A stretch of 64,000 nt of DNA from Solidesulfovibrio carbinolicus (GTDB lineage: Bacteria > Desulfobacterota > Desulfovibrionia > Desulfovibrionales > Desulfovibrionaceae), in contig NZ_CP026539.1 of assembly GCF_004135975.1 (NCBI RefSeq), positions 1-64,000 of the forward strand, in the 5' to 3' direction. Shown here piece after piece: positions 1 to 64,000 of the stretch. A model generated the notes under the pieces. The model did not search any database and was not told the origin of the DNA. It saw only the letters and a list, made by a program, of their open reading frames with translations. The position numbers and the translations under genes were made by a program. Numbering within the stretch: position 1 is the first letter of the stretch; each line of letters begins with the position of its first letter.

Positions 1-40
1 CCACGGCACGGAGCAGACTCACACAGGGAGGCAAAAGCCC

Positions 41-826
41 ATGGGAATCATACTTGCCGTGTCCAATAACAAAGGGGGAGTCGGGAAATCCACCACCACG
101 GCGAACCTGGCCCATGCCCTTTCCGCCCGCAAAAAACGTGTCCTGATCGTGGACGCCGACAGCCAATGCAACCTCACCAGCACCTTTCTGGGCAGCCCCT
201 GGGGCGGCAACAGCCTGCTGGAGCTGCTCGACGGCGACGGTGTCCCGGCGGAAGCCTGCATCATCCCCGCCCCTGACTACGAACGCCTCCACGTGCTGCC
301 CAACAAGACCGACAGCGCCGCCCTGGAGCCGGCCCTGGCCCGCCGCGAGGACTACGGCTGGTACATGCTGCGCGACCGACTGCGCCTCCACGCCGCCAAA
401 ACTTTCGATTTTACCCTCATCGACTGCCCGCCCAACCTCGGCCTGTTCTCCATCCAGGCCATGATCGCGTCCGATTTCATCCTCGTGCCTGTCGAGGCCG
501 GCAGCCGCTACGCCATGGACGGCCTGGACCGCACCATCGAAACCATCGGCGGCATCGCCCAGGCCGACCCGGACAACCCCTCTGGTCGTTTCTTGCGCCT
601 TCTCATCAACAAGGCCGACCGCCGCACCGCTGTCAGCAAGGTGACCATCGAACAGATCCAGCAGAGCTACCCCGGGAGAGTGTTTTCCACGATCATCCCG
701 GTCAATACCGACATTCAGCAATCCGAAATGCTGAGCAAGACCGTTTTGCGCCACGCCTCGAAAAGCCCCGGCGCCCAGGCCTATAGGTCCCTGGCCACGG
801 AACTGCTCGGCATCCTGTCGCAATAA
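41..826 (+). CDS. parA: ParA-family partition ATPase
   Basis: A 261-aa ATPase of the ParA/Soj/MinD family, which positions plasmids or chromosome origins by ATP-dependent nonspecific DNA binding together with a centromere-binding partner. The deviant Walker A motif KGGVGKST lies at residues 11-18, the Walker B-like aspartate of LIDCPP at about residue 128, and the length is typical of a short ParA without an N-terminal HTH. An AGGGAGG ribosome-binding site lies about 10 bp before the ATG. The next gene starts 15 bp after its stop on the same strand, so the two are probably co-transcribed and that gene is the natural candidate for the partner. No recognisable ParB is present in the window. Function is well supported by family; the partner is inference. 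Confidence 0.93.
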   Translation: MGIILAVSNNKGGVGKSTTTANLAHALSARKKRVLIVDADSQCNLTSTFLGSPWGGNSLLELLDGDGVPAEACIIPAPDYERLHVLPNKTDSAALEPALARREDYGWYMLRDRLRLHAAKTFDFTLIDCPPNLGLFSIQAMIASDFILVPVEAGSRYAMDGLDRTIETIGGIAQADPDNPSGRFLRLLINKADRRTAVSKVTIEQIQQSYPGRVFSTIIPVNTDIQQSEMLSKTVLRHASKSPGAQAYRSLATELLGILSQ

Positions 827-841
827 CTTCGGGAGCAGGCC

Positions 842-2155
842 ATGGCCACGTCGATGACACAACTCCTGCGCAAGGCGGCCCAAAGCCGCATGGCCGGGCA
901 GCCGCCCGCGGCAGCCGCCGCTCCGGAGGGCCGTCGGGAGGTTTTTGCCGACGCCGTTCCCCATATAGAGCAGACAAACACAGCAGATAAAGCACTTATA
1001 AAAACCAATCAGACAAACCAGACTGACGAACTCGACAGCTTGCCTCAACAGTTGAAGCCGACAGTTGAGCTCGTAAGAGTAGTTCAACCGCTGGCCCAAA
1101 CAGCCGAGCAGACAAAGCAGGCAGACAAAATCAGCGGGCAGACAGACACGCCAAGCACACAAATAAAGCAGTATAAACCAACAAACAAATCAAGCATAGA
1201 AAGTCAGCAGCCAAAAAAAGCGCTAAAAGTAGGCAGTCAAAAGGAACAGTCAAAGCAGACAGAAAAACCAAGCGGACTCGCCGCCCCGGCTATGCGGCTG
1301 CCGCCGCGCCTGCCCATCGCCACCATGGCCCAGAAAACCCTGGCCGCCCATTTCCTGGAGACCGGCCCCGTGGTCACGACCTACGCCGTCATTGCTGCTG
1401 AAACCGGCGTTCCCCTGGGCACGGCGCGCACCATCATCGACAAGTTCGTCGCCGCCGGCTGGCTGCGCAAGGAGCAGTGGGGCGCCGGCCGCAATCGGGC
1501 CCTTTCCCTGGCCCCCACCGAGGCCTTGGCCGCTGTCACGCGCGATAGTCAAGCAGACAAAATTTACATACAAAGCCAGCAGACAAAGCAACCATACAAA
1601 CCAAAAGGACGAGCTCAGCAGTCAAGTTTAGCTGTGGAATTCAACAGCGAAAACGCCCCTCTTAAGATAGAAAGAAAGAATCTTTCTATCTCCCCGGAGA
1701 CGGTGCGCACGTCCTGGCCCTGCCTGGCCCGGGCCGGTTTCGGATTGGCCCAGCTCGAACAGATCCACGACGCCCTGGCGCAGCTTGGCAAATCCGCCGA
1801 CCGGATCATCCAGGGCCTGGACCACGCCGAATGGGAACTGGCCGAGGGAAAAATGCTGGACAAGGCCGGGCAGCCCGTGGCCGATCCCTGCGCCTGGGTT
1901 TTCCGCTCCCTGGCCAGCCAAGGCTATTATCGCCGCCCGGCCGGCTACGTCAGCGCCGAGGAGCAGGCCGAACTCGACGCGGCCAACGAAGCCAAGGCCC
2001 TGGCCCAAAGCCGCGAACAAGCCCGGCTAGCCCGATTCCGAGCCTGGGAACAGGGGCTGAGCCGGGAAGCGCGGGAAAAAGCCCTGGAAGGCCGGCGTGG
2101 ACCGGAAGAGATCTGGTTGAAAAATTTTTGGGTCAAACTTGGAGAACCATCTTAA
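842..2155 (+). CDS. Plasmid-associated protein with winged-helix region, unknown function
   Basis: A 437-aa protein I cannot assign to a named family. Three parts are visible: a polar Gln/Thr/Lys-rich low-complexity N-terminal part (about residues 40-140); a block at about 150-230 whose pattern (ETGVPLGTARTIIDKFVAAG, then a Trp-Gly-Arg wing-like stretch) resembles a winged helix-turn-helix; and a charged, probably helical C-terminus (about 280-437). A short polar insert interrupts the GC-rich sequence after the wHTH (about 237-265). The polar stretches are AT-rich and contain the repeated 9-mer GCAGACAAA. Position directly after parA suggests plasmid partition or replication; that is inference. 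RBS-like GGGAGCAGG precedes the ATG. Confidence 0.7.
   Translation: MATSMTQLLRKAAQSRMAGQPPAAAAAPEGRREVFADAVPHIEQTNTADKALIKTNQTNQTDELDSLPQQLKPTVELVRVVQPLAQTAEQTKQADKISGQTDTPSTQIKQYKPTNKSSIESQQPKKALKVGSQKEQSKQTEKPSGLAAPAMRLPPRLPIATMAQKTLAAHFLETGPVVTTYAVIAAETGVPLGTARTIIDKFVAAGWLRKEQWGAGRNRALSLAPTEALAAVTRDSQADKIYIQSQQTKQPYKPKGRAQQSSLAVEFNSENAPLKIERKNLSISPETVRTSWPCLARAGFGLAQLEQIHDALAQLGKSADRIIQGLDHAEWELAEGKMLDKAGQPVADPCAWVFRSLASQGYYRRPAGYVSAEEQAELDAANEAKALAQSREQARLARFRAWEQGLSREAREKALEGRRGPEEIWLKNFWVKLGEPS
970..1587 (+). repeat. Dispersed GCAGACAAA direct repeats inside the parA-linked gene
   Basis: Five exact copies of GCAGACAAA start at 970, 1108, 1121, 1553 and 1579, with near copies at 1009 (TCAGACAAA) and 1255 (GCAGACAGA). 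They lie in two AT-rich stretches of an otherwise GC-rich gene. Copies at 970, 1108 and 1579 are read as (x)-Gln-Thr; copies at 1121 and 1553 are one base out of register and are read as Ala-Asp-Lys. Conservation of the DNA word across two frames suggests a DNA-level role such as an iteron or centromere-like site, which is inference. Confidence 0.6.
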
Positions 2156-2281
2156 CAATGCAAAGAACATTATTTAAGTTGTCATGCATGAGTTGCTCGG
2201 CCAGCCGCTCTTTTGCTGTTTTACAAGCGCTTCGGTTATGATAAAACGCCGACGCCTATTTCAAATCGCGAGAAAAGCGAG

Positions 2282-3607
2282 ATGATGGACTTGTTCCTCA
2301 GAGCACTTGGCAAGCGGCTGATGGCCCCATTCCTTACGAAACAAACGTTCCTGCGACTGCTCTCACAGCAGCCGTTTCTCCCTGCTGAGGCTTTCGTCCC
2401 CGGCCGTATCGTGCATTGCAGTCCGAGTCTGGGGGCTGGAGGAAGCGAGCGGCAAACGTGTAACACCTTGTCAGGCTTGGTCGCTTTGGGCTATGACGAC
2501 TGCCGGTTGCTATGCCGGAGTTTGCAAGGTCGAGAAAACAGCTTTTATTTGAAACTGTTGGAGCGCAACGGCATCATTACCTTCAATTTGGCCGAAGCCG
2601 TGGCCGCCCAGACTCCGCCGTCTTTGGTTGGTGCTTTGCGTCATTGGCTGCAGCCTCTTCCGTGGCCCTATTCCGAAGAGACGTTGGGATTTGCCGCGGT
2701 TTTTGCTGCTTGGCGGCCCGCCATCATCCACATTTGGCAGGACATGCCCCTGGCGGCCCTGGCGGCCAGACTTGTCGGCATCCCCTTGACGGTGTTGTCC
2801 TGGCGTAGTTTGAGCCCTCCACATTTTGGCTACAACCACGCCTATTTTCAACCGGCCTATCGGTTATTGGCCGACCAACCTGGGCTCGTTATGCTCAACA
2901 ACAGCGAGGCTGGTAGGAACGATTATGCGGCCTGGCTGGGCATAGATCCCGGCCGGATAAGGGTCTTGCGCAACGGTTTGGACCCGACATTTCTGCAGTG
3001 TCCCGAGCCCGAGGCAGTAGACGCACTACGAACCCGGCTGCGCATTCCAGCTCAAGCGCCCGTGGTTGGTTCCATTTTCCGTTTGTCTCGAGAAAAGGAT
3101 CCCTGGTTGTGGCTGGAAACTGCTAAAAAACTAGCGACAACATCCCCCGAGTGCCATTTCGTGATCTTCGGTGAAGGTCCCTTGTTGCGGCAATTTAGAT
3201 CTGTCGTCCGGGAGGCAGGATTTGCCAGCTGCTTTCATCTGCCGGGACGCACGGACAAGACGGCTGTTGCTTTGGGTCTGTTTGATGTTTTTTTGTTGTG
3301 CTCCTCTACCGAGGGCACGCCAAATGTCTTGATCGAGGCCCAGGGACAGGGCGTACCCGTGGTCACCCTGGCGGCCGGGGGTACACCGGAAACCGTTCTT
3401 CACGGGGAAAGCGGTTTTGTCGTTCAGGAACGCGACGCGAACCACTGCGCTGCCGCTGTCCAGCGCGTCCTTTCGGATGGGGTTTGGCGCAAACGGGCGT
3501 CCGAGGTAGCCCCAGCTTTTGTGGCGCGGCGTTTTGGTCTCGCGCGCATGTTGAGTGAGACGCTAGACGTCTACGGTCTCGACAACCCTCTCCCAATAGG
3601 GTGTTGA
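2282..3607 (+). CDS. GT4-family glycosyltransferase (paralogue 1)
   Basis: A GT-B fold retaining glycosyltransferase, 441 aa from the ATG at 2282; an in-frame TTG at 2213 is possible but lacks a good ribosome-binding site. It carries the glycine-rich acceptor-site motif GAGGSERQ near residue 53, a VVGSIFRLSREKDP segment, and the C-terminal EX7E nucleotide-sugar motif EGTPNVLIE at about 344-352 followed by GVPVVTLAAGGTPE. It closely resembles the genes at 5794 and 52099 in domain order, including a long N-terminal extension and an LNNS...DYAxWLG...IRNG segment. Donor and acceptor cannot be read from sequence. Likely role: sugar transfer during surface polysaccharide assembly at the cytoplasmic membrane. 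Confidence 0.85.
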   Translation: MMDLFLRALGKRLMAPFLTKQTFLRLLSQQPFLPAEAFVPGRIVHCSPSLGAGGSERQTCNTLSGLVALGYDDCRLLCRSLQGRENSFYLKLLERNGIITFNLAEAVAAQTPPSLVGALRHWLQPLPWPYSEETLGFAAVFAAWRPAIIHIWQDMPLAALAARLVGIPLTVLSWRSLSPPHFGYNHAYFQPAYRLLADQPGLVMLNNSEAGRNDYAAWLGIDPGRIRVLRNGLDPTFLQCPEPEAVDALRTRLRIPAQAPVVGSIFRLSREKDPWLWLETAKKLATTSPECHFVIFGEGPLLRQFRSVVREAGFASCFHLPGRTDKTAVALGLFDVFLLCSSTEGTPNVLIEAQGQGVPVVTLAAGGTPETVLHGESGFVVQERDANHCAAAVQRVLSDGVWRKRASEVAPAFVARRFGLARMLSETLDVYGLDNPLPIGC

Positions 3608-3790
3608 ATAACTCCGCCAAGTGACCGAAAATCCAGCCATCGCGGTTCCGGAGGTGATCTGATAGGGCTTGGCCGTCAGGGTGAACAGCAGGGGGGCATA
3701 CCCGGGCGGGGTGAAAGCCTCCTGTGAGTGGGCATCATCATGTCAATAGCTCTGTCATGTGGTAGCTGACTCGAATAATAGTAACGAGTA
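3608..3790. other. Intergenic stretch, no identified gene
   Basis: No recognisable gene. The minus strand is open for about 46 codons (about 3598-3735) without a start or a family I recognise; it may be a coding remnant. It ends where the IS200-like end begins. Confidence 0.4.
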
Positions 3791-3792
3791 AA

Positions 3793-3811
3793 CCCCCGGC
3801 TCTGCCGGGGG
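3793..3811 (+). repeat. IS200-type terminal hairpin
   Basis: A perfect 8-bp stem with a 3-nt loop (CCCCCGGC TCT GCCGGGGG). Subterminal hairpins near the left end are the recognition structures of IS200/IS605 elements, and a TnpA fragment follows 80 bp downstream. Confidence 0.7.
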
Positions 3812-3840
3812 ACTCACAAAGTTTGGCACTTCCGGGAATC

Positions 3841-3891
3841 GGAAGCCTCCATCGCTTGAACCACTCAAAGTTCAAACAGACGGAGGCTTCC
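3841..3891 (+). promoter_or_regulatory. Stem-loop in the IS200 leader, upstream of tnpA start
   Basis: The outer arms GGAAGCCTCC (3841-3850) and GGAGGCTTCC (3882-3891) are perfectly complementary; inner arms TTGAA (3856) and TTCAA (3871) extend the structure. The 3' arm holds the GGAGG that would serve the GTG start at 3893, so the hairpin would mask the ribosome-binding site. This agrees with known low-level translation control of IS200 transposases. Confidence 0.65.
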
Positions 3892-3892
3892 T

Positions 3893-4075
3893 GTGAACGA
3901 CTACGAAAGCCTAAGCCACTCGGTATGGGACTGCAAGTACCACGTGGTTTGGATCCCAAAGTGCCGCAAAAAGGTTCTGTATGGCCAACTACGCGTGCAT
4001 ATGGGTGAAATTTTGAGGGAACTGGCCCGGCAGAAGGAGAGTAGGGTGGTCGAGGGGCACCTTATGCCTGACTAA
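3893..4075 (+). pseudogene. tnpA: IS200/IS605 TnpA (Y1 transposase), 3'-truncated
   Basis: The N-terminal 60 residues of an IS200-type single-strand transposase (SLSHSVWDCKYHVVWIPKCR, then GEILRELARQKE and EGHLMPD). The reading frame stops exactly where the family continues with the His-x-His motif, so the HUH metal site and catalytic tyrosine are absent. The break coincides with the start of the IS1380-containing segment, so later insertion or deletion removed the 3' half. Not functional. Confidence 0.85.
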
Positions 4076-4282
4076 AAACCCTGAATCCGTAGGCATGCAG
4101 CCCCAAATCTCTCTATGCCACCGACGAGGTGCTTTTTGATGCTCCTTTCAGCCCTTTCTGCTCAGCCCCAGCCGAGTATGGGTTGCTTTTTTCCTGATTT
4201 CAGCTTTGGAGCAGAGGTCAGGGTGGATTTGAGCGATTTTCGGGCACACCTCTCCCGGGTACGGAAGTTACTCCGCGTATTT

Positions 4283-5611
4283 TTAGGCTTGCGCCAACCG
4301 TCTCTGCATACCAACAAGCGCTTCGCCGAAGCCGCCGTTGGACACCACCTTCACGACAACTCGCCGCGCATGCCGGACGAACCGTCCGCCCAAGTACATC
4401 ATCCCCTGCATAATAGTGCGCAAACGGCGGCGCGTTGCCCTCTTCAGCCCAATGACCCCGGAGTCGAGAAGCGACTCGCCCAGCACGCGCAGCATGTTGT
4501 TTACCAGGACCCCGAGCTGGAAGAACAACTCGTTGACGCTGAATTTTCCGGACGGAAGGCGCTCCAGGTCGAGTTCGCTTTTCAGCGCCGCGAAATACTG
4601 CTCGCACGTACCCCGGTCTCGGTACAACCGCAGGATGTCGGCATCGGACACCTTCTCGAGGTTCGTCCAGACACTGAAGACTTTGTACTCTGGCAAGAGC
4701 AGGGTCTGCCCTTTCTTGCTGGTCCTCTCGGTCATCTCATACACCAGCCGGACCTCTCCGATTTCTTCACGTTCACGGCGGGTGCTTCCCGTGTAAACAG
4801 TCTTGCCGGGCCTGGGAGAATGAACTTGTCCTTCGTGCATGGCCAGGTTGATCAAAATCTCTGGTTTTTCTCGGCGCAGATTGTGGCGAGTGATGAAACT
4901 GTCCCCGGCCTTGAGCCGCGCCGCCATGAGTGCCCCATCATCGAAGGCTGCGTCGTCCACCCAGAGCAGACGGGCATTGGTCAGCTTGCGCACCCGCGAG
5001 CGGACCCCGGCATGGAAGTCCAAGGCCCCTTCATGCAGGGGGTGATGGCTCCCTGGACAAAGCTTGGCTCCAACAATCAGGCCGCCTTCGAGGAACGAGC
5101 AGACCGGGGCGTAGCCGAGAATCCCGGTGTAGCCCTTGGCGACGCCCTCCTTCTTGGTGTCGCTGTTGTCAAGGATGGTGGAGTCGGTGTCGATCCGCAC
5201 GCCAACAAAGTGAGGTACGGTGACGATCCGGGGCTTGAAATCCAGCTTGCGCAGCATGCGCACAGATCACATGGGCATGGCTTCGTGGACGTTCCGATCA
5301 AGGCTCATGGCCTCGAAACGCTGGCGCAGAGTGGCTTCCGACGGCACACGACCAACCCCCAGGGCTGTCACGAAGAACTCGCTATTCTTGAATTGCCGCA
5401 CGTGGTCGAAACCCACCTTGCCTATTCCAATGAGACCGCCAAGGCTCCGCAGAATGTCCTTCTCAGCAACCTGATAGTTCGGGGACTCCCGTTTGGCGCA
5501 GGTGGAGTCGATGTCGCTGATGCGCATGAGTTCGCCCATGGCTACAAGCCCGGCATTGCCGACGATCGGTTCTTCGGTGATCTCAAGGGTCAGCTTTCCC
5601 ATGTGGCGCAC
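4283..5611 (-). pseudogene. IS1380-family transposase with an in-frame stop
   Basis: Two open segments in the same minus-strand frame, 5611-5267 (114 aa) and 5263-4283 (326 aa), separated by a TGA codon at 5267-5269. Together they give about 442 residues, normal for IS1380 DDE transposases. Visible features include VRIDTDSTILDNS, the DDAAFDDGALM region, and RDRGTCEQYFAALKSELDLE in the C-terminal catalytic part. The stop falls after the N-terminal domain, so no full-length enzyme is made unless read through. Flanks 4076-4282 and 5612-5660 probably hold the element ends, but I could not define convincing inverted repeats. The plus strand carries a long antisense frame that is an artefact. Confidence 0.85.
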
Positions 5612-5660
5612 CTCGCGGGTGAAAGACGTCTGCCTAGACCTGCGAAGTCAACATGCTAAA

Positions 5661-5793
5661 ATATTACATTTTTTTTAATAACAAACTGTACCGGCAAAGT
5701 AAGTTGAACTGAAGCTGTTTACGGATCCAGGATTATACACAGTTATTCTTGAGCATCAGCGCAAACACATAACTTTAGGCCGAGGAAGCCAAA
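5661..5793. other. AT-rich leader of the GT4 gene
   Basis: An AT-rich spacer between the IS1380 remnant and the glycosyltransferase. It includes a run of eight T and a GAGGAAGCC ribosome-binding site before 5794. It may carry the promoter, but no convincing -35/-10 pair was assigned. Confidence 0.4.
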
Positions 5794-7269
5794 ATGACTA
5801 AACATATAGTCCTGAAAATATGCGTGATGTTCAGCGCAGGAAAGTATATTCGAAGCATCTCCTATCGCGTGTTACGACGTACGTACACAGTGATACTGCC
5901 GATTGCTCGGGTGATGCTTACCGAATCATTGAAATTTCGCCTGTCGAAACTCGCGATGGCCGTCGAGCGACAGTTCGAGCAGAAACTATTTGCTGCGAAA
6001 CCAAGTCCTTTAAATTCGTTCCCTCCGGCGTTCCCTTCGGCCACCTTCGAGGACGGCCCGGTGGTTCTGTGCAACAACGCGTTGGCTTGGGGCGGGGTCG
6101 AGCGCCAAGTCGTCTACACGCTACGGGGCTTGGTTGATCAGCTACCGCAGCCGCCCCATCTACTCTGCATGCGGCTAGGCCACGGACCGGACTTTGATTT
6201 TTATATGAGTTCACTGGAGGATTTTCCCGGCGAGGTTCGAAACGTCGTCGATCTGGAAGAGGCTCGGCGTCATCTCGCGAGTGTTGATCCAGGTCTGGAG
6301 CATCGGATAATCCAGGCTGTGGCTTGGCTTCCACCCGATGTCCAGGAGGAGATACTCCGGTTCGCAGGCGATTTTGTTCGCCTCAAGCCTGCGGTCACGC
6401 ATATCTGGCAGGACGCGCTTTCGATCTCCGCCGGCTACGCGGCTCGGATGGTTGGAGTTCCGAGGATTCTTATCTCAAGCCGGAATATGGCAGCCAAGCA
6501 CTTCGCCTATCACCGCCCCCACATGGCGGATGCCTATCGCGAACTCGCCGAGTGCTCCAACATAGTTATGCTCAATAACAGCTTAGCCGGTGCCACCGAT
6601 TACGCCGATTGGTTAGGGCTGCCAGGAGAACGCTTTCACATCATTCGCAATGGGATCGACACGGTTCAGATCAGACGACCCGACGAAGACGCGGTGAAAC
6701 GCCTGAAGGATAGCCTCGGTCTCCCGGACAAGGTTCCGGTCGTCGGCTCAATCTTCAGGTTTTACGCTGAGAAGTGTCCGTTACTGTGGATTGAAACCGC
6801 CGCCCGCGTCGCCTCGGCACATCCAGATTGTCATTTTGTTATTTTCGGCACCGGGCCAATGAGAGATGATCTGATCGACCTCGCGCGGTCTCTAGGTTTC
6901 GCCGATCGATTGCACCTTCCCGGAACCATCATCAACGCGGCATTGGGGCTTTTGATCATGGATGTCTTCATGCTGACATCCCAATTCGAGGGTACGCCGA
7001 ATGTCGTTCTTGAGGCCGGGTTGATGGGTGTTCCCGTGATCGCCACGAACGCCGGTGGCACAGCTGAGACAATAGACGCCGGACGTACCGGGTTCATCTC
7101 AGATTTTGCCGAACCCGACGTCCTCGCCTCCCTGGTGTCAAAGACGCTTAACGACGACGCTTGGCGCCTCGCGGTACGAAAGAGCGGTCCGGAGTTTATC
7201 CTTGAACGGTTTGGGCTGGAGCGGATGCTGAGCGAAACGTTATTTTTTTACGGCCAGTTATCAAAATGA
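5794..7269 (+). CDS. GT4-family glycosyltransferase (paralogue 2)
   Basis: A 491-aa GT-B glycosyltransferase with ribosome-binding site GAGGAAG before the ATG. A hydrophobic, basic N-terminal 70 residues may associate with the membrane. It shows GGVERQVVYTLRGL near residue 100, LNNSLAGATDYADWLG, VVGSIFRFYAEKCPLLW, HFVIFGTGPM, and the EX7E motif EGTPNVVLE at about 399-407 followed by GVPVIATNAGGTAE. It aligns along its whole length with the genes at 2282 and 52099, indicating duplication or repeated acquisition of one family. It stands alone between IS remnants, so its operon context is lost. The transferred sugar is unknown. Confidence 0.88.
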   Translation: MTKHIVLKICVMFSAGKYIRSISYRVLRRTYTVILPIARVMLTESLKFRLSKLAMAVERQFEQKLFAAKPSPLNSFPPAFPSATFEDGPVVLCNNALAWGGVERQVVYTLRGLVDQLPQPPHLLCMRLGHGPDFDFYMSSLEDFPGEVRNVVDLEEARRHLASVDPGLEHRIIQAVAWLPPDVQEEILRFAGDFVRLKPAVTHIWQDALSISAGYAARMVGVPRILISSRNMAAKHFAYHRPHMADAYRELAECSNIVMLNNSLAGATDYADWLGLPGERFHIIRNGIDTVQIRRPDEDAVKRLKDSLGLPDKVPVVGSIFRFYAEKCPLLWIETAARVASAHPDCHFVIFGTGPMRDDLIDLARSLGFADRLHLPGTIINAALGLLIMDVFMLTSQFEGTPNVVLEAGLMGVPVIATNAGGTAETIDAGRTGFISDFAEPDVLASLVSKTLNDDAWRLAVRKSGPEFILERFGLERMLSETLFFYGQLSK

Positions 7270-7291
7270 AAATATAACTATATATTGGAGT

Positions 7292-7770
7292 TAGACACGG
7301 ACCTGCATTCGCGGACTCTATGGCTGAGCGACCCGTGTTTTGTTGCCGATGTCGAGTTGGATACAGGCGGAGGCTAGGTGGATGTCCATGTTGATCACGC
7401 TGTCGGTGTCCGGTGGGCTGTCCGACCTGTGGATGCGAGTTGGCTTGTTGGGATTATGTCGAGCCCCGGGTGTGGCGTCAGCTCGACATTTACCAGTTCA
7501 AGACCTTCCTCCATGCCCGGATTCCGCGCGTGGAGTGCCCCGAGCACGGCCTTCTTCAGGTCAAAGTTCCTTGGGCCGAGGCCAAGGGGCGTTTTACCTT
7601 GCCCATGGAGCGCTTGATCATTGACGTGTTGGACTCAACAGCAAGATCATGGCCATCAAGCGAAGTGTTTATGGGTACCGGAATTGAGAGCACTTTAAGA
7701 CTGTCATCTACTTCTTCTGCGGCGGCGTGGACCTCTCAAACAGGACTGACCCCGGTTGCCCACGGATGAC
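7292..7770 (+). pseudogene. ISL3-family transposase relic with large internal deletion
   Basis: The N-terminal zinc-finger region of an ISL3-family transposase is readable in shifting frames (WDYVEPRVWRQLDIYQFKT, then ARIPRVECPEHGLLQVKVPW and MERLIIDVL). Immediately after IIDVL the sequence jumps to the family's C-terminus (NSKIMAIKR...HFKTVIYFFCGGVDL, partly out of frame), so the central catalytic part of roughly 740 bp is missing. The larger relic at 30275-31490 shows the segment that has been lost. Non-functional. Confidence 0.8.
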
Positions 7771-7803
7771 CCGGAAGTACCACTTTGAGGGGGGGGCAAA
7801 GAT

Positions 7804-8635
7804 ATGGGATTTATTCGAGGCAACATGATTCCAATTCTCAGAGAGCATAAACGCCAGCCATTTGCTGGAAAGTTACTACTTCTTGGGCAGGGGGATATTT
7901 ATTTTTCAGATGCTGATTATCGGCTTATGGCAGAAACGCTGGGGGTTGAGCTAGATAGAGCAATATTGCCAAGCCTCTCCTATAAACCTGAGTTTGCCTC
8001 AAAAGGTTATTTTGACACTGAATCTGTCTTCAAGCGGTTGGGTTTCACTGAGGTGCATGCTTTGGACTATTCGGATTTCGAGGGGGCAGATATTATCCAT
8101 GACCTTAATTCCCCAGACGTTCCGAAAGATTTGGTACAGCAGTTTGATGTGGTGATTGATCATGGTCTCTTGAACACGTTTTTCATCTCCCAAATGCGCT
8201 TTATGCCGTCTTTCAATTCTTAAAAATTGGGGGTAGGGCCATTACAAGTTCTCCAGGGAATGGTTTCTTTGACCATGGATTTTATATGCTTCAACCAACG
8301 CTTTTTTTGGATTTTTATTTCACAAACAATTGGGACATAGAATCTATTCAGGTCGTACAATTTTCACACAACCAAGAGACGGAACCATTTTTTTTACGGA
8401 TTACTATCCAGGCCAATTTGACACTGTTGGCTACGGAAAAATGGATAATAAGCTTTATTCGACAATTTGTGTTAGTATAAAAACAAATTGTTCCACTGGA
8501 GATGCTATTCCCCAACAGGGATGGTACTCCAGACAAAAATCCTGGCAAGCAGGTACGCAGATGCCAGAGAAGGACGTCAACCTTACTCAATCATTATCAG
8601 AAGGCAGGGAACCAAGTAAGAGTATAAAACCGTAA
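7804..8635 (+). pseudogene. Methyltransferase-like polysaccharide-locus gene with two frameshifts
   Basis: The intact first part (139 codons from 7804) reads GKLLLLGQGDIYFSDADYRL...DIIHDLNSPDVP...FDVVIDHG. The reading then continues one frame off near 8161-8175 (LEHVFHLPNALYAVFQFLKI, then GGRAITSSPGNGFFDHGFYM). It shifts again in a run of eight T at 8388-8395 (FTDYYPGQFDTVGYGKMDNK). Each shift is explained by loss of one base. Reassembled, the protein is about 270 aa and resembles class I SAM-dependent methyltransferase-like proteins of polysaccharide loci (the I-D-H-G-x-x-E-H segment). The exact family is uncertain. It directly follows the ISL3 relic and ends at an IS66 end. Confidence 0.65.
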
Positions 8636-8835
8636 TCGTCAAAAGAACCCCTTCTTACGCCTCCTGAGTTTTCTGACATGGAGTGTCCCCAGGAGGGACG
8701 ACCATGGTAGCATCCGCAACGGAGCATAGATCCGAGAAGGCGGCGTATTGGGCTGAACATTTTGAGGCTTGGCGAGGGAGTGGTCTAAGCCAGGGGGCTT
8801 ACTGCCGGCGGCATGGCCTTTCCCAAAGTTCATGG
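8632..8835 (+). mobile_element. tnpA: IS66-family right-end fragment with tnpA 5' part
   Basis: Starts with the IS66-type terminus GTAATCGTCAAAAGAACCCC and contains the first 44 codons of IS66 tnpA from the ATG at 8704 (ribosome-binding site GGAGGGA). It is essentially identical to the right end of the element at 38082-48099. The frame is cut at 8835/8836 by the IS21 element, so the rest of this IS66 copy is missing here. TnpA is an accessory protein of IS66 transposition. Confidence 0.85.
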
Positions 8836-8934
8836 TGTCAAACAGCACCGAAAATTGACCCCCAATCAGCGTCCAATTTTGACCCCCTCGAATTGAGCGC
8901 CATGGCTTCTCCTCGTGGTCGGGGGGGGGGGAGC

Positions 8935-9660
8935 TTATTGGCTTCTGTGTTTGAGCCTCCAGCTGTCGTTGCCGGTCTCGATGATCTCGCAATGATGGGT
9001 CACCCGATCCAAGAGCGCCGTGGTCATCTTGGCGTCGCCAAAGACTTGGCCCCACTCGCCAAAGGTCAGGTTGGTCGTCACCAGGACCGACGTCCGTTCG
9101 TAGAGCTTTGAGAGCAGGTGGAACAGCAGCTGTGCGCTCACGCGGGAAAACGGCAGATAGCCAAGCTCGTCGAGCACGACGATATCCGTTCGGCACAGCT
9201 GGTTGGCCAGGCGGCCGCCCTTGCCGGCAAGCTTCTCCTGCTCCAGGAGGTTGGCGAGGTCCACGAGGTTGAAGAACCTGGCGCGCGCGCCATTCCGGAC
9301 CGCTTGGCCGGCGATGGCTATGGCCAAGTGCGTCTTGCCGGTGCCCGTACCGCCGACGAAAACGATGTTCTTGCGGGCTTCCAGGAAGCTTCCTTCATAA
9401 AGGGAGCGGATGTGGAGTTCATCGACGGGTGAGGCGGCAAAGGCAAAGGAATCAAGGTCCTTGTAGACAGGAAACCGGGCTTGGCCGAGTTGGTAGCGGA
9501 TAGCCCGTAACCGTCGTTGCGCGGTTTCGGCCTCCAGGAGTTCCAGCAACGCCTGTTCCACGGTGACCGGCCCCGGCCGATCCAACAGCTCTTTGTATCC
9601 GGCGAGCATGCCGGTCAGATTGAGTTCCCGCAGATGCTCTAGGATGGCGCTACGCGACAT
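8935..9660 (-). CDS. istB: IS21 IstB helper ATPase
   Basis: The IS21-family AAA+ transposition helper, 241 aa from the ATG at 9660. It has Walker [12 protein letters not shown], Walker [13 protein letters not shown], sensor [15 protein letters not shown], and a C-terminal [15 protein letters not shown] segment. Its start lies within the last codons of istA (11-bp overlap), which suggests translational coupling. IstB assists the IstA transposase in target selection and strand transfer. It appears intact. Confidence 0.95.
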
Positions 9661-11161
9661 GGCGAGTCTCCTGCAGCAGTTTGTCATAACGGGAGCAATC
9701 GGCCACCGGCTCCTGGTTGAGCATCAGTTTTTGCGGCAGGACGACCACCGCCTCCTCAGGACGTTTCCCCTCTTGGGAAAGCAGGCTGAGCACCACGTCC
9801 TTACTGACGGTGTTTGCGGCCAACGCCCTGCCGCAGGCATCGGCCACGGCGAGCAAGCCATATTGCGGTACCGCGCACAGAATGGCCACGAACTGACGAT
9901 CCCAGTCCGAAAACCGGGAAAGCGCCTCGCGCATGCGGGTCAGCTCCGGCGGCAAATCCCAGTGTTGAAACGGTGCGCCATTGCGCAACGCACCGGGTTT
10001 ACGCTGCAGCACCGGCAGATAGTGCCAAGGATCGAACATCGTCTTGCCTCGGCCGAACTGACGGTCATAGAAAGCTATCGCCTTGCCCTGACTGATGATT
10101 TTTATCTTGTCTGCATAAGCGCGAACAGTGACGGTCCGACCGACCTCGCTGACAGGGACGCTGTAGTGGTTGCGATCGTAGCGCACCAGGGATGTGCGTG
10201 AAACGCGAGCTTCATCGGCGGCATACCCGTCGAAGGGACGGGGGACCGCCAGGAGATGCCGTCGTTCCTCGGCAAACACCTCCATTATCAGCTTGTCCTG
10301 CTGGGTCGGATGGCGACGGGTTCGGGCCTGTTCGAGACACTTTTCGCGCAGGATTTCATTGAGTTCCACAAAATCCTTTGCAGCCAGTCGAGGCGTGAAG
10401 AACTGTTCCCGGACCAGGCCGACCTGCCGTTCCACTTGGCCTTTCTCCCAACCGGCGGCAGGCGTACAGGCCACCGGCTCAAACAGGTAGTGGGAACAGA
10501 GCTGTTCAAAGCGCTCGTTGAAGTCTCGATCTTTGCCGATAAGGATCTTCTTCACGGCCGTCTTCATGTTGTCGTAAATGCCGCGCCTCGTTACGCCACC
10601 AAAAAACTCGAAAGCCCGCATGTGAGCGTCGAAAACCATCTCTTGGGTTTCTCGAGGGTAGGCGACGACAAAACACATCCGGCTGTAGCAGAGCCGGACA
10701 TGCGCCACCTTCACCCGCGCCGGCAATCCGCCAAGCAGGACGTCCTCATGGCTCCAATCGAATTGAAACGCTTCTCCAGGCGAGAAAACCAGGGGAACAA
10801 AAGCTTGATTCGTCAAGAGTTGCTGTTCACGTCGCCATGCTCTGACGTAGCGTTGAACATTGTCGTAGGAACCAGCGTAACCTTCTTGCTTGATCTCCTC
10901 GTAAAGTCGCTTTGCAGAACGACGCTGTCTTTGTGGAAGATTTTTATCCTCCTCGAGGCGTTTTTCCAAAGAAGGAACAAACGCGCCAAGCATGGGCCTT
11001 GGCTGGATACGGCGTTCGTAGTGCAGCTTAATAACATCCTCTCGGAGGATCTTCCGAACGGTATTCTTGGATAACCTCAGTTCTCGTGCGATCTGTTTAA
11101 TGGATTTTCCATCTCGTCGCGCCGCCAGCCGGACCTTTTTGATCGTCTCCACTATCAGCAT
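9650..11161 (-). CDS. istA: IS21 IstA transposase
   Basis: A DDE transposase of the IS21 family, about 503 aa from the ATG at 11161 ([20 protein letters not shown]). It has an N-terminal HTH ([19 protein letters not shown]), an integrase-core domain beginning at [11 protein letters not shown] (first catalytic Asp), [10 protein letters not shown] (second Asp region), and the [10 protein letters not shown] motif carrying the catalytic Glu, then a C-terminal domain. Full length. A truncated identical copy lies at 48100-48865. Confidence 0.95.
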
Positions 11162-11280
11162 CTCCTCGTGGTACCCCTTGTGCCTCTGGTGATCCAAGAC
11201 ATCTAAGGGGGCTGCCGAGGGGGTCAATTTTCGACGCTGATTTCGCCCTCAATGGGGTCAATATTCCATGCTGGTAGACA

Positions 11281-11353
11281 TCTCGGCTTAGCCGGCAAAC
11301 CCTCATAGCCCGTAGACGGACCGCCGTGAAGGTGGGGCCGCCTTGGCGCTTAC
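11281..11353 (-). mobile_element. 73-bp IS66-type end fragment
   Basis: On the minus strand it begins GTAAGCGCCAAGGCGG, the GTAA-type start of IS66 termini, and matches 37902-37974 over 73 bp with two mismatches. It abuts the IS21 right end on one side and an IS5-family end on the other. The family is assigned from the terminus only. Confidence 0.6.
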
Positions 11354-11545
11354 CTTTCAACCTAAAAAAAGCCGTTCTAAAGGCTGCATGCTGAGGATAA
11401 GTGCCTCCTTTGGCGGCGAAAGCAGCCAAAGGAGGTGATAAATCGCCTGAGATCGGCGGAAAATCACGCAAAACTGCCGATCTTCCCCTCGAAAAAGACC
11501 AGAAAGACGGAATTCAGGGACCTCAAAGAATTGTGCAGTGGTCTC
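11354..11545 (+). mobile_element. IS5-family element end fragment
   Basis: About 190 bp that match, as reverse complement, the left end of the complete IS5-type element at 60410-61680: the last codons of its transposase (FNLKKAVLKAAC), the noncoding tail, and the terminus ending TGTGCAGTGGTCTC at 11545. The rest of the element is missing; the break at 11353/11354 is an IS66-type end. Confidence 0.85.
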
Positions 11546-11727
11546 AGAGAGGGCAACTGTTTGGATTTGTTAGTCAGTGATATTTTGCTTGATTTCTCGT
11601 ATGCTTTTTTTCATGATAACAGAGCCTACCCTATGAATCTGGCTCCAGGCCTTTGTGAAATTTCCTCTTGCATGATATTTGTTCTTTGAAAACGGCATGT
11701 TGAGTGGCAGGATGTTGTAAAAACTAC
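11546..11727. other. AT-rich spacer, no gene seen
   Basis: No coding signal recognised between the IS5 terminus and the IS1182 relic. Confidence 0.5.
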
Positions 11728-13010
11728 AACTTTTGGAACAACGCTACGAACAAACTCCTCCTGCTGCCCGCCCCAACCTAGACAACTGGCTTCACCAGGA
11801 GTACTTGCTTGGACCATTTTTTATATAGTTGATACCCTTGATCTAAAGCCGTGCCTTCATCGGTTTCGCGACAATGGCCAGAGCAGTGCAGCCTTCATTC
11901 GACTTCTCAAGATCGTGCTCTACACTTAATGCGTAATTGTTCCCTCCAGTTGCAAAATTCCCAGGCAGTCTTTGATGAGGTCGCCTTCCGGTGGTTGTTG
12001 GCCAACAGCTGCCCCGACTTCCGGACCATCGCTACGTTTCGTCGCGAGCACCTTGAGAATATCAAGTCGTTGTTCTTCAATATGTTCTCATGTGCATACA
12101 GGCCGGGATGGTCAGGGTTAGGATCGTGACTCTAGGTTGGAGCCGATGCCGCCTTGGATCGAACTGGACCTGGAAAAATCTTGCCGAGCAGGACAAGTCG
12201 CTTTTTGCCGAGGTGGAGTCCCTGCTTTGGCGCGCCGAGAATACCGCCAAGGGCGTTACGGCTCATGGGCGTCTTAGCTCTGATTCAGTGCGTCAAGGCT
12301 GAATTTGATGCCAGACAAGGGAACGGACCAGGGAGTAGGAAGCCACTTTCAAGGAGAGAGAACAAAAAGAGCTGGAGGTCGACAATAACAAGTGAAAGAC
12401 CAAATCACTAGATGAGAACTGGAGAACGCGCACAAGGCCCAACTGACGGCCCCGGAACGGCAGATTATGAAGACGCACAAGGGGTTCATATAAGGGTGCA
12501 ACGTCTAGGCCATGGTGAGTTAAGACCGGATTATGGTGGCTTTTAACCTAGTGCAAGAGCACAACGACTTCGGCCAATTGGCGTCGATGGTAGAATCGGC
12601 CAAGGGAAACCTATACGATATCCGTGAGAAATAGGGTAGTCAACTGACCGATACAGGTTATTACAGCGAGGATAATCTGGGGAGCCTGTCAGGTCCGAGT
12701 TGCCCGGTCCGTACGTTGCCGCGAAGCAAGGTCATAAGTAGCGGGTGGAAGTCGAACCTTAGCTCAGGAGCCGGCTCCAAAAAATCTGACTCGCCGGCAG
12801 CACATCGAGCGTAAGTTCATGACTAGAGTGGGCAAGAAGATGTATAAGCTCCGGGGCAGGTCGTGGAAGCAGTATTCGGCTAAGCCAAGGACTGCCTGGG
12901 CTTGCCCGGTTCCTTCTGTGCGAGTTGGCCAAGGTAAAGGGAGTATTAAACCCTGGTGCCTGCCCCATACCTGCTCAAGCTTTAACAGGTATGAACTCGC
13001 TGTCGGGTAG
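11728..13010 (+). pseudogene. Deeply eroded IS1182-family transposase
   Basis: Pieces of an IS1182-type DDE transposase appear in order but in different frames with many stops: NLDNWLHQEYLL (N-terminus, about 11780); VAFRWLLANSCPDFRTIATF and RREHLENIKSLFFNMFS (about 11980-12090); CIQAGMVR and NLAEQDKSLFAEVESLLWRA (12090-12240); RQIMKTHKGFI (12460); NLVQEHNDFGQLASMVE (12545-12600); TGYYSEDNLGSL (12655-12690); MTRVGKKMYKLRGR (12818-12860); and a C-terminal LAKVKG-like remnant (about 12930). No full frame survives, so this is one of the oldest insertions in the window. Family assignment rests on motif order recognised by eye. Confidence 0.7.
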
Positions 13011-13338
13011 ACATCGAAACGGAGGAATCGACCCGATTGCTCCGTAAATAACGATCTAGAATCCATGACTGCACGGCACGAGAGCCCGAGCGGCCCTTAT
13101 AGTTTTTTGGAGATGGACACGAAAATGGGATCGTCGCTGAATGGGTGAACAACCTTCGTGAGACAGGCTCAACAAGCAACGCATCGCTTTATTTAAAGCC
13201 TATCTGCATCGACAGGAGGCTGGTTCAATAAGCCGGAAACTACCAGAAGGGAGCCCCGGACAGCACGACATGACGGGGGCACTTGCGTTCCACGAAGTTT
13301 TGAAAACTGCGGAAATTTGTACCGCTACGAAAGGAATC
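13011..13338. other. Leader of the glycan operon, no gene seen
   Basis: No supported gene. An in-frame ATG at 13270 would extend the epimerase by 23 residues, but those residues do not resemble the family. AAAGGA at about 13329 is the ribosome-binding site for the ATG at 13339. Confidence 0.5.
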
Positions 13339-14349
13339 ATGAACATTCTTGTTACTGGCGCGGCTGGATTTATCGGATTTCATCTTTGCCGTCGCTTCCT
13401 CTCCCTCGGTTACGCCGTCACCGGCCTCGATAACCTGAGCAACTATTATTCGGTCACACTCAAAAAAGACCGGCTGGCTCTGCTGGAGCCCAACGCGAAA
13501 TTTTCTTTCGTTCAAGCCGACATGGCCGACCGTCAGGCCATGGATCGGCTCTTTAACGCCGGCGGCTTCACTCATGTGGTGAACCTTGCCGCCCAGGCTG
13601 GCGTCCGCCATAGTCTGACGCACCCTGATGACTACATCAACGCCAATATTCTCGGATACTTCAATATCCTCGAGAACTGTCGTCAGCACAAGGTCGGGCA
13701 TTTTGTTTTCGCCTCTTCGAGTTCCGTCTACGGTTTGAATACGAAGATGCCCTTTTCCATCCACGACAATGTGGACCATCCAATAAGCCTCTACGCGGCC
13801 TCGAAGAAGTCCAACGAGCTGATGGCTCACTCCTACAGCTACCTTTTCGGCCTGCCCTGTACTGGACTTCGTTTTTTCACAGTCTACGGTCCTTGGGGCC
13901 GGCCCGACATGGCACTGTTTCTGTTCACCAAGGCGATTTTGGAGAATAAGCCTATCCAGGTCTTCAACCATGGCAAGATGGAACGGGATTTTACCTACAT
14001 AGACGACATTGTTGAAGGTGTGGTCAGGGTTACGCAAAATGCGGCTGTGCCGAACACGGCCTGGAATCCCGCCGCGCCCGACCCGGGGTCCAGCACGGCT
14101 CCGTACCGGCTCTATAACATCGGTAATAACAACAGCGTCACGCTGATTCGTTTCGTCGCGGCTATCGAAGACGCCGTAGGCAAGAAGGCCCTCATGGAAA
14201 TGTTACCGCTACAGCCGGGCGATGTGCCGGCCACCCGGGCAGATGTAAACGATCTGATCCAAGATGTCGGATTTCGACCCGGCACGGACATTGAGACGGG
14301 CATCGCCCATTTCGTTGCATGGTATCTGGAGTATTACGACCTGAATTGA
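13339..14349 (+). CDS. NAD-dependent nucleotide-sugar epimerase, UDP-glucuronate 4-epimerase type
   Basis: An extended SDR enzyme of 336 aa from the ATG at 13339. The Rossmann glycine motif GAAGFIG is at 7-13, the catalytic SSSVYG serine near 130, and YAASK at 152-156. The NLAAQAGVRHSL and GPWGRPDMALFLFTKAIL segments are characteristic of the CapI/LspL-type UDP-glucuronate 4-epimerases that supply UDP-galacturonate. It is first in a same-strand run of glycan genes; 290 bp separate it from the GT2 gene. A uronic acid product would fit the AsnB-type enzymes downstream, which could convert a uronate to a uronamide (inference). Confidence 0.88.
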   Translation: MNILVTGAAGFIGFHLCRRFLSLGYAVTGLDNLSNYYSVTLKKDRLALLEPNAKFSFVQADMADRQAMDRLFNAGGFTHVVNLAAQAGVRHSLTHPDDYINANILGYFNILENCRQHKVGHFVFASSSSVYGLNTKMPFSIHDNVDHPISLYAASKKSNELMAHSYSYLFGLPCTGLRFFTVYGPWGRPDMALFLFTKAILENKPIQVFNHGKMERDFTYIDDIVEGVVRVTQNAAVPNTAWNPAAPDPGSSTAPYRLYNIGNNNSVTLIRFVAAIEDAVGKKALMEMLPLQPGDVPATRADVNDLIQDVGFRPGTDIETGIAHFVAWYLEYYDLN

Positions 14350-14638
14350 TTGCTTGGAACACGGTAAAATGACCGTCAAACCTGTCGGCCCGAACGGTTG
14401 CGTTCCGAGTTGGGATAATAAACTGCACAGCGACGATCTCAGCCAAACGCCTCCTGGTAGTCACTTCATTGCCGACCGTTTATAGCTCGTTCCAAGGCGT
14501 TGAATATTTGGGCAGAAAAGACAGAAGACCGTTTGCCAACGCGCCTCTGGTCTTTAGACCAAACATGTAACTCGCTTGCTGCCAGTAAGCATAAGTAAAA
14601 CAGGGAGCGTTCGTCCTGGCGGACGTCAAGGATTTCTC
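14350..14638. other. Spacer between epimerase and GT2
   Basis: No gene recognised. It contains a small perfect palindrome TGGTCTTTAGACCA (about 14546-14559) that lacks a following T run. AAGGA before 14639 is the GT2 ribosome-binding site. Confidence 0.45.
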
Positions 14639-15700
14639 ATGCTTCATGGAAAAACAGTCGCGGTCGTTATCCCAGCCTATCAAGAGGCCCAGCAAATACT
14701 GAAGGTCGTGCGCGCCCTGCCCGCTTTCGTGGACAAGATCGTCGTGGTCGACGACTGTTCCAGCGACGGGACGTCCGAGGTGGTCTTGCGTTTCATGGAG
14801 CAGCACCCCGAAACGAGCGTGCTGCCCATGGCCGTCAAAAGCCGAAAGACCCCGTCCACGGCCGAGGCCGAGGCGAAGATGATTCCGGCGGACGTGCTCA
14901 GCCCGGACCCCCTGCGCGACCGCATCATTTTGCTGCGCAACGTCCAAAACGGCGGCGTCGGCGCGGCGGTGGCCCGGGGGTATCTGTGGTGCCGGGAACA
15001 TCGCATCGCCTGCGCCGCCGTCATGAACGGCGACGCCCAGATGGACCCCGAGGAACTGGAGTCGATTTGCGGCCCGGTCGTCGACGACGGCGTGGATTAC
15101 GTCAAAGGCAACCGGCTGATCCACCGTTCGGCCTGGCTCGTCATTCCCAAGGTCCGCTACATCGGGAACTCCATCCTGTCGCTGCTGACCAAGATCGCTT
15201 CGGGCTACTGGCGCATCTCCGACACCCAGACCGGCTACACGGCCATTTCGCTTAAAGCCATGGATGCCTTGCGCCTTGAAGATATTTACAAAAGCTACGG
15301 CATGCCCAACGACATGCTCGTAAAACTCAACATTGCCTATTGTACGATTCGGGAAATCGAAATAACGCCACTGTATAATGTTGGCGAACAGTCAAAAATG
15401 AACATTATGCGCGTCATACCGCGCATCAGCGCCCTGCTTGTAAAGTCATTTTTCAAAAGACTATATATAAAGTATTTTTTCAGGGATTTTCACCCGCTGT
15501 TCATTCTTTACCACCTTTCCTTCTTTCTCCTGCTTGTCGATATCCCCGTTCTGCTGGAATTGTGTTCCAGAACGGTCAACGGCGGACCGTACCCCATATC
15601 CCTTTTGGCCCTTTTGGCCGTGCTGTCCATCAGTGGCTTCCAGTCCCTGATTTTTGCCATGTGGATGGATATTCTCGACAACGAACGGCTTTACAAGTGA
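14639..15700 (+). CDS. GT2-family glycosyltransferase with C-terminal membrane helices
   Basis: 353 aa from the ATG at 14639 (ribosome-binding site AAGGA). It has a GT-A fold with VAVVIPAYQEAQQI at the N-terminus, VVVDDCSSDGTS, and the metal/nucleotide motif GDAQMD near residue 132. The C-terminus has two hydrophobic helices (about 275-300 and 315-340). This layout resembles polyprenyl-phosphate glycosyltransferases that charge a lipid carrier with a sugar. It could initiate a repeat unit or make a lipid-linked donor. A 27-bp gap to the following fusion gene suggests one transcript. An upstream in-frame start at 14576 is less likely. Confidence 0.85.
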   Translation: MLHGKTVAVVIPAYQEAQQILKVVRALPAFVDKIVVVDDCSSDGTSEVVLRFMEQHPETSVLPMAVKSRKTPSTAEAEAKMIPADVLSPDPLRDRIILLRNVQNGGVGAAVARGYLWCREHRIACAAVMNGDAQMDPEELESICGPVVDDGVDYVKGNRLIHRSAWLVIPKVRYIGNSILSLLTKIASGYWRISDTQTGYTAISLKAMDALRLEDIYKSYGMPNDMLVKLNIAYCTIREIEITPLYNVGEQSKMNIMRVIPRISALLVKSFFKRLYIKYFFRDFHPLFILYHLSFFLLLVDIPVLLELCSRTVNGGPYPISLLALLAVLSISGFQSLIFAMWMDILDNERLYK

Positions 15701-15727
15701 CCCCCTTTGGTCCTGGAAGGATGATCC

Positions 15728-17692
15728 ATGTGCGGGATTTTCGGTTTCGTCGCGCGGCCTGACAGTACGCTTGGACAAGAGCAGGCGCGAAAGGCTCTGC
15801 AAACCCTGGTTCGCCTGTCGGAACGCCGGGGACGGGAGGCCTCCGGTCTGGCCGCCCGTCTGGATGACCGGATCTGGCTGCACAAAGCGCCGCTGACCGC
15901 CTCCCGCCTGCTGACCCGGCCCGAGGTCACCACGTTTCTGGATGCGGCCATCCCCGAGGCGTTCCCGCAGGCCCAAGGCTCCCTGCGGGCCATCATCGGC
16001 CATGCCCGTCTGACCACCAACGGTTTCCAGGGCATCCGGGGCAACAACCAGCCCGTGGCCGCCGGCGGCGTGGTCGGCATCCACAACGGCATCATCGTCA
16101 ACGTCGACACCCTGTGGCGCGCCCATCCCGAACTGACCCGCCACACCGACGTCGACACGGAATTGTTCATGGCCCTGCTCGGCGATCGCCTGGGGAAAGG
16201 GGAATCCCTGGCCGACGCCCTGTCCGGGGTCTACGGGGAGATCGAGGGCTCGGCCTCGGTGGCCCTGCTGTTCGAAGACCGCGACGCCCTGGCCCTGGCC
16301 TCCAATACCGGTTCCCTCCACGTCTGCCTGGCCGACGACCGGCGGTTGGCCTTTTTTGCTTCCGAAGGCCCCTTTCTTGACGGCTTGCTGGCCGAAAAAG
16401 CCATCGCCGACGCCCTGGGGGGGCACACCGTGCGCCAGGTCGCGGCCGGACAGGCCCTGGCCCTGGACCTCGCCAGCCTGGAGCCGACCTGGTTCGGCCT
16501 GGACCGGGATTCCCGGACCGGACCGGAGATCCATGTCCGCTCGCGTCCCGTCGCCCTCTTCGACACCATCGAGGCCGAGGAAGAAGCCCGCCGTTCACTG
16601 CCCCGCTGCACCCGCTGCATTTTGCCCGAGACCATGCCGTACATCGAGTTCGACGAACAAGGCGTGTGCAACTACTGCCACGGCTACAAGCCCATCGAAC
16701 GGTTGGGACGCCCCGCCCTGGAACGGGTGGTTCGCGGCTTCAAGCCCGGGGCCACGGCCGATTGCGTGGTGGCCTTCAGCGGCGGGCGCGACAGCAGCTA
16801 TTGCCTGCATTACGCCGTCAAGGAACTGGGGCTGCGCTGCATCGCCTACACCTACGACTGGGGCATGGTGAACGACCTGGCCCGGCGCAATCAGGCCCGG
16901 GTCACGGGCAAGCTCGGCGTGGAACACATCATCATTTCCGCCGACATCAAGCGCAAGCGCCGCAACATCCGCATGAACGTCGAGGCCTGGCTGCGCAAAC
17001 CCGACCTGGGGCTCATTCCGCTCTTCATGGCCGGGGACAAGCAATTCTTTTACTGGGCCAACGTGCTCAAAAAGGAAACGGGCATCGAAAATTCCATCTG
17101 GGCCGAGAACCAGTTGGAGCGGACCCACTTCAAGGTCGGATTTTGCCGCATTGCTTCAGGCAATTGCAAGAAGCGGATCTATAAAATGTCCGCCGCCGAC
17201 CGCATGCGGCTGGCGGCCTATTACAGCAAAAACTTCCTCAAAAATCCGGCCTACTTGAATTCTTCGATCCTGGACACCATCACCTCGTATATTTCCTACT
17301 ACGTCATCCCCCACGACTATACGTGGTTTTACGATTACGTGGGCTGGGAAGAAAACAGCGTCAACGACATCCTGTTTAATCAATACGACTGGGAGCTTGA
17401 TCCGGAATCGACCACGACCTGGCGTATCGGCGATGGAACGGCCGCCTTTTACAATTTCATCTACTACACCGTGGCCGGGTTCACCGAGAACGACACCTTC
17501 CGCAGCAACCAGATCCGTGAGGGGCAAATCACCAGGGAACGCGCCCTGGCCCTGGCAGCCGAGGAAAACCGTCCCCGGTACCAGGGAATCATGAACTATT
17601 GCCAACTCATCGGCGTGGATTTCGACATGGCGCTCAGCGCCATTAACGCCATGCCCAAACTCTACCCCCTCTCCCGGGAGCGGACCGCGTGA
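15728..17692 (+). CDS. Fusion: class II glutaminase plus WbpG/PseA-type N-acetyl-sugar amidotransferase
   Basis: 654 aa in two domains. Residues 1 to about 285 form an Ntn-type glutamine amidotransferase: catalytic Cys2 after the start Met (MCGIFGF), RGREASGLA, GHARLTTNG, and VVGIHNGIIVN. From about 290 there is a sugar amidotransferase/PP-loop ATPase: CTRC (294/297) and CNYC (314/317) forming a probable metal site, the ATP pyrophosphatase loop SGGRDSS at about 351-357, and FCRIASGNCKKRI. WbpG/PseA relatives use ammonia to amidinate acetamido sugars, and WbpG normally gets it from a separate class I glutaminase (HisH2). Here a class II glutaminase is built in. The ribosome-binding site AAGGATGATCC fixes the start. 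Part of the 14.6-24 kb operon. Domain calls are strong; the sugar substrate is unknown. Confidence 0.88.
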   Translation: MCGIFGFVARPDSTLGQEQARKALQTLVRLSERRGREASGLAARLDDRIWLHKAPLTASRLLTRPEVTTFLDAAIPEAFPQAQGSLRAIIGHARLTTNGFQGIRGNNQPVAAGGVVGIHNGIIVNVDTLWRAHPELTRHTDVDTELFMALLGDRLGKGESLADALSGVYGEIEGSASVALLFEDRDALALASNTGSLHVCLADDRRLAFFASEGPFLDGLLAEKAIADALGGHTVRQVAAGQALALDLASLEPTWFGLDRDSRTGPEIHVRSRPVALFDTIEAEEEARRSLPRCTRCILPETMPYIEFDEQGVCNYCHGYKPIERLGRPALERVVRGFKPGATADCVVAFSGGRDSSYCLHYAVKELGLRCIAYTYDWGMVNDLARRNQARVTGKLGVEHIIISADIKRKRRNIRMNVEAWLRKPDLGLIPLFMAGDKQFFYWANVLKKETGIENSIWAENQLERTHFKVGFCRIASGNCKKRIYKMSAADRMRLAAYYSKNFLKNPAYLNSSILDTITSYISYYVIPHDYTWFYDYVGWEENSVNDILFNQYDWELDPESTTTWRIGDGTAAFYNFIYYTVAGFTENDTFRSNQIREGQITRERALALAAEENRPRYQGIMNYCQLIGVDFDMALSAINAMPKLYPLSRERTA

Positions 17693-17735
17693 GCCGCCCG
17701 CCGCGTCTCTTGCGCCGCAACCAAGGTTTCCCGCC

Positions 17736-19640
17736 GTGTGCGGCATAGCCGGCATTCTTTGCAACACGCCCGGACGCCTGGGCGGCGAACTTGGCCGCAT
17801 GACCAGGGCCATGCGCCACCGGGGACCCGACGGCCAGGGGCACGTGGCCCTGCGCCCCGGCCGCAGACGGCTCGCCCCGGCCACGGCAGGCCTGCCCGAC
17901 GAGGAAGCCGAGGTCTTCTTGGGCCATCGCCGCCTGGCGATTATTGATCTCCAGGGGACGGCCCAGCCGCTGTGCAATGAAAACGGCGCGGTTTGGACGG
18001 TCTTTAACGGCGAAATCTACAATTACCGGGAGCTGCGCCGGGAACTGGCCAGCCAAGGCCATGTCCTGCGGGAAAAGGGCGATACCGAAGTGCTCGTCCA
18101 CCTGTGGGAACGCCTGGGCGAAGCCCTGCCCGCCGCCCTTAACGGCATGTTCGCCTTGGCCGTCTACGACGTGGACCGGGACACGCTGTTCCTGGCTCGG
18201 GACAGGTTTGGCGAAAAACCCCTCTACTATTGGGAAAGCCGCGACGGCTTCGCCTTCGCCTCGGAGCTCGCCGCCCTGGCCCTGCTGGAGGGGTTCCCCC
18301 GCGACGCCCTGGACGAAGCTGCGGCGTCCCGTTTTTTTGCCACGGGCTACGTGCCCCATCCCGACACGATTTACGCCGCCGCCCGGTGCCTGCCGCCGGG
18401 ACATGTCCTCGTGCGCCGGGGCGGGCGCACGGTGGTCAAGCCCTACTGGCGTCCCGACGTCCGGGGAGATGTCGACGCCTGCGATCTGGACGCCCTGGAA
18501 GACGCCCTGGACGAAGCCGTGCGCTCGCGCCTGGAAGCCGACGTGCCGGTGGGCTGCTTCCTGTCCGCCGGCCTCGACTCCTCGCTGATCGCCGCCTCCA
18601 TGGCCAAGCGAGGCAAGCCGCTGACCTTCACCATCGCTTCGGGGCACTGGGACGGCGACGAATCCCCCACGGCCAGGCGCATCGCCGCCCACCTGGGGAC
18701 CGAACACCATGAATTCCGGGTCGAGCCGGACTTTGTCGCCGTGGCCGAAAAGCTGGCCTGGCATTACGGCCAGCCTTTCGCCGACTATTCCGCCGTGCCG
18801 ACCTACTACGTCAGCCGGGAGACGCGCCGCCGCGTCAAGGTGGCCTTGTCGGGCGACGGCGGGGACGAGCTGTTCGCCGGCTACGAACGCTACGGCAACG
18901 CCTGGGCCGCGTCGTTGTGCGGGCTGTTGCCGGAACCGGGCCGCAGCCTGGCCGCCGCCCTGGCCGGACGCTTTCCCGGGGGCGACTTCGGCACGCATTT
19001 GGCCGACTTTCTGCGCGTGGCCGGCCCCATCCCGGTCCGGCTGGAAACGCCGTCCACCTTTTACCATCCCTATTGGCGGGAACGTTGTTTCACGCCCGCC
19101 TTCCTGTCTGGCGGCGGAACCGCGCCCGGCCCCGGCCCGGCCCGCTACGCCGCCGCCGCCGGCCAGGACGCGCGCAGCCGCTTTCTGGAGACCGACCAAG
19201 CTCTGTACCTGCCCGCCGACATCCTGACCAAGGTCGATATCGCCTCCATGAGCGTTTCCCTGGAAACCCGCGCGCCCTTTCTGGACCACCGGCTGGTGGA
19301 AATGGTCAACCGGATGGCCTTTGGCCGCAAGCGCCAAGGCGCCGTCGGCAAGCTCCCGCTTCGGGCCCTGGCCGCCCGTCGGCTGCCGCCGGACGTGGCC
19401 GGCCTGCCGAAGCGGGGCTTTACCCTGCCCCTGGCCGGCTGGATGCGCCGGGAGCTTCGGGACTGGAGCCATGCCGCCCTGTTCGACGCGCCCGAAGCCT
19501 GGGAAGCTTTTTTGTGCCCCCAGGCCGTGTCCCGGCTGTGGGAGGAGCATCAATCCGGCTGGGCCGACCACGCCCTGCGCCTGTGGTCGGTGATCGCCTG
19601 GGGGCTGTGGCGTCGCACGGTCGGCCAGGAGGCCGCCTGA
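17736..19640 (+). CDS. asnB: Asparagine-synthase-like amidotransferase
   Basis: A 634-aa AsnB-type enzyme. The GTG start is required because the catalytic Cys must be residue 2 (M-C-G-I-A). The N-terminal glutaminase domain shows MRHRGPDGQGH, NGEIYNYRELR and ARDRFGEKPLYYW. The C-terminal synthetase domain has the PP-loop SAGLDSS at about 277 (Ala replaces the usual second Gly), LSGDGGDELFAGYERY, and LPADILTKVDIASMSVSLET. In polysaccharide loci such enzymes often amidate uronic acids rather than aspartate. Its TGA overlaps the ATG of the next glycosyltransferase by one base, so the two are translationally coupled. A long antisense frame opposite it is a GC artefact. Confidence 0.9.
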   Translation: MCGIAGILCNTPGRLGGELGRMTRAMRHRGPDGQGHVALRPGRRRLAPATAGLPDEEAEVFLGHRRLAIIDLQGTAQPLCNENGAVWTVFNGEIYNYRELRRELASQGHVLREKGDTEVLVHLWERLGEALPAALNGMFALAVYDVDRDTLFLARDRFGEKPLYYWESRDGFAFASELAALALLEGFPRDALDEAAASRFFATGYVPHPDTIYAAARCLPPGHVLVRRGGRTVVKPYWRPDVRGDVDACDLDALEDALDEAVRSRLEADVPVGCFLSAGLDSSLIAASMAKRGKPLTFTIASGHWDGDESPTARRIAAHLGTEHHEFRVEPDFVAVAEKLAWHYGQPFADYSAVPTYYVSRETRRRVKVALSGDGGDELFAGYERYGNAWAASLCGLLPEPGRSLAAALAGRFPGGDFGTHLADFLRVAGPIPVRLETPSTFYHPYWRERCFTPAFLSGGGTAPGPGPARYAAAAGQDARSRFLETDQALYLPADILTKVDIASMSVSLETRAPFLDHRLVEMVNRMAFGRKRQGAVGKLPLRALAARRLPPDVAGLPKRGFTLPLAGWMRRELRDWSHAALFDAPEAWEAFLCPQAVSRLWEEHQSGWADHALRLWSVIAWGLWRRTVGQEAA

Positions 19641-20689
19641 TGGCCGGCCGGCGACGGCTGGCTTTTGTCGGAGGACTCTCCGACAAAAAGCTGGTCCAAA
19701 AACTGCTGCCCCTGACCCGGCTGGAGGGCGTGGACGCCATTGACGTCTATCGCCGCCTGCCGCCGCCGGCGTTGCCGAAGATCCATTGGAAACCGCTTCC
19801 GCCCGGAGCCTTGGCCGGCGAGCCGGCCAAGCTCGCCCGGCTTTTGGCCGAAGGCTGGCGCTACGAGGCCCTCATCGGCTGTTTCCAGCTGTATCACGGC
19901 TTCTGGGCTCATCTGGCCGGCCGGTTGTGGCGACGCCCGACCATCCAGCTGGTCATCGACAACCTGCCCGGCAATTTGCGGCAATATCCGTCCCGAACGG
20001 CCATCATGGCCGCTGCCGGCTGCGGCGTGCGCGGCCCCCGCACCCTGCTCGAACTGCGCCAGGCCGGTTATGCCCGGCCGGCGGCCATCATCCACAATCC
20101 CTACGCCCTGCCCGAGCCCATGGCCACGCCCGCCGAGCGCCGCTTCGACTGCATCGCCGTCGGCAATTTCAACACCTGGAAAGACTATCCCTGGCTGGCC
20201 ACGGTGTTCGAGGCCCTGGCCGCCCAGGGCATACGGCCCCGGCTGGCCCTGGGCGGCCTGTTTCCCGACGCCTTTCAAGCCCGGATGCGGGCCGCTTGCG
20301 GCGACCGGGTCCACTTTCTGGGCCATCTTGGCCCCAAGGCCCTGGACGCGGCCTATGCCGCCAGCCGGTCGCTGCTGATGACCTCCCAGGCCGAGGGCTT
20401 GCCCATGGTGGCCGTGGAGGCCATGAGCCACGGCCTGCCCGTGATTGCCACCACCGTGGGAGATCTGCCCTGGCTTGTGCGTGACGGACGCGAAGGCCGC
20501 CTTGTGCCCCACGGCGACACGGCGGCCATGGCCGCGGCCATCGCCGCCCTGCTGGCCGACCCCGACGGCTTCGAGGCCATGGGCCAGGCGGCCGCCGTCC
20601 GCGTGCGGGAGCTGGCCCCGGAATTCACGCCGGACCGCATCGTCGCCGCCTGGCGCGCGTTGTTCGACCAACTGGGCTTTTCCGCCTAA
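19640..20689 (+). CDS. GT4-family glycosyltransferase
   Basis: A 349-aa GT-B enzyme starting at the ATG that overlaps the asnB stop. It has a short N-terminal domain, then the C-terminal donor domain with FDCIAVGNFNTWKDYPWL, VHFLGHLG, and the EX7E motif EGLPMVAVE at about 252-260 followed by SHGLPVIATTVGDLPWLV. The N-terminal half is compact compared with other GT4 members, and the glycine-rich acceptor loop is replaced by FVGGLSDKK. It is co-transcribed between two AsnB-type genes, so it probably transfers the sugar these modify. Any frame extending further upstream overlaps asnB out of register and is spurious. Confidence 0.82.
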   Translation: MAGRRRLAFVGGLSDKKLVQKLLPLTRLEGVDAIDVYRRLPPPALPKIHWKPLPPGALAGEPAKLARLLAEGWRYEALIGCFQLYHGFWAHLAGRLWRRPTIQLVIDNLPGNLRQYPSRTAIMAAAGCGVRGPRTLLELRQAGYARPAAIIHNPYALPEPMATPAERRFDCIAVGNFNTWKDYPWLATVFEALAAQGIRPRLALGGLFPDAFQARMRAACGDRVHFLGHLGPKALDAAYAASRSLLMTSQAEGLPMVAVEAMSHGLPVIATTVGDLPWLVRDGREGRLVPHGDTAAMAAAIAALLADPDGFEAMGQAAAVRVRELAPEFTPDRIVAAWRALFDQLGFSA

Positions 20690-20706
20690 ACCCGGAGCGG
20701 ACCACC

Positions 20707-22548
20707 ATGTGCGGGATCTGCGGCAGTTATCGGCCGTCGGGGGCGACGCCCCACGACGCAAGGCTCGTGGCGGCCATGAACGACGTTTTGCGCCATCGCG
20801 GCCCGGACGACGAAGGCCTGTTTCAGGGCCGGCAATGCGTGCTTGGCCACCGTCGCCTGTCCATCATCGACCTGTCCCGCGACGGCCGCCAGCCCATGGC
20901 CTCTCCCGACGGCCGCTACCAGCTGGTGTTTAACGGCGAAATCTACAATTACATCGAACTGCGCCAGGAACTCGAAGCGGCCGGCGACGTCTTTCGGACC
21001 AAGACCGACACCGAGGTGTTGCTGGCCGCCTACAGACGCTTTGGCCCCGACTGCCTCCACCGCCTCAACGGCATGTTCGCCTTCGCCGTCCACGACACGG
21101 CGGCGGGCACGCTTTTCCTGGCCAGGGACCGGTTCGGGGTCAAGCCGCTCTACTATACGACCGCGCCGGGGGTGACGCGCTTTGCCTCGGAGATCAAGGC
21201 CCTGCTCCTGGATCCCGCCGTCTCGCGCGCCGTCAACGAACAGAGCTTGTTCGAATATCTCGTCTTTAACCGCACCGACATTCAGGACGAAACGTTTCTG
21301 GCCGACGTCACGCGCCTGCCCAAGGGCTGTTACGCCCTGTGCGACGCCCAGGGCCTGCGCGTTTGCCGCTGGTGGTCGCCGTTGGACCACCTCGACAAGC
21401 ACGCCGACGTGGACGAACAGGAAGCCGCCCGGACGGTGGAAGAGCTGCTGGTCTCGGCCGTGGCCCTTCGCATGCGCAGCGACGTGCCCGTGGGCGTTTG
21501 TCTCAGCGGCGGCCTCGACTCCTCGGTGATCCTGGGCATCGTCTACGCCCACCATGACCCCGGCGAGGCTTTTCAGGCCTTCAGCGCCGTTTTCCCGGGC
21601 CATCCCCTGGATGAGAGCGGCTTCGTGGACGCTCTGGCCGCGCGCTATCCCTTCTGCGGTCGCCGCACCAGCCCCAGCGCGGCCGACGCCCTGGACCAGG
21701 CCGCCTCCCTGGCCTGGACCCTGGATGAACCCACCACGGGCTTTTCCTTTTTCGCCCAGCACGAAGTGATGCGCCTGGCCAAGGCCTGCGGCGTGGTGGT
21801 GCTGCTCGACGGCCAGGGGGGCGACGAAGGTTTCGCCGGCTACCAATACCTGCACGGCTTCAACTTGCGGCGGCTGTGGAAGCAGGGTCGGTTCGGGGAA
21901 CTGGGCCTGGAGCTGCTGCGGGTGGTGGCCCGACGCCAGGAACGGGCGGCCCTGGAGACCTTTGCCTATCTGAGCCTGCCCCGGGCCGTGCGCGCCCGGC
22001 TGCTGCTCGCGGCCACCCCGTGCGTGCGCCGGGATTTTTTCTGGGCACACCTCGGGCGCAGCCTCATCGAACGGGATTTCTTCACGGCCGACAGCCTCAA
22101 CATGGGGCTGGCCCGGCATTTCCAATACAAGCTTGAGCATCTGCTGCGCACCGAGGACCGCAATTCCATGGCCTTTTCGCTGGAGACCCGCCTGCCCTAC
22201 CTGGATTACCGGTTGGTGGAATACCTCCTGGGCCTGCCCGACGCCCACAAGCTGCGCCGGGGCGAAACCAAGGTGCTGCAAAAACGCGCCGTCGGCCGCT
22301 ACAGCCTGCCGGAAATCGTTGCGCGTAAGGACAAGATCGGCTTCGCCGCCCCGGGGGACGTCTGGTTGCGCGCCCCGGCCTGGCAGCGGCTGGCCGCAGA
22401 CTCCTACGCTTTTCTTGCCGCCCGCTTTCCCGGCGTGTTCACGCCGGCCGGCCCCAAGCCGGGCCAGGCGGATCTGAGCTATAAACATGTGCAGACCGCC
22501 GCCTGGCTGTCCGCCCTCGCCGCCTGGCCCACGGTGTCCGCCGAGTGA
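20707..22548 (+). CDS. asnB: Asparagine-synthase-like amidotransferase
   Basis: A 613-aa second AsnB-type enzyme of the operon, not a close duplicate of the first. Cys2 of MCGICGSYRP is the glutaminase nucleophile; RHRGPDDEG, NGEIYNYIELR and ARDRFGVKPLYY follow. The PP-loop LSGGLDSSV starts near residue 266. The acceptor-site region reads LLDGQGGDEGFAGYQYL, where classical enzymes have SGDGGDE, a change that may alter specificity. RTEDRNSMAFSLETRLPYLD closes the synthetase domain. The ribosome-binding site is GGAGCGG, 17 bp after the GT stop. Likely role: amide formation on a polysaccharide sugar or amino-acid substituent. Confidence 0.9.
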   Translation: MCGICGSYRPSGATPHDARLVAAMNDVLRHRGPDDEGLFQGRQCVLGHRRLSIIDLSRDGRQPMASPDGRYQLVFNGEIYNYIELRQELEAAGDVFRTKTDTEVLLAAYRRFGPDCLHRLNGMFAFAVHDTAAGTLFLARDRFGVKPLYYTTAPGVTRFASEIKALLLDPAVSRAVNEQSLFEYLVFNRTDIQDETFLADVTRLPKGCYALCDAQGLRVCRWWSPLDHLDKHADVDEQEAARTVEELLVSAVALRMRSDVPVGVCLSGGLDSSVILGIVYAHHDPGEAFQAFSAVFPGHPLDESGFVDALAARYPFCGRRTSPSAADALDQAASLAWTLDEPTTGFSFFAQHEVMRLAKACGVVVLLDGQGGDEGFAGYQYLHGFNLRRLWKQGRFGELGLELLRVVARRQERAALETFAYLSLPRAVRARLLLAATPCVRRDFFWAHLGRSLIERDFFTADSLNMGLARHFQYKLEHLLRTEDRNSMAFSLETRLPYLDYRLVEYLLGLPDAHKLRRGETKVLQKRAVGRYSLPEIVARKDKIGFAAPGDVWLRAPAWQRLAADSYAFLAARFPGVFTPAGPKPGQADLSYKHVQTAAWLSALAAWPTVSAE

Positions 22549-22613
22549 CAATTCCCGGAGCAACGGCAAACACCGTTTGCAACAGGCCGATGGCTTGCAA
22601 TGGAGTCCGCCTC

Positions 22614-24047
22614 ATGCATGAGTCGCCGCTTGGCCGGCCGGCCGTCATGGCCGTAGCCGCCCTGATCCTTTTTGGCGCGCTGGCCCTGGCCGCAGAAAAA
22701 ATCCCCCTGGCCAACTCCCTTGGCTACGACGGCCTGGCCTATGCGGAAATCACTCGGGGATTCGACAGAATCCTCAATGGAACCTGGCGGCTTGATCCGC
22801 TGTACTACAACCGTTTTCTGCCGTCGCTGCTGTGTCGTCTGACGCTGCTGGGCCTGGGCCTGGAACTCACCGACAAGGCCATTGTCGGTTTCTACACCTG
22901 GTACAACGTCCTGCTGGCCGCCGCCGCCGCCGGCCTCTGGGCGGCCGCCGCCCGCTGTTCGGGCTTTTCGTTGCGCGCCGGATGGTTCGGTTTCGTGGCC
23001 CTTTTTTGCGGCCACGCCATGCTCAAATACAACGTCTACTATGCGTCCCTGACTGATGTGACGGCGTTTACCCTGGGCTGCCTCATGTTGTGGGCCTATT
23101 TGCAGCGCCGCGACGCGGTCCTGGCCCTGGCCGCCCTGGCCGGTGCCGCCACCTGGCCAACGCTCTTGCCCCAAGGCGGGCTGCTGTTGCTTTTCCCCCG
23201 CCGTCCCATCGCCTCCGAGCCGGCGCCGGCCAAGGCCTGGCTGCTGGCCACGGCCGTCACGGCCGTCGCCACGTGGCGCTTCATCCAGCTTGGCCGCTCG
23301 GCCGCCGACGGGGCCGTCGCGCCGTGGGCCGGCGGCATTATCGTCATCCTGTATTGTCTGCTGGCCCTGCGCTATCTGGCCGACGCCAAGGCCTTTTATT
23401 CCCCTCGGGCGCTGTTGGCCTGCACCAGCCCGACGCGACTGCTGCTGGCTCTCGGATGCGGTCTGGCGGCGACCCTGGTGTTGCTGCGCGTTACCGGCAC
23501 CTCCGTGCGTTTTTTCGAGCAAGCCGAAGGGTACCTGCTGACGTCCGTCTCTTGGGGATTGCGGTTTCCCGGGGAATTCATCGTCAGCCACACGCTCTAC
23601 TTTGGCCCCTGGCTGCTGTTGTTGTTGTTGCTTTTCCCGCGCGCTGCGGCGTTTGCCCGGGAAGGCGGGCTTGGCCTAACGCTGGTTTGCGCCATGACCG
23701 TCGCCCAGTCCCTGACGCCGCTTTCCCGCCAATTGATTGCGGCGACGCCTTTTTTATGTTGGTTGTGCCTTCAGGCCATGGAAAAGCCGCCCGTCTTGAC
23801 GCCCCGGGCCTGGACGTGGCTGGCCGTGCTGTGCCTGTTTATTTCCAAGGGCTGGATGCGATTTAGCGCCAACCCGGCCGATCCGCTAGGGAGTTTTTCG
23901 TTTCCCTGGTACGTCAGCAGCACGGGCTGTTGGATGCCCTTTCCTTTCTACTGGACCCAGGGATTGCTCGTTTTCGGACTGTTGCTATTTTTTGCCTGGC
24001 GGCTGCACGCGGCGCGGCGTCAGGCTCCAGTCACTACAAGACTGTAA
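22614..24047 (+). CDS. Polytopic membrane protein, unknown function
   Basis: About 477 aa from the ATG at 22614 (GGAG about 10 bp upstream); a GTG at 22545 overlapping the asnB stop is an alternative. It is very hydrophobic with roughly ten predicted membrane helices. Near the N-terminus SLGYDGLAYAEITRGF and LDPLYYNRFLPSLL form a periplasmic-loop pattern seen in GT-C-like or polysaccharide-locus membrane proteins (the Asp in GYDG is suggestive). I do not recognise a named family. Position between asnB and the DUF354 gene suggests a role in glycan assembly at the membrane. Confidence 0.7.
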   Translation: MHESPLGRPAVMAVAALILFGALALAAEKIPLANSLGYDGLAYAEITRGFDRILNGTWRLDPLYYNRFLPSLLCRLTLLGLGLELTDKAIVGFYTWYNVLLAAAAAGLWAAAARCSGFSLRAGWFGFVALFCGHAMLKYNVYYASLTDVTAFTLGCLMLWAYLQRRDAVLALAALAGAATWPTLLPQGGLLLLFPRRPIASEPAPAKAWLLATAVTAVATWRFIQLGRSAADGAVAPWAGGIIVILYCLLALRYLADAKAFYSPRALLACTSPTRLLLALGCGLAATLVLLRVTGTSVRFFEQAEGYLLTSVSWGLRFPGEFIVSHTLYFGPWLLLLLLLFPRAAAFAREGGLGLTLVCAMTVAQSLTPLSRQLIAATPFLCWLCLQAMEKPPVLTPRAWTWLAVLCLFISKGWMRFSANPADPLGSFSFPWYVSSTGCWMPFPFYWTQGLLVFGLLLFFAWRLHAARRQAPVTTRL

Positions 24048-24060
24048 GGGGATGCGACCC

Positions 24061-25123
24061 ATGCGTATCGCGCTTTCCATCGAACATCCGGCCTGGGCCT
24101 ACCAATTTCGCCATCTTGTCGCCTTGTTGCGCCAACACGGGCATGACGTCCGCCTGCTGGCCATCGACAAAGACCACAGCTACGCCCTGCTCGACGCCTT
24201 CGGCTATGCCTACGACCGGATCGCGCCCACCACGGGCGTGGGGGTGGTGCAAAAGGGCTGGCTCTTCTTCTTAACTACTGTGCGGATGTACTGGGTGTTA
24301 CGCCGCTACCGCCCCGACGTGCTGCTGGGGCGGGCTTCGCCGATGCTTGCCGTGTGCGCTTTTTTCCTGCGTATCCCGCACATCCTGTTCGAGGATACCG
24401 AACACTCGCGGTTTTCCTTGTTCTTTTGTCAGCTGTTTTCCACCGCCATCATCACGCCGCAGTCCTTTACGCGCGACCTCGGTCCCAAACAGATACGCCA
24501 GCCGATTTACAAGGAACTGTTCTACCTGCACCCGTCTGTCTTCAGGCCAGACGTCGCCGCCGTGGCCGAACAGGGACTGAACCCGGACCGGCCCTTTGTG
24601 CTGTTGCGTTTCGTGGCCTGGACGGCCAGCCATGATTTCGGGCTACAAGGCCTGTCGCCACAGGAACAGTTGGGCATTGTCGAGCAGCTTTCACAGGTAG
24701 CCCAGGTTGTGGTCTCCTGTGAAGGAGAGTTGCCACAACAGCTGACCCAGTACGCTTATCGTCTGCCCGTTTCGCGTATGCATCATTTGTTGGCCCATGC
24801 CGCCCTGTACGTGGGAGAAGGTGCTACCATGGCCTCGGAAGCCTCAGTGCTTTGGCGTCCACTCAGTGTACCTTAACCCTCTACCTCTGGGCTATCTGGC
24901 CGAACAGGAAAAACGTTTCGGTCTTGTGCGGTCTTTTGGCGGTCCCAGGCGCTACGCCCAGGGCCTCGCAGCAGCACTAGAAATGCTGGCCGACCCTGAA
25001 CTCGAGTCCAAAGGACGCGCGAAGGGAAGACAGCTGCTGGAGGCCAGCGAGGATCCCAATCCAATGTTTCTGCGTTTGGCCTTGGACACCGTTAGTTCGC
25101 CAGCCGCACGACAAAGGCCCTGA
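24061..25123 (+). pseudogene. DUF354-type (UDP-GlcNAc 2-epimerase-like) protein with one frameshift
   Basis: The first frame (24061-24876) begins MRIALSIEHPAWAYQFRHLV and runs to GEGATMASEASVL, then stops. The continuation NPLPLGYLAEQEKRFGLVRS lies one frame over and runs to 25123. Removing one T from the TTT at 24851-24853 joins them into about 353 aa, the usual DUF354 length. The family has a GT-B/epimerase-like fold and is found in polysaccharide loci; its reaction is not firmly known. The gap to the upstream gene is 13 bp. Either a real inactivating mutation or a sequencing error. Confidence 0.8.
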
Positions 25124-25562
25124 CTCGCGCTGCCCGGTAACAGAAACGCCGGAGCACAGCGGATCAGTTGGCGCTTCCCTCCAAACATCGAGTTGTTGAC
25201 GCCTGGAGGACGCGCTAAGAATGGGTCCCCGCTTTGACCACGACCGGAGAATCCTTGACTTCACAAATCTCCTCGGATAGATACCGCACGGTTGACGCGC
25301 ATTTAGTTCTAGCAAGACCGTTTCAGGCCGATCTTGTAGACACTGCTATCCCAAACGGCGCGCTGGCTTTGCGATTCGTGGGTCTTCCTATCTCCTCCAC
25401 GGGGCGAAACTACACCAACGGGAAGGCGGACGACACGGTCTCAAAAGGTGCAGGGTGGACATCAGTGCCAGAAATATTTGAACGTTTCCGGTCCCCTGTC
25501 CACTCACGCACACATTCCGCAAAGGACCTTGCGGCCCAGCAAGCGACGGAACATTTTCCGGC
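25124..25562 (+). other. Spacer with an uncertain open frame
   Basis: The plus strand is open from 25234 to 25569 (111 aa) but shows no motif I recognise and no clear ribosome-binding site. It overlaps the next gene's start. I treat the stretch as probably noncoding or a coding remnant. Confidence 0.3.
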
Positions 25563-26660
25563 ATGTTAACAGTTCTTTTTTTTCTTCCATCCCTATCCGT
25601 CGGCGGGGCGGAGCGCGTCTTTGTCCGGCTGGCCAATCATCTTGATCGCAGCCTGTTTAGCCCAGCTATGGCCGTAGTCAAGGGCCCAGGGCCCTTCGCG
25701 GCCCACTTACGGCCGGATGTGGAGATCTTCAACTGCGCCTGCTGTAATCACGCAACAGCTCCCTGGCCCATAGTGCGGCTCCTGCGCCAGCTACGGCCCG
25801 ACGCAGTGGTCTGCACCCACACGCATCTCAACATTCTCATGGCCGGCTTGCGGCCTTTCATACCCCGGCAAACGGCCCTCATCGGCCGAGAATCTACCAT
25901 CGTCAGCCGCCACCTGGAATTGGATAGCTGGAAAAATGTCATGATTCCGGCTGCAAGGCTGCTCTATCCGCTCTTTGACATCCTCGTGTGCCAGTCCAGT
26001 GAGATGCGCCAGGACGTCATAAACACGTTTCGGATGGCTCCCCGGAACATCTGTGTAATTCCTAATCCCGCCCCAGTCCCGCCCGAAGCACCGCTGTCGC
26101 CGGTTGCGGCGGACGGCCGTGTGCGTCTGTTGGCGGTAGGCAACTTAGCCCCGGCTAAAGGGTACGACTTGCTGCTCGCCGCCATGGCTTGCCTGAACGA
26201 TTCCTTCCATCTTCGCATCGCCGGCGACGGCCGCCCCGAAGAAAAGGAACGTCTCCAGCGGGCAGCCCAGGCCCTGGGGGTCGCCTCTCGGGTTGAGTTC
26301 CTGGGTGCTGTGTCCCAACCGGACCGTCTTATGGCCGCTTCGGACCTACTGGTGCTGAGTTCCGCCTATGAAGGGTTTCCCAACGTCTTGTTGGAGGCGG
26401 GGTGCCAGGGCTTACCGGTCGTGACCATCGTCGGGCTCGGCGGAGTATCCGAAGTCGTGACACAGGGGATAACCGGGTTGGTGGTGACTGAACGAACGCC
26501 GGAATCCCTGGCCAGGGCAGTAGAGCAGGCCAGCCGCACGCCGTTCGATCGGGCCGCCATTAGGGCCGCCGTTCAGAAAAAATTCGACATTTCCGTCGTG
26601 GCCGCCCGTTATGGCGAGGTGATCACCAATGCTACTCACTACCGGCGCGCCCGGGGCTGA
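25563..26660 (+). CDS. GT4-family glycosyltransferase
   Basis: A 365-aa GT-B glycosyltransferase. FFLPSLSVGGAERVFVRLAN at the N-terminus is the canonical acceptor-side motif, LLAVGNLAPAKGYDLL starts the donor domain, and EGFPNVLLEAGCQGLPVVT holds the EX7E pair at 270 and 278. Full length. It follows the DUF354 gene on the same strand after 440 bp and precedes the ABC exporter. Donor unknown. Confidence 0.88.
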   Translation: MLTVLFFLPSLSVGGAERVFVRLANHLDRSLFSPAMAVVKGPGPFAAHLRPDVEIFNCACCNHATAPWPIVRLLRQLRPDAVVCTHTHLNILMAGLRPFIPRQTALIGRESTIVSRHLELDSWKNVMIPAARLLYPLFDILVCQSSEMRQDVINTFRMAPRNICVIPNPAPVPPEAPLSPVAADGRVRLLAVGNLAPAKGYDLLLAAMACLNDSFHLRIAGDGRPEEKERLQRAAQALGVASRVEFLGAVSQPDRLMAASDLLVLSSAYEGFPNVLLEAGCQGLPVVTIVGLGGVSEVVTQGITGLVVTERTPESLARAVEQASRTPFDRAAIRAAVQKKFDISVVAARYGEVITNATHYRRARG

Positions 26661-26845
26661 GTCCATTGGACTGATCCGCGGACATGCAATAATATTCGGC
26701 TATTAGCACCACACTATTAAACTAGCGCGGAAATTTTGGGTGATGCTATGTCGCGTATTTACCTTTATATAACTACAATAGTACGGTCATGGCGTACACA
26801 CCCTAGCGTCATACAAAGAGAATTTAGCACATAAAGGACCATTGT

Positions 26846-27616
26846 ATGTTTAATGATCTTTTTCTTGGTTTTTTGCGCTGGCCTATGTGGACGAGTCTTG
26901 CCTGGGAAGATATTTGTCAAAAATATAGACGTAACATTATAGGGCCATTTTGGATCAGCCTGAGCAATGCGCTGACTGTTGCTGCCATGGCACTCATATT
27001 TTCGCAAATTTTCAATCAAAAAATTGACACGTTTGTTCCTTATCTGGCAGCAGGCATGACGATGTGGACGTTTATCGGTTCCATAATAACAGAATCGACA
27101 AATGTTTTCGTAAACGCAAGACCGATAATGTTTTCTATTAAACTTCCAATTTCTCTGCACGTATTCAGACTATTGTTTAAAAATGTCATATCGTTGATAC
27201 ATCTTCTTGTTGTATATATTCTTGTCGCAATTTATTTTTCAACTAATTTTAATTCATATACTTGGTTTATAGTTCCAAGTTTTTTGGTGGTTATGGCGAA
27301 TGGCATATGGTTTGGCATACTATTCGGAATGATTTGTGCTCGATACAGAGATTTGGCGCAAATAGTGAGCATGCTATTCGGAATCTCCATGTATTTAACG
27401 CCCATATTTTGGACAGTTGAATCCCTAGGAAAGTATCAACCCTATCTTTTGCTCAATCCATTATATTGCATGCTAGCAATACTCAGAGACCCTCTACTGG
27501 GACAACCGCCAAACATACCAGCCTACTTCATTAGTATAACAATTGCCTGTGCCGGTTTTTATATTGCCGGTAAATTCTTTAATAAGAACAGAAACAGCCT
27601 TATTTTTTGGCTGTGA
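26846..27616 (+). CDS. wzm: ABC-2 polysaccharide exporter permease (Wzm type)
   Basis: A 256-aa permease of the ABC-2 family. About six membrane helices follow a cytoplasmic start carrying WEDICQKYRRNIIGPFWIS, the typical N-terminal interface motif of Wzm/KpsM/TagG proteins; LLLNPLYCMLAILRDPLLG precedes the last helix. The ribosome-binding site is AAAGGA. The next gene, 16 bp downstream, encodes the ATPase. Together they would flip a completed lipid-linked polysaccharide across the inner membrane. The gene is AT-rich compared with the 14-24 kb block, suggesting separate acquisition. Confidence 0.92.
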   Translation: MFNDLFLGFLRWPMWTSLAWEDICQKYRRNIIGPFWISLSNALTVAAMALIFSQIFNQKIDTFVPYLAAGMTMWTFIGSIITESTNVFVNARPIMFSIKLPISLHVFRLLFKNVISLIHLLVVYILVAIYFSTNFNSYTWFIVPSFLVVMANGIWFGILFGMICARYRDLAQIVSMLFGISMYLTPIFWTVESLGKYQPYLLLNPLYCMLAILRDPLLGQPPNIPAYFISITIACAGFYIAGKFFNKNRNSLIFWL

Positions 27617-27632
27617 GTTGTGGAGAAAGAAC

Positions 27633-28476
27633 ATGTCATTCATAAGAATTAATAACCTAAGCCTAGAAATCCCCGTATTTGAAAAAACGTCCGACGCCTT
27701 TGCTAATAAAATGTTGAACATTGCTCTGGGCGGAATGATATCTAAACTAAACAATGTTGCGACCATCCTTGCGCTTGATGATATCACCCTCGAAATAAAT
27801 AGTGGCGATTCTCTGGCACTTGTTGGACACAATGGCGCGGGAAAAAGTACTTTGCTTCGTGTTATCTCCGGCTTGTTCCTCCCAACACTAGGTTCTATAG
27901 AAGTTGAAGGAAACATCTCTTCATTTCTTTCAGTTGGCATGGGCATGGGACTACGATCTGTCCGGTTACGATAACATTTTCTTGATGGGATTGCTTCTTG
28001 GTATGACCAAGAAGCAAATTCGTATGAAACTACAGGATATCATTGATTTCACAGAGCTCGGTGAATTTATCAATTTCCCAGTCAAGACGTATTCGGCCGG
28101 TATGGCCACGCGATTATCCTTTGCTGTTGCCACGGCTATTGAGCCTGAGATACTTGTCTTAGATGAGGGGATTGGTGCTGGTGATGCGAGATTTATCCGT
28201 AAGGCCCAGGAGCGAGCCAAGGATTTATACAAAAGAACGGATATCATGATTATCGCATCGCACGATGAACCTCTGATTCGCAGCTTTTGCAATAAAGCTA
28301 TCTTACTGGAAAGAGGAAAAATAAAACAACAAGGGTCTGTCGATGAAATTATTTCAGCGTACAATTCAAAACATCACATAAATCGACTTTCAAAGTTGCC
28401 TCTAGACCACATTCATGTCCAGCTATACAAAAAAAGATATCTGCCTAATATCACTAATTTTGTTCGCTTTGCTTGA
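27633..28476 (+). pseudogene. wzt: ABC exporter ATPase (Wzt type) with one frameshift
   Basis: The first frame from 27633 contains Walker A GHNGAGKST and runs to ISSFLSVGMGMG, then goes out of frame. The second frame continues DYDLSGYDNIFLMGLLLGMT, with the signature-like YSAGMATRLSF, Walker B EILVLDEGIGAGD and the switch IIASHDEPL. Removing one G from GGG at 27947-27949 restores about 280 aa. It lacks the C-terminal carbohydrate-binding domain of long Wzt proteins, like the short KpsT/TagH type. If the shift is real, export by this pair is lost. The downstream IS66 begins right after the stop. Confidence 0.85.
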
Positions 28477-28571
28477 GGATCAACGAGATTGAGGATGTTG
28501 CAGCGCTGAAACAAATCTGTACCCGCTCACACCCTCTGGACATTTTCTATGAAATGCCCATTGTTTTCAAA

Positions 28572-29958
28572 ATGGATCACGCCATGGCGTCTGCCAAGCT
28601 CATTACGCCTGAAGTGGTCAGGCACACACCGTGGCCCATGCTGGGCTTCGTCCATGAACTGACTGTCGAGAACCGGAAGCTCCGGCTCGAAATTGAAGCA
28701 CTTCAGGCCAAGCTCAATCAGAATTCCGCTAATTCCAACAAGCCGCCGTCATCAGACAGCCCTTTCAAGCCCAGGGCGAAGAAGACCAACAAGACCGAAC
28801 CCCGCAAAAAACGCATCGGTGTCCGCCAGCAGTGTCTTCGGCCCACGGAAATCACGGAACTTCATCCCGGTCCGTGTGCATGCGGCTGCCCCGACCTGAT
28901 TGATCCCGAGCCCTACTACATCCATCAACACATCGAGATTCCCGAGCCCAGGCTCGATGTGGAACACATCATCCTTTACCAAGGCCGTTGCTCTCGGTGC
29001 GGCCGAATGATCAAAGCTCTGGTCCCGCCAGAGAAACGCACGGGCTTTGGACCCCCGGCTTTCGGCCAACATCGCCGAGCTTTGCGGCATCCATGGGGAC
29101 AGCCGTCGCGCTGTGCAGGACTACCTCTTGTCCGTCTTCGGCCTGCCCATCAGCCAAGGCGGGATTCAGAAAGTCATTGATCGGGTCTCTCAAGCCATCA
29201 AGCCACATTACGATAGCATCGCCAAGGTCGCGAGGAGCGCGCCGGTTGGACATGTTGACGAGACCTCTTGGCGTCGCAAGGCCAGACTGGTCTGGCTTTG
29301 GGTTCTGGCCAGTTCCCGCGCCGCATTGTTCATGATCCATCCCAGGCGCTCTAAAGCCGCGTTCGAGGAGCTTGTCCAGGGATGGTCCGGCATTCTGGTC
29401 GCCGACGGTTACGCCGTGTATCGCCAATGGGTGGGGCTGCGACAGGCCTGTCTGGCGCACCTGATCCGCGAGGCTGAGGGGTTGGCCGAGCGCAAAGACG
29501 CAGCCTTGGCCCAGTGTGGAACCTGGGCGAGAGACGAACTTAGGCGGCTGTGCCATATGGCCAAAGCCCCGCCTACCGTCGGCGAATGGCGGGCGTTCAT
29601 CGCGCGACTCCATCGCTTGATTTCGATCTACGGCGATCGCAAGGATCCCGCAGGTAGGCTGGTCCGTCACCTGGAACGTGAGATAGAGCATTTGTGGTTG
29701 TTCCTCCAAGAGGCCGGCGTTGAGCCGACGAACAACCTCGCGGAGCGGACGTTGCGATTCGGGGTGCTCTGGCGCAAGAGAAGTCTCGGAACCGCCAGTG
29801 AAAGTGGTGACAACTGGGTTGAACGCATCCTCAGCTTGCGCCAGACGTGCAGAATTCAGGGAAGGCGAACCTTCCCGGTGCTGGTCGATGCGATGGCGGC
29901 CGCTTTTCAAACTCGGTCTCCGAGCCTGGATTGGATTCAGGCGCTGCTTATCCCGTGA
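28572..29958 (+). pseudogene. IS66-family single-ORF transposase with one frameshift
   Basis: The N-terminal part from about 28572 (MDHAMASAKLITPEVV) shows the IS66 leader coiled coil (LTVENRKLRLEIEALQAKLN) and NSSNSNKPPSSD-like residues, plus a CxCxC zinc-like block near 28870-28900. In the C5 run at 29052-29056 the frame shifts by one base; it continues as RLSANIAELCGIHGDSRRAV, HVDETSWRRKARLVWLW, SRAALFMIHP, and ends EPTNNLAERTLRFGVLWRKR. About 460 aa when joined. No tnpA/tnpB lies alongside, as in the ISBst12 branch. The true start is uncertain because the frame is open upstream to 28473. Confidence 0.8.
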
Positions 29959-30274
29959 GCGCATAACACAAATCTAGTATCGCTTCCTCAAACAGCGGTT
30001 TGCCGGTGTAGTACCCTTGGTCTTGCCGAACCCTGCCTACATGCGCAACGTCGCCGCTTGCTCCTCCGTCAACTCAACTTTTATCAGAGCCCATACTGGC
30101 TGCCTTAACCAAAAACCAATATATGGATTTCTTTCAAGGATGTACCACTAGACATCGTTGATGAAATTTGCTTAAATCTTTAAATTTCTACATCTAAGCT
30201 TCCATCCGTCTGAAAACATTTTTCTGATCATTCAGGGTTTTTCGTGGATAGTTGGCCGGTTATGTTCCTCCCCG
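29959..30274. other. Spacer between IS66 and ISL3 relics
   Basis: Probably the IS66 right flank and AT-rich spacer; no gene recognised on either strand. Confidence 0.4.
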
Positions 30275-31490
30275 GAGGCCCCCTGTCAAGGACACGGAGC
30301 TGTATTCGCGGATTCGCGGCCTGACCAGTCATGGTGTTGAAGCGATTGAACTGACTGTGGCTGATGGCCGGGTGGACATTCCTGTGAAGCATGGCACCGG
30401 TGTCCGGTGAACCTGCCCCACATGGGCCGCGAACTGGCTTACCGTGACCATGCCGAACCTCGGGTCTGGCGTCATCGGGACACGTGCCAGTTCAAGGCGT
30501 TCTTTCACGCGCAGATTCCGCGAGTGGACTGCTCCGAGCATGGTGTGTTGCAGGTCAAGGTGCCATGGGCTGAAAGCAAGGACCGCTTCCCTTGCTGAGG
30601 AAACGCTTGATCATTGACGTTTTAACCGAGTGTGCCAGCGTCATGAGAGCGCAGCGCATCCTGTATCTCACTTGGGACGAGGCCTGGGGCATTATGGCGT
30701 GAGCTGTACGCAGAGGCCTGGAACGTAAGCAATCGCACCCGCGCGATATCTTGGCGTAGATGAGAAAGCGTTCCGCAAGGGGCACGAATACGTGACTGTG
30801 GTTTGCGACCTATCAGCAGCGCCGTGGAGTAGGTGGCCGATTAACGGAAAACCGAGCGTTTTGAGGGATCTAGATCCAATTAATCAAGGAGTAGTTGGCG
30901 CAAATCAAGGCGGTGGCCGTGGGCATGTGGGAGCCCTACTTCAAGGCCACACTCAAGCATGTGCCCGGCGAGGCTGGAAAGATCGTCATAACCGGCTCTC
31001 TATCATGAAGTACGTGAGCGAAACGGTGGACCGGGTACGCAAGCAGAAGCACCGTGAGCTTATGGGACAGGAAGACCACACTCTCAAAGGGACCAAATAC
31101 CTCTGACTCTACCGCGAGGAGAATCTGCCGGACATGTTCGACCAGCTCTGGAGGTCTTGAAGGCGACGAACCTGAAAGTGGCTCAGGCTGGCAATGAAGG
31201 AAAGTCTGAACGGTGCCTGGGAATACCTCAGCACGGGCTGGGCCGAGCGTTTCGTGAAGCGCTAGCTGGCTCAATGCGCAAGGTGAGCGGGCTGACCCAA
31301 CGGTATCTGAGGAACATCTTGACCTTTTGTCGCCACCGGATCACAAACGGCGTGGGCGTGGAGCTGAACAGCGAGATCATGGCCATCAAACGGAAAGTTT
31401 GCGGCTACAGGAATCGGGACCACTTCAAGACTGCCATCTATTTCTCCTGCGGCGGCCTGGACTCCTACCCAGTCAGCTCGTAGATGAGGG
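30275..31490 (+). pseudogene. ISL3-family transposase, decayed full-length relic
   Basis: The order of ISL3 transposase segments is preserved but spread over all three frames with many stops: RDHAEPRVWRHRDTCQFK and ARIPRVECPEHG-like zinc-finger parts (30430-30560); RLIIDVLTECASVMRAQ (30605); AQIKAVAVGMWEPYFKA and KHVPGEAGKIV (30900-30990); VRKQKHRELM...LKGTKYL (31040-31105); LRNILTFCRHRITNGV, SEIMAIKRKVCGYRNRDH and FKTAIYFSCGGLDS (31305-31465). It shares its two ends with the deleted copy at 7292-7770. It forms the left border of the 31.7-37.7 kb operon. Confidence 0.8.
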
Positions 31491-31708
31491 GCCCACGGAA
31501 TACTCGGAAGAGCCCATTCCTTAACCTCGATAGAATTTTTTAAGAATAATATCGGTGGCATGCGTAACATCTGCCTGCGATTGTACAAAAAAACTGTCCA
31601 ATCTAGGCTAAAGCTCAGCGGCAAAGGCCGTTTTGTCCACTAGAGGCGCCTCAAAGCGGGGCTTCTGAAAACATGGAGCCCTCGTTCATACTATTTTGGG
31701 GATTTGCG
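31491..31708. other. Leader of the DegT operon
   Basis: No gene seen. It presumably holds the promoter; GGGG at about 31696-31699 may be the ribosome-binding site of the ATG at 31709. Confidence 0.4.
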
Positions 31709-32860
31709 ATGACAAAAGACTACATCCCTTTCGGTACTCCGGATTTCACTGAGGCAGAAATCGAAGCGGTTACCCGTGTCATGCGCTCAGGATGGGTTGG
31801 GATGGGAAAGGAAACCATCGCTTTCGAGAAGGAACTGAGCGACTACATCGGTGCACATGAAGTTGTTACAGTCAATTCATGCACTTCCGCTCTTTTTCTT
31901 GCCCTATTGATTGAAGGCATTGGTCCGGGTGATGAAGTAATTGTTCCGAGCTTGACCTGGTGTGCCACAGCCAATGCGGCACTCTATCTTGGTGCTAAGC
32001 CTGTATTCTGCGACGTAGATTCGCAGAGCATGTGTGTGACGCCGAAAACGGTTGCCGAAAAGCTCACCTCGCGAACAAAGGCAGTTATTGTTGTTCACTA
32101 CGGTGGCTACGCTGTTGATGTAGATGAATTACGCCAAACATTACCAAAACATGTGGCAATAATCGAAGACGCCGCCCACGCATTTGGTTCCTACTATAAC
32201 AACAAAAAATGCGTTGGGGCTTCGGGAAATCTAGTTTGTTTTAGTTTCTACGCCAACAAGAATTTGTCAACAGCCGATGGTGGGGCTATAGCGCTTTTCG
32301 ATCCCTGCAAAGCGGAACGTTTGCGATCGCTGCGTATGAGCGGCATGGATTCCAACGCGTGGTCTCGCTATACTAAAGCATCCACGGTTTTTGTCGCAAG
32401 CTTGACCGAACTTGGTTATAAAATGAACCTCACCGACCTACAAGCTGCTATTGGTCGTGTGCAACTTCGTCGTCTGGGCGAAATGGCAAACGTCAGATTT
32501 GAGATAGCAAAGCGCTACAAGCAGAGAATCGATGAACTTAGGATGGATATTTCGTTCCAAAGTGGCGTTTTTGATAAAAGTCATGCGCGACACTTGTTTG
32601 TCGCCATGTTCGATATAACTAAGACCGGAATTAAACGCGATGACTTGCTGTTGGCACTTCGGACCAGAAATATCGGCGCAAGCATTCATTACAGACCATT
32701 GCACAGCCAACCGCTTTATGCAGGCCACGGCGTCCCGTCTTTGCCCATCACTGAATCTTTGGCCGAGAGTATCATGACCTTGCCCATCAGTGCGAAGATG
32801 ACATTGACCCAAGTTGATTATGTCGTCGAGCAACTGGCCGCTCTACTGATAAAGGAGTAA
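31709..32860 (+). CDS. DegT/DnrJ/EryC1/StrS-family PLP aminotransferase
   Basis: 383 aa from the ATG at 31709. The PLP-binding lysine is K184 in FYANKNLSTADGG; other family marks are GWVGMGKETIAFE, VNSCTSALFLAL, GDEVIVPSLTWCATANA, and IEDAAHAFGS. Such enzymes transfer an amino group from glutamate to keto-sugars (nucleotide-linked or cyclitol) to make amino sugars. It starts a tightly spaced operon: the radical SAM gene begins 2 bp after its stop. Its product is probably an amino sugar or amino-polyol for a glycan or glycan-like metabolite (inference). Confidence 0.92.
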   Translation: MTKDYIPFGTPDFTEAEIEAVTRVMRSGWVGMGKETIAFEKELSDYIGAHEVVTVNSCTSALFLALLIEGIGPGDEVIVPSLTWCATANAALYLGAKPVFCDVDSQSMCVTPKTVAEKLTSRTKAVIVVHYGGYAVDVDELRQTLPKHVAIIEDAAHAFGSYYNNKKCVGASGNLVCFSFYANKNLSTADGGAIALFDPCKAERLRSLRMSGMDSNAWSRYTKASTVFVASLTELGYKMNLTDLQAAIGRVQLRRLGEMANVRFEIAKRYKQRIDELRMDISFQSGVFDKSHARHLFVAMFDITKTGIKRDDLLLALRTRNIGASIHYRPLHSQPLYAGHGVPSLPITESLAESIMTLPISAKMTLTQVDYVVEQLAALLIKE

Positions 32861-32862
32861 TA

Positions 32863-33873
32863 ATGAGTAGTACAGCGCAGATAGTCACAAAAACTGAATA
32901 CGAATTTGGCAGTCGTTTGACGGCTGAATTTCCTTCACAAATCTTGATGGACATTACTGAGACTTGCAATCTGGCATGCACCCATTGCCCGCATCCGGCA
33001 TTTACAAAATCCAAGCACTACGCCGGCCGCCACCTCAACCCTGCGCTGAATGAAAAGATGATTGAGGAAGTATGCCGATACGGGGGAGGGCGTACTCAAT
33101 ATATTCGTTATGCCAGCAACGGCGAGCCATTGCTGCATCCCAATGGTTATGAAATGATTCAGGCGGCGGTGGATCATTCTGGTGTTTTTGTTACCCTGAC
33201 CACAAATGGCAAGATTATGAATGAGAAGCGTACGCAACGCTTGCTTGAATCAGGCGTACATCTGATTGACATCAGCATAGATGCTTTCAAAGCTGAGACC
33301 TACGCCAAAATTCGCGTCAAAGGCAATCTTGACGTTACACGAGAAAACGTGTTGCGATTAATCCGCTGGGCACGGGAATCAAAGGCGAAAACAAAGATCG
33401 TGGTCAGTTTCATTGAGCAGCCAGAGAACGCCTCAGAAACTTTGGATTTTGAGTCATATTGGAAAAATCAGGGTGCCGACTATGTGATTCTTCGGCGCTT
33501 GCACTCCTGCTCTGGGGCGATCGAGGAGTTGGCCACTCAACGACGCCAGTCGCTGCATTCTTTGAAACGAAGACCATGCCTTTACCCTTGGGAGCGTGTC
33601 GTGATTAACGCGCGCGGGGACCTAGCCTTCTGCCCCTCAGACTGGGTGCACGGTTCCTTTGTCGCGGACTACCACAATACGACAATCAAGGCCGAGTGGC
33701 AGGGCGAGTTCTATCGCCGCTTGCGTGAGGCGCACATGAGCAACAACTTCAGCAACCATGCTTTCTGCGGGCAGTGTCCAGACTGGTCAGCGACTCGCTG
33801 GCCCCATGAGGGGCGTAGTTACGCTGACATGGTTGAAGAATTAACTCATCAAGAGAATTTTTTCGATGATTAA
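32863..33873 (+). CDS. Radical SAM enzyme with SPASM-like C-terminus
   Basis: 336 aa. The iron-sulfur/SAM motif CNLACTHC occupies C35, C39 and C42; YIRYASNGEPLLHP and LTTNGKIM are further radical SAM core marks. The C-terminus has cysteines in CLYPWERVVINARGDLAFCP and FCGQCPDW, the SPASM/twitch pattern for auxiliary clusters. It overlaps the next methyltransferase start by 8 bp. Radical SAM/SPASM enzymes in sugar operons may perform dehydrogenation, dehydration or epimerisation. The substrate is not predictable here, but coupling to a DegT enzyme suggests a sugar or amino-sugar step. Confidence 0.88.
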   Translation: MSSTAQIVTKTEYEFGSRLTAEFPSQILMDITETCNLACTHCPHPAFTKSKHYAGRHLNPALNEKMIEEVCRYGGGRTQYIRYASNGEPLLHPNGYEMIQAAVDHSGVFVTLTTNGKIMNEKRTQRLLESGVHLIDISIDAFKAETYAKIRVKGNLDVTRENVLRLIRWARESKAKTKIVVSFIEQPENASETLDFESYWKNQGADYVILRRLHSCSGAIEELATQRRQSLHSLKRRPCLYPWERVVINARGDLAFCPSDWVHGSFVADYHNTTIKAEWQGEFYRRLREAHMSNNFSNHAFCGQCPDWSATRWPHEGRSYADMVEELTHQENFFDD

Positions 33874-34585
33874 CATTACAAAACCAATTGCCACACAGAT
33901 CGAAGATGCGGTCAGGGACATCCCGGGTTGGTCCCCACTGGATCAACTTCAGAGTTTATTTACACTGGCTTTTTCTTGTGCGCATTTGCCAGGCGACATT
34001 CTGGAGCTTGGGTCTTGGTGCGGGCGCTCAGCAGTAGCTCTTGGCATGGCGGCTCGATTGGCTGGGGATACCAAAGTCCACTGTGTTGACCTGTTCCCTG
34101 AGAAAAGTGATTGGTACCAGAACGACGATGAAACCTACTCGTTTGCGGTTACCATTGACGGGAGAAAAGTGGGTGCTTACGGAGAACAAACCGTATGGAA
34201 GGAGCCTTATCTACGAGATATTGTCCCCGTTTATGAGCGTTTTTCAGGAACCATTGAAGCATTTGAGAGTTCTATCACAGCAAACGGACTTTCTGACTTG
34301 GTTATACCTTTTAAAGGTGATCTTCAGTCTTTTTCAGCCAGCATTGAGAAAACTTTAGCACTACGAATGGCATTCATCGATGGAGACCATAGTTACACAG
34401 CTGTCGTTGAGGACATTAGGATTGTCGAAAAGTACCTACTTCCCGGCGGCTGGATTTGCTTTGATGATGCCTTCTCAAATTACGAAGGCGTCAACCAGGC
34501 CATAGAGAAACACATACTTGGCAGTGGACGTTATCACTTATGTCAGCAACTAACGCGAAAATTTTTTGTGGCACAGTTGCGCTAA
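33866..34585 (+). CDS. Class I SAM-dependent methyltransferase (Methyltransf_24-like)
   Basis: 239 aa. SAM-binding motif I GDILELGSWCGRSAVALG begins at residue 43; HCVDLFP is motif II; MAFIDGDHSYTAVVEDI (about 168) and LLPGGWICFDDAF match the Methyltransf_24/TylF-like class used on sugars. It starts 8 bp inside the radical SAM gene, indicating translational coupling. Probable O-methylation of a sugar; the acceptor is unknown. Confidence 0.87.
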   Translation: MINITKPIATQIEDAVRDIPGWSPLDQLQSLFTLAFSCAHLPGDILELGSWCGRSAVALGMAARLAGDTKVHCVDLFPEKSDWYQNDDETYSFAVTIDGRKVGAYGEQTVWKEPYLRDIVPVYERFSGTIEAFESSITANGLSDLVIPFKGDLQSFSASIEKTLALRMAFIDGDHSYTAVVEDIRIVEKYLLPGGWICFDDAFSNYEGVNQAIEKHILGSGRYHLCQQLTRKFFVAQLR

Positions 34586-34601
34586 TACGGACTCAATCGA
34601 T

Positions 34602-34809
34602 GACCTCTAATAAGCCCCGTAAAGTGATACATCATTATCGCATGCGCCACAAGACGCGTATCGAATTTGTTAAGAGTGTGGTTTGTGAGATGACTCCCAT
34701 GCTAGTAAGGGACAAGAGGAATGGTGTGTGTATTTCCGTACTAGATTTTGACCTTGATCTTTACGAGTCGACGCTGATTGCTTTGGAGCATGTTGCACTC
34801 TTGGCGTAA
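34602..34809 (+). pseudogene. Fragment of a TylF/macrocin-O-methyltransferase-like gene
   Basis: About 68 codons. The stretch FVKSVVCEMTPMLVRDKRNG followed by CISVLDFDLDLYESTLIALE resembles the conserved core of TylF-type sugar O-methyltransferases, whose usual form is near 250 aa. Both ends are missing; the frame overlaps the preceding methyltransferase's 3' end. Interpreted as a degraded gene between the methyltransferase and WbqC; it could be a short expressed ORF but would lack the SAM site. Confidence 0.55.
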
Positions 34810-34840
34810 CAATCCTACAGAATTTTTTTGAGGTGAGTTG

Positions 34841-35548
34841 GTGAAGGTTGGCATCATTCAATCGTCCTATATACCGTGGCGTGGTTATTTCGACTTCATC
34901 GCTAGCGTGGATATCTTCGTTTTTTATGATGACGTTCAGTACACGACGCGTGACTGGCGAAATCGAAACAGGCTCAAGACGCCAAGAGGTACAGAATGGA
35001 TCACTGTGCCGGTTTCTCACCAAAGTCGTAGCAAACTTATCTGTGAAACGCTGATTGATCTCACTACGCCCTGGACCAAAAAACACTTGCGAACTTGGGA
35101 GTTGAACTATCGAAAATCTCCCAACTTCAACATTGCGACAGAGTTACTTGCAGAAATTAATGATCCAGAGCAAACGACCATCAGCAAATTAAACATCAAA
35201 CTTATTCACCGCATTTGTGATTACCTTGAAATCAAAACGCCGATGATCCTGTCCAGCGAGTTGTCTCTAAAAGGCAGAAGAACGGAACGCCTAATTGAGA
35301 TATTAAAAAAACTGAATGCCACAACCTATCTGAGCGGACCCAATGCCGATGCCTACCTGGACAAAGATTTGTTCAGAGAATACGGCATTCAACTCGAGTA
35401 CAAATCCTATGATTATACTCCCTACCCCCAGTTGTGGGGTGAATTCATTGGCGACGTGACCGTGCTGGACTTGGTTGCCAATTGTGGGGCTGATGCAAAA
35501 AAATTCCTTCAGAGCCGTACTCCAGACAGGGTGGTAGTTCCAAAGTGA
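34841..35548 (+). CDS. WbqC-family protein
   Basis: 235 aa from the GTG at 34841 (ribosome-binding site GAGGTGA). It has the WbqC hallmark start VGIIQSSYIPWRGYFDFIAS, FVFYDDVQYTTRDWRNRN, TYLSGPNADAYLD and YPQLWGEF. WbqC-like proteins are common in O-antigen and modified-sugar loci; their biochemical role is not firmly established. Its TGA overlaps the GTG of the next glycosyltransferase (GTGA), so the two are coupled. Confidence 0.92.
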   Translation: MKVGIIQSSYIPWRGYFDFIASVDIFVFYDDVQYTTRDWRNRNRLKTPRGTEWITVPVSHQSRSKLICETLIDLTTPWTKKHLRTWELNYRKSPNFNIATELLAEINDPEQTTISKLNIKLIHRICDYLEIKTPMILSSELSLKGRRTERLIEILKKLNATTYLSGPNADAYLDKDLFREYGIQLEYKSYDYTPYPQLWGEFIGDVTVLDLVANCGADAKKFLQSRTPDRVVVPK

Positions 35549-36747
35549 TAAAAGAGCCTCTGTCCATAGCTATTTTCGGCAACACTAATAATTATCCTTT
35601 GTTGCTCGCACAGGGACTGAAAGCCCTTGGGCATAAAGTACGCTTAGTAATTAATCGGAAGGAAATACTTCACCGGCCAGAGTCGCGTTATCCTAATTGG
35701 ATAAATCGCTATCCCGACTGGATTTTTGATTGTTCAAATATCACGGATGATGACGTTGCTTGTCAAACACGACAACTTGATCAAGCCATTCGTCTTCTTA
35801 CACACCGAGTAGATCTGGTTATTCTAAACGATGTTGGGCCTGCTCTGGCGTGGGCTCTGCATTCACCACATATTGTTGTGCTGACTGGAAGTGATCTCGC
35901 ATTTTATGCCAGCTTCGATTCGTTGCAAATTCGAACAAAATGTTGGAGCAACGAATTCAAGCGCTCTCTCCAAGGAAGGAGATGGCTACTAAGTTTTTCT
36001 GATTTTGTGGCTCGACAGCGGGATGGCATTCTTGCTGCCGAGTTAGTCTGTTATAGCAAGCGAGGATTGATACCGTCTGGAGATATATTGCTTGATGAAA
36101 TTGGAGTTGAGGATCACCGTCGCTTAATGCTTTTTATTTCTAACACAGTAGACATTCAGCCCCAAAGAGCGCCAAGGAACGAACGCCTCACGATTCTTTG
36201 TGGGTGCCGAATCGTCTATAGGCCAGACAAACACCCTGCTCTCGGTGCCATCGACTTTAAGGGCACGGATATTCTGATCAAGGGTTTTGCGCAATATATC
36301 AGATCAGGCGAACAGGGGATCTTAAGATTGCCGAGAAAAGGGCAGGATCTCGATGCAGCCATCACGCTGATCTCCGACCTTGGAATTGAGAAGCATATCG
36401 ATTGGCTAGACGCGATGCCTCTGGCTCGCTTTTATCAGGAGATGTCCGCAGCTGATCTGGTTTGTGACCAATTCGGTACTTCGTTCCCCGGCATGGTAAC
36501 GACGGATGCGTTTGCATTAGGCCGTCCAGTGATGGCTAAAATGCGTAACGAAATTTTTGGTAAACTGTTCCCCGAGCCTTTGCCTGGATTTGATGCGGTT
36601 TCCCCAGAGCAGATTTGCGAACACTTGATGGCGATTAGAAAGGATAGTGACTTACTGGAAACAGTAGGCCAGAAGAGCAGAAACTACGCTGAAAAGTACC
36701 TTTCACCTGAAGCTATGGCAAAGAATCTTTTAACAACTTGGCGTTAG
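35545..36747 (+). CDS. GT-B glycosyltransferase-like protein
   Basis: 400 aa, starting at the GTG that overlaps the wbqC stop. The N-terminus IAIFGNTNNYPLLLAQGLKA is a Rossmann-like start; LVILNDVGPALAWAL and VVLTGSDLAFYAS follow. In the C-terminal half DFKGTDILIKGFAQYI and FGTSFPGMVTTDAFALGRPV replace the usual EX7E block, and the second Glu is Asp, so it is a divergent or non-GT4 member. Likely transfers the sugar made by the upstream enzymes; activity uncertain. Confidence 0.75.
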   Translation: MIKEPLSIAIFGNTNNYPLLLAQGLKALGHKVRLVINRKEILHRPESRYPNWINRYPDWIFDCSNITDDDVACQTRQLDQAIRLLTHRVDLVILNDVGPALAWALHSPHIVVLTGSDLAFYASFDSLQIRTKCWSNEFKRSLQGRRWLLSFSDFVARQRDGILAAELVCYSKRGLIPSGDILLDEIGVEDHRRLMLFISNTVDIQPQRAPRNERLTILCGCRIVYRPDKHPALGAIDFKGTDILIKGFAQYIRSGEQGILRLPRKGQDLDAAITLISDLGIEKHIDWLDAMPLARFYQEMSAADLVCDQFGTSFPGMVTTDAFALGRPVMAKMRNEIFGKLFPEPLPGFDAVSPEQICEHLMAIRKDSDLLETVGQKSRNYAEKYLSPEAMAKNLLTTWR

Positions 36748-36926
36748 CAATAGTGCAAACTTTTTAATAATACTGTTTTAACATGTCAAAATTCACGCAT
36801 TAAATTTAGAACACAACAATGCTGACACGATCAGTCTGAAACAAGTTTTATGGCTGCGCCATACCAGCTTTACACAGACACATTACTGATAAAGATCGTC
36901 AACTTAAGGACAAAAGGACCACGCAT
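36748..36926. other. AT-rich spacer with ribosome-binding site AAAGGA
   Basis: No gene. AAAGGACC at about 36913-36920 precedes the ATG at 36927. A promoter could lie here, so the last methyltransferase may be separately transcribed. Confidence 0.4.
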
Positions 36927-37706
36927 ATGTTCTCTCTCAAGTATCTTCAAGAGTTGCGAGCTGTCGAGATCGATATAATCATGGCTCATCTTCGCCCTGC
37001 TGGAGCGCACTTACTTGAGATCGGTGCCGGAACGGGGCAACAAGCACGGGAGATAGAGCGACGTGGCTTCAAGGTCGACGCCATTGAGGTGTGCGACTCT
37101 ATCTATTCCGACGAAAGAGTCTTCCCCATCGTCAACTTTGACGGACGTAATATTCCTTTTGAAGACAACACTTTCGACATTGTTTTCTCGTCGAACGTTC
37201 TGGAGCATGTCCCGGATCTCGTCAAAATTCATCAGGAGATCCGGCGAGTCTTGAAGCCCACCGGATACGTTTTGCATATTCTGCCAACTCACTCGTGGAG
37301 ATTTTGGACGACCCTTTCCGCCTTCGCCGCTGCTTTCCAGTACGCGAGCACGCTCGGCTCACAGCTCAGTCCACCGCGATCCATTACCAGAGCTTCCATC
37401 AAGCAATTCGCCGCCGCTTGGGGCATCGCCGGCCGACATTTATTGGCCCCTTGTTTTCAACGTCGTCATGGAGCGCGGGGCAACATATTGTCGGAAACGT
37501 GGCTATTCAACCCAGAATGGTGGCGTCGCAATTTCAAGACGAACGGCTTCAACATCATCATGGATAAGCCGATGGGGTTGTTTTATACCGGCAATATGGT
37601 ATTCAATTCAAATTGGAGTTTTGAACGTCGCGCCAGAATTTCACGAGTGCTCGGAAGCGCTTGTCATATTTTCGAGTTGAAGTCGATCGACACGACAAAG
37701 GGTTAG
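36927..37706 (+). CDS. Class I SAM-dependent methyltransferase (Methyltransf_11-like)
   Basis: 259 aa. Motif I HLLEIGAGTGQQAREI begins near residue 28, VDAIEV is motif II, FDIVFSSNVLEHVPDLVKIH motif III and LKPTGYVLHILPTH motif IV. The C-terminal hundred residues are specific to this protein. The reaction is probably methylation of a glycan or lipid-linked sugar. It closes the 31.7-37.7 kb island and is followed 10 bp later by an IS630 relic. Confidence 0.85.
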   Translation: MFSLKYLQELRAVEIDIIMAHLRPAGAHLLEIGAGTGQQAREIERRGFKVDAIEVCDSIYSDERVFPIVNFDGRNIPFEDNTFDIVFSSNVLEHVPDLVKIHQEIRRVLKPTGYVLHILPTHSWRFWTTLSAFAAAFQYASTLGSQLSPPRSITRASIKQFAAAWGIAGRHLLAPCFQRRHGARGNILSETWLFNPEWWRRNFKTNGFNIIMDKPMGLFYTGNMVFNSNWSFERRARISRVLGSACHIFELKSIDTTKG

Positions 37707-37716
37707 GCAACTGATT

Positions 37717-37901
37717 GTGGACCGACATTCGGTACACAAAGTGAAGAAAGTTCAAGAGTGGCTGGTCGAACATGAGAACAAAATCAAACTTTTACTTCTA
37801 CCGCCCTACAGCCCGGAGTTGAATCCGGACGAGCTTGCGAATCAGGACATCAAGCGCAATATTTTTCGCGATGGAAAAGCCAAAGACAAGCCAGAGCTGA
37901 T
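37717..37901 (+). pseudogene. IS630-family transposase C-terminal fragment
   Basis: About 61 codons containing KIKLLLLPPYSPELNPDELA and NQDIKRNIFRDGKAKDKPEL, the C-terminal DDE region (last catalytic residues) of IS630 transposases. The coding sequence is cut at 37902 by an IS66-type end. The missing C-terminus (KGKLRGFLRSLQRCPHIVKK) is visible in the other relic at 61925-62090. Confidence 0.85.
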
Positions 37902-37974
37902 GTAAGCGCAAAGGCGACCCCACCTTCACGGCGGTCCGTCTACGGGCTATGAGGGTTTGCCGGCTAAGCCGAGA
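37902..37974 (+). mobile_element. 73-bp IS66-type end fragment (second copy)
   Basis: Begins GTAAGCGCAAAGGCGA and matches the reverse complement of 11281-11353 with two mismatches. It interrupts the IS630 transposase, consistent with an element end inserted there. The adjoining element is now missing. Confidence 0.6.
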
Positions 37975-37997
37975 TGGTCTTTGAATCGAGACGCTGG

Positions 37998-38149
37998 GTA
38001 AGCGCTCAATAAGGCGCGTCTTGTCAGGGCGAGCAGGATAAGCTCAGGCAGGTATGATGAGGCTTTGAGGAACGCTGTACTGTAAGCGCTCAATAAGGCG
38101 CGTCTTGTCAGGGCGAGCAGGAAGCGGCAGAAGCTCAGGCAGGGATGAT
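37998..38149. repeat. Tandem duplicate of an IS66 left end
   Basis: Two copies, starting at 37998 and 38082 (84 bp apart), of a unit beginning GTAAGCGCTCAATAAGGCGC and continuing through GGGCGAGCAGGA and GCTCAGGCAGG. The second copy is the left end of the IS66 element whose tnpC ends at 38135; the first is an extra terminus. Confidence 0.8.
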
Positions 38150-39512
38150 CAGGGAGCAGGGCTCGAGATGTTGGGGCAGGAGGGCCTTGCGTTGGGCATC
38201 GGTAGTTGCCGCCGGCAAGTGCTCGAAGAGGTAGCGTAGATAGTGATATGGCTCCAGGCCATTGGCCTTGGCGGTCTCGATGAGGGTGTACAGAGTGGCC
38301 GAGGCGTCGGCTCCGCGCGGATGGCCTGAGAACAACCAGTTCTTGCGGCCCACGGCAAAGGGGCGGATGGCGTTCTCAGCCAGGTTGTTGTCCGGGCGCA
38401 GCCGGCCGTCCTCCAGGTACACGACCAGCCGGTCCCACTGCTTGAGGGCATAGCTGACGGCCTTGCCAAGCAGACTCTTGGGCGGGGTGGTGGCGACGCG
38501 AGCATCAAGCAGCGCCTTGAGCTTGTCCAAGATCGGGCTGGATTTTTCGGCTCGTAGCGCTTTGATTTGCTCCGGCGCAAGCTTTTGCTTTTCGGCTTGG
38601 CGCTCCACACCGTAGAGCTTGCCGATCAGGTCCAGGACGGCATGGGCCGTGCCCCCCGCAGCCTTTTTGCCGGTAGTCTTCTCGACCTCGACAAATTTTC
38701 GCCGGACATGGGCCATGCAGCCGAGATGGCGGATGCCTTCCCGTTCGCCCAGGGCCTCGTAGCCGCTATATCCGTCGGTCTGCAGATAACCTTGGAAGTT
38801 TCCAAGGATTTCTGCGGCCACACAGCCGGCCCGAGTCGGGTGATAGCGAAAGAGCACGACCGGTTTTCCCGGCGTTCCGCCCCGGGCGACCCACATGAAG
38901 GATTTCGTGGTATTGGCCCGGCCCGGTTCGGCAAGCACCTGGACTGTTGTCTCGTCCATGTTGACGAGAGGGCCGGAACGAATCTCCTCAATGATCAGGT
39001 CGATGAGCGGATCACAGGCCTTGGCTACCCGGATCATCCAGCCGGCCAGGGTTCCCCGGGAGATGTCCAGCCCCAGGCGGGCGAACTGATCTTCCTGGCG
39101 GTAGAGGGGAAGCGCGTCGGCGTATTTGGCGATCGCCACATGGGCCAAAAGGCCCGGGGTGACGATGCCCTGGGGAATGAGCTGGAGCGGCATGGGCGCG
39201 GTTTTCACCGTCGGCCCGTCATCTTCCACGCCTTCGCAGGCCCGGCAGGCGTACTTTGGCCGGATGTGGCGGATGACCTGGATCTTGGCCGGCTCGATGT
39301 CGAGTTTTTCGGAAACTTCCTCGCCGATGCGGACCAGCTCAGCGCCGCAAGGGCAGGCCTTCTCCGATTCCGGCAGGTCGTGGATAATTTCGACCCGGGG
39401 CAGGTCGGCGGGGATGGGGCGGCGTCCGCGCTTGCGGCGGGTGTGGGCCGGGGCGCAGACCTCTTCGAAGGTCTGCGACTTTTGCTCCTCCGCCGTCTGC
39501 TCGGCCTCGTCG
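38135..39512 (-). pseudogene. tnpC: IS66 tnpC, 3' part (separated from 5' part by Tn3)
   Basis: About 459 codons of the IS66 DDE transposase: CPCGAELVRIGEEVSEKLDI zinc-binding region, LVNMDETTVQVL (catalytic Asp), GYSGYEAL (second Asp region), and RPDNNLAENAIRPFAVGRKN (catalytic Glu). The N-terminal 64 residues lie at 47084-47277, beyond the transposon. Joining the two parts after removing one AACAA copy gives exactly 524 codons in one frame, so only the insertion inactivates it. Confidence 0.9.
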
Positions 39513-39550
39513 AACAAGGGGTCACCTCAGAAAACGGAAAATAAAGCACG

Positions 39551-42121
39551 CTAAGCCGGTTTCAGTGGGCGTAGCGGCCTGAACTTACCCGCGCCGATTT
39601 TGGCGCTGCTGCGCCACAGGTAATCACCGGTCAGGTTGATGTGCTCCCAGCCCAGCGGCGACAGGTACTGCAATAGGGCGTCATCGATCATCAGGCCATG
39701 GCCGCGCAAGGCGTTCGCCGCCCGTTCCAGATAGACCGTGTTCCACAGTACGATGGCGGCTGTCACCAGGTTGAGGCCGCTGGCCCGGTAGCGCTGTTGC
39801 TCGAAACTCCGGTCGCGAATTTCTCCTAGGCGGTTGAAGAAGACCGCCCTGGCCAGCGCATTGCGAGCCTCGCCCTTGTTCAGCCCGGCATGCACTCGGC
39901 GGCGCAACTCCACGCTTTGCAACCAGTCCAGGATGAACAGGGTTCGCTCGAAACGGCCCAGTTCACGGAGCGCCACGGCCAGTCCGTTCTGGCGCGGGTA
40001 ACTGCCGAGCTTGCGCAGCATCAGGGATGCTGTCACCGTACCTTGTCTGATCGAGGTGGCCAGCCGCAAGATTTCGTCCCAATGGGAGCGAACGTGCTTG
40101 ATGTTGAGTGTGCCGCCGATCATAGGTTTCAGCGCGTCATAGGCGTAGTCGCCCTTCGGGATGTAGAGCTTGGTGTCGCCCAGGTCGCGGATGCGCGGCG
40201 CAAAGCGGAAGCCCAGCAGATGCATGAGGGCGAAGACGTGATCGGTGAAGCCTGCCGTATCGGTGTAGTGCTCCTCGATGCGCAAATCGGATTCGTGGTA
40301 TAGCAGGCCGTCAAGCACGTAGGTTGAGTCGCGCACGCCTACGTTTACGACCTTGATGTGGAACGGTGTATACTGGTCGGAGATATGGGTGTAGAATGTC
40401 CGTCCTGGGCTGCTGCCATATTTCGGGTTGATGTGGCCTGTGTTCTCGGCCTTGCTCCCGGTTCGGAAGTTCTGGCCGTCCGATGATGATGTGGTGCCGT
40501 CGCCCCAATGTTCGGCAAAGGGATGCCGGAACTGGGCATTGACCAGCTCGGCCAGCGCCGTCGAGTAGGTTTCGTCGCGGATGTGCCAGGCTTGCAGCCA
40601 AGCCAGCTTGGCGTAAGTTGTACCGGGGCAGGACTCGACCATCTTGGTCAGGCCCAGGTTGATCGCGTCGGCCAAGATGGTTGTCAGCAGCAGATCCTTG
40701 TCCTTAGCCCGGTTGCCCGATTTCAGGTGGGTGAAGTGGCTGGTGAAGCCCGTCCACGCGTCCACCTCCAGCAGCAGTTCGGTGATCTTGACGTGCGGCA
40801 GGATCATCGTCGTCTGGTCGAGCAGGGCCTGCGCAGTATCGGGCACCGCCGCATCGAGTGGCGTGATCTTCAAGCCCGACTCGGTGATGATGGCATCCGG
40901 CAGGTCGTTGGCCAGCGCCATGCGGTTGACCGTAGCGAGTTGCGTTTCCAGCAGCGTGAGCCGGTCGTGCAGGTACTGGTCGCAGTCGGCAGCTACGGCC
41001 AGCGGCAATTCACTGGCCTGCATGAGGCTGGCGAATTTCTCCGGTGGCACCAGGTAATCCTCGAAGTCCTTAAATTGACGCGACCCCTGCACCCAGATGT
41101 CGCCGGCACGCAGCGAGTTCTTCAACTCCGACAGTGCGCACAGTTCGTAGTAACGCCGGTCGATGCCGGCATCGGTCATCACCAGCTTTTGCCAGCGCGG
41201 CTTGATGAAATCGGTCGGAGCATCGGCGGGCACCTTGCGGGCGTTGTCGGTGTTCATGGCGCGCAGCACCTCGATGGCATTGAGCACGTTCCTGGCTGCG
41301 GGCGCGGCCCGCAGCTTGAGCACGGCGAAAAATTCCGGCGCGTAGCGGCGTAGCGTGGCGTAGCTCTCGCTGATGCGATGTAGGAAATCGAAGTCCTCGG
41401 GCTGCGCGAGCTTCTGCGCCTCGTTGACGCTCTCGGCGAAGGCGTCCCAGGGCATGACAGCCTCGATGGCGGCAAAGGGATCGCCGCCGTTTTGCTTGGC
41501 TTCGATCAGGGCCTGGCCGATGCGGCCGAACAAGCGTACCTTGGCATTGATCGACTTGCCGGCTGCCTGGAATTGCTGCTGATGCTTGTTTTTGGCGGCG
41601 TTGAACAGCTTGCCAAGGATGCGGTCGTGCAGATCGATGATCTCGTCGGTGACGGTCGCCATGCCCTCGATGGCTAGCGCCACCAGAGTGGCGTAACGAC
41701 GCTGCGGCTCGAATTTGGCCAAGTCGGCGGGCGTCATCTGGCCGCCCTCGCGGGCGATTTTGAGCAGCCGATTTTGATGAACCAGCCGCTCGATGCCCGA
41801 AGGCAGGCCGAGCGCCTGCCAGGCTTTGAGGCGCTCGATGTGTTCGAGCATGCACCGAGAGTTCGGCTTGGCCGGTGACTGGCGCAGCCAGGCGAGCCAA
41901 GTCGTCTTGCCGTTGTCGCGGCGCATGAGCAGGCCATCGAGACAACGGTGATGCGCGTCCGACAGAGGCTCGGCCAAGGCTTTGTAGATGTGCCGGTTGG
42001 CGCGGGTGATCGCCTCGGCGCTGGCACGCTCGACGGCGTTGAGGGCAGGCAGAATGATTGATTGCCGCCGCAGGTGTTCGATCAAGGCGCTGGCCAGCAC
42101 GATGCCCTTGTCGGTCTGCAT
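39551..42121 (-). pseudogene. tnpA: Tn3-family TnpA, 3' part (outer transposon)
   Basis: The C-terminal 855 or so codons of a Tn21-like transposase, including [20 protein letters not shown] (catalytic Asp region), [20 protein letters not shown], and [19 protein letters not shown] near the end. The first 134 residues are at 45923-46323. Joined after removal of the inner transposon and one TGCAT copy, the frame is 989 codons, the full family length. The 3' end lies within the terminal inverted repeat. Confidence 0.93.
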
Positions 42122-42152
42122 GGGGTAAACCCAACATTCGTGTCACCAGGTA

Positions 42153-45110
42153 TCAAGTAGCGGGGACTGGCTCCGCTGTCATATCTCCGAGAGGGATTCT
42201 CGCGTCCAGGTCCAGTTCAAAGAGGCCGTAGGGGTTGATGTGGTGGTAGACCAGGGGCGTCAGTGCAGCCAGGTCCCGCGTCTCCATCGGCGTTGTCCAT
42301 GCAGGATCGGTGAGGATCCGCTGGATCATCAGCGTGTTGACGAAGACCAGGCTGGACTGGAGAAGATGCAAGCACAGCAGGCCCATCTCTTGGTCCTCGC
42401 GCCGGTTCGTGGTCAGCTCGCCCCCTTTGCCGTAGAAGATGAAGTTGTTCGCGCTGTTCCAGTTTTCCACGACATTCAGGCCTTCGTGAATCTCGCGTCG
42501 CAGCGCTTCAGATCCAAGGTAGCGGCACAGAAAGATCGTCTTGATGGCCTTGCCGAGCTCCGTCAAAGCCTTGTAGGCCGGATGCTGGATATTCGTCCGG
42601 GTGAAGCGGCGCAGGATGCTCTCCGCATCGGCCGTTCCCAGCTTCAGGGCTATGGTGTGCTTCACCATGGCATCGAGCTGCTGTTCGATCAACTCCCAGT
42701 TGATGGATCTGGCAGCCATTACCGGGGCGAGGTTCTGGTAGACTTTTCCGGGCTCGGGCCGATAAAGTCGCTGCCGGTGGATGCCTTTAAGCCGGGGCAT
42801 CAGCTCGAAGCCCAGCAGCCGGCAAAAGGCGAAGGCGACTTCGCTCTGCCCGTGGCTGTCCACGAACTGCCGCTCCACCTCCATCTCCGTGCAGTGCCGC
42901 AGCACGCCTTCGATCATGGCGGCGGCCTCCGAGGAGGAGACACGCTTGAACTGGGAGTAGATGCAGGTGGCCCGCTTCTCGACATGCCAATAGACCATTA
43001 CGCCGCGCCCTCCATAACGAACATGCCATTCCGTGAGCAGATTCTGGTCCCAGGCACCCAGTTGCTTGGAGTCCGAGGCGCAGGCCGTGGTGGCCTCGCC
43101 CCAGATTTGGGACAGGCGGACCTCCAGGGTGGCGTTCACCACCCGGGCAATGGCCTGGCGCAGGCCTTCGAGAGAAAGGAAGCGCCGCCTGACATAGAGC
43201 AGGTCCTTGGCCGAGTCGTCGGCATGGCCGGTAGCCATGGGCTTGAGGCCGGTATTGGTGCCAAGCCCGTAGAGGCAAAGCAGGAGGCGACGACGCAGCA
43301 CGCGGCGGTCCAGGTGCTCGCGCTCCGTGCCGCTCCTCAGGCACTGCGCGAAGCCCACCTGATGGTCGGTTTCCTTCAGGACATCGAGCAGGCTGGTCAT
43401 CGGCCAGCGTCGCGCCACCTCGGCCTTGAGCGCCCCCAGATTTTCCGGCTCGGCCTGGGGCTCGAAGGGCGAGACCGCGATCCAGCCGCCTTTTTTCTGT
43501 AATATCTTGACCCTTGGGTTGGCCGGCATCCCCTCATTCAAGGCCGCCAACGAGTGGTCCATCTCCTCTCTGAGGGCTGCGGTGAAGGCCTTGGGATCCA
43601 GGAGGAGGCCCAGATCCGAGTAGTAGGCCTCCCGTCGGGCTTCGAAGTCTTGTGGCAGATCCTCCTCGGGATTCCGGTAGCGGCGGCTGCCCACCACCCA
43701 GATTTCCCGACACCGCAGTTGCTCCCGCAGCGCCTTGAGCACGCAGATTTCATAGGCGATACGGTTGATCCTGGGCGGGGTGCCGTCGTCGTCGAGCACC
43801 AGCGGCATCCAGGCGGGACGGACCACGCCCTCGGTGACCACCGTTGTCCCCTTGGGGTACGACGATCCCTTGCACCACAGGTGGGCCTTGAGCACGGCCA
43901 GGGCTTCCATCACCGGCTGATGTCGGGCGTTCCCGCACCTGAACTCCAGGACGTCCAGCAGTTCCGGCAGGATCCGGCGATAATGGGACCGGTATGAGCG
44001 CTTGAGCACAGTTCGCACGGTCTCCTTGTAGCCCGGCCCGGAGGCCTGTATCTCCTGAAGCAGGGCCTTCAGGAGCTGTTGCGAGGCCACTGGAAAGATG
44101 ACCTGGTTGACCACGCCTTCCGGCGCGTTCAGAGATGCGTCCGCCATGCGGGCCAGCAGCCCGAGCTTGCCGGGGACCTTCTGGAACTGGCTGGCCAGCC
44201 CCTCTTCAACCTTGTGTTCCGCCCGCTTGCTCATCTTGTGGATGAGTTCCACAAGCAAATCAACGAGATGGTCGGTCAGCTCCTCGGCCCTGCGATGCAG
44301 GAAGGCGGCCATGAGCGTGGCCTGGAGCGGCCCGCTGTGCCGGCGAAGCTCATGGGGCTCTTCGACCGAGGCTCGTTTGACGTACCTGTCCAAGGCCTTG
44401 GGCTGGACGCCTGCGAAGAGTCCGGCCGGAAGCCCGACCTCCCGCACAAGCAGCAGCCGGGCGGCGGCCTCCTTGACGCTCGCCACGCTCGGCTTGCCCG
44501 GATCGGCTTTCAGGGTTTGCCAAGCCGTCCATTCGGAGGCCTCAGCCGCAGACGGCAAGGGCGTCAACAGCCCGGCGAGACGCGCCAAGACGGGCGGGGG
44601 CAATTGATGGTGGATGCTTTGGCTGAAGCGGACTTCGTGGGCATGGGCTGCAGCCCGGATGTGGCGCTTGAGCCGCTCCGGAGCAGGCGGTTCTATCCGC
44701 AGGGTCCGGCAGCGGTCCAAAGCCGCTTCCTTCAGCCGGTCGTAGCGCTGCTCCGCAGGCAGCACCTCCGCCAGGAGCCAGGCTTCCAGCGCCCGCGCAT
44801 CCTCAACGGTGGCTTCGCGAAACCCGGCCCAGCTGCGGATCTCGGCTCGATGCCGGCGAATGGTGGGGCCATCCCAGGGATACTGCCGCCAGTCCGCTGC
44901 AGGGACCTGGGTTTGCTCGGCAAGGAAGGCGACGGCCTGATCTGGCATCTCGTGAGCAGCCGTCGGAAAACGCCCTTCCAGCTGGAAGAATTTCAGCAGC
45001 AGCGAGAATCCCAGGCGAGTGGCCCCGCTCTTGTTGCGGAGCAGACCCGATTCCGGAGGCAGGAGTCCCCAGTGCAGCTCCAGCTCGTCCCGGCTCCAGC
45101 ATCGCTTCAC
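42153..45110 (-). CDS. tnpA: Tn3-family transposase TnpA (inner transposon)
   Basis: 985 aa from the GTG at 45110, chosen because GGAGG lies 6 bp upstream on the minus strand and the protein then begins [20 protein letters not shown], the normal N-terminus of this branch. It has an N-terminal DUF4158-type region ([20 protein letters not shown]) and a C-terminal DDE domain ([59 protein letters not shown]). It appears complete and could be active. A longer frame back to 45248 runs into the recombinase gene and lacks family similarity. Confidence 0.95.
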
Positions 45111-45211
45111 AAAAACCTCCGGATTGTGCACATTGAACTCTACCCAGAATGATACACAAGGCGAGCCACGCCCCACAAGGATTCCCAGGCCGCAAAATCC
45201 GAGAGGTTCAA
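45111..45211. promoter_or_regulatory. Divergent tnpA/recombinase control region (inner Tn)
   Basis: The short region between the divergent starts. In Tn3 elements this is where the resolution site and both promoters lie; no individual subsite was assigned. Confidence 0.45.
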
Positions 45212-45832
45212 TTGAGACAGAAAGTGGCCATCTACTGCCGGGTCTCAACGGCCGATCAGTCCTGTGCCCGACAGGAGCAGGACCTCCTGGCCTATGCGGC
45301 TCGGGCGGGCTTCGAGGTGGTGGATATCCGCAGGGAGATTTCGTCAGGGACCAAGGACCAACGGCCGGAACGACAGAAAGTCATGGCCCTAGCCCAGGAC
45401 CGGCGCATCGACGCCGTATTGGTGACCGAATTGACCCGCTGGGGGCGCAGCACCACGGATCTGGTCCAGACCCTCCACGGTCTTCAGGCCTGGAATGTCT
45501 CCCTGATCGCGCAGACCGGCCTCCAGTTTGAACTGAGCACGCCCCAAGGCAAGCTGATCGCGTCCATGATGGCCGCGCTGGCCGAGTTCGAACGGGATCT
45601 GCTCCGGGAACGGGTGCGGTCCGGCATCGCCGCAGCCAAGGCGCGGGGGAAGACCTTTGGGCGCAGGCCCGGCCATCGCCCCAAGGCCGACCGCCTGGCC
45701 CCCAAGGTGCTCCGCCTCGTGGAGGAGGGCTGGTCCTATCGAGACATCGCCAAGGAGCTGAAGCTCAGCAAAAACACGGTGATGAGCATCGTCCACCGGC
45801 ACAGGAACGCCCAGTGCGATGCAACAACTTGA
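45149..45832 (+). CDS. tnpR: Serine recombinase (resolvase) of inner Tn3 element
   Basis: The catalytic domain begins [14 protein letters not shown], with the nucleophile Ser in the RVST motif; further marks are [34 protein letters not shown] and [20 protein letters not shown]. The C-terminal HTH is [20 protein letters not shown]. The ATG at 45149 gives 227 aa; a TTG at 45212 preceded by GAGAGG gives the more typical start [11 protein letters not shown] (206 aa). It resolves cointegrates during replicative transposition. Confidence 0.92.
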
Positions 45833-45922
45833 AATTTTATGATTTGCTTGTCAGACCCCTCATGTCCAGGGGCCTGCTCGAAGCTACTTGATACCTGGTG
45901 ACATGAATGTTGGGTTTACCCC

Positions 45923-46323
45923 TGCATGGCCAACTCGGTCAGCAACTGGACGGCCTCCCGGTAGCGGCTCATGGTGAATGGCTGGAAGCCGAATACCGTT
46001 TGCAGTTCGACCAGATGCTCGCGCCGGGTCTGTTCCCGCTGCCCGTACTCCTCCCAGCTTTCGATGCCGACCTTGAGCTGGTTAGCAACCAGTCTCAGCA
46101 AGGGCGGGAATGGTGGCTCATCGACGCCAAGGATGACACCGGGAAAGCGCAAGTAGCAGAGCTGCACGGCGAAACCCAGGCGGTTTGCCGGACCGCGCCG
46201 CTGCCGGATGATAGAGAGGTCACTTTCGCTGAATGTGTAGTGACGGATCAACTCGTCCTTGGTGTCCGGCAACGCCAACAGGCTTTCGCGCTCGGCGGCG
46301 GACAGGATCGAACGTCGGGGCAT
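45923..46323 (-). pseudogene. tnpA: Tn3-family TnpA, 5' part (outer transposon)
   Basis: Codons 1-134 of the outer transposase (MPRRSILSAAERESLLALPD, RRGPANRLGFAVQLCYLRFP). It is cut after LTELAMQ by the inner transposon, reading into its inverted repeat and stopping. See 39551-42121 for the remainder. Confidence 0.93.
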
Positions 46324-46492
46324 GCGGTTTCCTTCTTCTTGAAGACGTAGGTTTGTGACAAGCCTGCCGAGGCAACAGGCGCGGCACGGAAAATCAAGGT
46401 GTTACTCTTCTCGAAAATAGTTCTTGAAATACTATTCTCGTTTTTTATCATTTCAATGAGTTTTGAGAAGGAACGAAGGGGGTCAGGGGATT
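46324..46492. promoter_or_regulatory. Divergent tnpA/tnpR region, probable res site (outer Tn)
   Basis: 170 bp between divergent tnpA and tnpR starts, AT-rich (about 46390-46460), with the inverted words TCGAAAATAG and CTATTCTCG-like sequence near 46413-46440. Tn3-type res sites sit here in relatives; placement is by analogy. Confidence 0.5.
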
Positions 46493-47050
46493 GTGTTCAT
46501 CGGCTACGCACGTGTTTCAACACAAGACCAGAACCTTGAGCTTCAGCGCGAGGCCTTGATCAAGACTGGATGCCGGAAGGTTTTTGAAGACAAAGTGAGC
46601 GGCAGCCGTGCCGAACGGCCCGGCTTGGCCACAGCGCTGGAAATGTTACGCGAGGGGGATACCCTCGTCGTCTGGAAGTTGGATCGTCTTGGTCGGAGCG
46701 TCAAGCAACTGGTTGATTTGGTAGGCGAACTATACAAGCAGGGCGTCCAGTTCAAGAGCCTCACGGACTCCATCGACACGAGCACGCCGTCAGGCCGGTT
46801 CTTCTTTCATGTCATGGCCAGCCTCGCCGAAATGGAGCGCGAGCTGATCGTCGAGCGCACACGCGCCGGGCTGGAAGTCGCCCGTCAGCTGGGCCGCAAG
46901 GGTGGCCGCAAACCCAAGATGACCGCCAGCAAGATCGAGTCAGCCAAGAAACTCCTAGCCAGTGGCGTCCCGCCCAAGGACGTGGCCAAGAACCTCGGCG
47001 TGTCCATTCCGACGCTCTACCGCTGGGTGCCGGCCTCGACGAACGCTTAG
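46493..47050 (+). CDS. tnpR: TnpR serine resolvase (outer transposon)
   Basis: 185 aa from the GTG at 46493 (GGGGTCAGGGG just upstream); a TTG at 46463 would add ten residues. FIGYARVSTQDQNLELQREA holds the catalytic serine; GDTLVVWKLDRLGRSVKQLV and the ASLAEMERELIVERTRAGLE E-helix follow; the C-terminal HTH is GVPPKDVAKNLGVSIPTLYR. Complete. The stop codon lies inside the right inverted repeat. Confidence 0.93.
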   Translation: MFIGYARVSTQDQNLELQREALIKTGCRKVFEDKVSGSRAERPGLATALEMLREGDTLVVWKLDRLGRSVKQLVDLVGELYKQGVQFKSLTDSIDTSTPSGRFFFHVMASLAEMERELIVERTRAGLEVARQLGRKGGRKPKMTASKIESAKKLLASGVPPKDVAKNLGVSIPTLYRWVPASTNA

Positions 47051-47083
47051 CGTGCTTTATTTTCCGTTTTCTGAGACGACCCC

Positions 47084-47277
47084 AACAAGGAAAGCTGCTG
47101 TTCCTGGCCGGTACGGGGCTTTTTCTCGGACTTCGAGCCGTAGATGATCAGGTTCAGAAGCCGAATGCGCTGTTCGAGCTGGGCAATCTGTTGCTGCTGG
47201 TCAGCTTGACTGGTGGCCATCTCGGCGAGCAGGCCTTTCAGTGTGGCGGGGTCGTCAGGAAGAGAATTAATGTCCAC
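47084..47277 (-). pseudogene. tnpC: IS66 tnpC, 5' part
   Basis: The N-terminal 64 codons of IS66 TnpC: MDINSLPDDPATLKGLLAEM followed by the leucine-rich coiled coil QQQQIAQLEQRIRLLNLIIY and GSKSEKKP. Translation then runs into the Tn3 inverted repeat. Confidence 0.9.
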
Positions 47278-47326
47278 AGCCCGGACAATATGCCAGTATT
47301 ATCCAATTTAATCAAGGCAATACTGG

Positions 47327-47680
47327 TCAAAAGACCGTCGAATACTCCAGGCGGGAATGGCCTTTTACAGCGAGGGGATCAAGACCGTCGAGCAGCCAAG
47401 CGAGCTGCCTGGAGTCGATGGTCAGCACCTCGGCCTCGCGGGTCGGCCAGCGGAATACATGACGCTCCAGGCGCTTGTGCCACAGGCAAAAGCCGTTGCG
47501 ATCCCAGTAGAGCAGTTTGATGATGGTCCTGCTGCGGTTGCAAAATCCGAACAGGTGGCCGGCGAACGGATCGAGCGTAAGCTGCTGTGACACCAGGATG
47601 GAGAGGCCATCAATGGACTTGCGCATGTCCGTGGCCCCCAAGGCCAAGTAAACCCGGACGTCGTTTGCCGGCAGCATCAT
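47327..47680 (-). CDS. tnpB: IS66 TnpB accessory protein
   Basis: A 117-aa IS66 Orf2 protein: VRVYLALGATDMRKSIDGLS, DPFAGHLFGFCNRSRTIIKL, LYWDRNGFCLWHKRLERHVF. It overlaps the tnpA 3' end by 4 bp (ATGA-type coupling). It is required for transposition in IS66 relatives, though its biochemical role is unclear. Intact. Confidence 0.93.
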   Translation of the reverse strand: MMLPANDVRVYLALGATDMRKSIDGLSILVSQQLTLDPFAGHLFGFCNRSRTIIKLLYWDRNGFCLWHKRLERHVFRWPTREAEVLTIDSRQLAWLLDGLDPLAVKGHSRLEYSTVF

Positions 47681-48027
47681 AGTCGTGTCAGCGTGCGGAT
47701 AAGCTTTTCCAGCACCGGCGCGGCGAAGTCGCCTCTGATCTCGATGTGAAAGGCGTTGCCCACGTGCACCAACATCGGTTCAGGCGTGGTTGCCATGTCC
47801 GCCTGGGGCGACGCAGGCAGCGGCACAGGGACGATTGCGAAGCAAGGCGCTGCCTCTTCGTTGGCCAATCTCGCCAAACGATTCCGCCAATAGCCCCATG
47901 AACTTTGGGAAAGGCCATGCCGCCGGCAGTAAGCCCCCTGGCTTAGACCACTCCCTCGCCAAGCCTCAAAATGTTCAGCCCAATACGCCGCCTTCTCGGA
48001 TCTATGCTCCGTTGCGGATGCTACCAT
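47677..48027 (-). CDS. tnpA: IS66 TnpA accessory protein
   Basis: 116 aa from the ATG at 48027 (GGAGGGA ribosome-binding site). The N-terminal HTH-like block EKAAYWAEHFEAWRGSGLSQ, then GAYCRRHGLSQSSWGYWRNR, is typical of IS66 Orf1 (IS3-OrfA-like DNA binding). Intact; the first 44 codons recur at 8704-8835. Confidence 0.92.
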   Translation of the reverse strand: MVASATEHRSEKAAYWAEHFEAWRGSGLSQGAYCRRHGLSQSSWGYWRNRLARLANEEAAPCFAIVPVPLPASPQADMATTPEPMLVHVGNAFHIEIRGDFAAPVLEKLIRTLTRL

Positions 48028-48099
48028 GGTCGTCCCTCCTGGGGACACTCCATGTCAGAAAACTCAGGAGGCGTAAGAAGGGGTTCTTTTGACGATTAC

Positions 48100-48984
48100 T
48101 GAAGAACTGTTCCCGGACCAGGCCGACCTGCCGTTCCACTTGGCCTTTCTCCCAACCGGCGGCAGGCGTACAGGCCACCGGCTCAAACAGGTAGTGGGAA
48201 CAGAGCTGTTCAAAGCGCTCGTTGAAGTCTCGATCTTTGCCGATAAGGATCTTCTTCACGGCCGTCTTCATGTTGTCGTAAATGCCGCGCCTCGTTACGC
48301 CACCAAAAAACTCGAAAGCCCGCATGTGAGCGTCGAAAACCATCTCTTGGGTTTCTCGAGGGTAGGCGACGACAAAACACATCCGGCTGTAGCAGAGCCG
48401 GACATGCGCCACCTTCACCCGCGCCGGCAATCCGCCAAGCAGGACGTCCTCATGGCTCCAATCGAATTGAAACGCTTCTCCAGGCGAGAAAACCAGGGGA
48501 ACAAAAGCTTGATTCGTCAAGAGTTGCTGTTCACGTCGCCATGCTCTGACGTAGCGTTGAACATTGTCGTAGGAACCAGCGTAACCTTCTTGCTTGATCT
48601 CCTCGTAAAGTCGCTTTGCAGAACGACGCTGTCTTTGTGGAAGATTTTTATCCTCCTCGAGGCGTTTTTCCAAAGAAGGAACAAACGCGCCAAGCATGGG
48701 CCTTGGCTGGATACGGCGTTCGTAGTGCAGCTTAATAACATCCTCTCGGAGGATCTTCCGAACGGTATTCTTGGATAACCTCAGTTCTCGTGCGATCTGT
48801 TTAATGGATTTTCCATCTCGTCGCGCCGCCAGCCGGACCTTTTTGATCGTCTCCACTATCAGCATCTCCTCGTGGTACCCCTTGTGCCTCTGGTGATCCA
48901 AGACATCTAAGGGGGCTGCCGAGGGGGTCAATTTTCGACGCTGATTTCGCCCTCAATGGGGTCAATATTCCATGCTGGTAGACA
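48100..48984 (-). mobile_element. istA: Truncated IS21 element (second copy), istA 5' part
   Basis: 885 bp apparently identical to 10396-11280: the right terminal repeats ending at 48984 and the first about 255 codons of istA from the ATG at 48865. It is cut at 48099/48100 by the IS66 right end. The remainder of istA and istB are absent from both sides of the IS66 element. Confidence 0.92.
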
Positions 48985-49389
48985 GTCGAGCATAACCGTG
49001 GCCGGCCGCTCCTGCTTGTGGTGTCGCAAGAAGCGTTTGACCGCGTCGTAGCTGCCAGCGAAGGGGAACTTCCTGACCAGCGTCTGGTGGATCGTCGTCC
49101 AAGCAATGCCTTGTCCCGCCCAGGCCAGGACTTGGTTCGCAAAGGGGAGGACCTGGGATTGTCCGCGTTTTGTTGGGGACGTCTTTCTGGTCAGCCGCTC
49201 GATGACCTCGTTGTCGGGCAGCGGCGAATCCTTGTTCAGCCAGCCTTGATCCTGAGCCAACAGACGGAGCTTGCCCGCTTTGGCCCGGCCCATAAGGCCG
49301 GCCGTGGCAATCTGGCGGTCGGACTCACCCAGGCGCATCCTGGCGATAACGTGACGAATTTCATGCACTGCGAACCTCCGGTTGGCCAT
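48985..49389 (-). pseudogene. istA: IS21-type istA (second lineage), 5' fragment
   Basis: 135 codons from the ATG at 49389: MANRRFAVHEIRHVIARMRL, GESDRQIATAGLMGRAKAGK (HTH), FPFAGSYDAVKRFLRHHKQE. It is then interrupted by the end of the other IS21 element at 48984. It represents an IS21 lineage distinct from 8836-11280 and related to 56743-57075. Confidence 0.85.
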
Positions 49390-49463
49390 CCTTTCCTCCT
49401 CGATGTTGCTCGTGGAGTGGATAGCCCGTCGCGGAAGTCCGAGCGAAGGCTGGAAACGATGGT

Positions 49464-49559
49464 GGCTCGATTAACCCGCCCCGAGGCTGGCTCCATTAGC
49501 CCGCCCATGGGGTGGCCTCATTAACCCGCCCCGGCTTTGGCTCCATATGCGCGCCCGCC
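49464..49559. repeat. Multiple terminal repeats of an IS21-type element
   Basis: Four degenerate copies of a unit like GGCTCCATTARCCCGCCC start at about 49464, 49489, 49514 and 49539; another copy is at 49738. Tandem terminal repeats of about 20 bp are a hallmark of IS21-family ends. Confidence 0.7.
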
Positions 49560-49564
49560 GACAC

Positions 49565-49690
49565 CAGAACAAACTGCTCGGCGCGGCGACCATCGATCGG
49601 CTCCGCCACGGTGCTTACCGGCTTGTCCTCAACGGGAAGAGCTACCGCTCGCCAAGGCTCGCGGAAAGCGCTTGCGAAAGCGTGGCATAA
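49565..49690 (+). pseudogene. istB: IstB C-terminal fragment
   Basis: 42 codons (QNKLLGAATIDRLRHGAYRL, then VLNGKSYRSPRLAES) matching the C-terminus of IS21 IstB helpers. No start or ATPase core is present. It recurs inverted at 54447-54572. Confidence 0.75.
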
Positions 49691-49763
49691 CTATCAAACT
49701 ACGAGGGAAAGTCCGAGCCGACTGGCAACGAAACGACTGGCTCCATTAGCCCGCCCCATGACA
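49565..49763 (+). repeat. 199-bp inverted repeat, left copy
   Basis: Matches the reverse complement of 54374-54572 over 199 bp with only a few differences. It contains the istB 3' end and one terminal repeat (GGCTCCATTAGCCCGCCCC). Together the pair brackets the asnB/GT4 pair at 49.9-53.6 kb. Confidence 0.8.
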
Positions 49764-49895
49764 GCCCTGAAACCTGCGTTTTTAGGGACAAGGAAACGCA
49801 TGCCACGTCGTTTGACCCTGCCCGCTGTCGAGCGTGCAAGCCTTCGGGCGTTTCAGGCTGAGAAAGGGTGACGGTTTGTCTCCATCCGTCTCCTC

Positions 49896-51818
49896 TTAGA
49901 CCATGGTTTCTAGCCAGCCCTGGAACATGAGGATGTCCCACAGCAGGTATTGTTGATTTTGTCCTTCTAGATGCCGCTTCCAGTAGTCCCGGACAAGAGT
50001 GGGATTGAAATAGCCCTCCTTGGCCAGCCGACCTTCGTCGAGGAGTGATTCCGCCCAGTCCCGTAGCGGGCCCCGCAGCCAAACGTCAATGGGCACGCCA
50101 AAGCCCATTTTCGGGCGATCCACGAGTTCCTTGGGCACGTACTTGTACAGAATTTGTCGCAAGATCCATTTGCCCATGCCATCCCGGACCCGCATCCGAT
50201 CCGGCAGTCCCCAAGTGAATTCAAAGACTCTATGGTCAAGGAGCGGTACCCGGACCTCCAGGGAGACAGCCATGCTGGCCCTGTCCACTTTAGTGAGGAT
50301 ATCGTCCGGAAGATAAGTTAGAGCGTCGAGGAGCTGCATCCGCTCTACATGGTTAGGCACAAGTTGTTCCAGCGAACGGTCGAGTATCACAGTCTTGGGC
50401 TCTCGACCGCCAAGTACCAGATCCTCTGGGGTCTGCCAATGGGACATGCAGGATTGATAGAATTCCATGGCCCCACTGCCGGTCTGCTTGAAGAACTCGC
50501 GCACGCACTCGTCAAGCGACCATCCCTTCCAGCGTAACGGCACAAACCTCGCAACTCGCTCGCACAGACCAGGAGGCAACCTTCTCAGTGCGGGCTGAAC
50601 CCATTTGGAGATTGGAGTACCAAGAGGATTACGGTAGTTTTGGAGAAAATGGAAATAACGACTATAGCCAGCGAAGAGTTCGTCTCCACCGTCGCCGGAT
50701 AGAGCAATAGTGACGTGTTGTCGCGTAATTTTCGACAGGAGATAGGTGGGAAGCTGCGATGAGTCGGCGAACGGCTCGTCATAGAGGCTTGGGAGGAGCG
50801 GAATAGTTCCCCAGGCGTCCTTTGGCGTCATGTAGCATTCCGTGTGGACTGTGCCTAGGTGTTCCGCCACAGCCTTGGCGAACGGCGCCTCGTTGTAGTC
50901 GCTCTCTTCGAAACCGATGGAAAAGGTGCGCACCGGTTGGACGGATCGGGCCTGCATAAGGGAAACGACCAGGGAAGAATCGATACCCCCAGAAAGAAAG
51001 GCCCCTAGGGGAACGTCTGCAGTCATCTGGCCCTGAGCCGAGTCGAGCAGAAGGTGTTCCAGAGCGAGGACCAAGTCATTGTCGGACTCGGTCCGGCGGT
51101 GACGCATGCGGTCCAGGGCTACAGTGCGTGCGTCCCAATACGCGGTGATGGCGGGTTCCGCTCCCTCACCCATGGCTAGGAAACAGCCTGGCGGTAACTT
51201 GTGTACTCCTTGATAAATGCTTCGTGGTGCTGGAATATAGCAGTAGCGCACATAGGCGGCTAACGCCTCCCGATCAATAGATGGAGTCCAGCCGTCATGC
51301 CGGCGCAGGGCCTTAAGTTCCGAACCAAAAAGGAACAATGGTCCGAATCGGCCCCAGTACAGCGGCTTTATGCCTAGGTGATCGCGAGCCAGGAACAAGA
51401 TTCGCTCTTTCGCATCCCATAAAGCGAAGGCAAACATGCCGTTGACACGCCGTAGGCAGGGCTCGACCCCCCATACGGCGCAGCCTTCAAGCAGGACTTC
51501 AGTGTCGGACCGGCCGGTAAAGGAGGCACCGTCCCGGAGCAGTTCACGCCGCAGAGCTTCGGCGTTGTATATCTCGCCGTTGTAAACGAGCACATAGCGT
51601 CCGTCCTTAGAAATCATAGGTTGGTGCCCGGTGGGTGTCAGATCCAAAATGGCCAGTCGACGGTGTCCGAGTCCGACCCCAACTTTGGCGTCGCACCAGA
51701 CGCCGCTGCTGTCGGGTCCTCTGTGGTGCAGAGTGTCTGTCATTTGCCTAGTCGCACGCTCAAGCTCTTCGCCACCGACCGAGCCGTTATGCTGCCAGAA
51801 ACCAACTATGCCACACAT
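49896..51818 (-). CDS. asnB: Asparagine-synthase-like amidotransferase (third AsnB)
   Basis: 640 aa with a strong AAGGGAGG ribosome-binding site. Catalytic Cys2 (MCGIVGFWQ); glutaminase marks LHHRGPDSSG, NGEIYNAEALR, ARDHLGIKPLYWG. Synthetase PP-loop LSGGIDSSLVVS with Ser at about 276; LSGDGGDELFAGYSRYFHF; LPDDILTKVDRASMAVSLEV. This is the form common in exopolysaccharide/O-antigen loci. It is more conventional, and less GC-rich, than the two at 17.7 and 20.7 kb. Convergent with nothing nearby; 280 bp upstream lies the GT4 gene on the same strand. Likely amide formation on sugar carboxylates, or asparagine synthesis. Confidence 0.93.
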   Translation of the reverse strand: MCGIVGFWQHNGSVGGEELERATRQMTDTLHHRGPDSSGVWCDAKVGVGLGHRRLAILDLTPTGHQPMISKDGRYVLVYNGEIYNAEALRRELLRDGASFTGRSDTEVLLEGCAVWGVEPCLRRVNGMFAFALWDAKERILFLARDHLGIKPLYWGRFGPLFLFGSELKALRRHDGWTPSIDREALAAYVRYCYIPAPRSIYQGVHKLPPGCFLAMGEGAEPAITAYWDARTVALDRMRHRRTESDNDLVLALEHLLLDSAQGQMTADVPLGAFLSGGIDSSLVVSLMQARSVQPVRTFSIGFEESDYNEAPFAKAVAEHLGTVHTECYMTPKDAWGTIPLLPSLYDEPFADSSQLPTYLLSKITRQHVTIALSGDGGDELFAGYSRYFHFLQNYRNPLGTPISKWVQPALRRLPPGLCERVARFVPLRWKGWSLDECVREFFKQTGSGAMEFYQSCMSHWQTPEDLVLGGREPKTVILDRSLEQLVPNHVERMQLLDALTYLPDDILTKVDRASMAVSLEVRVPLLDHRVFEFTWGLPDRMRVRDGMGKWILRQILYKYVPKELVDRPKMGFGVPIDVWLRGPLRDWAESLLDEGRLAKEGYFNPTLVRDYWKRHLEGQNQQYLLWDILMFQGWLETMV

Positions 51819-52098
51819 AGGTCCTCCCTTGTGACCAACGAAACCGATAAAAGGCGGCCGAAACTCAGTTCGCGCACCGCCTTAGGATCGTATCAACACA
51901 TTTCCGACAGAAGATTCGTCCCAAATGTGCTAACCTGTTACAAATCGCCACGAGCCGTTGCTTTCTGTGCGCGAAGCTCAATTTAGGAGCGTAATCCTGA
52001 ATAGGCTAGGTGCTTCAGAAAGGCCGCTCTTTGTGCAGCCCTGGGTCCGCTCCGAAACAACCCTTCCCAGTTCTTTTCTGATAAAGGGAGAGGAGGTA
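51819..52098. other. Spacer upstream of asnB
   Basis: No gene recognised. It carries the asnB ribosome-binding site at about 51823-51830 (minus strand) and presumably its promoter. Confidence 0.4.
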
Positions 52099-53592
52099 TC
52101 AGCCATAAATCTTTGCCAGTGAATAGTCATAGGAGCGTAAAGTCATCTCGGCCATACGGCAACTCGTAAAATCAGAGAGAATCCGTTGCTGACCGGCGGT
52201 GCCGAACTGTCGATTCAATTGACGATCTACCAACAACTTGTGCAGGCTCTGCGTAAGGCCGGAGATATCACCTGGACGATGTAGAAATCCGTTCTCGCCT
52301 GGTATAACGATTTCGGGAGCGCCTCCGGCATAGGTAGCCACCACAGGGCGCGCGAAAAACAACGATTCCAGAATGACATTCGGCATGCCTTCGTATTCGG
52401 AAGGTAGCAACAAGACATCGGAAGCGCAAAGTAGTCTCGGAATATCCTTGCGTCTGCCCAGCAGGTGGAAGCAGTCCGCCAGATTATTTTGCTGTATTGC
52501 TTCCTTGATGTCCTCCTCCATTGGCCCGACGCCGGCGTGAATGAGGTGCGCATTTGGGAGGAGCCTACGCAGTTGCAGCAGGATGGAAATCATGTCTAGA
52601 GGGCGTTTTTCCGGAGATAAACGGAAGACGCAACAGACCAAAGGTGTGTCCGAAGCGATGCCGAGGGACTGCCGAGTCGCCGATATTTCTTGTCGGTGCG
52701 GTTTGTGGAAAGCGGCTTGATACACACCATTGGGAATAATGCTGACACGGTCGCGAGAGATGCCGACCCAGTCAGCGTAATCGTGCCCGCCTAAGGTGGA
52801 ATTGGCTTCAAACGTTACATTGGGATGCATGGCGAGAACGCGGTAGGTCGCATGCATCCAGGGCGCGTACAGGTAGGGCAAGCGGGTAGGATTCATATTT
52901 CGGAAGGAAAGGCGGACCAATGGAACACCGGCCAGGAGTCCGGCCCATCCCCCAGAGCAATTCGTATGATCAAGCCAGCAATGCAAGATGTCAGGCGGCG
53001 AAGAAAGCAATTCCCCATAAAGTCTTAGAACGTTAATGCGGATTGCTGGTGGTATGTATTGAAAAATCGAGATATCTCGCTTTGTCCACAACAAATGCAA
53101 CAAGGCTCTAACAATTGCGTATAATCCTGGTGATTTTACTGGAACGTCTGCTTCCTGAAGGTGTGACAAATAATGCTTGTGCGCTGCGCTTTTCAGCTGT
53201 TGGCAATAAACACTTACATTCTGACCTCGTGCTTTCAATTCACAGGCAAGAGCAGTAACCTGCCTTTCCGCTCCACCCGATGCCAAGCTGCCGCAATATA
53301 AGCTGTGAGATTTTTTCCTCGTCAATGTAAAGGATTTGGCAGGAGATGGCGCGTTAATAGCTTGACTGTCACCCGTTTCTAAGTAGGGTAAGGTCAAAAT
53401 TTTCCGACTCAGCACGACGCTTATAAGATAAGCAGCATCCGACGCAACTATTTCAGCAACAAAACTAGGTCTATATTTTTTAAAAAAAATATATAAGTTG
53501 GCCGCCCAAGCAACATACTTCTTGAGCAATAATAGAATGCTCTCCAAGCAAGAAAGACTCTTTAATATCATGTCGTCATAAAAAAATTTCAT
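52099..53592 (-). CDS. GT4-family glycosyltransferase (paralogue 3)
   Basis: 497 aa; the ATG at 53592 lacks an evident ribosome-binding site, and M8 is an alternative. It has a hydrophobic N-terminal 60 residues, GSLASGGAERQVTALACELK near 95-115, LDHTNCSGGWAGLLAGVPLV, DYADWVGISRDRVSIIPNGV, VCCVFRLSPEKRPLDM, and the EX7E motif EGMPNVILE followed by FARPVVATYAGGAPEIV. It shares the architecture of the genes at 2282 and 5794. Likely polysaccharide sugar transfer; it pairs with the downstream asnB. Confidence 0.87.
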   Translation of the reverse strand: MKFFYDDMILKSLSCLESILLLLKKYVAWAANLYIFFKKYRPSFVAEIVASDAAYLISVVLSRKILTLPYLETGDSQAINAPSPAKSFTLTRKKSHSLYCGSLASGGAERQVTALACELKARGQNVSVYCQQLKSAAHKHYLSHLQEADVPVKSPGLYAIVRALLHLLWTKRDISIFQYIPPAIRINVLRLYGELLSSPPDILHCWLDHTNCSGGWAGLLAGVPLVRLSFRNMNPTRLPYLYAPWMHATYRVLAMHPNVTFEANSTLGGHDYADWVGISRDRVSIIPNGVYQAAFHKPHRQEISATRQSLGIASDTPLVCCVFRLSPEKRPLDMISILLQLRRLLPNAHLIHAGVGPMEEDIKEAIQQNNLADCFHLLGRRKDIPRLLCASDVLLLPSEYEGMPNVILESLFFARPVVATYAGGAPEIVIPGENGFLHRPGDISGLTQSLHKLLVDRQLNRQFGTAGQQRILSDFTSCRMAEMTLRSYDYSLAKIYG

Positions 53593-53925
53593 CGATACAC
53601 ATAATTTTGTAATGGGTTAATTTCACTCGCTACGGCATTCGGTGGCTTTGGTGAAGGCTGTCATGGCTGGAATATATTACTGGGAGCACATAATATTTAA
53701 CACTTTGTACACAGTTCGCCAGGAATCAAGGCGGGACACCATTGTTCAGCGGTGGAGTGCTAAGCATTTCATCCCCTGAGTAATAAATCCTTTGAGTTCT
53801 CTTGTCACCGTCTTTTGGGGCTGTTTCGAGCATAAAACCGGCAATGTTTCGTGATTTCCCCGAGGACTGCGATTTTAGAAGCCAAGGGGAGACACCTCTC
53901 CTCAGCAAACAGCCTTTAGAGGGTC
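53593..53925. mobile_element. AT-rich spacer and diverged IS5-like end
   Basis: The part from about 53785 (TTTGAGTTCTCTTGTCACCG onward to CAGCAAACAGCCTTTAGA at about 53920) resembles the noncoding 3' end of the IS5 element at 60420-60580, though clearly diverged. The segment before that has no recognised content. Confidence 0.45.
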
Positions 53926-53939
53926 ACGTCCGTCAACGT

Positions 53940-54289
53940 GGTGTAAATTCCGGTGTGCTTGAGGTGGCAATCGGTTAGGCTGCCCTGGGCGGGATTTAGG
54001 CTGGCTGCGCCTCGTTGGGTCGGGTGTTGAGTTCGGCCATGGCCTCGACCTGCATGTAGCGGCTTTGCAACTGCCACTCGTCGTTTTGCTCCAGCAAGAT
54101 GGCCCCGATGAGCCGGATGATGGACTGCTCGTTGGGGAAGATGCCGACCACGTCCGCTCGCCGCTTCACCTCTTTGTTCAACCTTTCCAGCGGATTGGTA
54201 CTGTGCAGCTTAACCCGGTGCTGTGCCGGGAAGGTCATGTAGGCCAGCACGTCGTGCTCGGTTTCGTCCATGAAACTGGGTAAGCGCAA
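53940..54289 (-). pseudogene. IS256-family transposase C-terminal fragment
   Basis: About 95 codons: EHDVLAYMTFPAQHRVKLHS, TNPLERLNKEVKRRADVVGI, FPNEQSIIRLIGAILLEQND. This is the conserved C-terminal third of Mutator/IS256 transposases. The 5' part is missing; the downstream flank to 53940 (CCGTCAACGTGGTGTAAATT) probably holds the element end. Confidence 0.85.
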
Positions 54290-54373
54290 ATTCCGCCCCT
54301 TCTACCGAGCTCCCATTGTATCTGGCATTCTTGCCCCAAGCAAGGAGGGGCGAGGATGGCGGAGAGCAACAGG

Positions 54374-54572
54374 TGTCATGGGGCGGGCTAATGGAGCCAG
54401 TCGTTTCGTTGCCAGTCGGCTCGGACTTTCCCTCGTTGTTTGATAGTTATGCCACGCTTTCGCAAGCGCTTTCCGCGAGCCTTGGCGATCGGTAGCTCTT
54501 CCCGTTGAGGACAAGCCGGTAGGCACCATGGCGGAGCCGATCGATGGTCGCCGCGCCGAGCAGTTTGTTCTG
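54374..54572 (-). repeat. istB: 199-bp inverted repeat, right copy (IstB C-terminus)
   Basis: Reverse complement of 49565-49763 with a few mismatches. It encodes on the minus strand the IstB C-terminus QNKLLGAATIDRLRHGAYRL, ending at 54447, followed by a GGCTCCATTAGCCCGCCC terminal repeat. It is joined upstream to an IS66 tnpC start. Confidence 0.8.
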
Positions 54573-54589
54573 GAAGGCCTCTTGGCCTG

Positions 54590-54724
54590 GCGTTCCGACT
54601 TGGCCAAATGGAGAATCGCCTTGAGCAGGCGGACCTGCTCCTCCAGTTGGGCGATGTAGCTGGCCTTGTCGACGAGGAGTTCCTTGAGCGCGGCGGGATC
54701 GTTGGGCAGGGAAGCGATGTCCAT
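54590..54724 (-). pseudogene. tnpC: IS66 tnpC 5' fragment (second IS66 lineage)
   Basis: About 45 codons from the ATG at 54724: MDIASLPNDPAALKELLVDK, then ASYIAQLEEQVRLLKAILHL. Broken at the junction with the IstB fragment. Confidence 0.8.
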
Positions 54725-54770
54725 GGCCTGCAAAATATGCAGTCAATTGTTTGAAATGTAAAGACTTTTA

Positions 54771-55124
54771 TCAATAAAGCGTCGAATATCGCAGGCCGGG
54801 GTGGCCTCGAATTTGAAGCGGATCCAGCCCTTCGAGCAGCCACCCTAGTTCGCGGGACGTCAGCTCCAGAACCTCCTGGACGGACTCCGGCCAGGTGAAG
54901 CGGTGCCTCTCCAGTCGCTTTTGCCAGAGACACAATCCGTTGTTATCCCAATACAAAATCTTGATGATGTTGCGGTCTCGGTTGCAAAAGGCGAACAAAT
55001 GTCCGGAAAAGACGTCCATCTCCAGATGCTCAGCCACCAGCAGCGACAACCCATTGATGGCCTTACGCATGTCGGTCGTCCCCAGCACCAGAAAGACTTT
55101 CGCGCTTGGACCAAGGATGTTCAC
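54771..55124 (-). CDS. tnpB: IS66 TnpB accessory protein (second lineage)
   Basis: 117 aa, intact frame from a GTG overlapping the tnpA stop (GTGA). KVFLVLGTTDMRKAINGLSL, DVFSGHLFAFCNRDRNIIKI, LYWDNNGLCLWQKRLERHRF. Its partners tnpA and tnpC are both broken, so it is an orphan. Confidence 0.88.
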   Translation of the reverse strand: MNILGPSAKVFLVLGTTDMRKAINGLSLLVAEHLEMDVFSGHLFAFCNRDRNIIKILYWDNNGLCLWQKRLERHRFTWPESVQEVLELTSRELGWLLEGLDPLQIRGHPGLRYSTLY

Positions 55125-55243
55125 GCCGAGCGCTCCATCCCGGCCAGGACATCAAGCAACCTTCGCAGTACTGGCGCGACAAAATCTTCGGCGATATCCA
55201 CCTGGAATCGTTCGCCCACGTGCAGGCGCAGGGGAACATGTCG
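55121..55243 (-). pseudogene. tnpA: IS66 tnpA 3' fragment (second lineage)
   Basis: The minus strand reads LRLHVGERFQVDIAEDFVAP, then VLRRLLDVLAGMERSA and stop, the conserved C-terminus of IS66 Orf1. The 5' part of a similar gene is 2.9 kb away at 58143-58392. Confidence 0.75.
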
Positions 55244-55347
55244 GCGACCGCCCCTATGGATCCACTGGGTGCTCAGCTAATGGAGCCACGGCGTGCTCCC
55301 ATAATGTGTAGCGGTCTAGGGTTTCTTGGACAGTTTCGCCCTGAAAG

Positions 55348-56244
55348 TTATGCCGCCCTGGCGACCTCGGCTTTCTGCTTTTCCCTGACCTGAGCCGGCG
55401 ATCTGTAGCCGTGCCGACCAATCCGCCACTTGCGGTTGTAGGTTTCCTTGAAGGCCAAAAGCGCCAGCCGGAGTTCCTCGACGGTCTGGAAGCTGCGAAT
55501 CCAGAGAAGATTTTCCTTGAGGATACGGACAAAGCGTTCGGCGATGCCGTTGCCCTGAGGCTCGCGCACGTAGGACGCCGAGTCCTTGATGCCGAGAAAG
55601 GCGATCTCCTGCTGGAAATCATCGGCGATAAACTGGCTGCCGTGGTCGTGCCGCGAGGTCAGCCCCCGAGCCACATCCTGGCCGAAAGCCCCAAAACTGT
55701 GACGCACGCCCTGCCGGATCGGCTCCAAGGCCTCGAACCGCGTGCCGCGCTTGGCGGCATGGATGCCGACCAATTCAAGCGAGCAATGATCGATGGCGAA
55801 GAATATGGCGGCGTTGCCTTCCACGACGGTAAGCGTTGCGGTCATGTCCGTGCCCCACATCTCGTCCACCCGCTGGGTCTTGATCGTCCCGTCATGGGCC
55901 TTGGGACCATGGGGCCGGCCAGGTCGCTTGTAGGCCGAGAGCGCGTTTTCGCGCATGAGGCGCAACGTCCGCGCCGGGGAAGTCCTGATTCCTTTGTCCC
56001 GAAGGCCAGCCCAGACCTTTCGATACCCCTCGCCGTGAAAAGGGCTTTCCCGAATCTCGGCCTTGATGCGCTCAACCAGGACCGCATCGCTGTGCCCGCC
56101 TTGAGGGCCACGTCGTTTGGACGCAGTAGCCTCGACCGCGCGCCGACGTCGCCAATATACCGTGGAACGAGAGAGCGCCCAGACACGGCAGACCAGCGCC
56201 AGCCCGTAGTTCTTCCCTGTGGAGGCCGAGGCGGCTTGGCTCAT
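55348..56244 (-). CDS. IS3-family OrfB (integrase-core transposase)
   Basis: 298 aa. Catalytic DDE positions are visible in EMWGTDMTATLTVV (first Asp), RHDHGSQFIADDF (second Asp), and REPQGNGIAERFVRILKENL (Glu). A HTH_21-like region with ESPFHGEGYRKVWAGLRDKG precedes. It overlaps orfA by 4 bp; frameshifted OrfAB production is usual in the family. It appears intact. Confidence 0.93.
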   Translation of the reverse strand: MSQAASASTGKNYGLALVCRVWALSRSTVYWRRRRAVEATASKRRGPQGGHSDAVLVERIKAEIRESPFHGEGYRKVWAGLRDKGIRTSPARTLRLMRENALSAYKRPGRPHGPKAHDGTIKTQRVDEMWGTDMTATLTVVEGNAAIFFAIDHCSLELVGIHAAKRGTRFEALEPIRQGVRHSFGAFGQDVARGLTSRHDHGSQFIADDFQQEIAFLGIKDSASYVREPQGNGIAERFVRILKENLLWIRSFQTVEELRLALLAFKETYNRKWRIGRHGYRSPAQVREKQKAEVARAA

Positions 56245-56561
56245 TTCCTCGACCTCCCTCGGGCTAAAGGGCGGTTTTGCTCCAGCCGGGCGATCTTTTC
56301 GCGAAGCAGCTCGTTTTCCATGGCCTGCTCGCCGATCTTCTCCCGGAGTCGGCCGACTTCAATGGATTCCCGTGCTGGCTGCGGCTTGAGACCCGATTCC
56401 CCGGCCTCCAGGAAGGTGTCGCGCCACTGGGACAACGTCGCGGCGGTCACCCCCAACTCCCGGCTCACCAAGTCAATGTCCTCGCCTCGAAGCAGCCGGA
56501 GCACGGCCTGGGTCTTATGACGCGCCCAAAATCGCTTGGGCGCTCCTTCCTCTCTCTGCAT
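56241..56561 (-). CDS. IS3-family OrfA
   Basis: 106 aa from the ATG at 56561 (GGGAGG ribosome-binding site). HTH KTQAVLRLLRGEDIDLVSRE, LGVTAATLSQWRDTFLEAGE, then a leucine-zipper-like IGEQAMENELLREKIARLEQ. It binds the element ends. Confidence 0.92.
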   Translation of the reverse strand: MQREEGAPKRFWARHKTQAVLRLLRGEDIDLVSRELGVTAATLSQWRDTFLEAGESGLKPQPARESIEVGRLREKIGEQAMENELLREKIARLEQNRPLARGRSRK

Positions 56562-56742
56562 ACGACACCTCCCGAGCGGCAGATTCATACCGCCAAGTTG
56601 GTGTCCAAGAAAACCCTAGGCCAATCCAAATGGAGCCATTCCGTGCTCATCTAATGGAGCCAGGGCAGCCGTAAGCGACCGGGTTTCGGACCTTCGAGAC
56701 GCCGCGTACTTTTTCCCGATTCACAAACGGGAGGAGCGCGGG

Positions 56743-57075
56743 ATGTCTAATCGGAGGTTCGAGATGTACGAGTATCGTCAAGCCCTTGTTCGGATGCGCC
56801 TTGGCGAGTCCGACAGGCAGATCGCAAAGACCGGCCTGATGGGGCGCAGAAAACTCGCCCACGTCCGTGAGACAGCCGAATCGCAAGGATGGCTCAATCC
56901 AGCGGCGTCCGTGCCCGCTGACGCGGACCTTGCTTCGTTTTTTCCTGGCCGGGCATCGAAGCAGCCATCCACTTCCAGTATCATCCCCTTCCAAGACGAC
57001 GTCCGGGACTGGGTCAAGCAGGGCGTTGCCGGCTGCACGATCCACCAAGCCCTGATTCGCAAGCACGGTTTATGA
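56743..57075 (+). pseudogene. istA: IS21-type istA 5' fragment (third copy)
   Basis: 110 codons from the ATG at 56743 (GGGAGGAG ribosome-binding site): RRFEMYEYRQALVRMRLGES, DRQIAKTGLMGRRKLAHVRE, VKQGVAGCTIHQALIRKHG. It ends at the junction with an IstB piece. Related to 48985-49389. Confidence 0.85.
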
Positions 57076-57238
57076 CCGAAAGTTCCAGTACCTGACCAGG
57101 GTGGACCTGCTCGTCATTGACGATTTCGGCCTCAAGCCGCTGTCCTTGAACCAGGATGAGGATTTTCACGACGTGGTGGCCGAGCGCTACGAACAGCACC
57201 CGACGATCATCACCAGCAATCTGGACTTTGAGGAATGG
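57070..57238 (+). pseudogene. istB: IstB internal fragment
   Basis: The plus strand reads FQYLTRVDLLVIDDFGLKPL (Walker B) and ERYEQHPTIITSNLDFEEWG (sensor region), a middle slice of IstB. It is upstream of an istA slice, the reverse of normal order, so the segment is rearranged. Confidence 0.8.
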
Positions 57239-57640
57239 GGAGTACGCCGAGGTGGTCTGGGACCAGAAGGTCGAGACCTGGCTTGGCTGCCACCGCCGGG
57301 CCTTTGAGTTCTTCGGCGGCGTCCCGGCGCGGATTGTCATCGACAACCCCAAGTGCGCCATCACCAAGGCCTGCTACCATGATCCAGAGGTACAGCGGGC
57401 CTATGCCGAGATAGCCGAGGGCTACGGCTTCCTCATCTCCCCTTGTCCGCCACGGGACCCCCAGAAAAAGGGAATCGTCGAGTCCGGGGTCAAGTACATC
57501 AAGAACAACTTCCTGCCCTTGCGTGACTTCCGAGACATCGCCGACGCCAACCGCCAGTTGCTAGAGTGGATCATGGGCACGGCCGGCAACCGTGTCCACG
57601 GCACCACCCATGAGCGGCCGCTGACGCGTTTTGCCGAGGC
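57239..57640 (+). pseudogene. istA: IstA central fragment
   Basis: Reads [40 protein letters not shown] and VKYIKNNFLPLRDFRDI, the integrase core of IS21 IstA. It joins at about 57640 to an IS66 tnpC piece. Confidence 0.8.
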
Positions 57641-58140
57641 GGAACACCGGGAAAACCGGTCGTGCTCTTTCGCTATCATCCGAGCCGGGCCGGCAACGTG
57701 GCTGCGGAAATTCTGGGCGACTTCAAAGGCTATCTGACACAGACCGACGGCTACAGCGGCTACGAGGCTCTGGGCGAACGGGAAGGTCTGCGCCACCTCG
57801 GCTGCATGGCCCATGTCCGGCGCAAATTCGTCGAGGTCGAGAAGACTGCCGGCAAGAAGGGCAAGGGCGGTACGGCCCATGCCACCCTGGACCTGATCGG
57901 CAAGCTCTACGACGTGGAGCGCCAAGCCGAAAAGCAGCAGCTCAATCCGGAGCAGATCAAGGTCCTGCGAGCCGAAAAATCCAGGCCGATCCTGGACAAG
58001 CTCAAGGCGCTGCTCGATGCCCGCGCTGCCACCACCCCGCCCAAGAGTCTGCTCGGCAAGGCCATCGGCTATGCCATCAAACAGTGGGAGCGGTTGGTCG
58101 TCTACCTGGAAGACGGCCGACTGCGTCCGGACAACAACAT
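57640..58140 (+). pseudogene. tnpC: IS66 tnpC internal fragment
   Basis: Reads VLFRYHPSRAGNVAAEILGD, DGYSGYEALGEREGLRHLGC, MAHVRRKFVEVEKTAGKKGK and ends RLRPDNNI, immediately before the catalytic Glu region. It is the plus-strand counterpart of the enzyme at 38135-39512 but clearly diverged. Confidence 0.85.
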
Positions 58141-58142
58141 CG

Positions 58143-58463
58143 GTTCAGGCGCGGTTGCCATGTCTGCTTGAGCCGACGCGAGCAGCGGCACGGGGACGAT
58201 GGTGACGAAAGACGCGACTCCACAGTCGTCCGTTGCCCCTAAACGCTTCCGCCAATAGCTCAAGGAACTCTGAGACAGACCATGCCGCCGGCAGTATGCT
58301 CCTTGGCTCAGGCCGCTCTTGTGCCAAGCCGCAATATGTTCAGACCAGTAAGCCGCCTTCTTGGAACATCCCTCTGCTGCTGATGTGGCCATGGTCGTCC
58401 TCCTGTGGGATAAACCATGACAGAAAACTCAAGCGGCGTAAGAAGGGCCTGATTGACCGGTTA
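58143..58463 (-). pseudogene. tnpA: IS66 end with tnpA 5' fragment (second lineage)
   Basis: The minus strand from the ATG at 58392: MATSAAEGCSKKAAYWSEHI, SQGAYCRRHGLSQSSLSYWR, then truncated after ATAPEPM. The terminus GTAACCGGTCAATCAGGCCC lies at 58463. It abuts the plus-strand tnpC piece, an inversion or deletion junction. Confidence 0.8.
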
Positions 58464-58692
58464 CACAGTAACTGGTATAAGGCGACTTCGTCGCCGAGGC
58501 CAGAAGCGGCGCATCAACTGGCAAGCCTTCAGTCCAATCGTCAGCCTGTGGATCCCCACGCTCAAAGTCATGCATCCTCATCCAAACCAGTGCTTTTACG
58601 CCAAACACCCGAGGCAGGAGCCTAGTGCGGTAGTTCCGCTCGCTGGGATCTGTGCGGGGGCCATCCGAAAGGGTGGTCCCTACCGCGACCTT
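58464..58692 (+). mobile_element. Group II intron 3' fragment (maturase C-terminus plus domains V/VI)
   Basis: The plus strand encodes RRGQKRRINWQAFSPIVSLW and HPHPNQCFYAKHPRQEPSAV, the typical C-terminus of bacterial group II intron reverse transcriptase/maturases. It is followed by an RNA-like 3' end: a domain V-like hairpin beginning GAGCCTAGTGCGGTAGTTCC (58618-58650) and a GAAA-capped stem GGGGCCATCC/GGGTGGTCCC (about 58656-58680) ending near CTACCGCGACC. The 5' intron domains and most of the reverse transcriptase are absent. Confidence 0.7.
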
Positions 58693-60384
58693 TCAATGAC
58701 GATTAGTTATCATTGACATGCGACCGATATCTTTGCTTTTTATAAAGCTTTGAAACGATTTTGTATCAACAACTATAAGCTCCATTAACTTTGACACCAA
58801 ACGATTGGCGTTGGCATTTGGATGATGGTCAACCCTGCTAAGTGCAAAATTTACAAGCGGTTCGTTTGTTTGTTGAAACAAATCATTTAAATCAAAGACC
58901 GTTAATTGATGAGATTTCAGTTCTTCCTCAACCTGCTTATTTATTTTGGCCGCAGAAGAAGTCCAATCATTTTGGAATATTGGCCAAATAAGCGCAATGC
59001 CTTCACATCGATGTTCATTTAACCATAATTCCATTCTTCTAAGTGCCGCACTCACGTCCTGCCATCCTGCCTTGTTCTTGTCATGTTGCGCAGCAAGATA
59101 GTCCGATGTTGTGGCGAAATGTTCTTCTATTAGTCTAAAGCTCTTGATGAATCTGTAGTATGCATAAGAACCAGCACTTGTTATTAGAATGCGATTTAAC
59201 TCTTTGTACCACATTGGTTCATCGGCTGGTGTTATTGTTAATGGGTGAGTTTCGGCGTCATTCATCACATAGTTAAGAAAAACTAGGTCTGGTTGCAATT
59301 TATCACCATCATGCAAAAGGACATCAACCTCTTCTTTGGTGTTCATTCCGCAGTGCCCTAGGTTGTAAACCTCTACGTTTGCTGTATCTCGTAGGAGTTT
59401 AGTGATCTGCCTCTCCAATAAATACCCCATGGTCTGTTGGCGCGATAATCCAGCTCCTTCAGTATATGAATCACCAATTAAAACGATACGATACGTATTG
59501 TCAGGCTTTGGAATAATAAAATCGCGGTCACGATGGCCGAAGTTGTTTAAGGGGAAATATACTCGATCAGGCCAAAAAAATTTTTCGCCTGGATTGTTAG
59601 CCCAAGACGTGTAAACAGGAAAAATGCGAGCTGTGGTTTCTATCATTACTGTTGAAACTGAAAGCATAAACCAAACATTTAGCAACACATACAAAAATTT
59701 GTTTGTTTTTGCACATGAATAACATAGATATGATAAATACATGCCAAAACCAGTCCAAAGCGTAAATAGGAATAGCATAGCGGTATAAAAAACTATCCCC
59801 CACCATGCGGACACATTGACAACATTGGAACGATATAACAACAGAACAAAAACACCAAAGAAAGGCATGAACTTTGCAAATCTGATTTTTGTTTTGACAG
59901 GGATGGACGCAGCTTGAACAGCTGGGACGACAACTAGGCCAGCAATCAATAAAAAAATGGTCGCAATTGCTATCATACTAAAGATAGTATGTGATGGAGT
60001 GTACGCCAAAACGATGCTATATTTACGACCATTCGTATTTGGGTCACTATTGTCACTGGTAGAAAATAAAAGTTCATCCCCCCAGTGCGAATACCGACCT
60101 TTCCCATCTTGAATTATATTTAAATGTATAGAATGAGGTGGCCCAAGAAGCATGTTCTCTTCATATAAGTTCACCTGCCAAATGCTATTCCATGAAAGAG
60201 GAAGGTTATCAGAGTATAGTCTATAAAATGGAATGGCTACAGACCACATGTTACGATCTACCTGAGTAAATGAATCTCGTAATATCTTTTCTTGTGGCGG
60301 CAATAAGTATCGCCAGCTAAAAATAATAATCAGAACGGCGACGACGAAAAATATTATAAATGATAGTTTTTTGGCAGAGCGCAT
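58693..60384 (-). CDS. Membrane-anchored SGNH/GDSL-type hydrolase
   Basis: 563 aa from the ATG at 60384, preceded by AGGAG; a further upstream start would lie in the spacer and IS5 end. One N-terminal helix (about 8-28), three or four further helices between about 130 and 260, then an SGNH domain: block I VLIGDSYTEGAG with the nucleophile Ser near 306, Gly and Asn marks YNLGHCGMN and FLNYVMND, and the C-terminal DHHPNAN with the Asp/His pair near 519-521. Such proteins act as esterases or acyl/acetyl-modifying enzymes on cell-surface glycans. It is AT-rich, unlike the 14-24 kb block, indicating separate origin. Confidence 0.8.
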   Translation of the reverse strand: MRSAKKLSFIIFFVVAVLIIIFSWRYLLPPQEKILRDSFTQVDRNMWSVAIPFYRLYSDNLPLSWNSIWQVNLYEENMLLGPPHSIHLNIIQDGKGRYSHWGDELLFSTSDNSDPNTNGRKYSIVLAYTPSHTIFSMIAIATIFLLIAGLVVVPAVQAASIPVKTKIRFAKFMPFFGVFVLLLYRSNVVNVSAWWGIVFYTAMLFLFTLWTGFGMYLSYLCYSCAKTNKFLYVLLNVWFMLSVSTVMIETTARIFPVYTSWANNPGEKFFWPDRVYFPLNNFGHRDRDFIIPKPDNTYRIVLIGDSYTEGAGLSRQQTMGYLLERQITKLLRDTANVEVYNLGHCGMNTKEEVDVLLHDGDKLQPDLVFLNYVMNDAETHPLTITPADEPMWYKELNRILITSAGSYAYYRFIKSFRLIEEHFATTSDYLAAQHDKNKAGWQDVSAALRRMELWLNEHRCEGIALIWPIFQNDWTSSAAKINKQVEEELKSHQLTVFDLNDLFQQTNEPLVNFALSRVDHHPNANANRLVSKLMELIVVDTKSFQSFIKSKDIGRMSMITNRH

Positions 60385-60409
60385 CTTTAAGACTCCTGGC
60401 GTCAGATAT

Positions 60410-61680
60410 GAGACCACTGCACAATTCTTTGAGGTCCCTGAATTCCGTCTTTCTGGTCTTTTTCGAGGGGAAGATCGGCAGTTAAGCGTGATTTTCCGCC
60501 GATCTCAGGCGATTTATCACCTCCTTTGGCTGCTTTCGCCGCCAAAGGAAGCACTTATCCTCAGCATGCAGCCTTTAGAACGGCTTTTTTTAGGTTGAAA
60601 GCCATGGCGTTGAGGAGAAACTCCAGCTCGACCTTGGCCCGTCCGAGATACCTCGCGCGGTGAAATCCATAGCCGCGCTTGAGGGTGCCGAAAACTCGCT
60701 CGACTTTCGCGCGGACGCTGCTGATTTGACGGTTGGCGATTTTTTCCGAAAGAGTCAGCTCCCGGTTACGAGCGGCCTTGTGCATGATGCCGTCAGCAAG
60801 GCCTCGAACCTGAAGCACATAGCGATTGAGTTGGCTGCTGTATCCCTTGTCCGCGAAAATACTCTCGCCGGCTTTCGCATCGACCTCATCCAGGACGGCG
60901 ACAAATTCTTCTGTGTCGGACCGGTTTGCCGGCGTGGCATGGCCGCCGAGGACAAAGCCGTCCCGAGTATCCGTGGCGGCGTGGATTTTGTACCTGTAAT
61001 ACGCGCGATTACCCTTGCGTAGCCAGGCTGCCTCGGCGTCATCGGAGTAGCTGATCGTCACATCCGTCCCGCCCTCGTTGTCTTCCTGGCGATCCTGCGG
61101 GAGCACGTCGAGCACCTTGAACGGCCGGCGCGCGGACGAAACGACGCTGACATCGACGATGGCTCCTTCCCGGACGAGGAGGCCACGTCGCTGCAACTGG
61201 TGGTTCAGCTTGTCCAGCAGGCGTTTTTGCACATTGCGCTCAACGAGGCTCTGGCGGAAGCGGCAGATCGTAGTGGCGTCGGGAACTTCGTCGTGATCCA
61301 GGGAGAGGCCAACGAACCGGACGAAGGAGAAGCGGTCGTACAGGGCCTCTTCCACCGCCGTGTCGCTGAGGGTGTACCAACGCTGGAGGAGCAGGATTTT
61401 GAACATGGGAAGCGGCGGATAGGCCGGATTGCCAACGGCGTTGGCCACCCGTTTGAGCGTTTTGCGCAAAAGCTTTTCCAGCGGGTTCCAGTCGATGAGG
61501 CGATCAATCTCGTCGAGAAAGCACTCTTTGCGCTTGCGACGGGCAACAACGTAGTCAGCAATGCCGGGCTTGGAAGAAGTGCGTTCGCTCATGCTCGCCT
61601 CCATCGAATTCGATGGAAAAAATATACGCTAACTATGTATTTTTACAAGACTTTATTGAAACTTACTGTGCATTGGTCTC
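60410..61680 (-). mobile_element. Complete IS5-family element (1271 bp)
   Basis: Inverted termini GAGACCACTGCACA (left) and GAGACCAATGCACA (right, reverse complement) differ at one position. The 5-bp word GATAT occurs directly outside both ends (60405-60409 and 61681-61685), a likely target duplication. It contains one intact transposase gene. Its left 190 bp recur at 11354-11545. Confidence 0.9.
60561..61592 (-). CDS. IS5-family transposase
   Basis: 343 aa from the ATG at 61592 (GGAGGCGAGC ribosome-binding site). The N-terminal DUF772-type region is DEIDRLIDWNPLEKLLRKTL, PMFKILLLQRWYTLSDTAVE; the DDE domain includes EGAIVDVSVVSSARRPFK, ESIFADKGYSSQLNRYVL, and RAKVERVFGTLKRGYGFHRA (Y-R-E-like signature region). 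Intact. Confidence 0.93.
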   Translation of the reverse strand: MSERTSSKPGIADYVVARRKRKECFLDEIDRLIDWNPLEKLLRKTLKRVANAVGNPAYPPLPMFKILLLQRWYTLSDTAVEEALYDRFSFVRFVGLSLDHDEVPDATTICRFRQSLVERNVQKRLLDKLNHQLQRRGLLVREGAIVDVSVVSSARRPFKVLDVLPQDRQEDNEGGTDVTISYSDDAEAAWLRKGNRAYYRYKIHAATDTRDGFVLGGHATPANRSDTEEFVAVLDEVDAKAGESIFADKGYSSQLNRYVLQVRGLADGIMHKAARNRELTLSEKIANRQISSVRAKVERVFGTLKRGYGFHRARYLGRAKVELEFLLNAMAFNLKKAVLKAAC

Positions 61681-61685
61681 GATAT

Positions 61686-61868
61686 ACATGTCGCGGTATT
61701 GATTTTCTATGTTCGCCACCTGCTTCGCCATGTCTCAATATGTCCAGCCCAATACGCCGCCTTTTCGGATCTATGCTCCGTTGCTGAGACTACCATGGTC
61801 GTCCCTCCTGGGGACACTCCATGCCAGAAAATTCAGGAGGCGTAAGAAGGGGGTCTTTTGACGGCTAC
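61686..61868 (-). mobile_element. tnpA: IS66 right-end fragment with tnpA 5' part (third copy)
   Basis: The terminus GTAGCCGTCAAAAGACCCCC (minus strand, from 61868) and about 30 codons of tnpA from the ATG at 61796 (MVVSATEHRSEKAAYWAGHI). A diverged relative of 8632-8835 and 48000-48099. Confidence 0.8.
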
Positions 61869-61924
61869 CCTGCTTCTTCAGTTTTTTCGCTGGCGACTTA
61901 TTACTCAGAGCGTAAAATATTTAA

Positions 61925-62090
61925 CTAAGCGGCTTTGGCATAGGCGACGTATTTCCCTTCAAAATACTTCTTCACTATGTGCGGACAACGCTGCAGACTG
62001 CGCAGGAAGCCTCTCAGCTTGCCCTTCAGCTCTGGCTTGTCTTTGGCCTTTCCATCACGAAAAATTCTACTTTTCAGAACAACCTTTTTT
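61925..62090 (-). pseudogene. IS630-family transposase C-terminal fragment
   Basis: The minus strand reads RIFRDGKAKDKPELKGKLRG, FLRSLQRCPHIVKKYFEGKY, VAYAKAA and stop at 61925-61927. It shares FRDGKAKDKPEL with the relic at 37717-37901 and supplies the true C-terminus missing there. Confidence 0.78.
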
Positions 62091-62284
62091 CGAGGGGATT
62101 ACCATCTGAACTTTTTCAATACCGCGAGCGCAAATTCAACCCCTCGCTGAAAGGTGTCTTTTACCTAACCTGAGCGATTCAGACTTCTGTCGGCACAGAA
62201 AATCTTTCCCAATACGCCGAAATATATTACAAATAGTTCCGTCGCCATGGCGCAATTGTCGTCACCCAACAGGTGGAGCTGTCC
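62091..62284. other. Upstream flank of the second IS1380 element
   Basis: No gene. It probably contains the element's left end, which I could not delimit. Confidence 0.35.
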
Positions 62285-63683
62285 ATGTCCCGGTCCAAAT
62301 TCAAAAGTTCCCGTCGCATCGATGCCGTTGAAGTCACATCCGATTGCCTGACTGGGCGGGCCGGACTCCATCTCTTTGCTCGTTATGCGCGGGATTGAGC
62401 TTTACCCGCATCTTGACCGGCTCTTTGGCTCCATGCGGAAGCATTCCAAAGGACATCCGATCATCGACCTCTTCATCCAGGTATTCTGTTTCTTCTTCGA
62501 CGGGACCAGCCGACACCTGACCCACTTCGACAGCTTGGCCAAGGACGCAGGATACGCTGCCACTATCGAGTTCGCTCCGCAGGAAATGGTGTCATCCCAT
62601 TCTGTTAAGCGGTTTTTTCAAGCGTTTTCTTGGCCTCGCATATTTCTGTTTCGCCGCCTACTTCTTCAACTTTTTCTCTGGCGGCTCAAGATGATCAAAC
62701 CGCCTGTCGTCATTTTGGGTCTCGACACTATGGTCATGGACAACGATGATGCCCCCAAGCGCCATGGCGTCAAGCCGACCTACAAAAAAGTTCTCGGTTT
62801 CCAGCCTCTTCAGATGACCTGGGGAAGGTACATCATTGATGCCGTATTCCGGGGTGGAGACAAGCATTCCAACCACGGAGACACGGCGGCAAAAATGATC
62901 CAGCATGCCGTGCACCTCATCAGAACCCGCTACGCTACGGACGTCCCCATCATCATCCGGATGGATTCAGGCTTCTGCGACCAAAAGCTCATGAAAACCA
63001 TAGAAGCGCTCGACGTTGGCTATGTCTGTGGCGGGCGCTTTCTTGCCGAAATAAAAGGGCTTATTGAATCCACGCCGCAAGAAAATTTTCAGCGCCACTT
63101 TGGCCGCTCCGACGAGGACATCTGGGAATTCTTTGAGTTCGGCGATCGGCGGGGAACCTGGAACCGCTTCCGGCGGGTGATCTTCTGGCGACCGTTCCTT
63201 GAAGAAAAACAGTTCCTTCTCCCGGGAAGCCGGCCAGGCACACTCGCGTACACCAACCTCGGTATGGGCTTCGCCGTGGACGAACAGCTCGAAAAGGCTG
63301 GACTCTCCGGCATGGTCCAGGCGGAAGGTGTTATCGCCACCTATCATGGCCGGGGTGCGGATGAACTCGTCCATCGCTCCTTTAAGGACTTTGGCTTCGA
63401 GGAGTTGCCCTTTTTGCGCTTTGCCCCGAACGCGGCCTTCTATTATTGCATGCTGGTGGCCTTTTTCCTCTTCGAAGCTTTCAAAGAGGACGTCACGACT
63501 CCAGTCGTCCCGGTAACGGCCATGCCAGTCACCCTGCGCAGAAAGCTCGTCGATGTCGCCGCCAAGATCGTCACACATGCCGGCAGGACCATCCTCAAGC
63601 TCACAGATGTGGTCATGGAGACCCTTCATTTCAAAGAACTGTGGAAGCTTTGTCTCAGCGCTCCGAAATTTGCTTGGTCCTGA
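62285..63683 (+). pseudogene. IS1380-family transposase with one frameshift
   Basis: The ATG at 62285 opens MSRSKFKSSRRIDAVEVTSD and GRAGLHLFARYARD, then a stop. The rest continues one frame over as IELYPHLDRLFGSMRKHSKG, ILGLDTMVMDNDDAPKRHGV, IIRMDSGFCDQKLMKTIEAL, YHGRGADELVHRSFKDFGFE, and ends APKFAWS. Removing one G from GGG at 62391-62393 joins the parts into about 465 aa, full family length. It is not closely similar to the copy at 4283-5611. Confidence 0.85.
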
Positions 63684-64000
63684 TCGCTGATCCGATTGCA
63701 CGCGATAGCTGACGGGAGAGTTGCGTCTTGCGCCAGCCACAAGCAGAACATTTCCCTGCAAACGACATCCCTGGACTCACATCCAACCCTCGAAATGTCG
63801 TTTTACCTCTCGTCCTCGCTGATAAGCCTCCAAAACTTCGTCAGGATGCACGGACACTGCCTCTGCAGAGCGTCAAACGATCAATTTAGGAATGACTAGA
63901 TCAATTCAGTGTTGTGGGGCACTTCAAATATTTTCTTCCGATCAATTGATTGTATTTCTATTGATTTTGAATCTTTTGCCTGCAACAGTTTGCGAAGATG
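63684..64000. other. Terminal stretch, no gene seen
   Basis: No supported coding sequence. The last 100 bases become AT-rich, and the IS1380 right end probably lies within the first part. Confidence 0.4.

Follow-up and report, generated by a model that had tools for sequence, protein, structure and literature searches.

A fused class II glutaminase/N-acetyl-sugar-amidotransferase (NASAT)-like protein is encoded in the window (the whole 64,000-nucleotide stretch of DNA analyzed), and is a widespread, apparently uncharacterized form of an established enzyme type. The fusion is probably (approximately 0.68) a self-contained glutamine-dependent sugar amidotransferase that would use internal ammonia and yield an amidine-sugar product. 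The NASAT family includes WbpG of Pseudomonas aeruginosa O5 and WbuX of Escherichia coli O145. Like these, the fusion has an SGGxDS PP-loop, a CxxC...[GN]xCxxC motif, conserved C-terminal arginines and a location in a polysaccharide gene cluster. However, the known members stand alone, mostly beside HisH/HisF-like genes, whereas the fusion carries its own class II glutaminase. It also differs in having SGGRDS rather than SGGKDS, in belonging to a separate clade, and in scoring below the cut-off of the NCBIfam family TIGR03573.

The start codon of the fusion is fixed, because an in-frame stop codon adjoins the ATG immediately 5' (the open frame is 655 amino acids) and a ribosome-binding-like motif precedes it (Table 1). 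The cysteine is therefore residue 2, and N-terminal once the methionine is removed. A chance frame or misassembly was rejected, as homologues with 41-52% identity span residue 1 to approximately 646 with both halves in frame. An assembly artefact was also rejected, given that at least 80 genomes contain relatives of full length.

Table 1. Features of the fusion gene and its neighbors (window positions, all on the + strand).
Feature	Position	Strand	Evidence
NAD-dependent sugar epimerase/dehydratase, same gene string	13270..14349	+	PF01370
GT2 (DPM1-like) glycosyltransferase, 27 bp upstream of fusion	14576..15700	+	PF00535
Ribosome-binding-like motif GGAAGGA	15715-15721	+	Sequence, 6 bases before fusion ATG
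Fused class II glutaminase/N-acetyl-sugar-amidotransferase-like enzyme, 654 aa	15728..17692	+	ATG-started ORF, Pfam/NCBIfam, full-length homologues, AlphaFold
Class II (Ntn) glutaminase domain, about residues 1-262	15728..16513	+	GATase_6/7, invariant residues
NASAT (WbuX-like) domain, residues 289-646	16592..17665	+	TIGR03573 (4e-31); 8wex by sequence and fold
Tetracysteine CTRC-x16-CNYC, residues 294-317	16607..16678	+	Regular expression, 70/70
PP-loop SGGRDS, residues 351-356	16778..16795	+	Invariant in 70 relatives
AsnB-type amidotransferase adjoining fusion	17736..19640	+	PF00733 (2.7e-88)
Second AsnB-type amidotransferase of cluster	20707..22548	+	PF00733 (2e-61)

Both halves of the protein are recognized by family models. 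Pfam GATase_6 matches residues 87-214 (45.5 bits, cut-off 27), GATase_7 matches within the same residues (29 bits, cut-off 25), and TIGR03573 (WbuX) matches residues 294-621 (E 4e-31), although its 108.7 bits are below the trusted cut-off of 203.2. Seven relatives of the fusion score 123-151 bits with TIGR03573, all likewise below that cut-off. Among PDB sequences, the Legionella NASAT (LpNASAT, 8wex) matches the C-terminal half best and is alone in spanning it. Asn_synthase (PF00733) has no match in the fusion in Pfam, whereas both neighboring AsnB-type proteins match it strongly, so the C-terminal half is not an ordinary Asn_synthase domain. This agrees with the sequence-only reading, which had described an Ntn glutaminase with Cys2, CxxC...CxxC and an SGGRDS PP-loop in one frame; the family matches, invariant residues and full-length homologues bear this out.

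Across 70 aligned fusions, invariance extends to C2, R94, N120, G121 and D143 of the glutaminase, to the zinc site (C294, C297, C314 and C317), and to the PP-loop S351-G-G-R-D-S356 (70/70). A regular expression for the tetracysteine, CxxCXn[GN]xCxxC, matches before the PP-loop in every one of the 70 relatives. This motif is the zinc site in the LpNASAT structure 8wex (PMC10607449). Judged by residue conservation, both active sites of the fusion look functional. An AlphaFold model built with 69 sequences (pLDDT 92.6, pTM 0.90) supports a predicted fixed mutual arrangement of the two domains as a single body. With this model, Foldseek matches class II glutaminases, AsnB and GFAT/GlmS among them, and the second half again matches 8wex.

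Asparagine synthetase B and the AsnB-type glycan amidotransferases share with the fusion the joining of a class II glutaminase to a PP-loop ATP pyrophosphatase, and 1ct9 ranks first by E-value among the PDB fold matches. However, the fusion is without an Asn_synthase domain and, to our knowledge, AsnB is without the tetracysteine. The sequence-only reading had proposed an AsnB-like route for the ammonia. The geometry of the fusion is probably not that of AsnB, judging from the model, and an AsnB-like arrangement is not to be assumed because superposition of the whole chain is poor (TM 0.24, rmsd about 26). A glucosamine-6-phosphate synthase (GlmS) would be expected from the public annotation of one Agrobacterium plasmid copy (WP_153763859.1, labelled "glucosamine 6-phosphate synthetase") and from the resemblance of the glutaminase half to that of GlmS. 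This identity can be given virtually no credence, being refuted by domain content: there is no match to a sugar isomerase (SIS) domain, TIGR01135 covers residues 2-213 only, and a NASAT PP-loop domain makes up the C-terminal half. A separate 690-aa frame of the window's genome (G000:C1:344060), the glutaminase part of which matches the fusion, is possibly the real GlmS.

In architecture, the nearest precedent is GAT-QueC, which joins a glutamine amidotransferase to QueC and has a role in archaeosine formamidine formation in archaea and phage 9g (PMC5485725, PMC6884629). As in the fusion, GAT-QueC of Crenarchaeota and phage 9g combines an amidotransferase domain with a PP-loop N-type ATP pyrophosphatase, and its pathway ends in an amidine. 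It differs in its C-terminal zinc motif, its nitrile substrate (preQ0) and its nucleic-acid product. That the fusion is itself a nucleobase modifier of this kind, forming a formamidine on 7-deazaguanine, seems very improbable, despite the common two-domain plan, a marginal Pfam QueC match (residues 346-407, 22.7 bits, cut-off 22), a phage contig that bears the fusion, and a best viral fold match to the 7-cyano-7-deazaguanine synthase of Pantoea phage Vid5, for which archaeosine genes are reported. The QueC C-terminal zinc motif C(x)8CxxCxxC is found in 0/70 relatives, whereas the NASAT tetracysteine precedes the PP-loop in all of them, the WbuX match covers 328 residues compared with 62 for QueC, and no preQ0 pathway gene is present among the scanned cluster genes. 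The fusion is thus a parallel case and not a member of GAT-QueC, as it lacks the QueC zinc motif and carries the NASAT tetracysteine; match length also speaks against membership.

A self-contained sugar amidotransferase would need no dedicated HisH, and gene neighborhoods are consistent with this. HisH is encoded less than 1.5 kb from the stand-alone NASAT in 52/59 loci (26/30 in the same order, 26/29 in the phylum), and within 1.5 kb of the fused gene in 0/80 listed loci (79 distinct, as L024 and L030 are one contig). The contrast is strong (Fisher 6e-31), although related loci are not independent and the neighborhood samples are therefore phylogenetically non-independent. Extending the distance to 10 kb, HisH is found at one locus (L088) among the 80 listed. 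HisF is nearby in 49/59 stand-alone NASATs compared with 1/80 listed fused loci. At the level of whole genomes, HisH was counted in 25 genomes with the fusion, eight of which also have a stand-alone NASAT. Two or three HisH are present in 5/8 of these, whereas the 17 fusion-only genomes each have one or none (more than one in 0/17). Three of the latter (G260, G268 and G270) have no HisH, in assemblies that may be incomplete. The genome from which the window comes has a single HisH above the cut-off in a family search, beside HisF on contig C1, with the fusion on contig C2. A HisH2 elsewhere in this genome was rejected as the ammonia supplier, as the only HisH above the cut-off adjoins HisF. 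The sequence-only reading had predicted both the absence of a hisH2/hisF2 partner and an enzyme that supplies its own ammonia, and these predictions are supported by the genome and neighborhood counts.

Most simply, the class II glutaminase of the fusion would take the place of HisH2/HisF2, apparently with no separate ammonia partner needed, and the comparisons give good evidence that the ammonia source is built in. Published genetic work on the usual system is in line with this: in Sphingomonas, WbuX, HisF2-type and HisH-type insertions all came from one colony-morphology screen (PMC11340318), and among the O-antigen genes of Legionella serogroup 6, hisF4, hisH2 and an LPS-biosynthesis gene adjoin one another (PMC3694923). 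The NASAT domain of the fused clade may sometimes draw on another ammonia source, because this clade also includes solitary NASAT genes that lack a glutaminase (L107, L261/L271). In the same order as the window's genome, NASAT-like domains are also found in open frames of 500-930 aa (L011, L012, L017 and L009), several of them scoring low for WbuX. The nearest separate class II glutaminase in the bacterial family is a stand-alone gene (L007:1387-2253, G026), the surroundings of which resemble, by eye, an amidoligase-type cluster.

To place the NASAT half, a tree of 80 NASAT domains, 43 of them fused, was used. All 43 fused domains fall on one side of a branch with strong support (SH-aLRT 99) and a long stem. 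The PP-loop carries Arg (SGGRDS) in 43/43 fused domains and Lys (SGGKDS) in 33/33 of the stand-alone domains compared; position 587 is Glu in the fused (E587) and Arg in 97% of stand-alone domains, and many further positions are found only in the fused ones. Both groups share R597, R603, W540, G584 and the catalytic motifs. It is well supported that the fused NASAT half works like a NASAT, but orthology to WbpG with the same product is not supported. Because of their own clade, their SGGRDS signature and, in every case scored, a value below the WbuX trusted cut-off, the fused enzymes are classed by sequence as a distinct subfamily, with an acetamidino sugar as the presumptive product. Their substrate or chemistry may differ from that of WbuX enzymes, given SGGRDS, E587 and the other fused-only positions. 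Thus, the WbpG/PseA-type (WbuX) label of the sequence-only reading stands as far as the TIGR03573 and 8wex matches go, but not as a subfamily assignment, in view of the separate clade, the distinct PP-loop and pocket signature, and the low scores. The stand-alone NASATs nearest to the fused clade (L263 and L264) have neither a class II glutaminase nor HisH in about 9 kb on each side, and an ancestral split form of the fusion was sought at these two loci with none found.

The fusion gene sits in a polysaccharide cluster, in the order sugar epimerase, GT2, fusion, AsnB-type, GT4, AsnB-type, membrane protein, glycosyltransferases, ABC-2 transporter, DegT aminotransferase and WbqC. A DPM1-like GT2 is encoded within 1.5 kb in 34/80 listed fused loci but in only 1/67 stand-alone NASAT loci, and is the most recurrent neighbor of fused genes, across phyla. 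This recurrence points to the GT2 acting on the same sugar as the fusion. No sugar-nucleotide pathway is common enough among the fused-gene neighborhoods to name the substrate. A DUF354-type glycosyltransferase-like gene in the window (23992-25123) has an apparent frameshift near position 24860, and its relatives near other fused loci are intact, at about 360 aa. Besides a ParA-like gene (41-826) and a third AsnB-type gene (49896-51818), contig C2 (132,673 bp) carries several transposons, among them IS66 (38135-39517) and two transposases of the Tn3 family (39551-45248). It is probably a plasmid or mobile region bearing the glycan cluster.

The same self-contained PP-loop enzyme might act on another target, either forming a uronamide (carboxylate to amide, as in AsnB) or using a lipid-linked or non-sugar substrate. 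The family-specific pocket positions and PP-loop Arg, the deep separate clade, and neighborhoods in which the leading partner is a DPM1-like GT2 and no sugar-nucleotide pathway dominates would all fit such a target. We consider it rather unlikely, however, as the tetracysteine and the four residues R597, R603, G584 and W540 are held in common with NASATs, and genuine AsnB-type enzymes for amide chemistry already adjoin the fusion.

Amidine formation on a sugar, as the preferred reading has it, would proceed in three steps. In the class II glutaminase, the N-terminal Cys would hydrolyze glutamine to glutamate and ammonia, as predicted by homology. The ammonia would then reach the PP-loop domain by an internal route instead of arriving from a separate HisH2/HisF2 complex. 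There, by analogy with the NASAT family, the PP-loop domain would use ATP (releasing AMP and PPi) to activate an N-acyl carbonyl of the sugar, most likely N-acetyl, and ammonia would displace the adenylate to give an amidine, for example an acetamidino sugar that would enter a surface polysaccharide. The GT2 encoded directly upstream would probably transfer or anchor the same sugar. In the sampled set, the fusion appears to have arisen once, in a NASAT lineage apart from the one served by HisH, and then to have spread across phyla. A bolder and tentative proposal is that these enzymes form a second, HisH-independent branch of sugar amidotransferases in bacteria, archaea and tailed phages, supplied by internal ammonia, which together with the DPM1-like GT2 would amidate a sugar (possibly polyprenyl-linked) unlike the known acetamidino sugars.

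The distribution of the fusion was scanned in 84,980 species genomes with a profile of three sequences. It was found in at least 80 species genomes, with nearly all listed loci matching residues 1 to approximately 646, and its carriers belong to more than a dozen phyla of bacteria and archaea, plus one phage contig. Bacterial carriers include Pseudomonadota, Bacteroidota, Chloroflexota, Planctomycetota, Myxococcota, Thermodesulfobacteriota, Omnitrophota and Patescibacteria, and archaeal carriers include Methanobacteriota and Woesearchaeota. Within the window's phylum, about 5/395 sampled genomes (its own genome counted) have the fusion, and 42/395 have a stand-alone NASAT above the cut-off. 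The fusion is thus sparse yet very widely spread. In the section on WbpG-type proteins of a 2026 survey of the QueC superfamily, these are given as 300-400 aa long, and that section makes no mention of a fusion to a class II glutaminase (PMC13329287). A search of the open literature, with subscription papers outside its scope, returned no description or characterized member of the fusion. A possibly undescribed architecture had been suggested from the sequence; this agrees with the search, but rarity is not supported, given the occurrence in many phyla.

Some copies are carried by mobile elements. Two Agrobacterium plasmids bear the fusion inside polysaccharide clusters, and a near-DNA search for the window's cluster in plasmids gave no match. 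A full-length fusion with all catalytic residues is present on a viral contig (L106:8001-9827; an identical protein is found in L105), where it is flanked by the gene for a terminase large subunit (814-2688) and by one that, by eye, probably encodes a portal (10253-12268). It shares 57% identity with the Agrobacterium plasmid copy. In tailed phages, the fusion may serve in the modification of surface glycans or of the phage DNA itself. On another viral contig, of 119 kb, the NASAT half is encoded alone (L107:7962-9074, 370 aa) in a glycan gene cluster; it belongs to the fused clade, is 71% identical to the Agrobacterium fusion, and no glutaminase half was seen with it. In a Bacteroidetes genome (L076:10001-12034, also L228), a stop codon lies exactly at the glutaminase/NASAT junction, and may be a natural split, a nonsense mutation or a sequencing error.

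Acetamidino sugars are found in O-antigens and flagellar glycans, and we know of no reconstitution that pairs a NASAT with its source of ammonia. In the paper on the LpNASAT structure, the function of the NASAT family is described as little known (PMC10607449). A single polypeptide with both activities would, if confirmed, be a simple system in which to test the reaction, its need for ATP and ammonia channelling. The misleading database name "glucosamine 6-phosphate synthetase" would be corrected, and GAT-QueC and the fusion would be two cases in which a glutaminase and a PP-loop enzyme were joined separately for amidine chemistry. The distribution of the fusion would also flag unrecognized amidinated glycans in many phyla.
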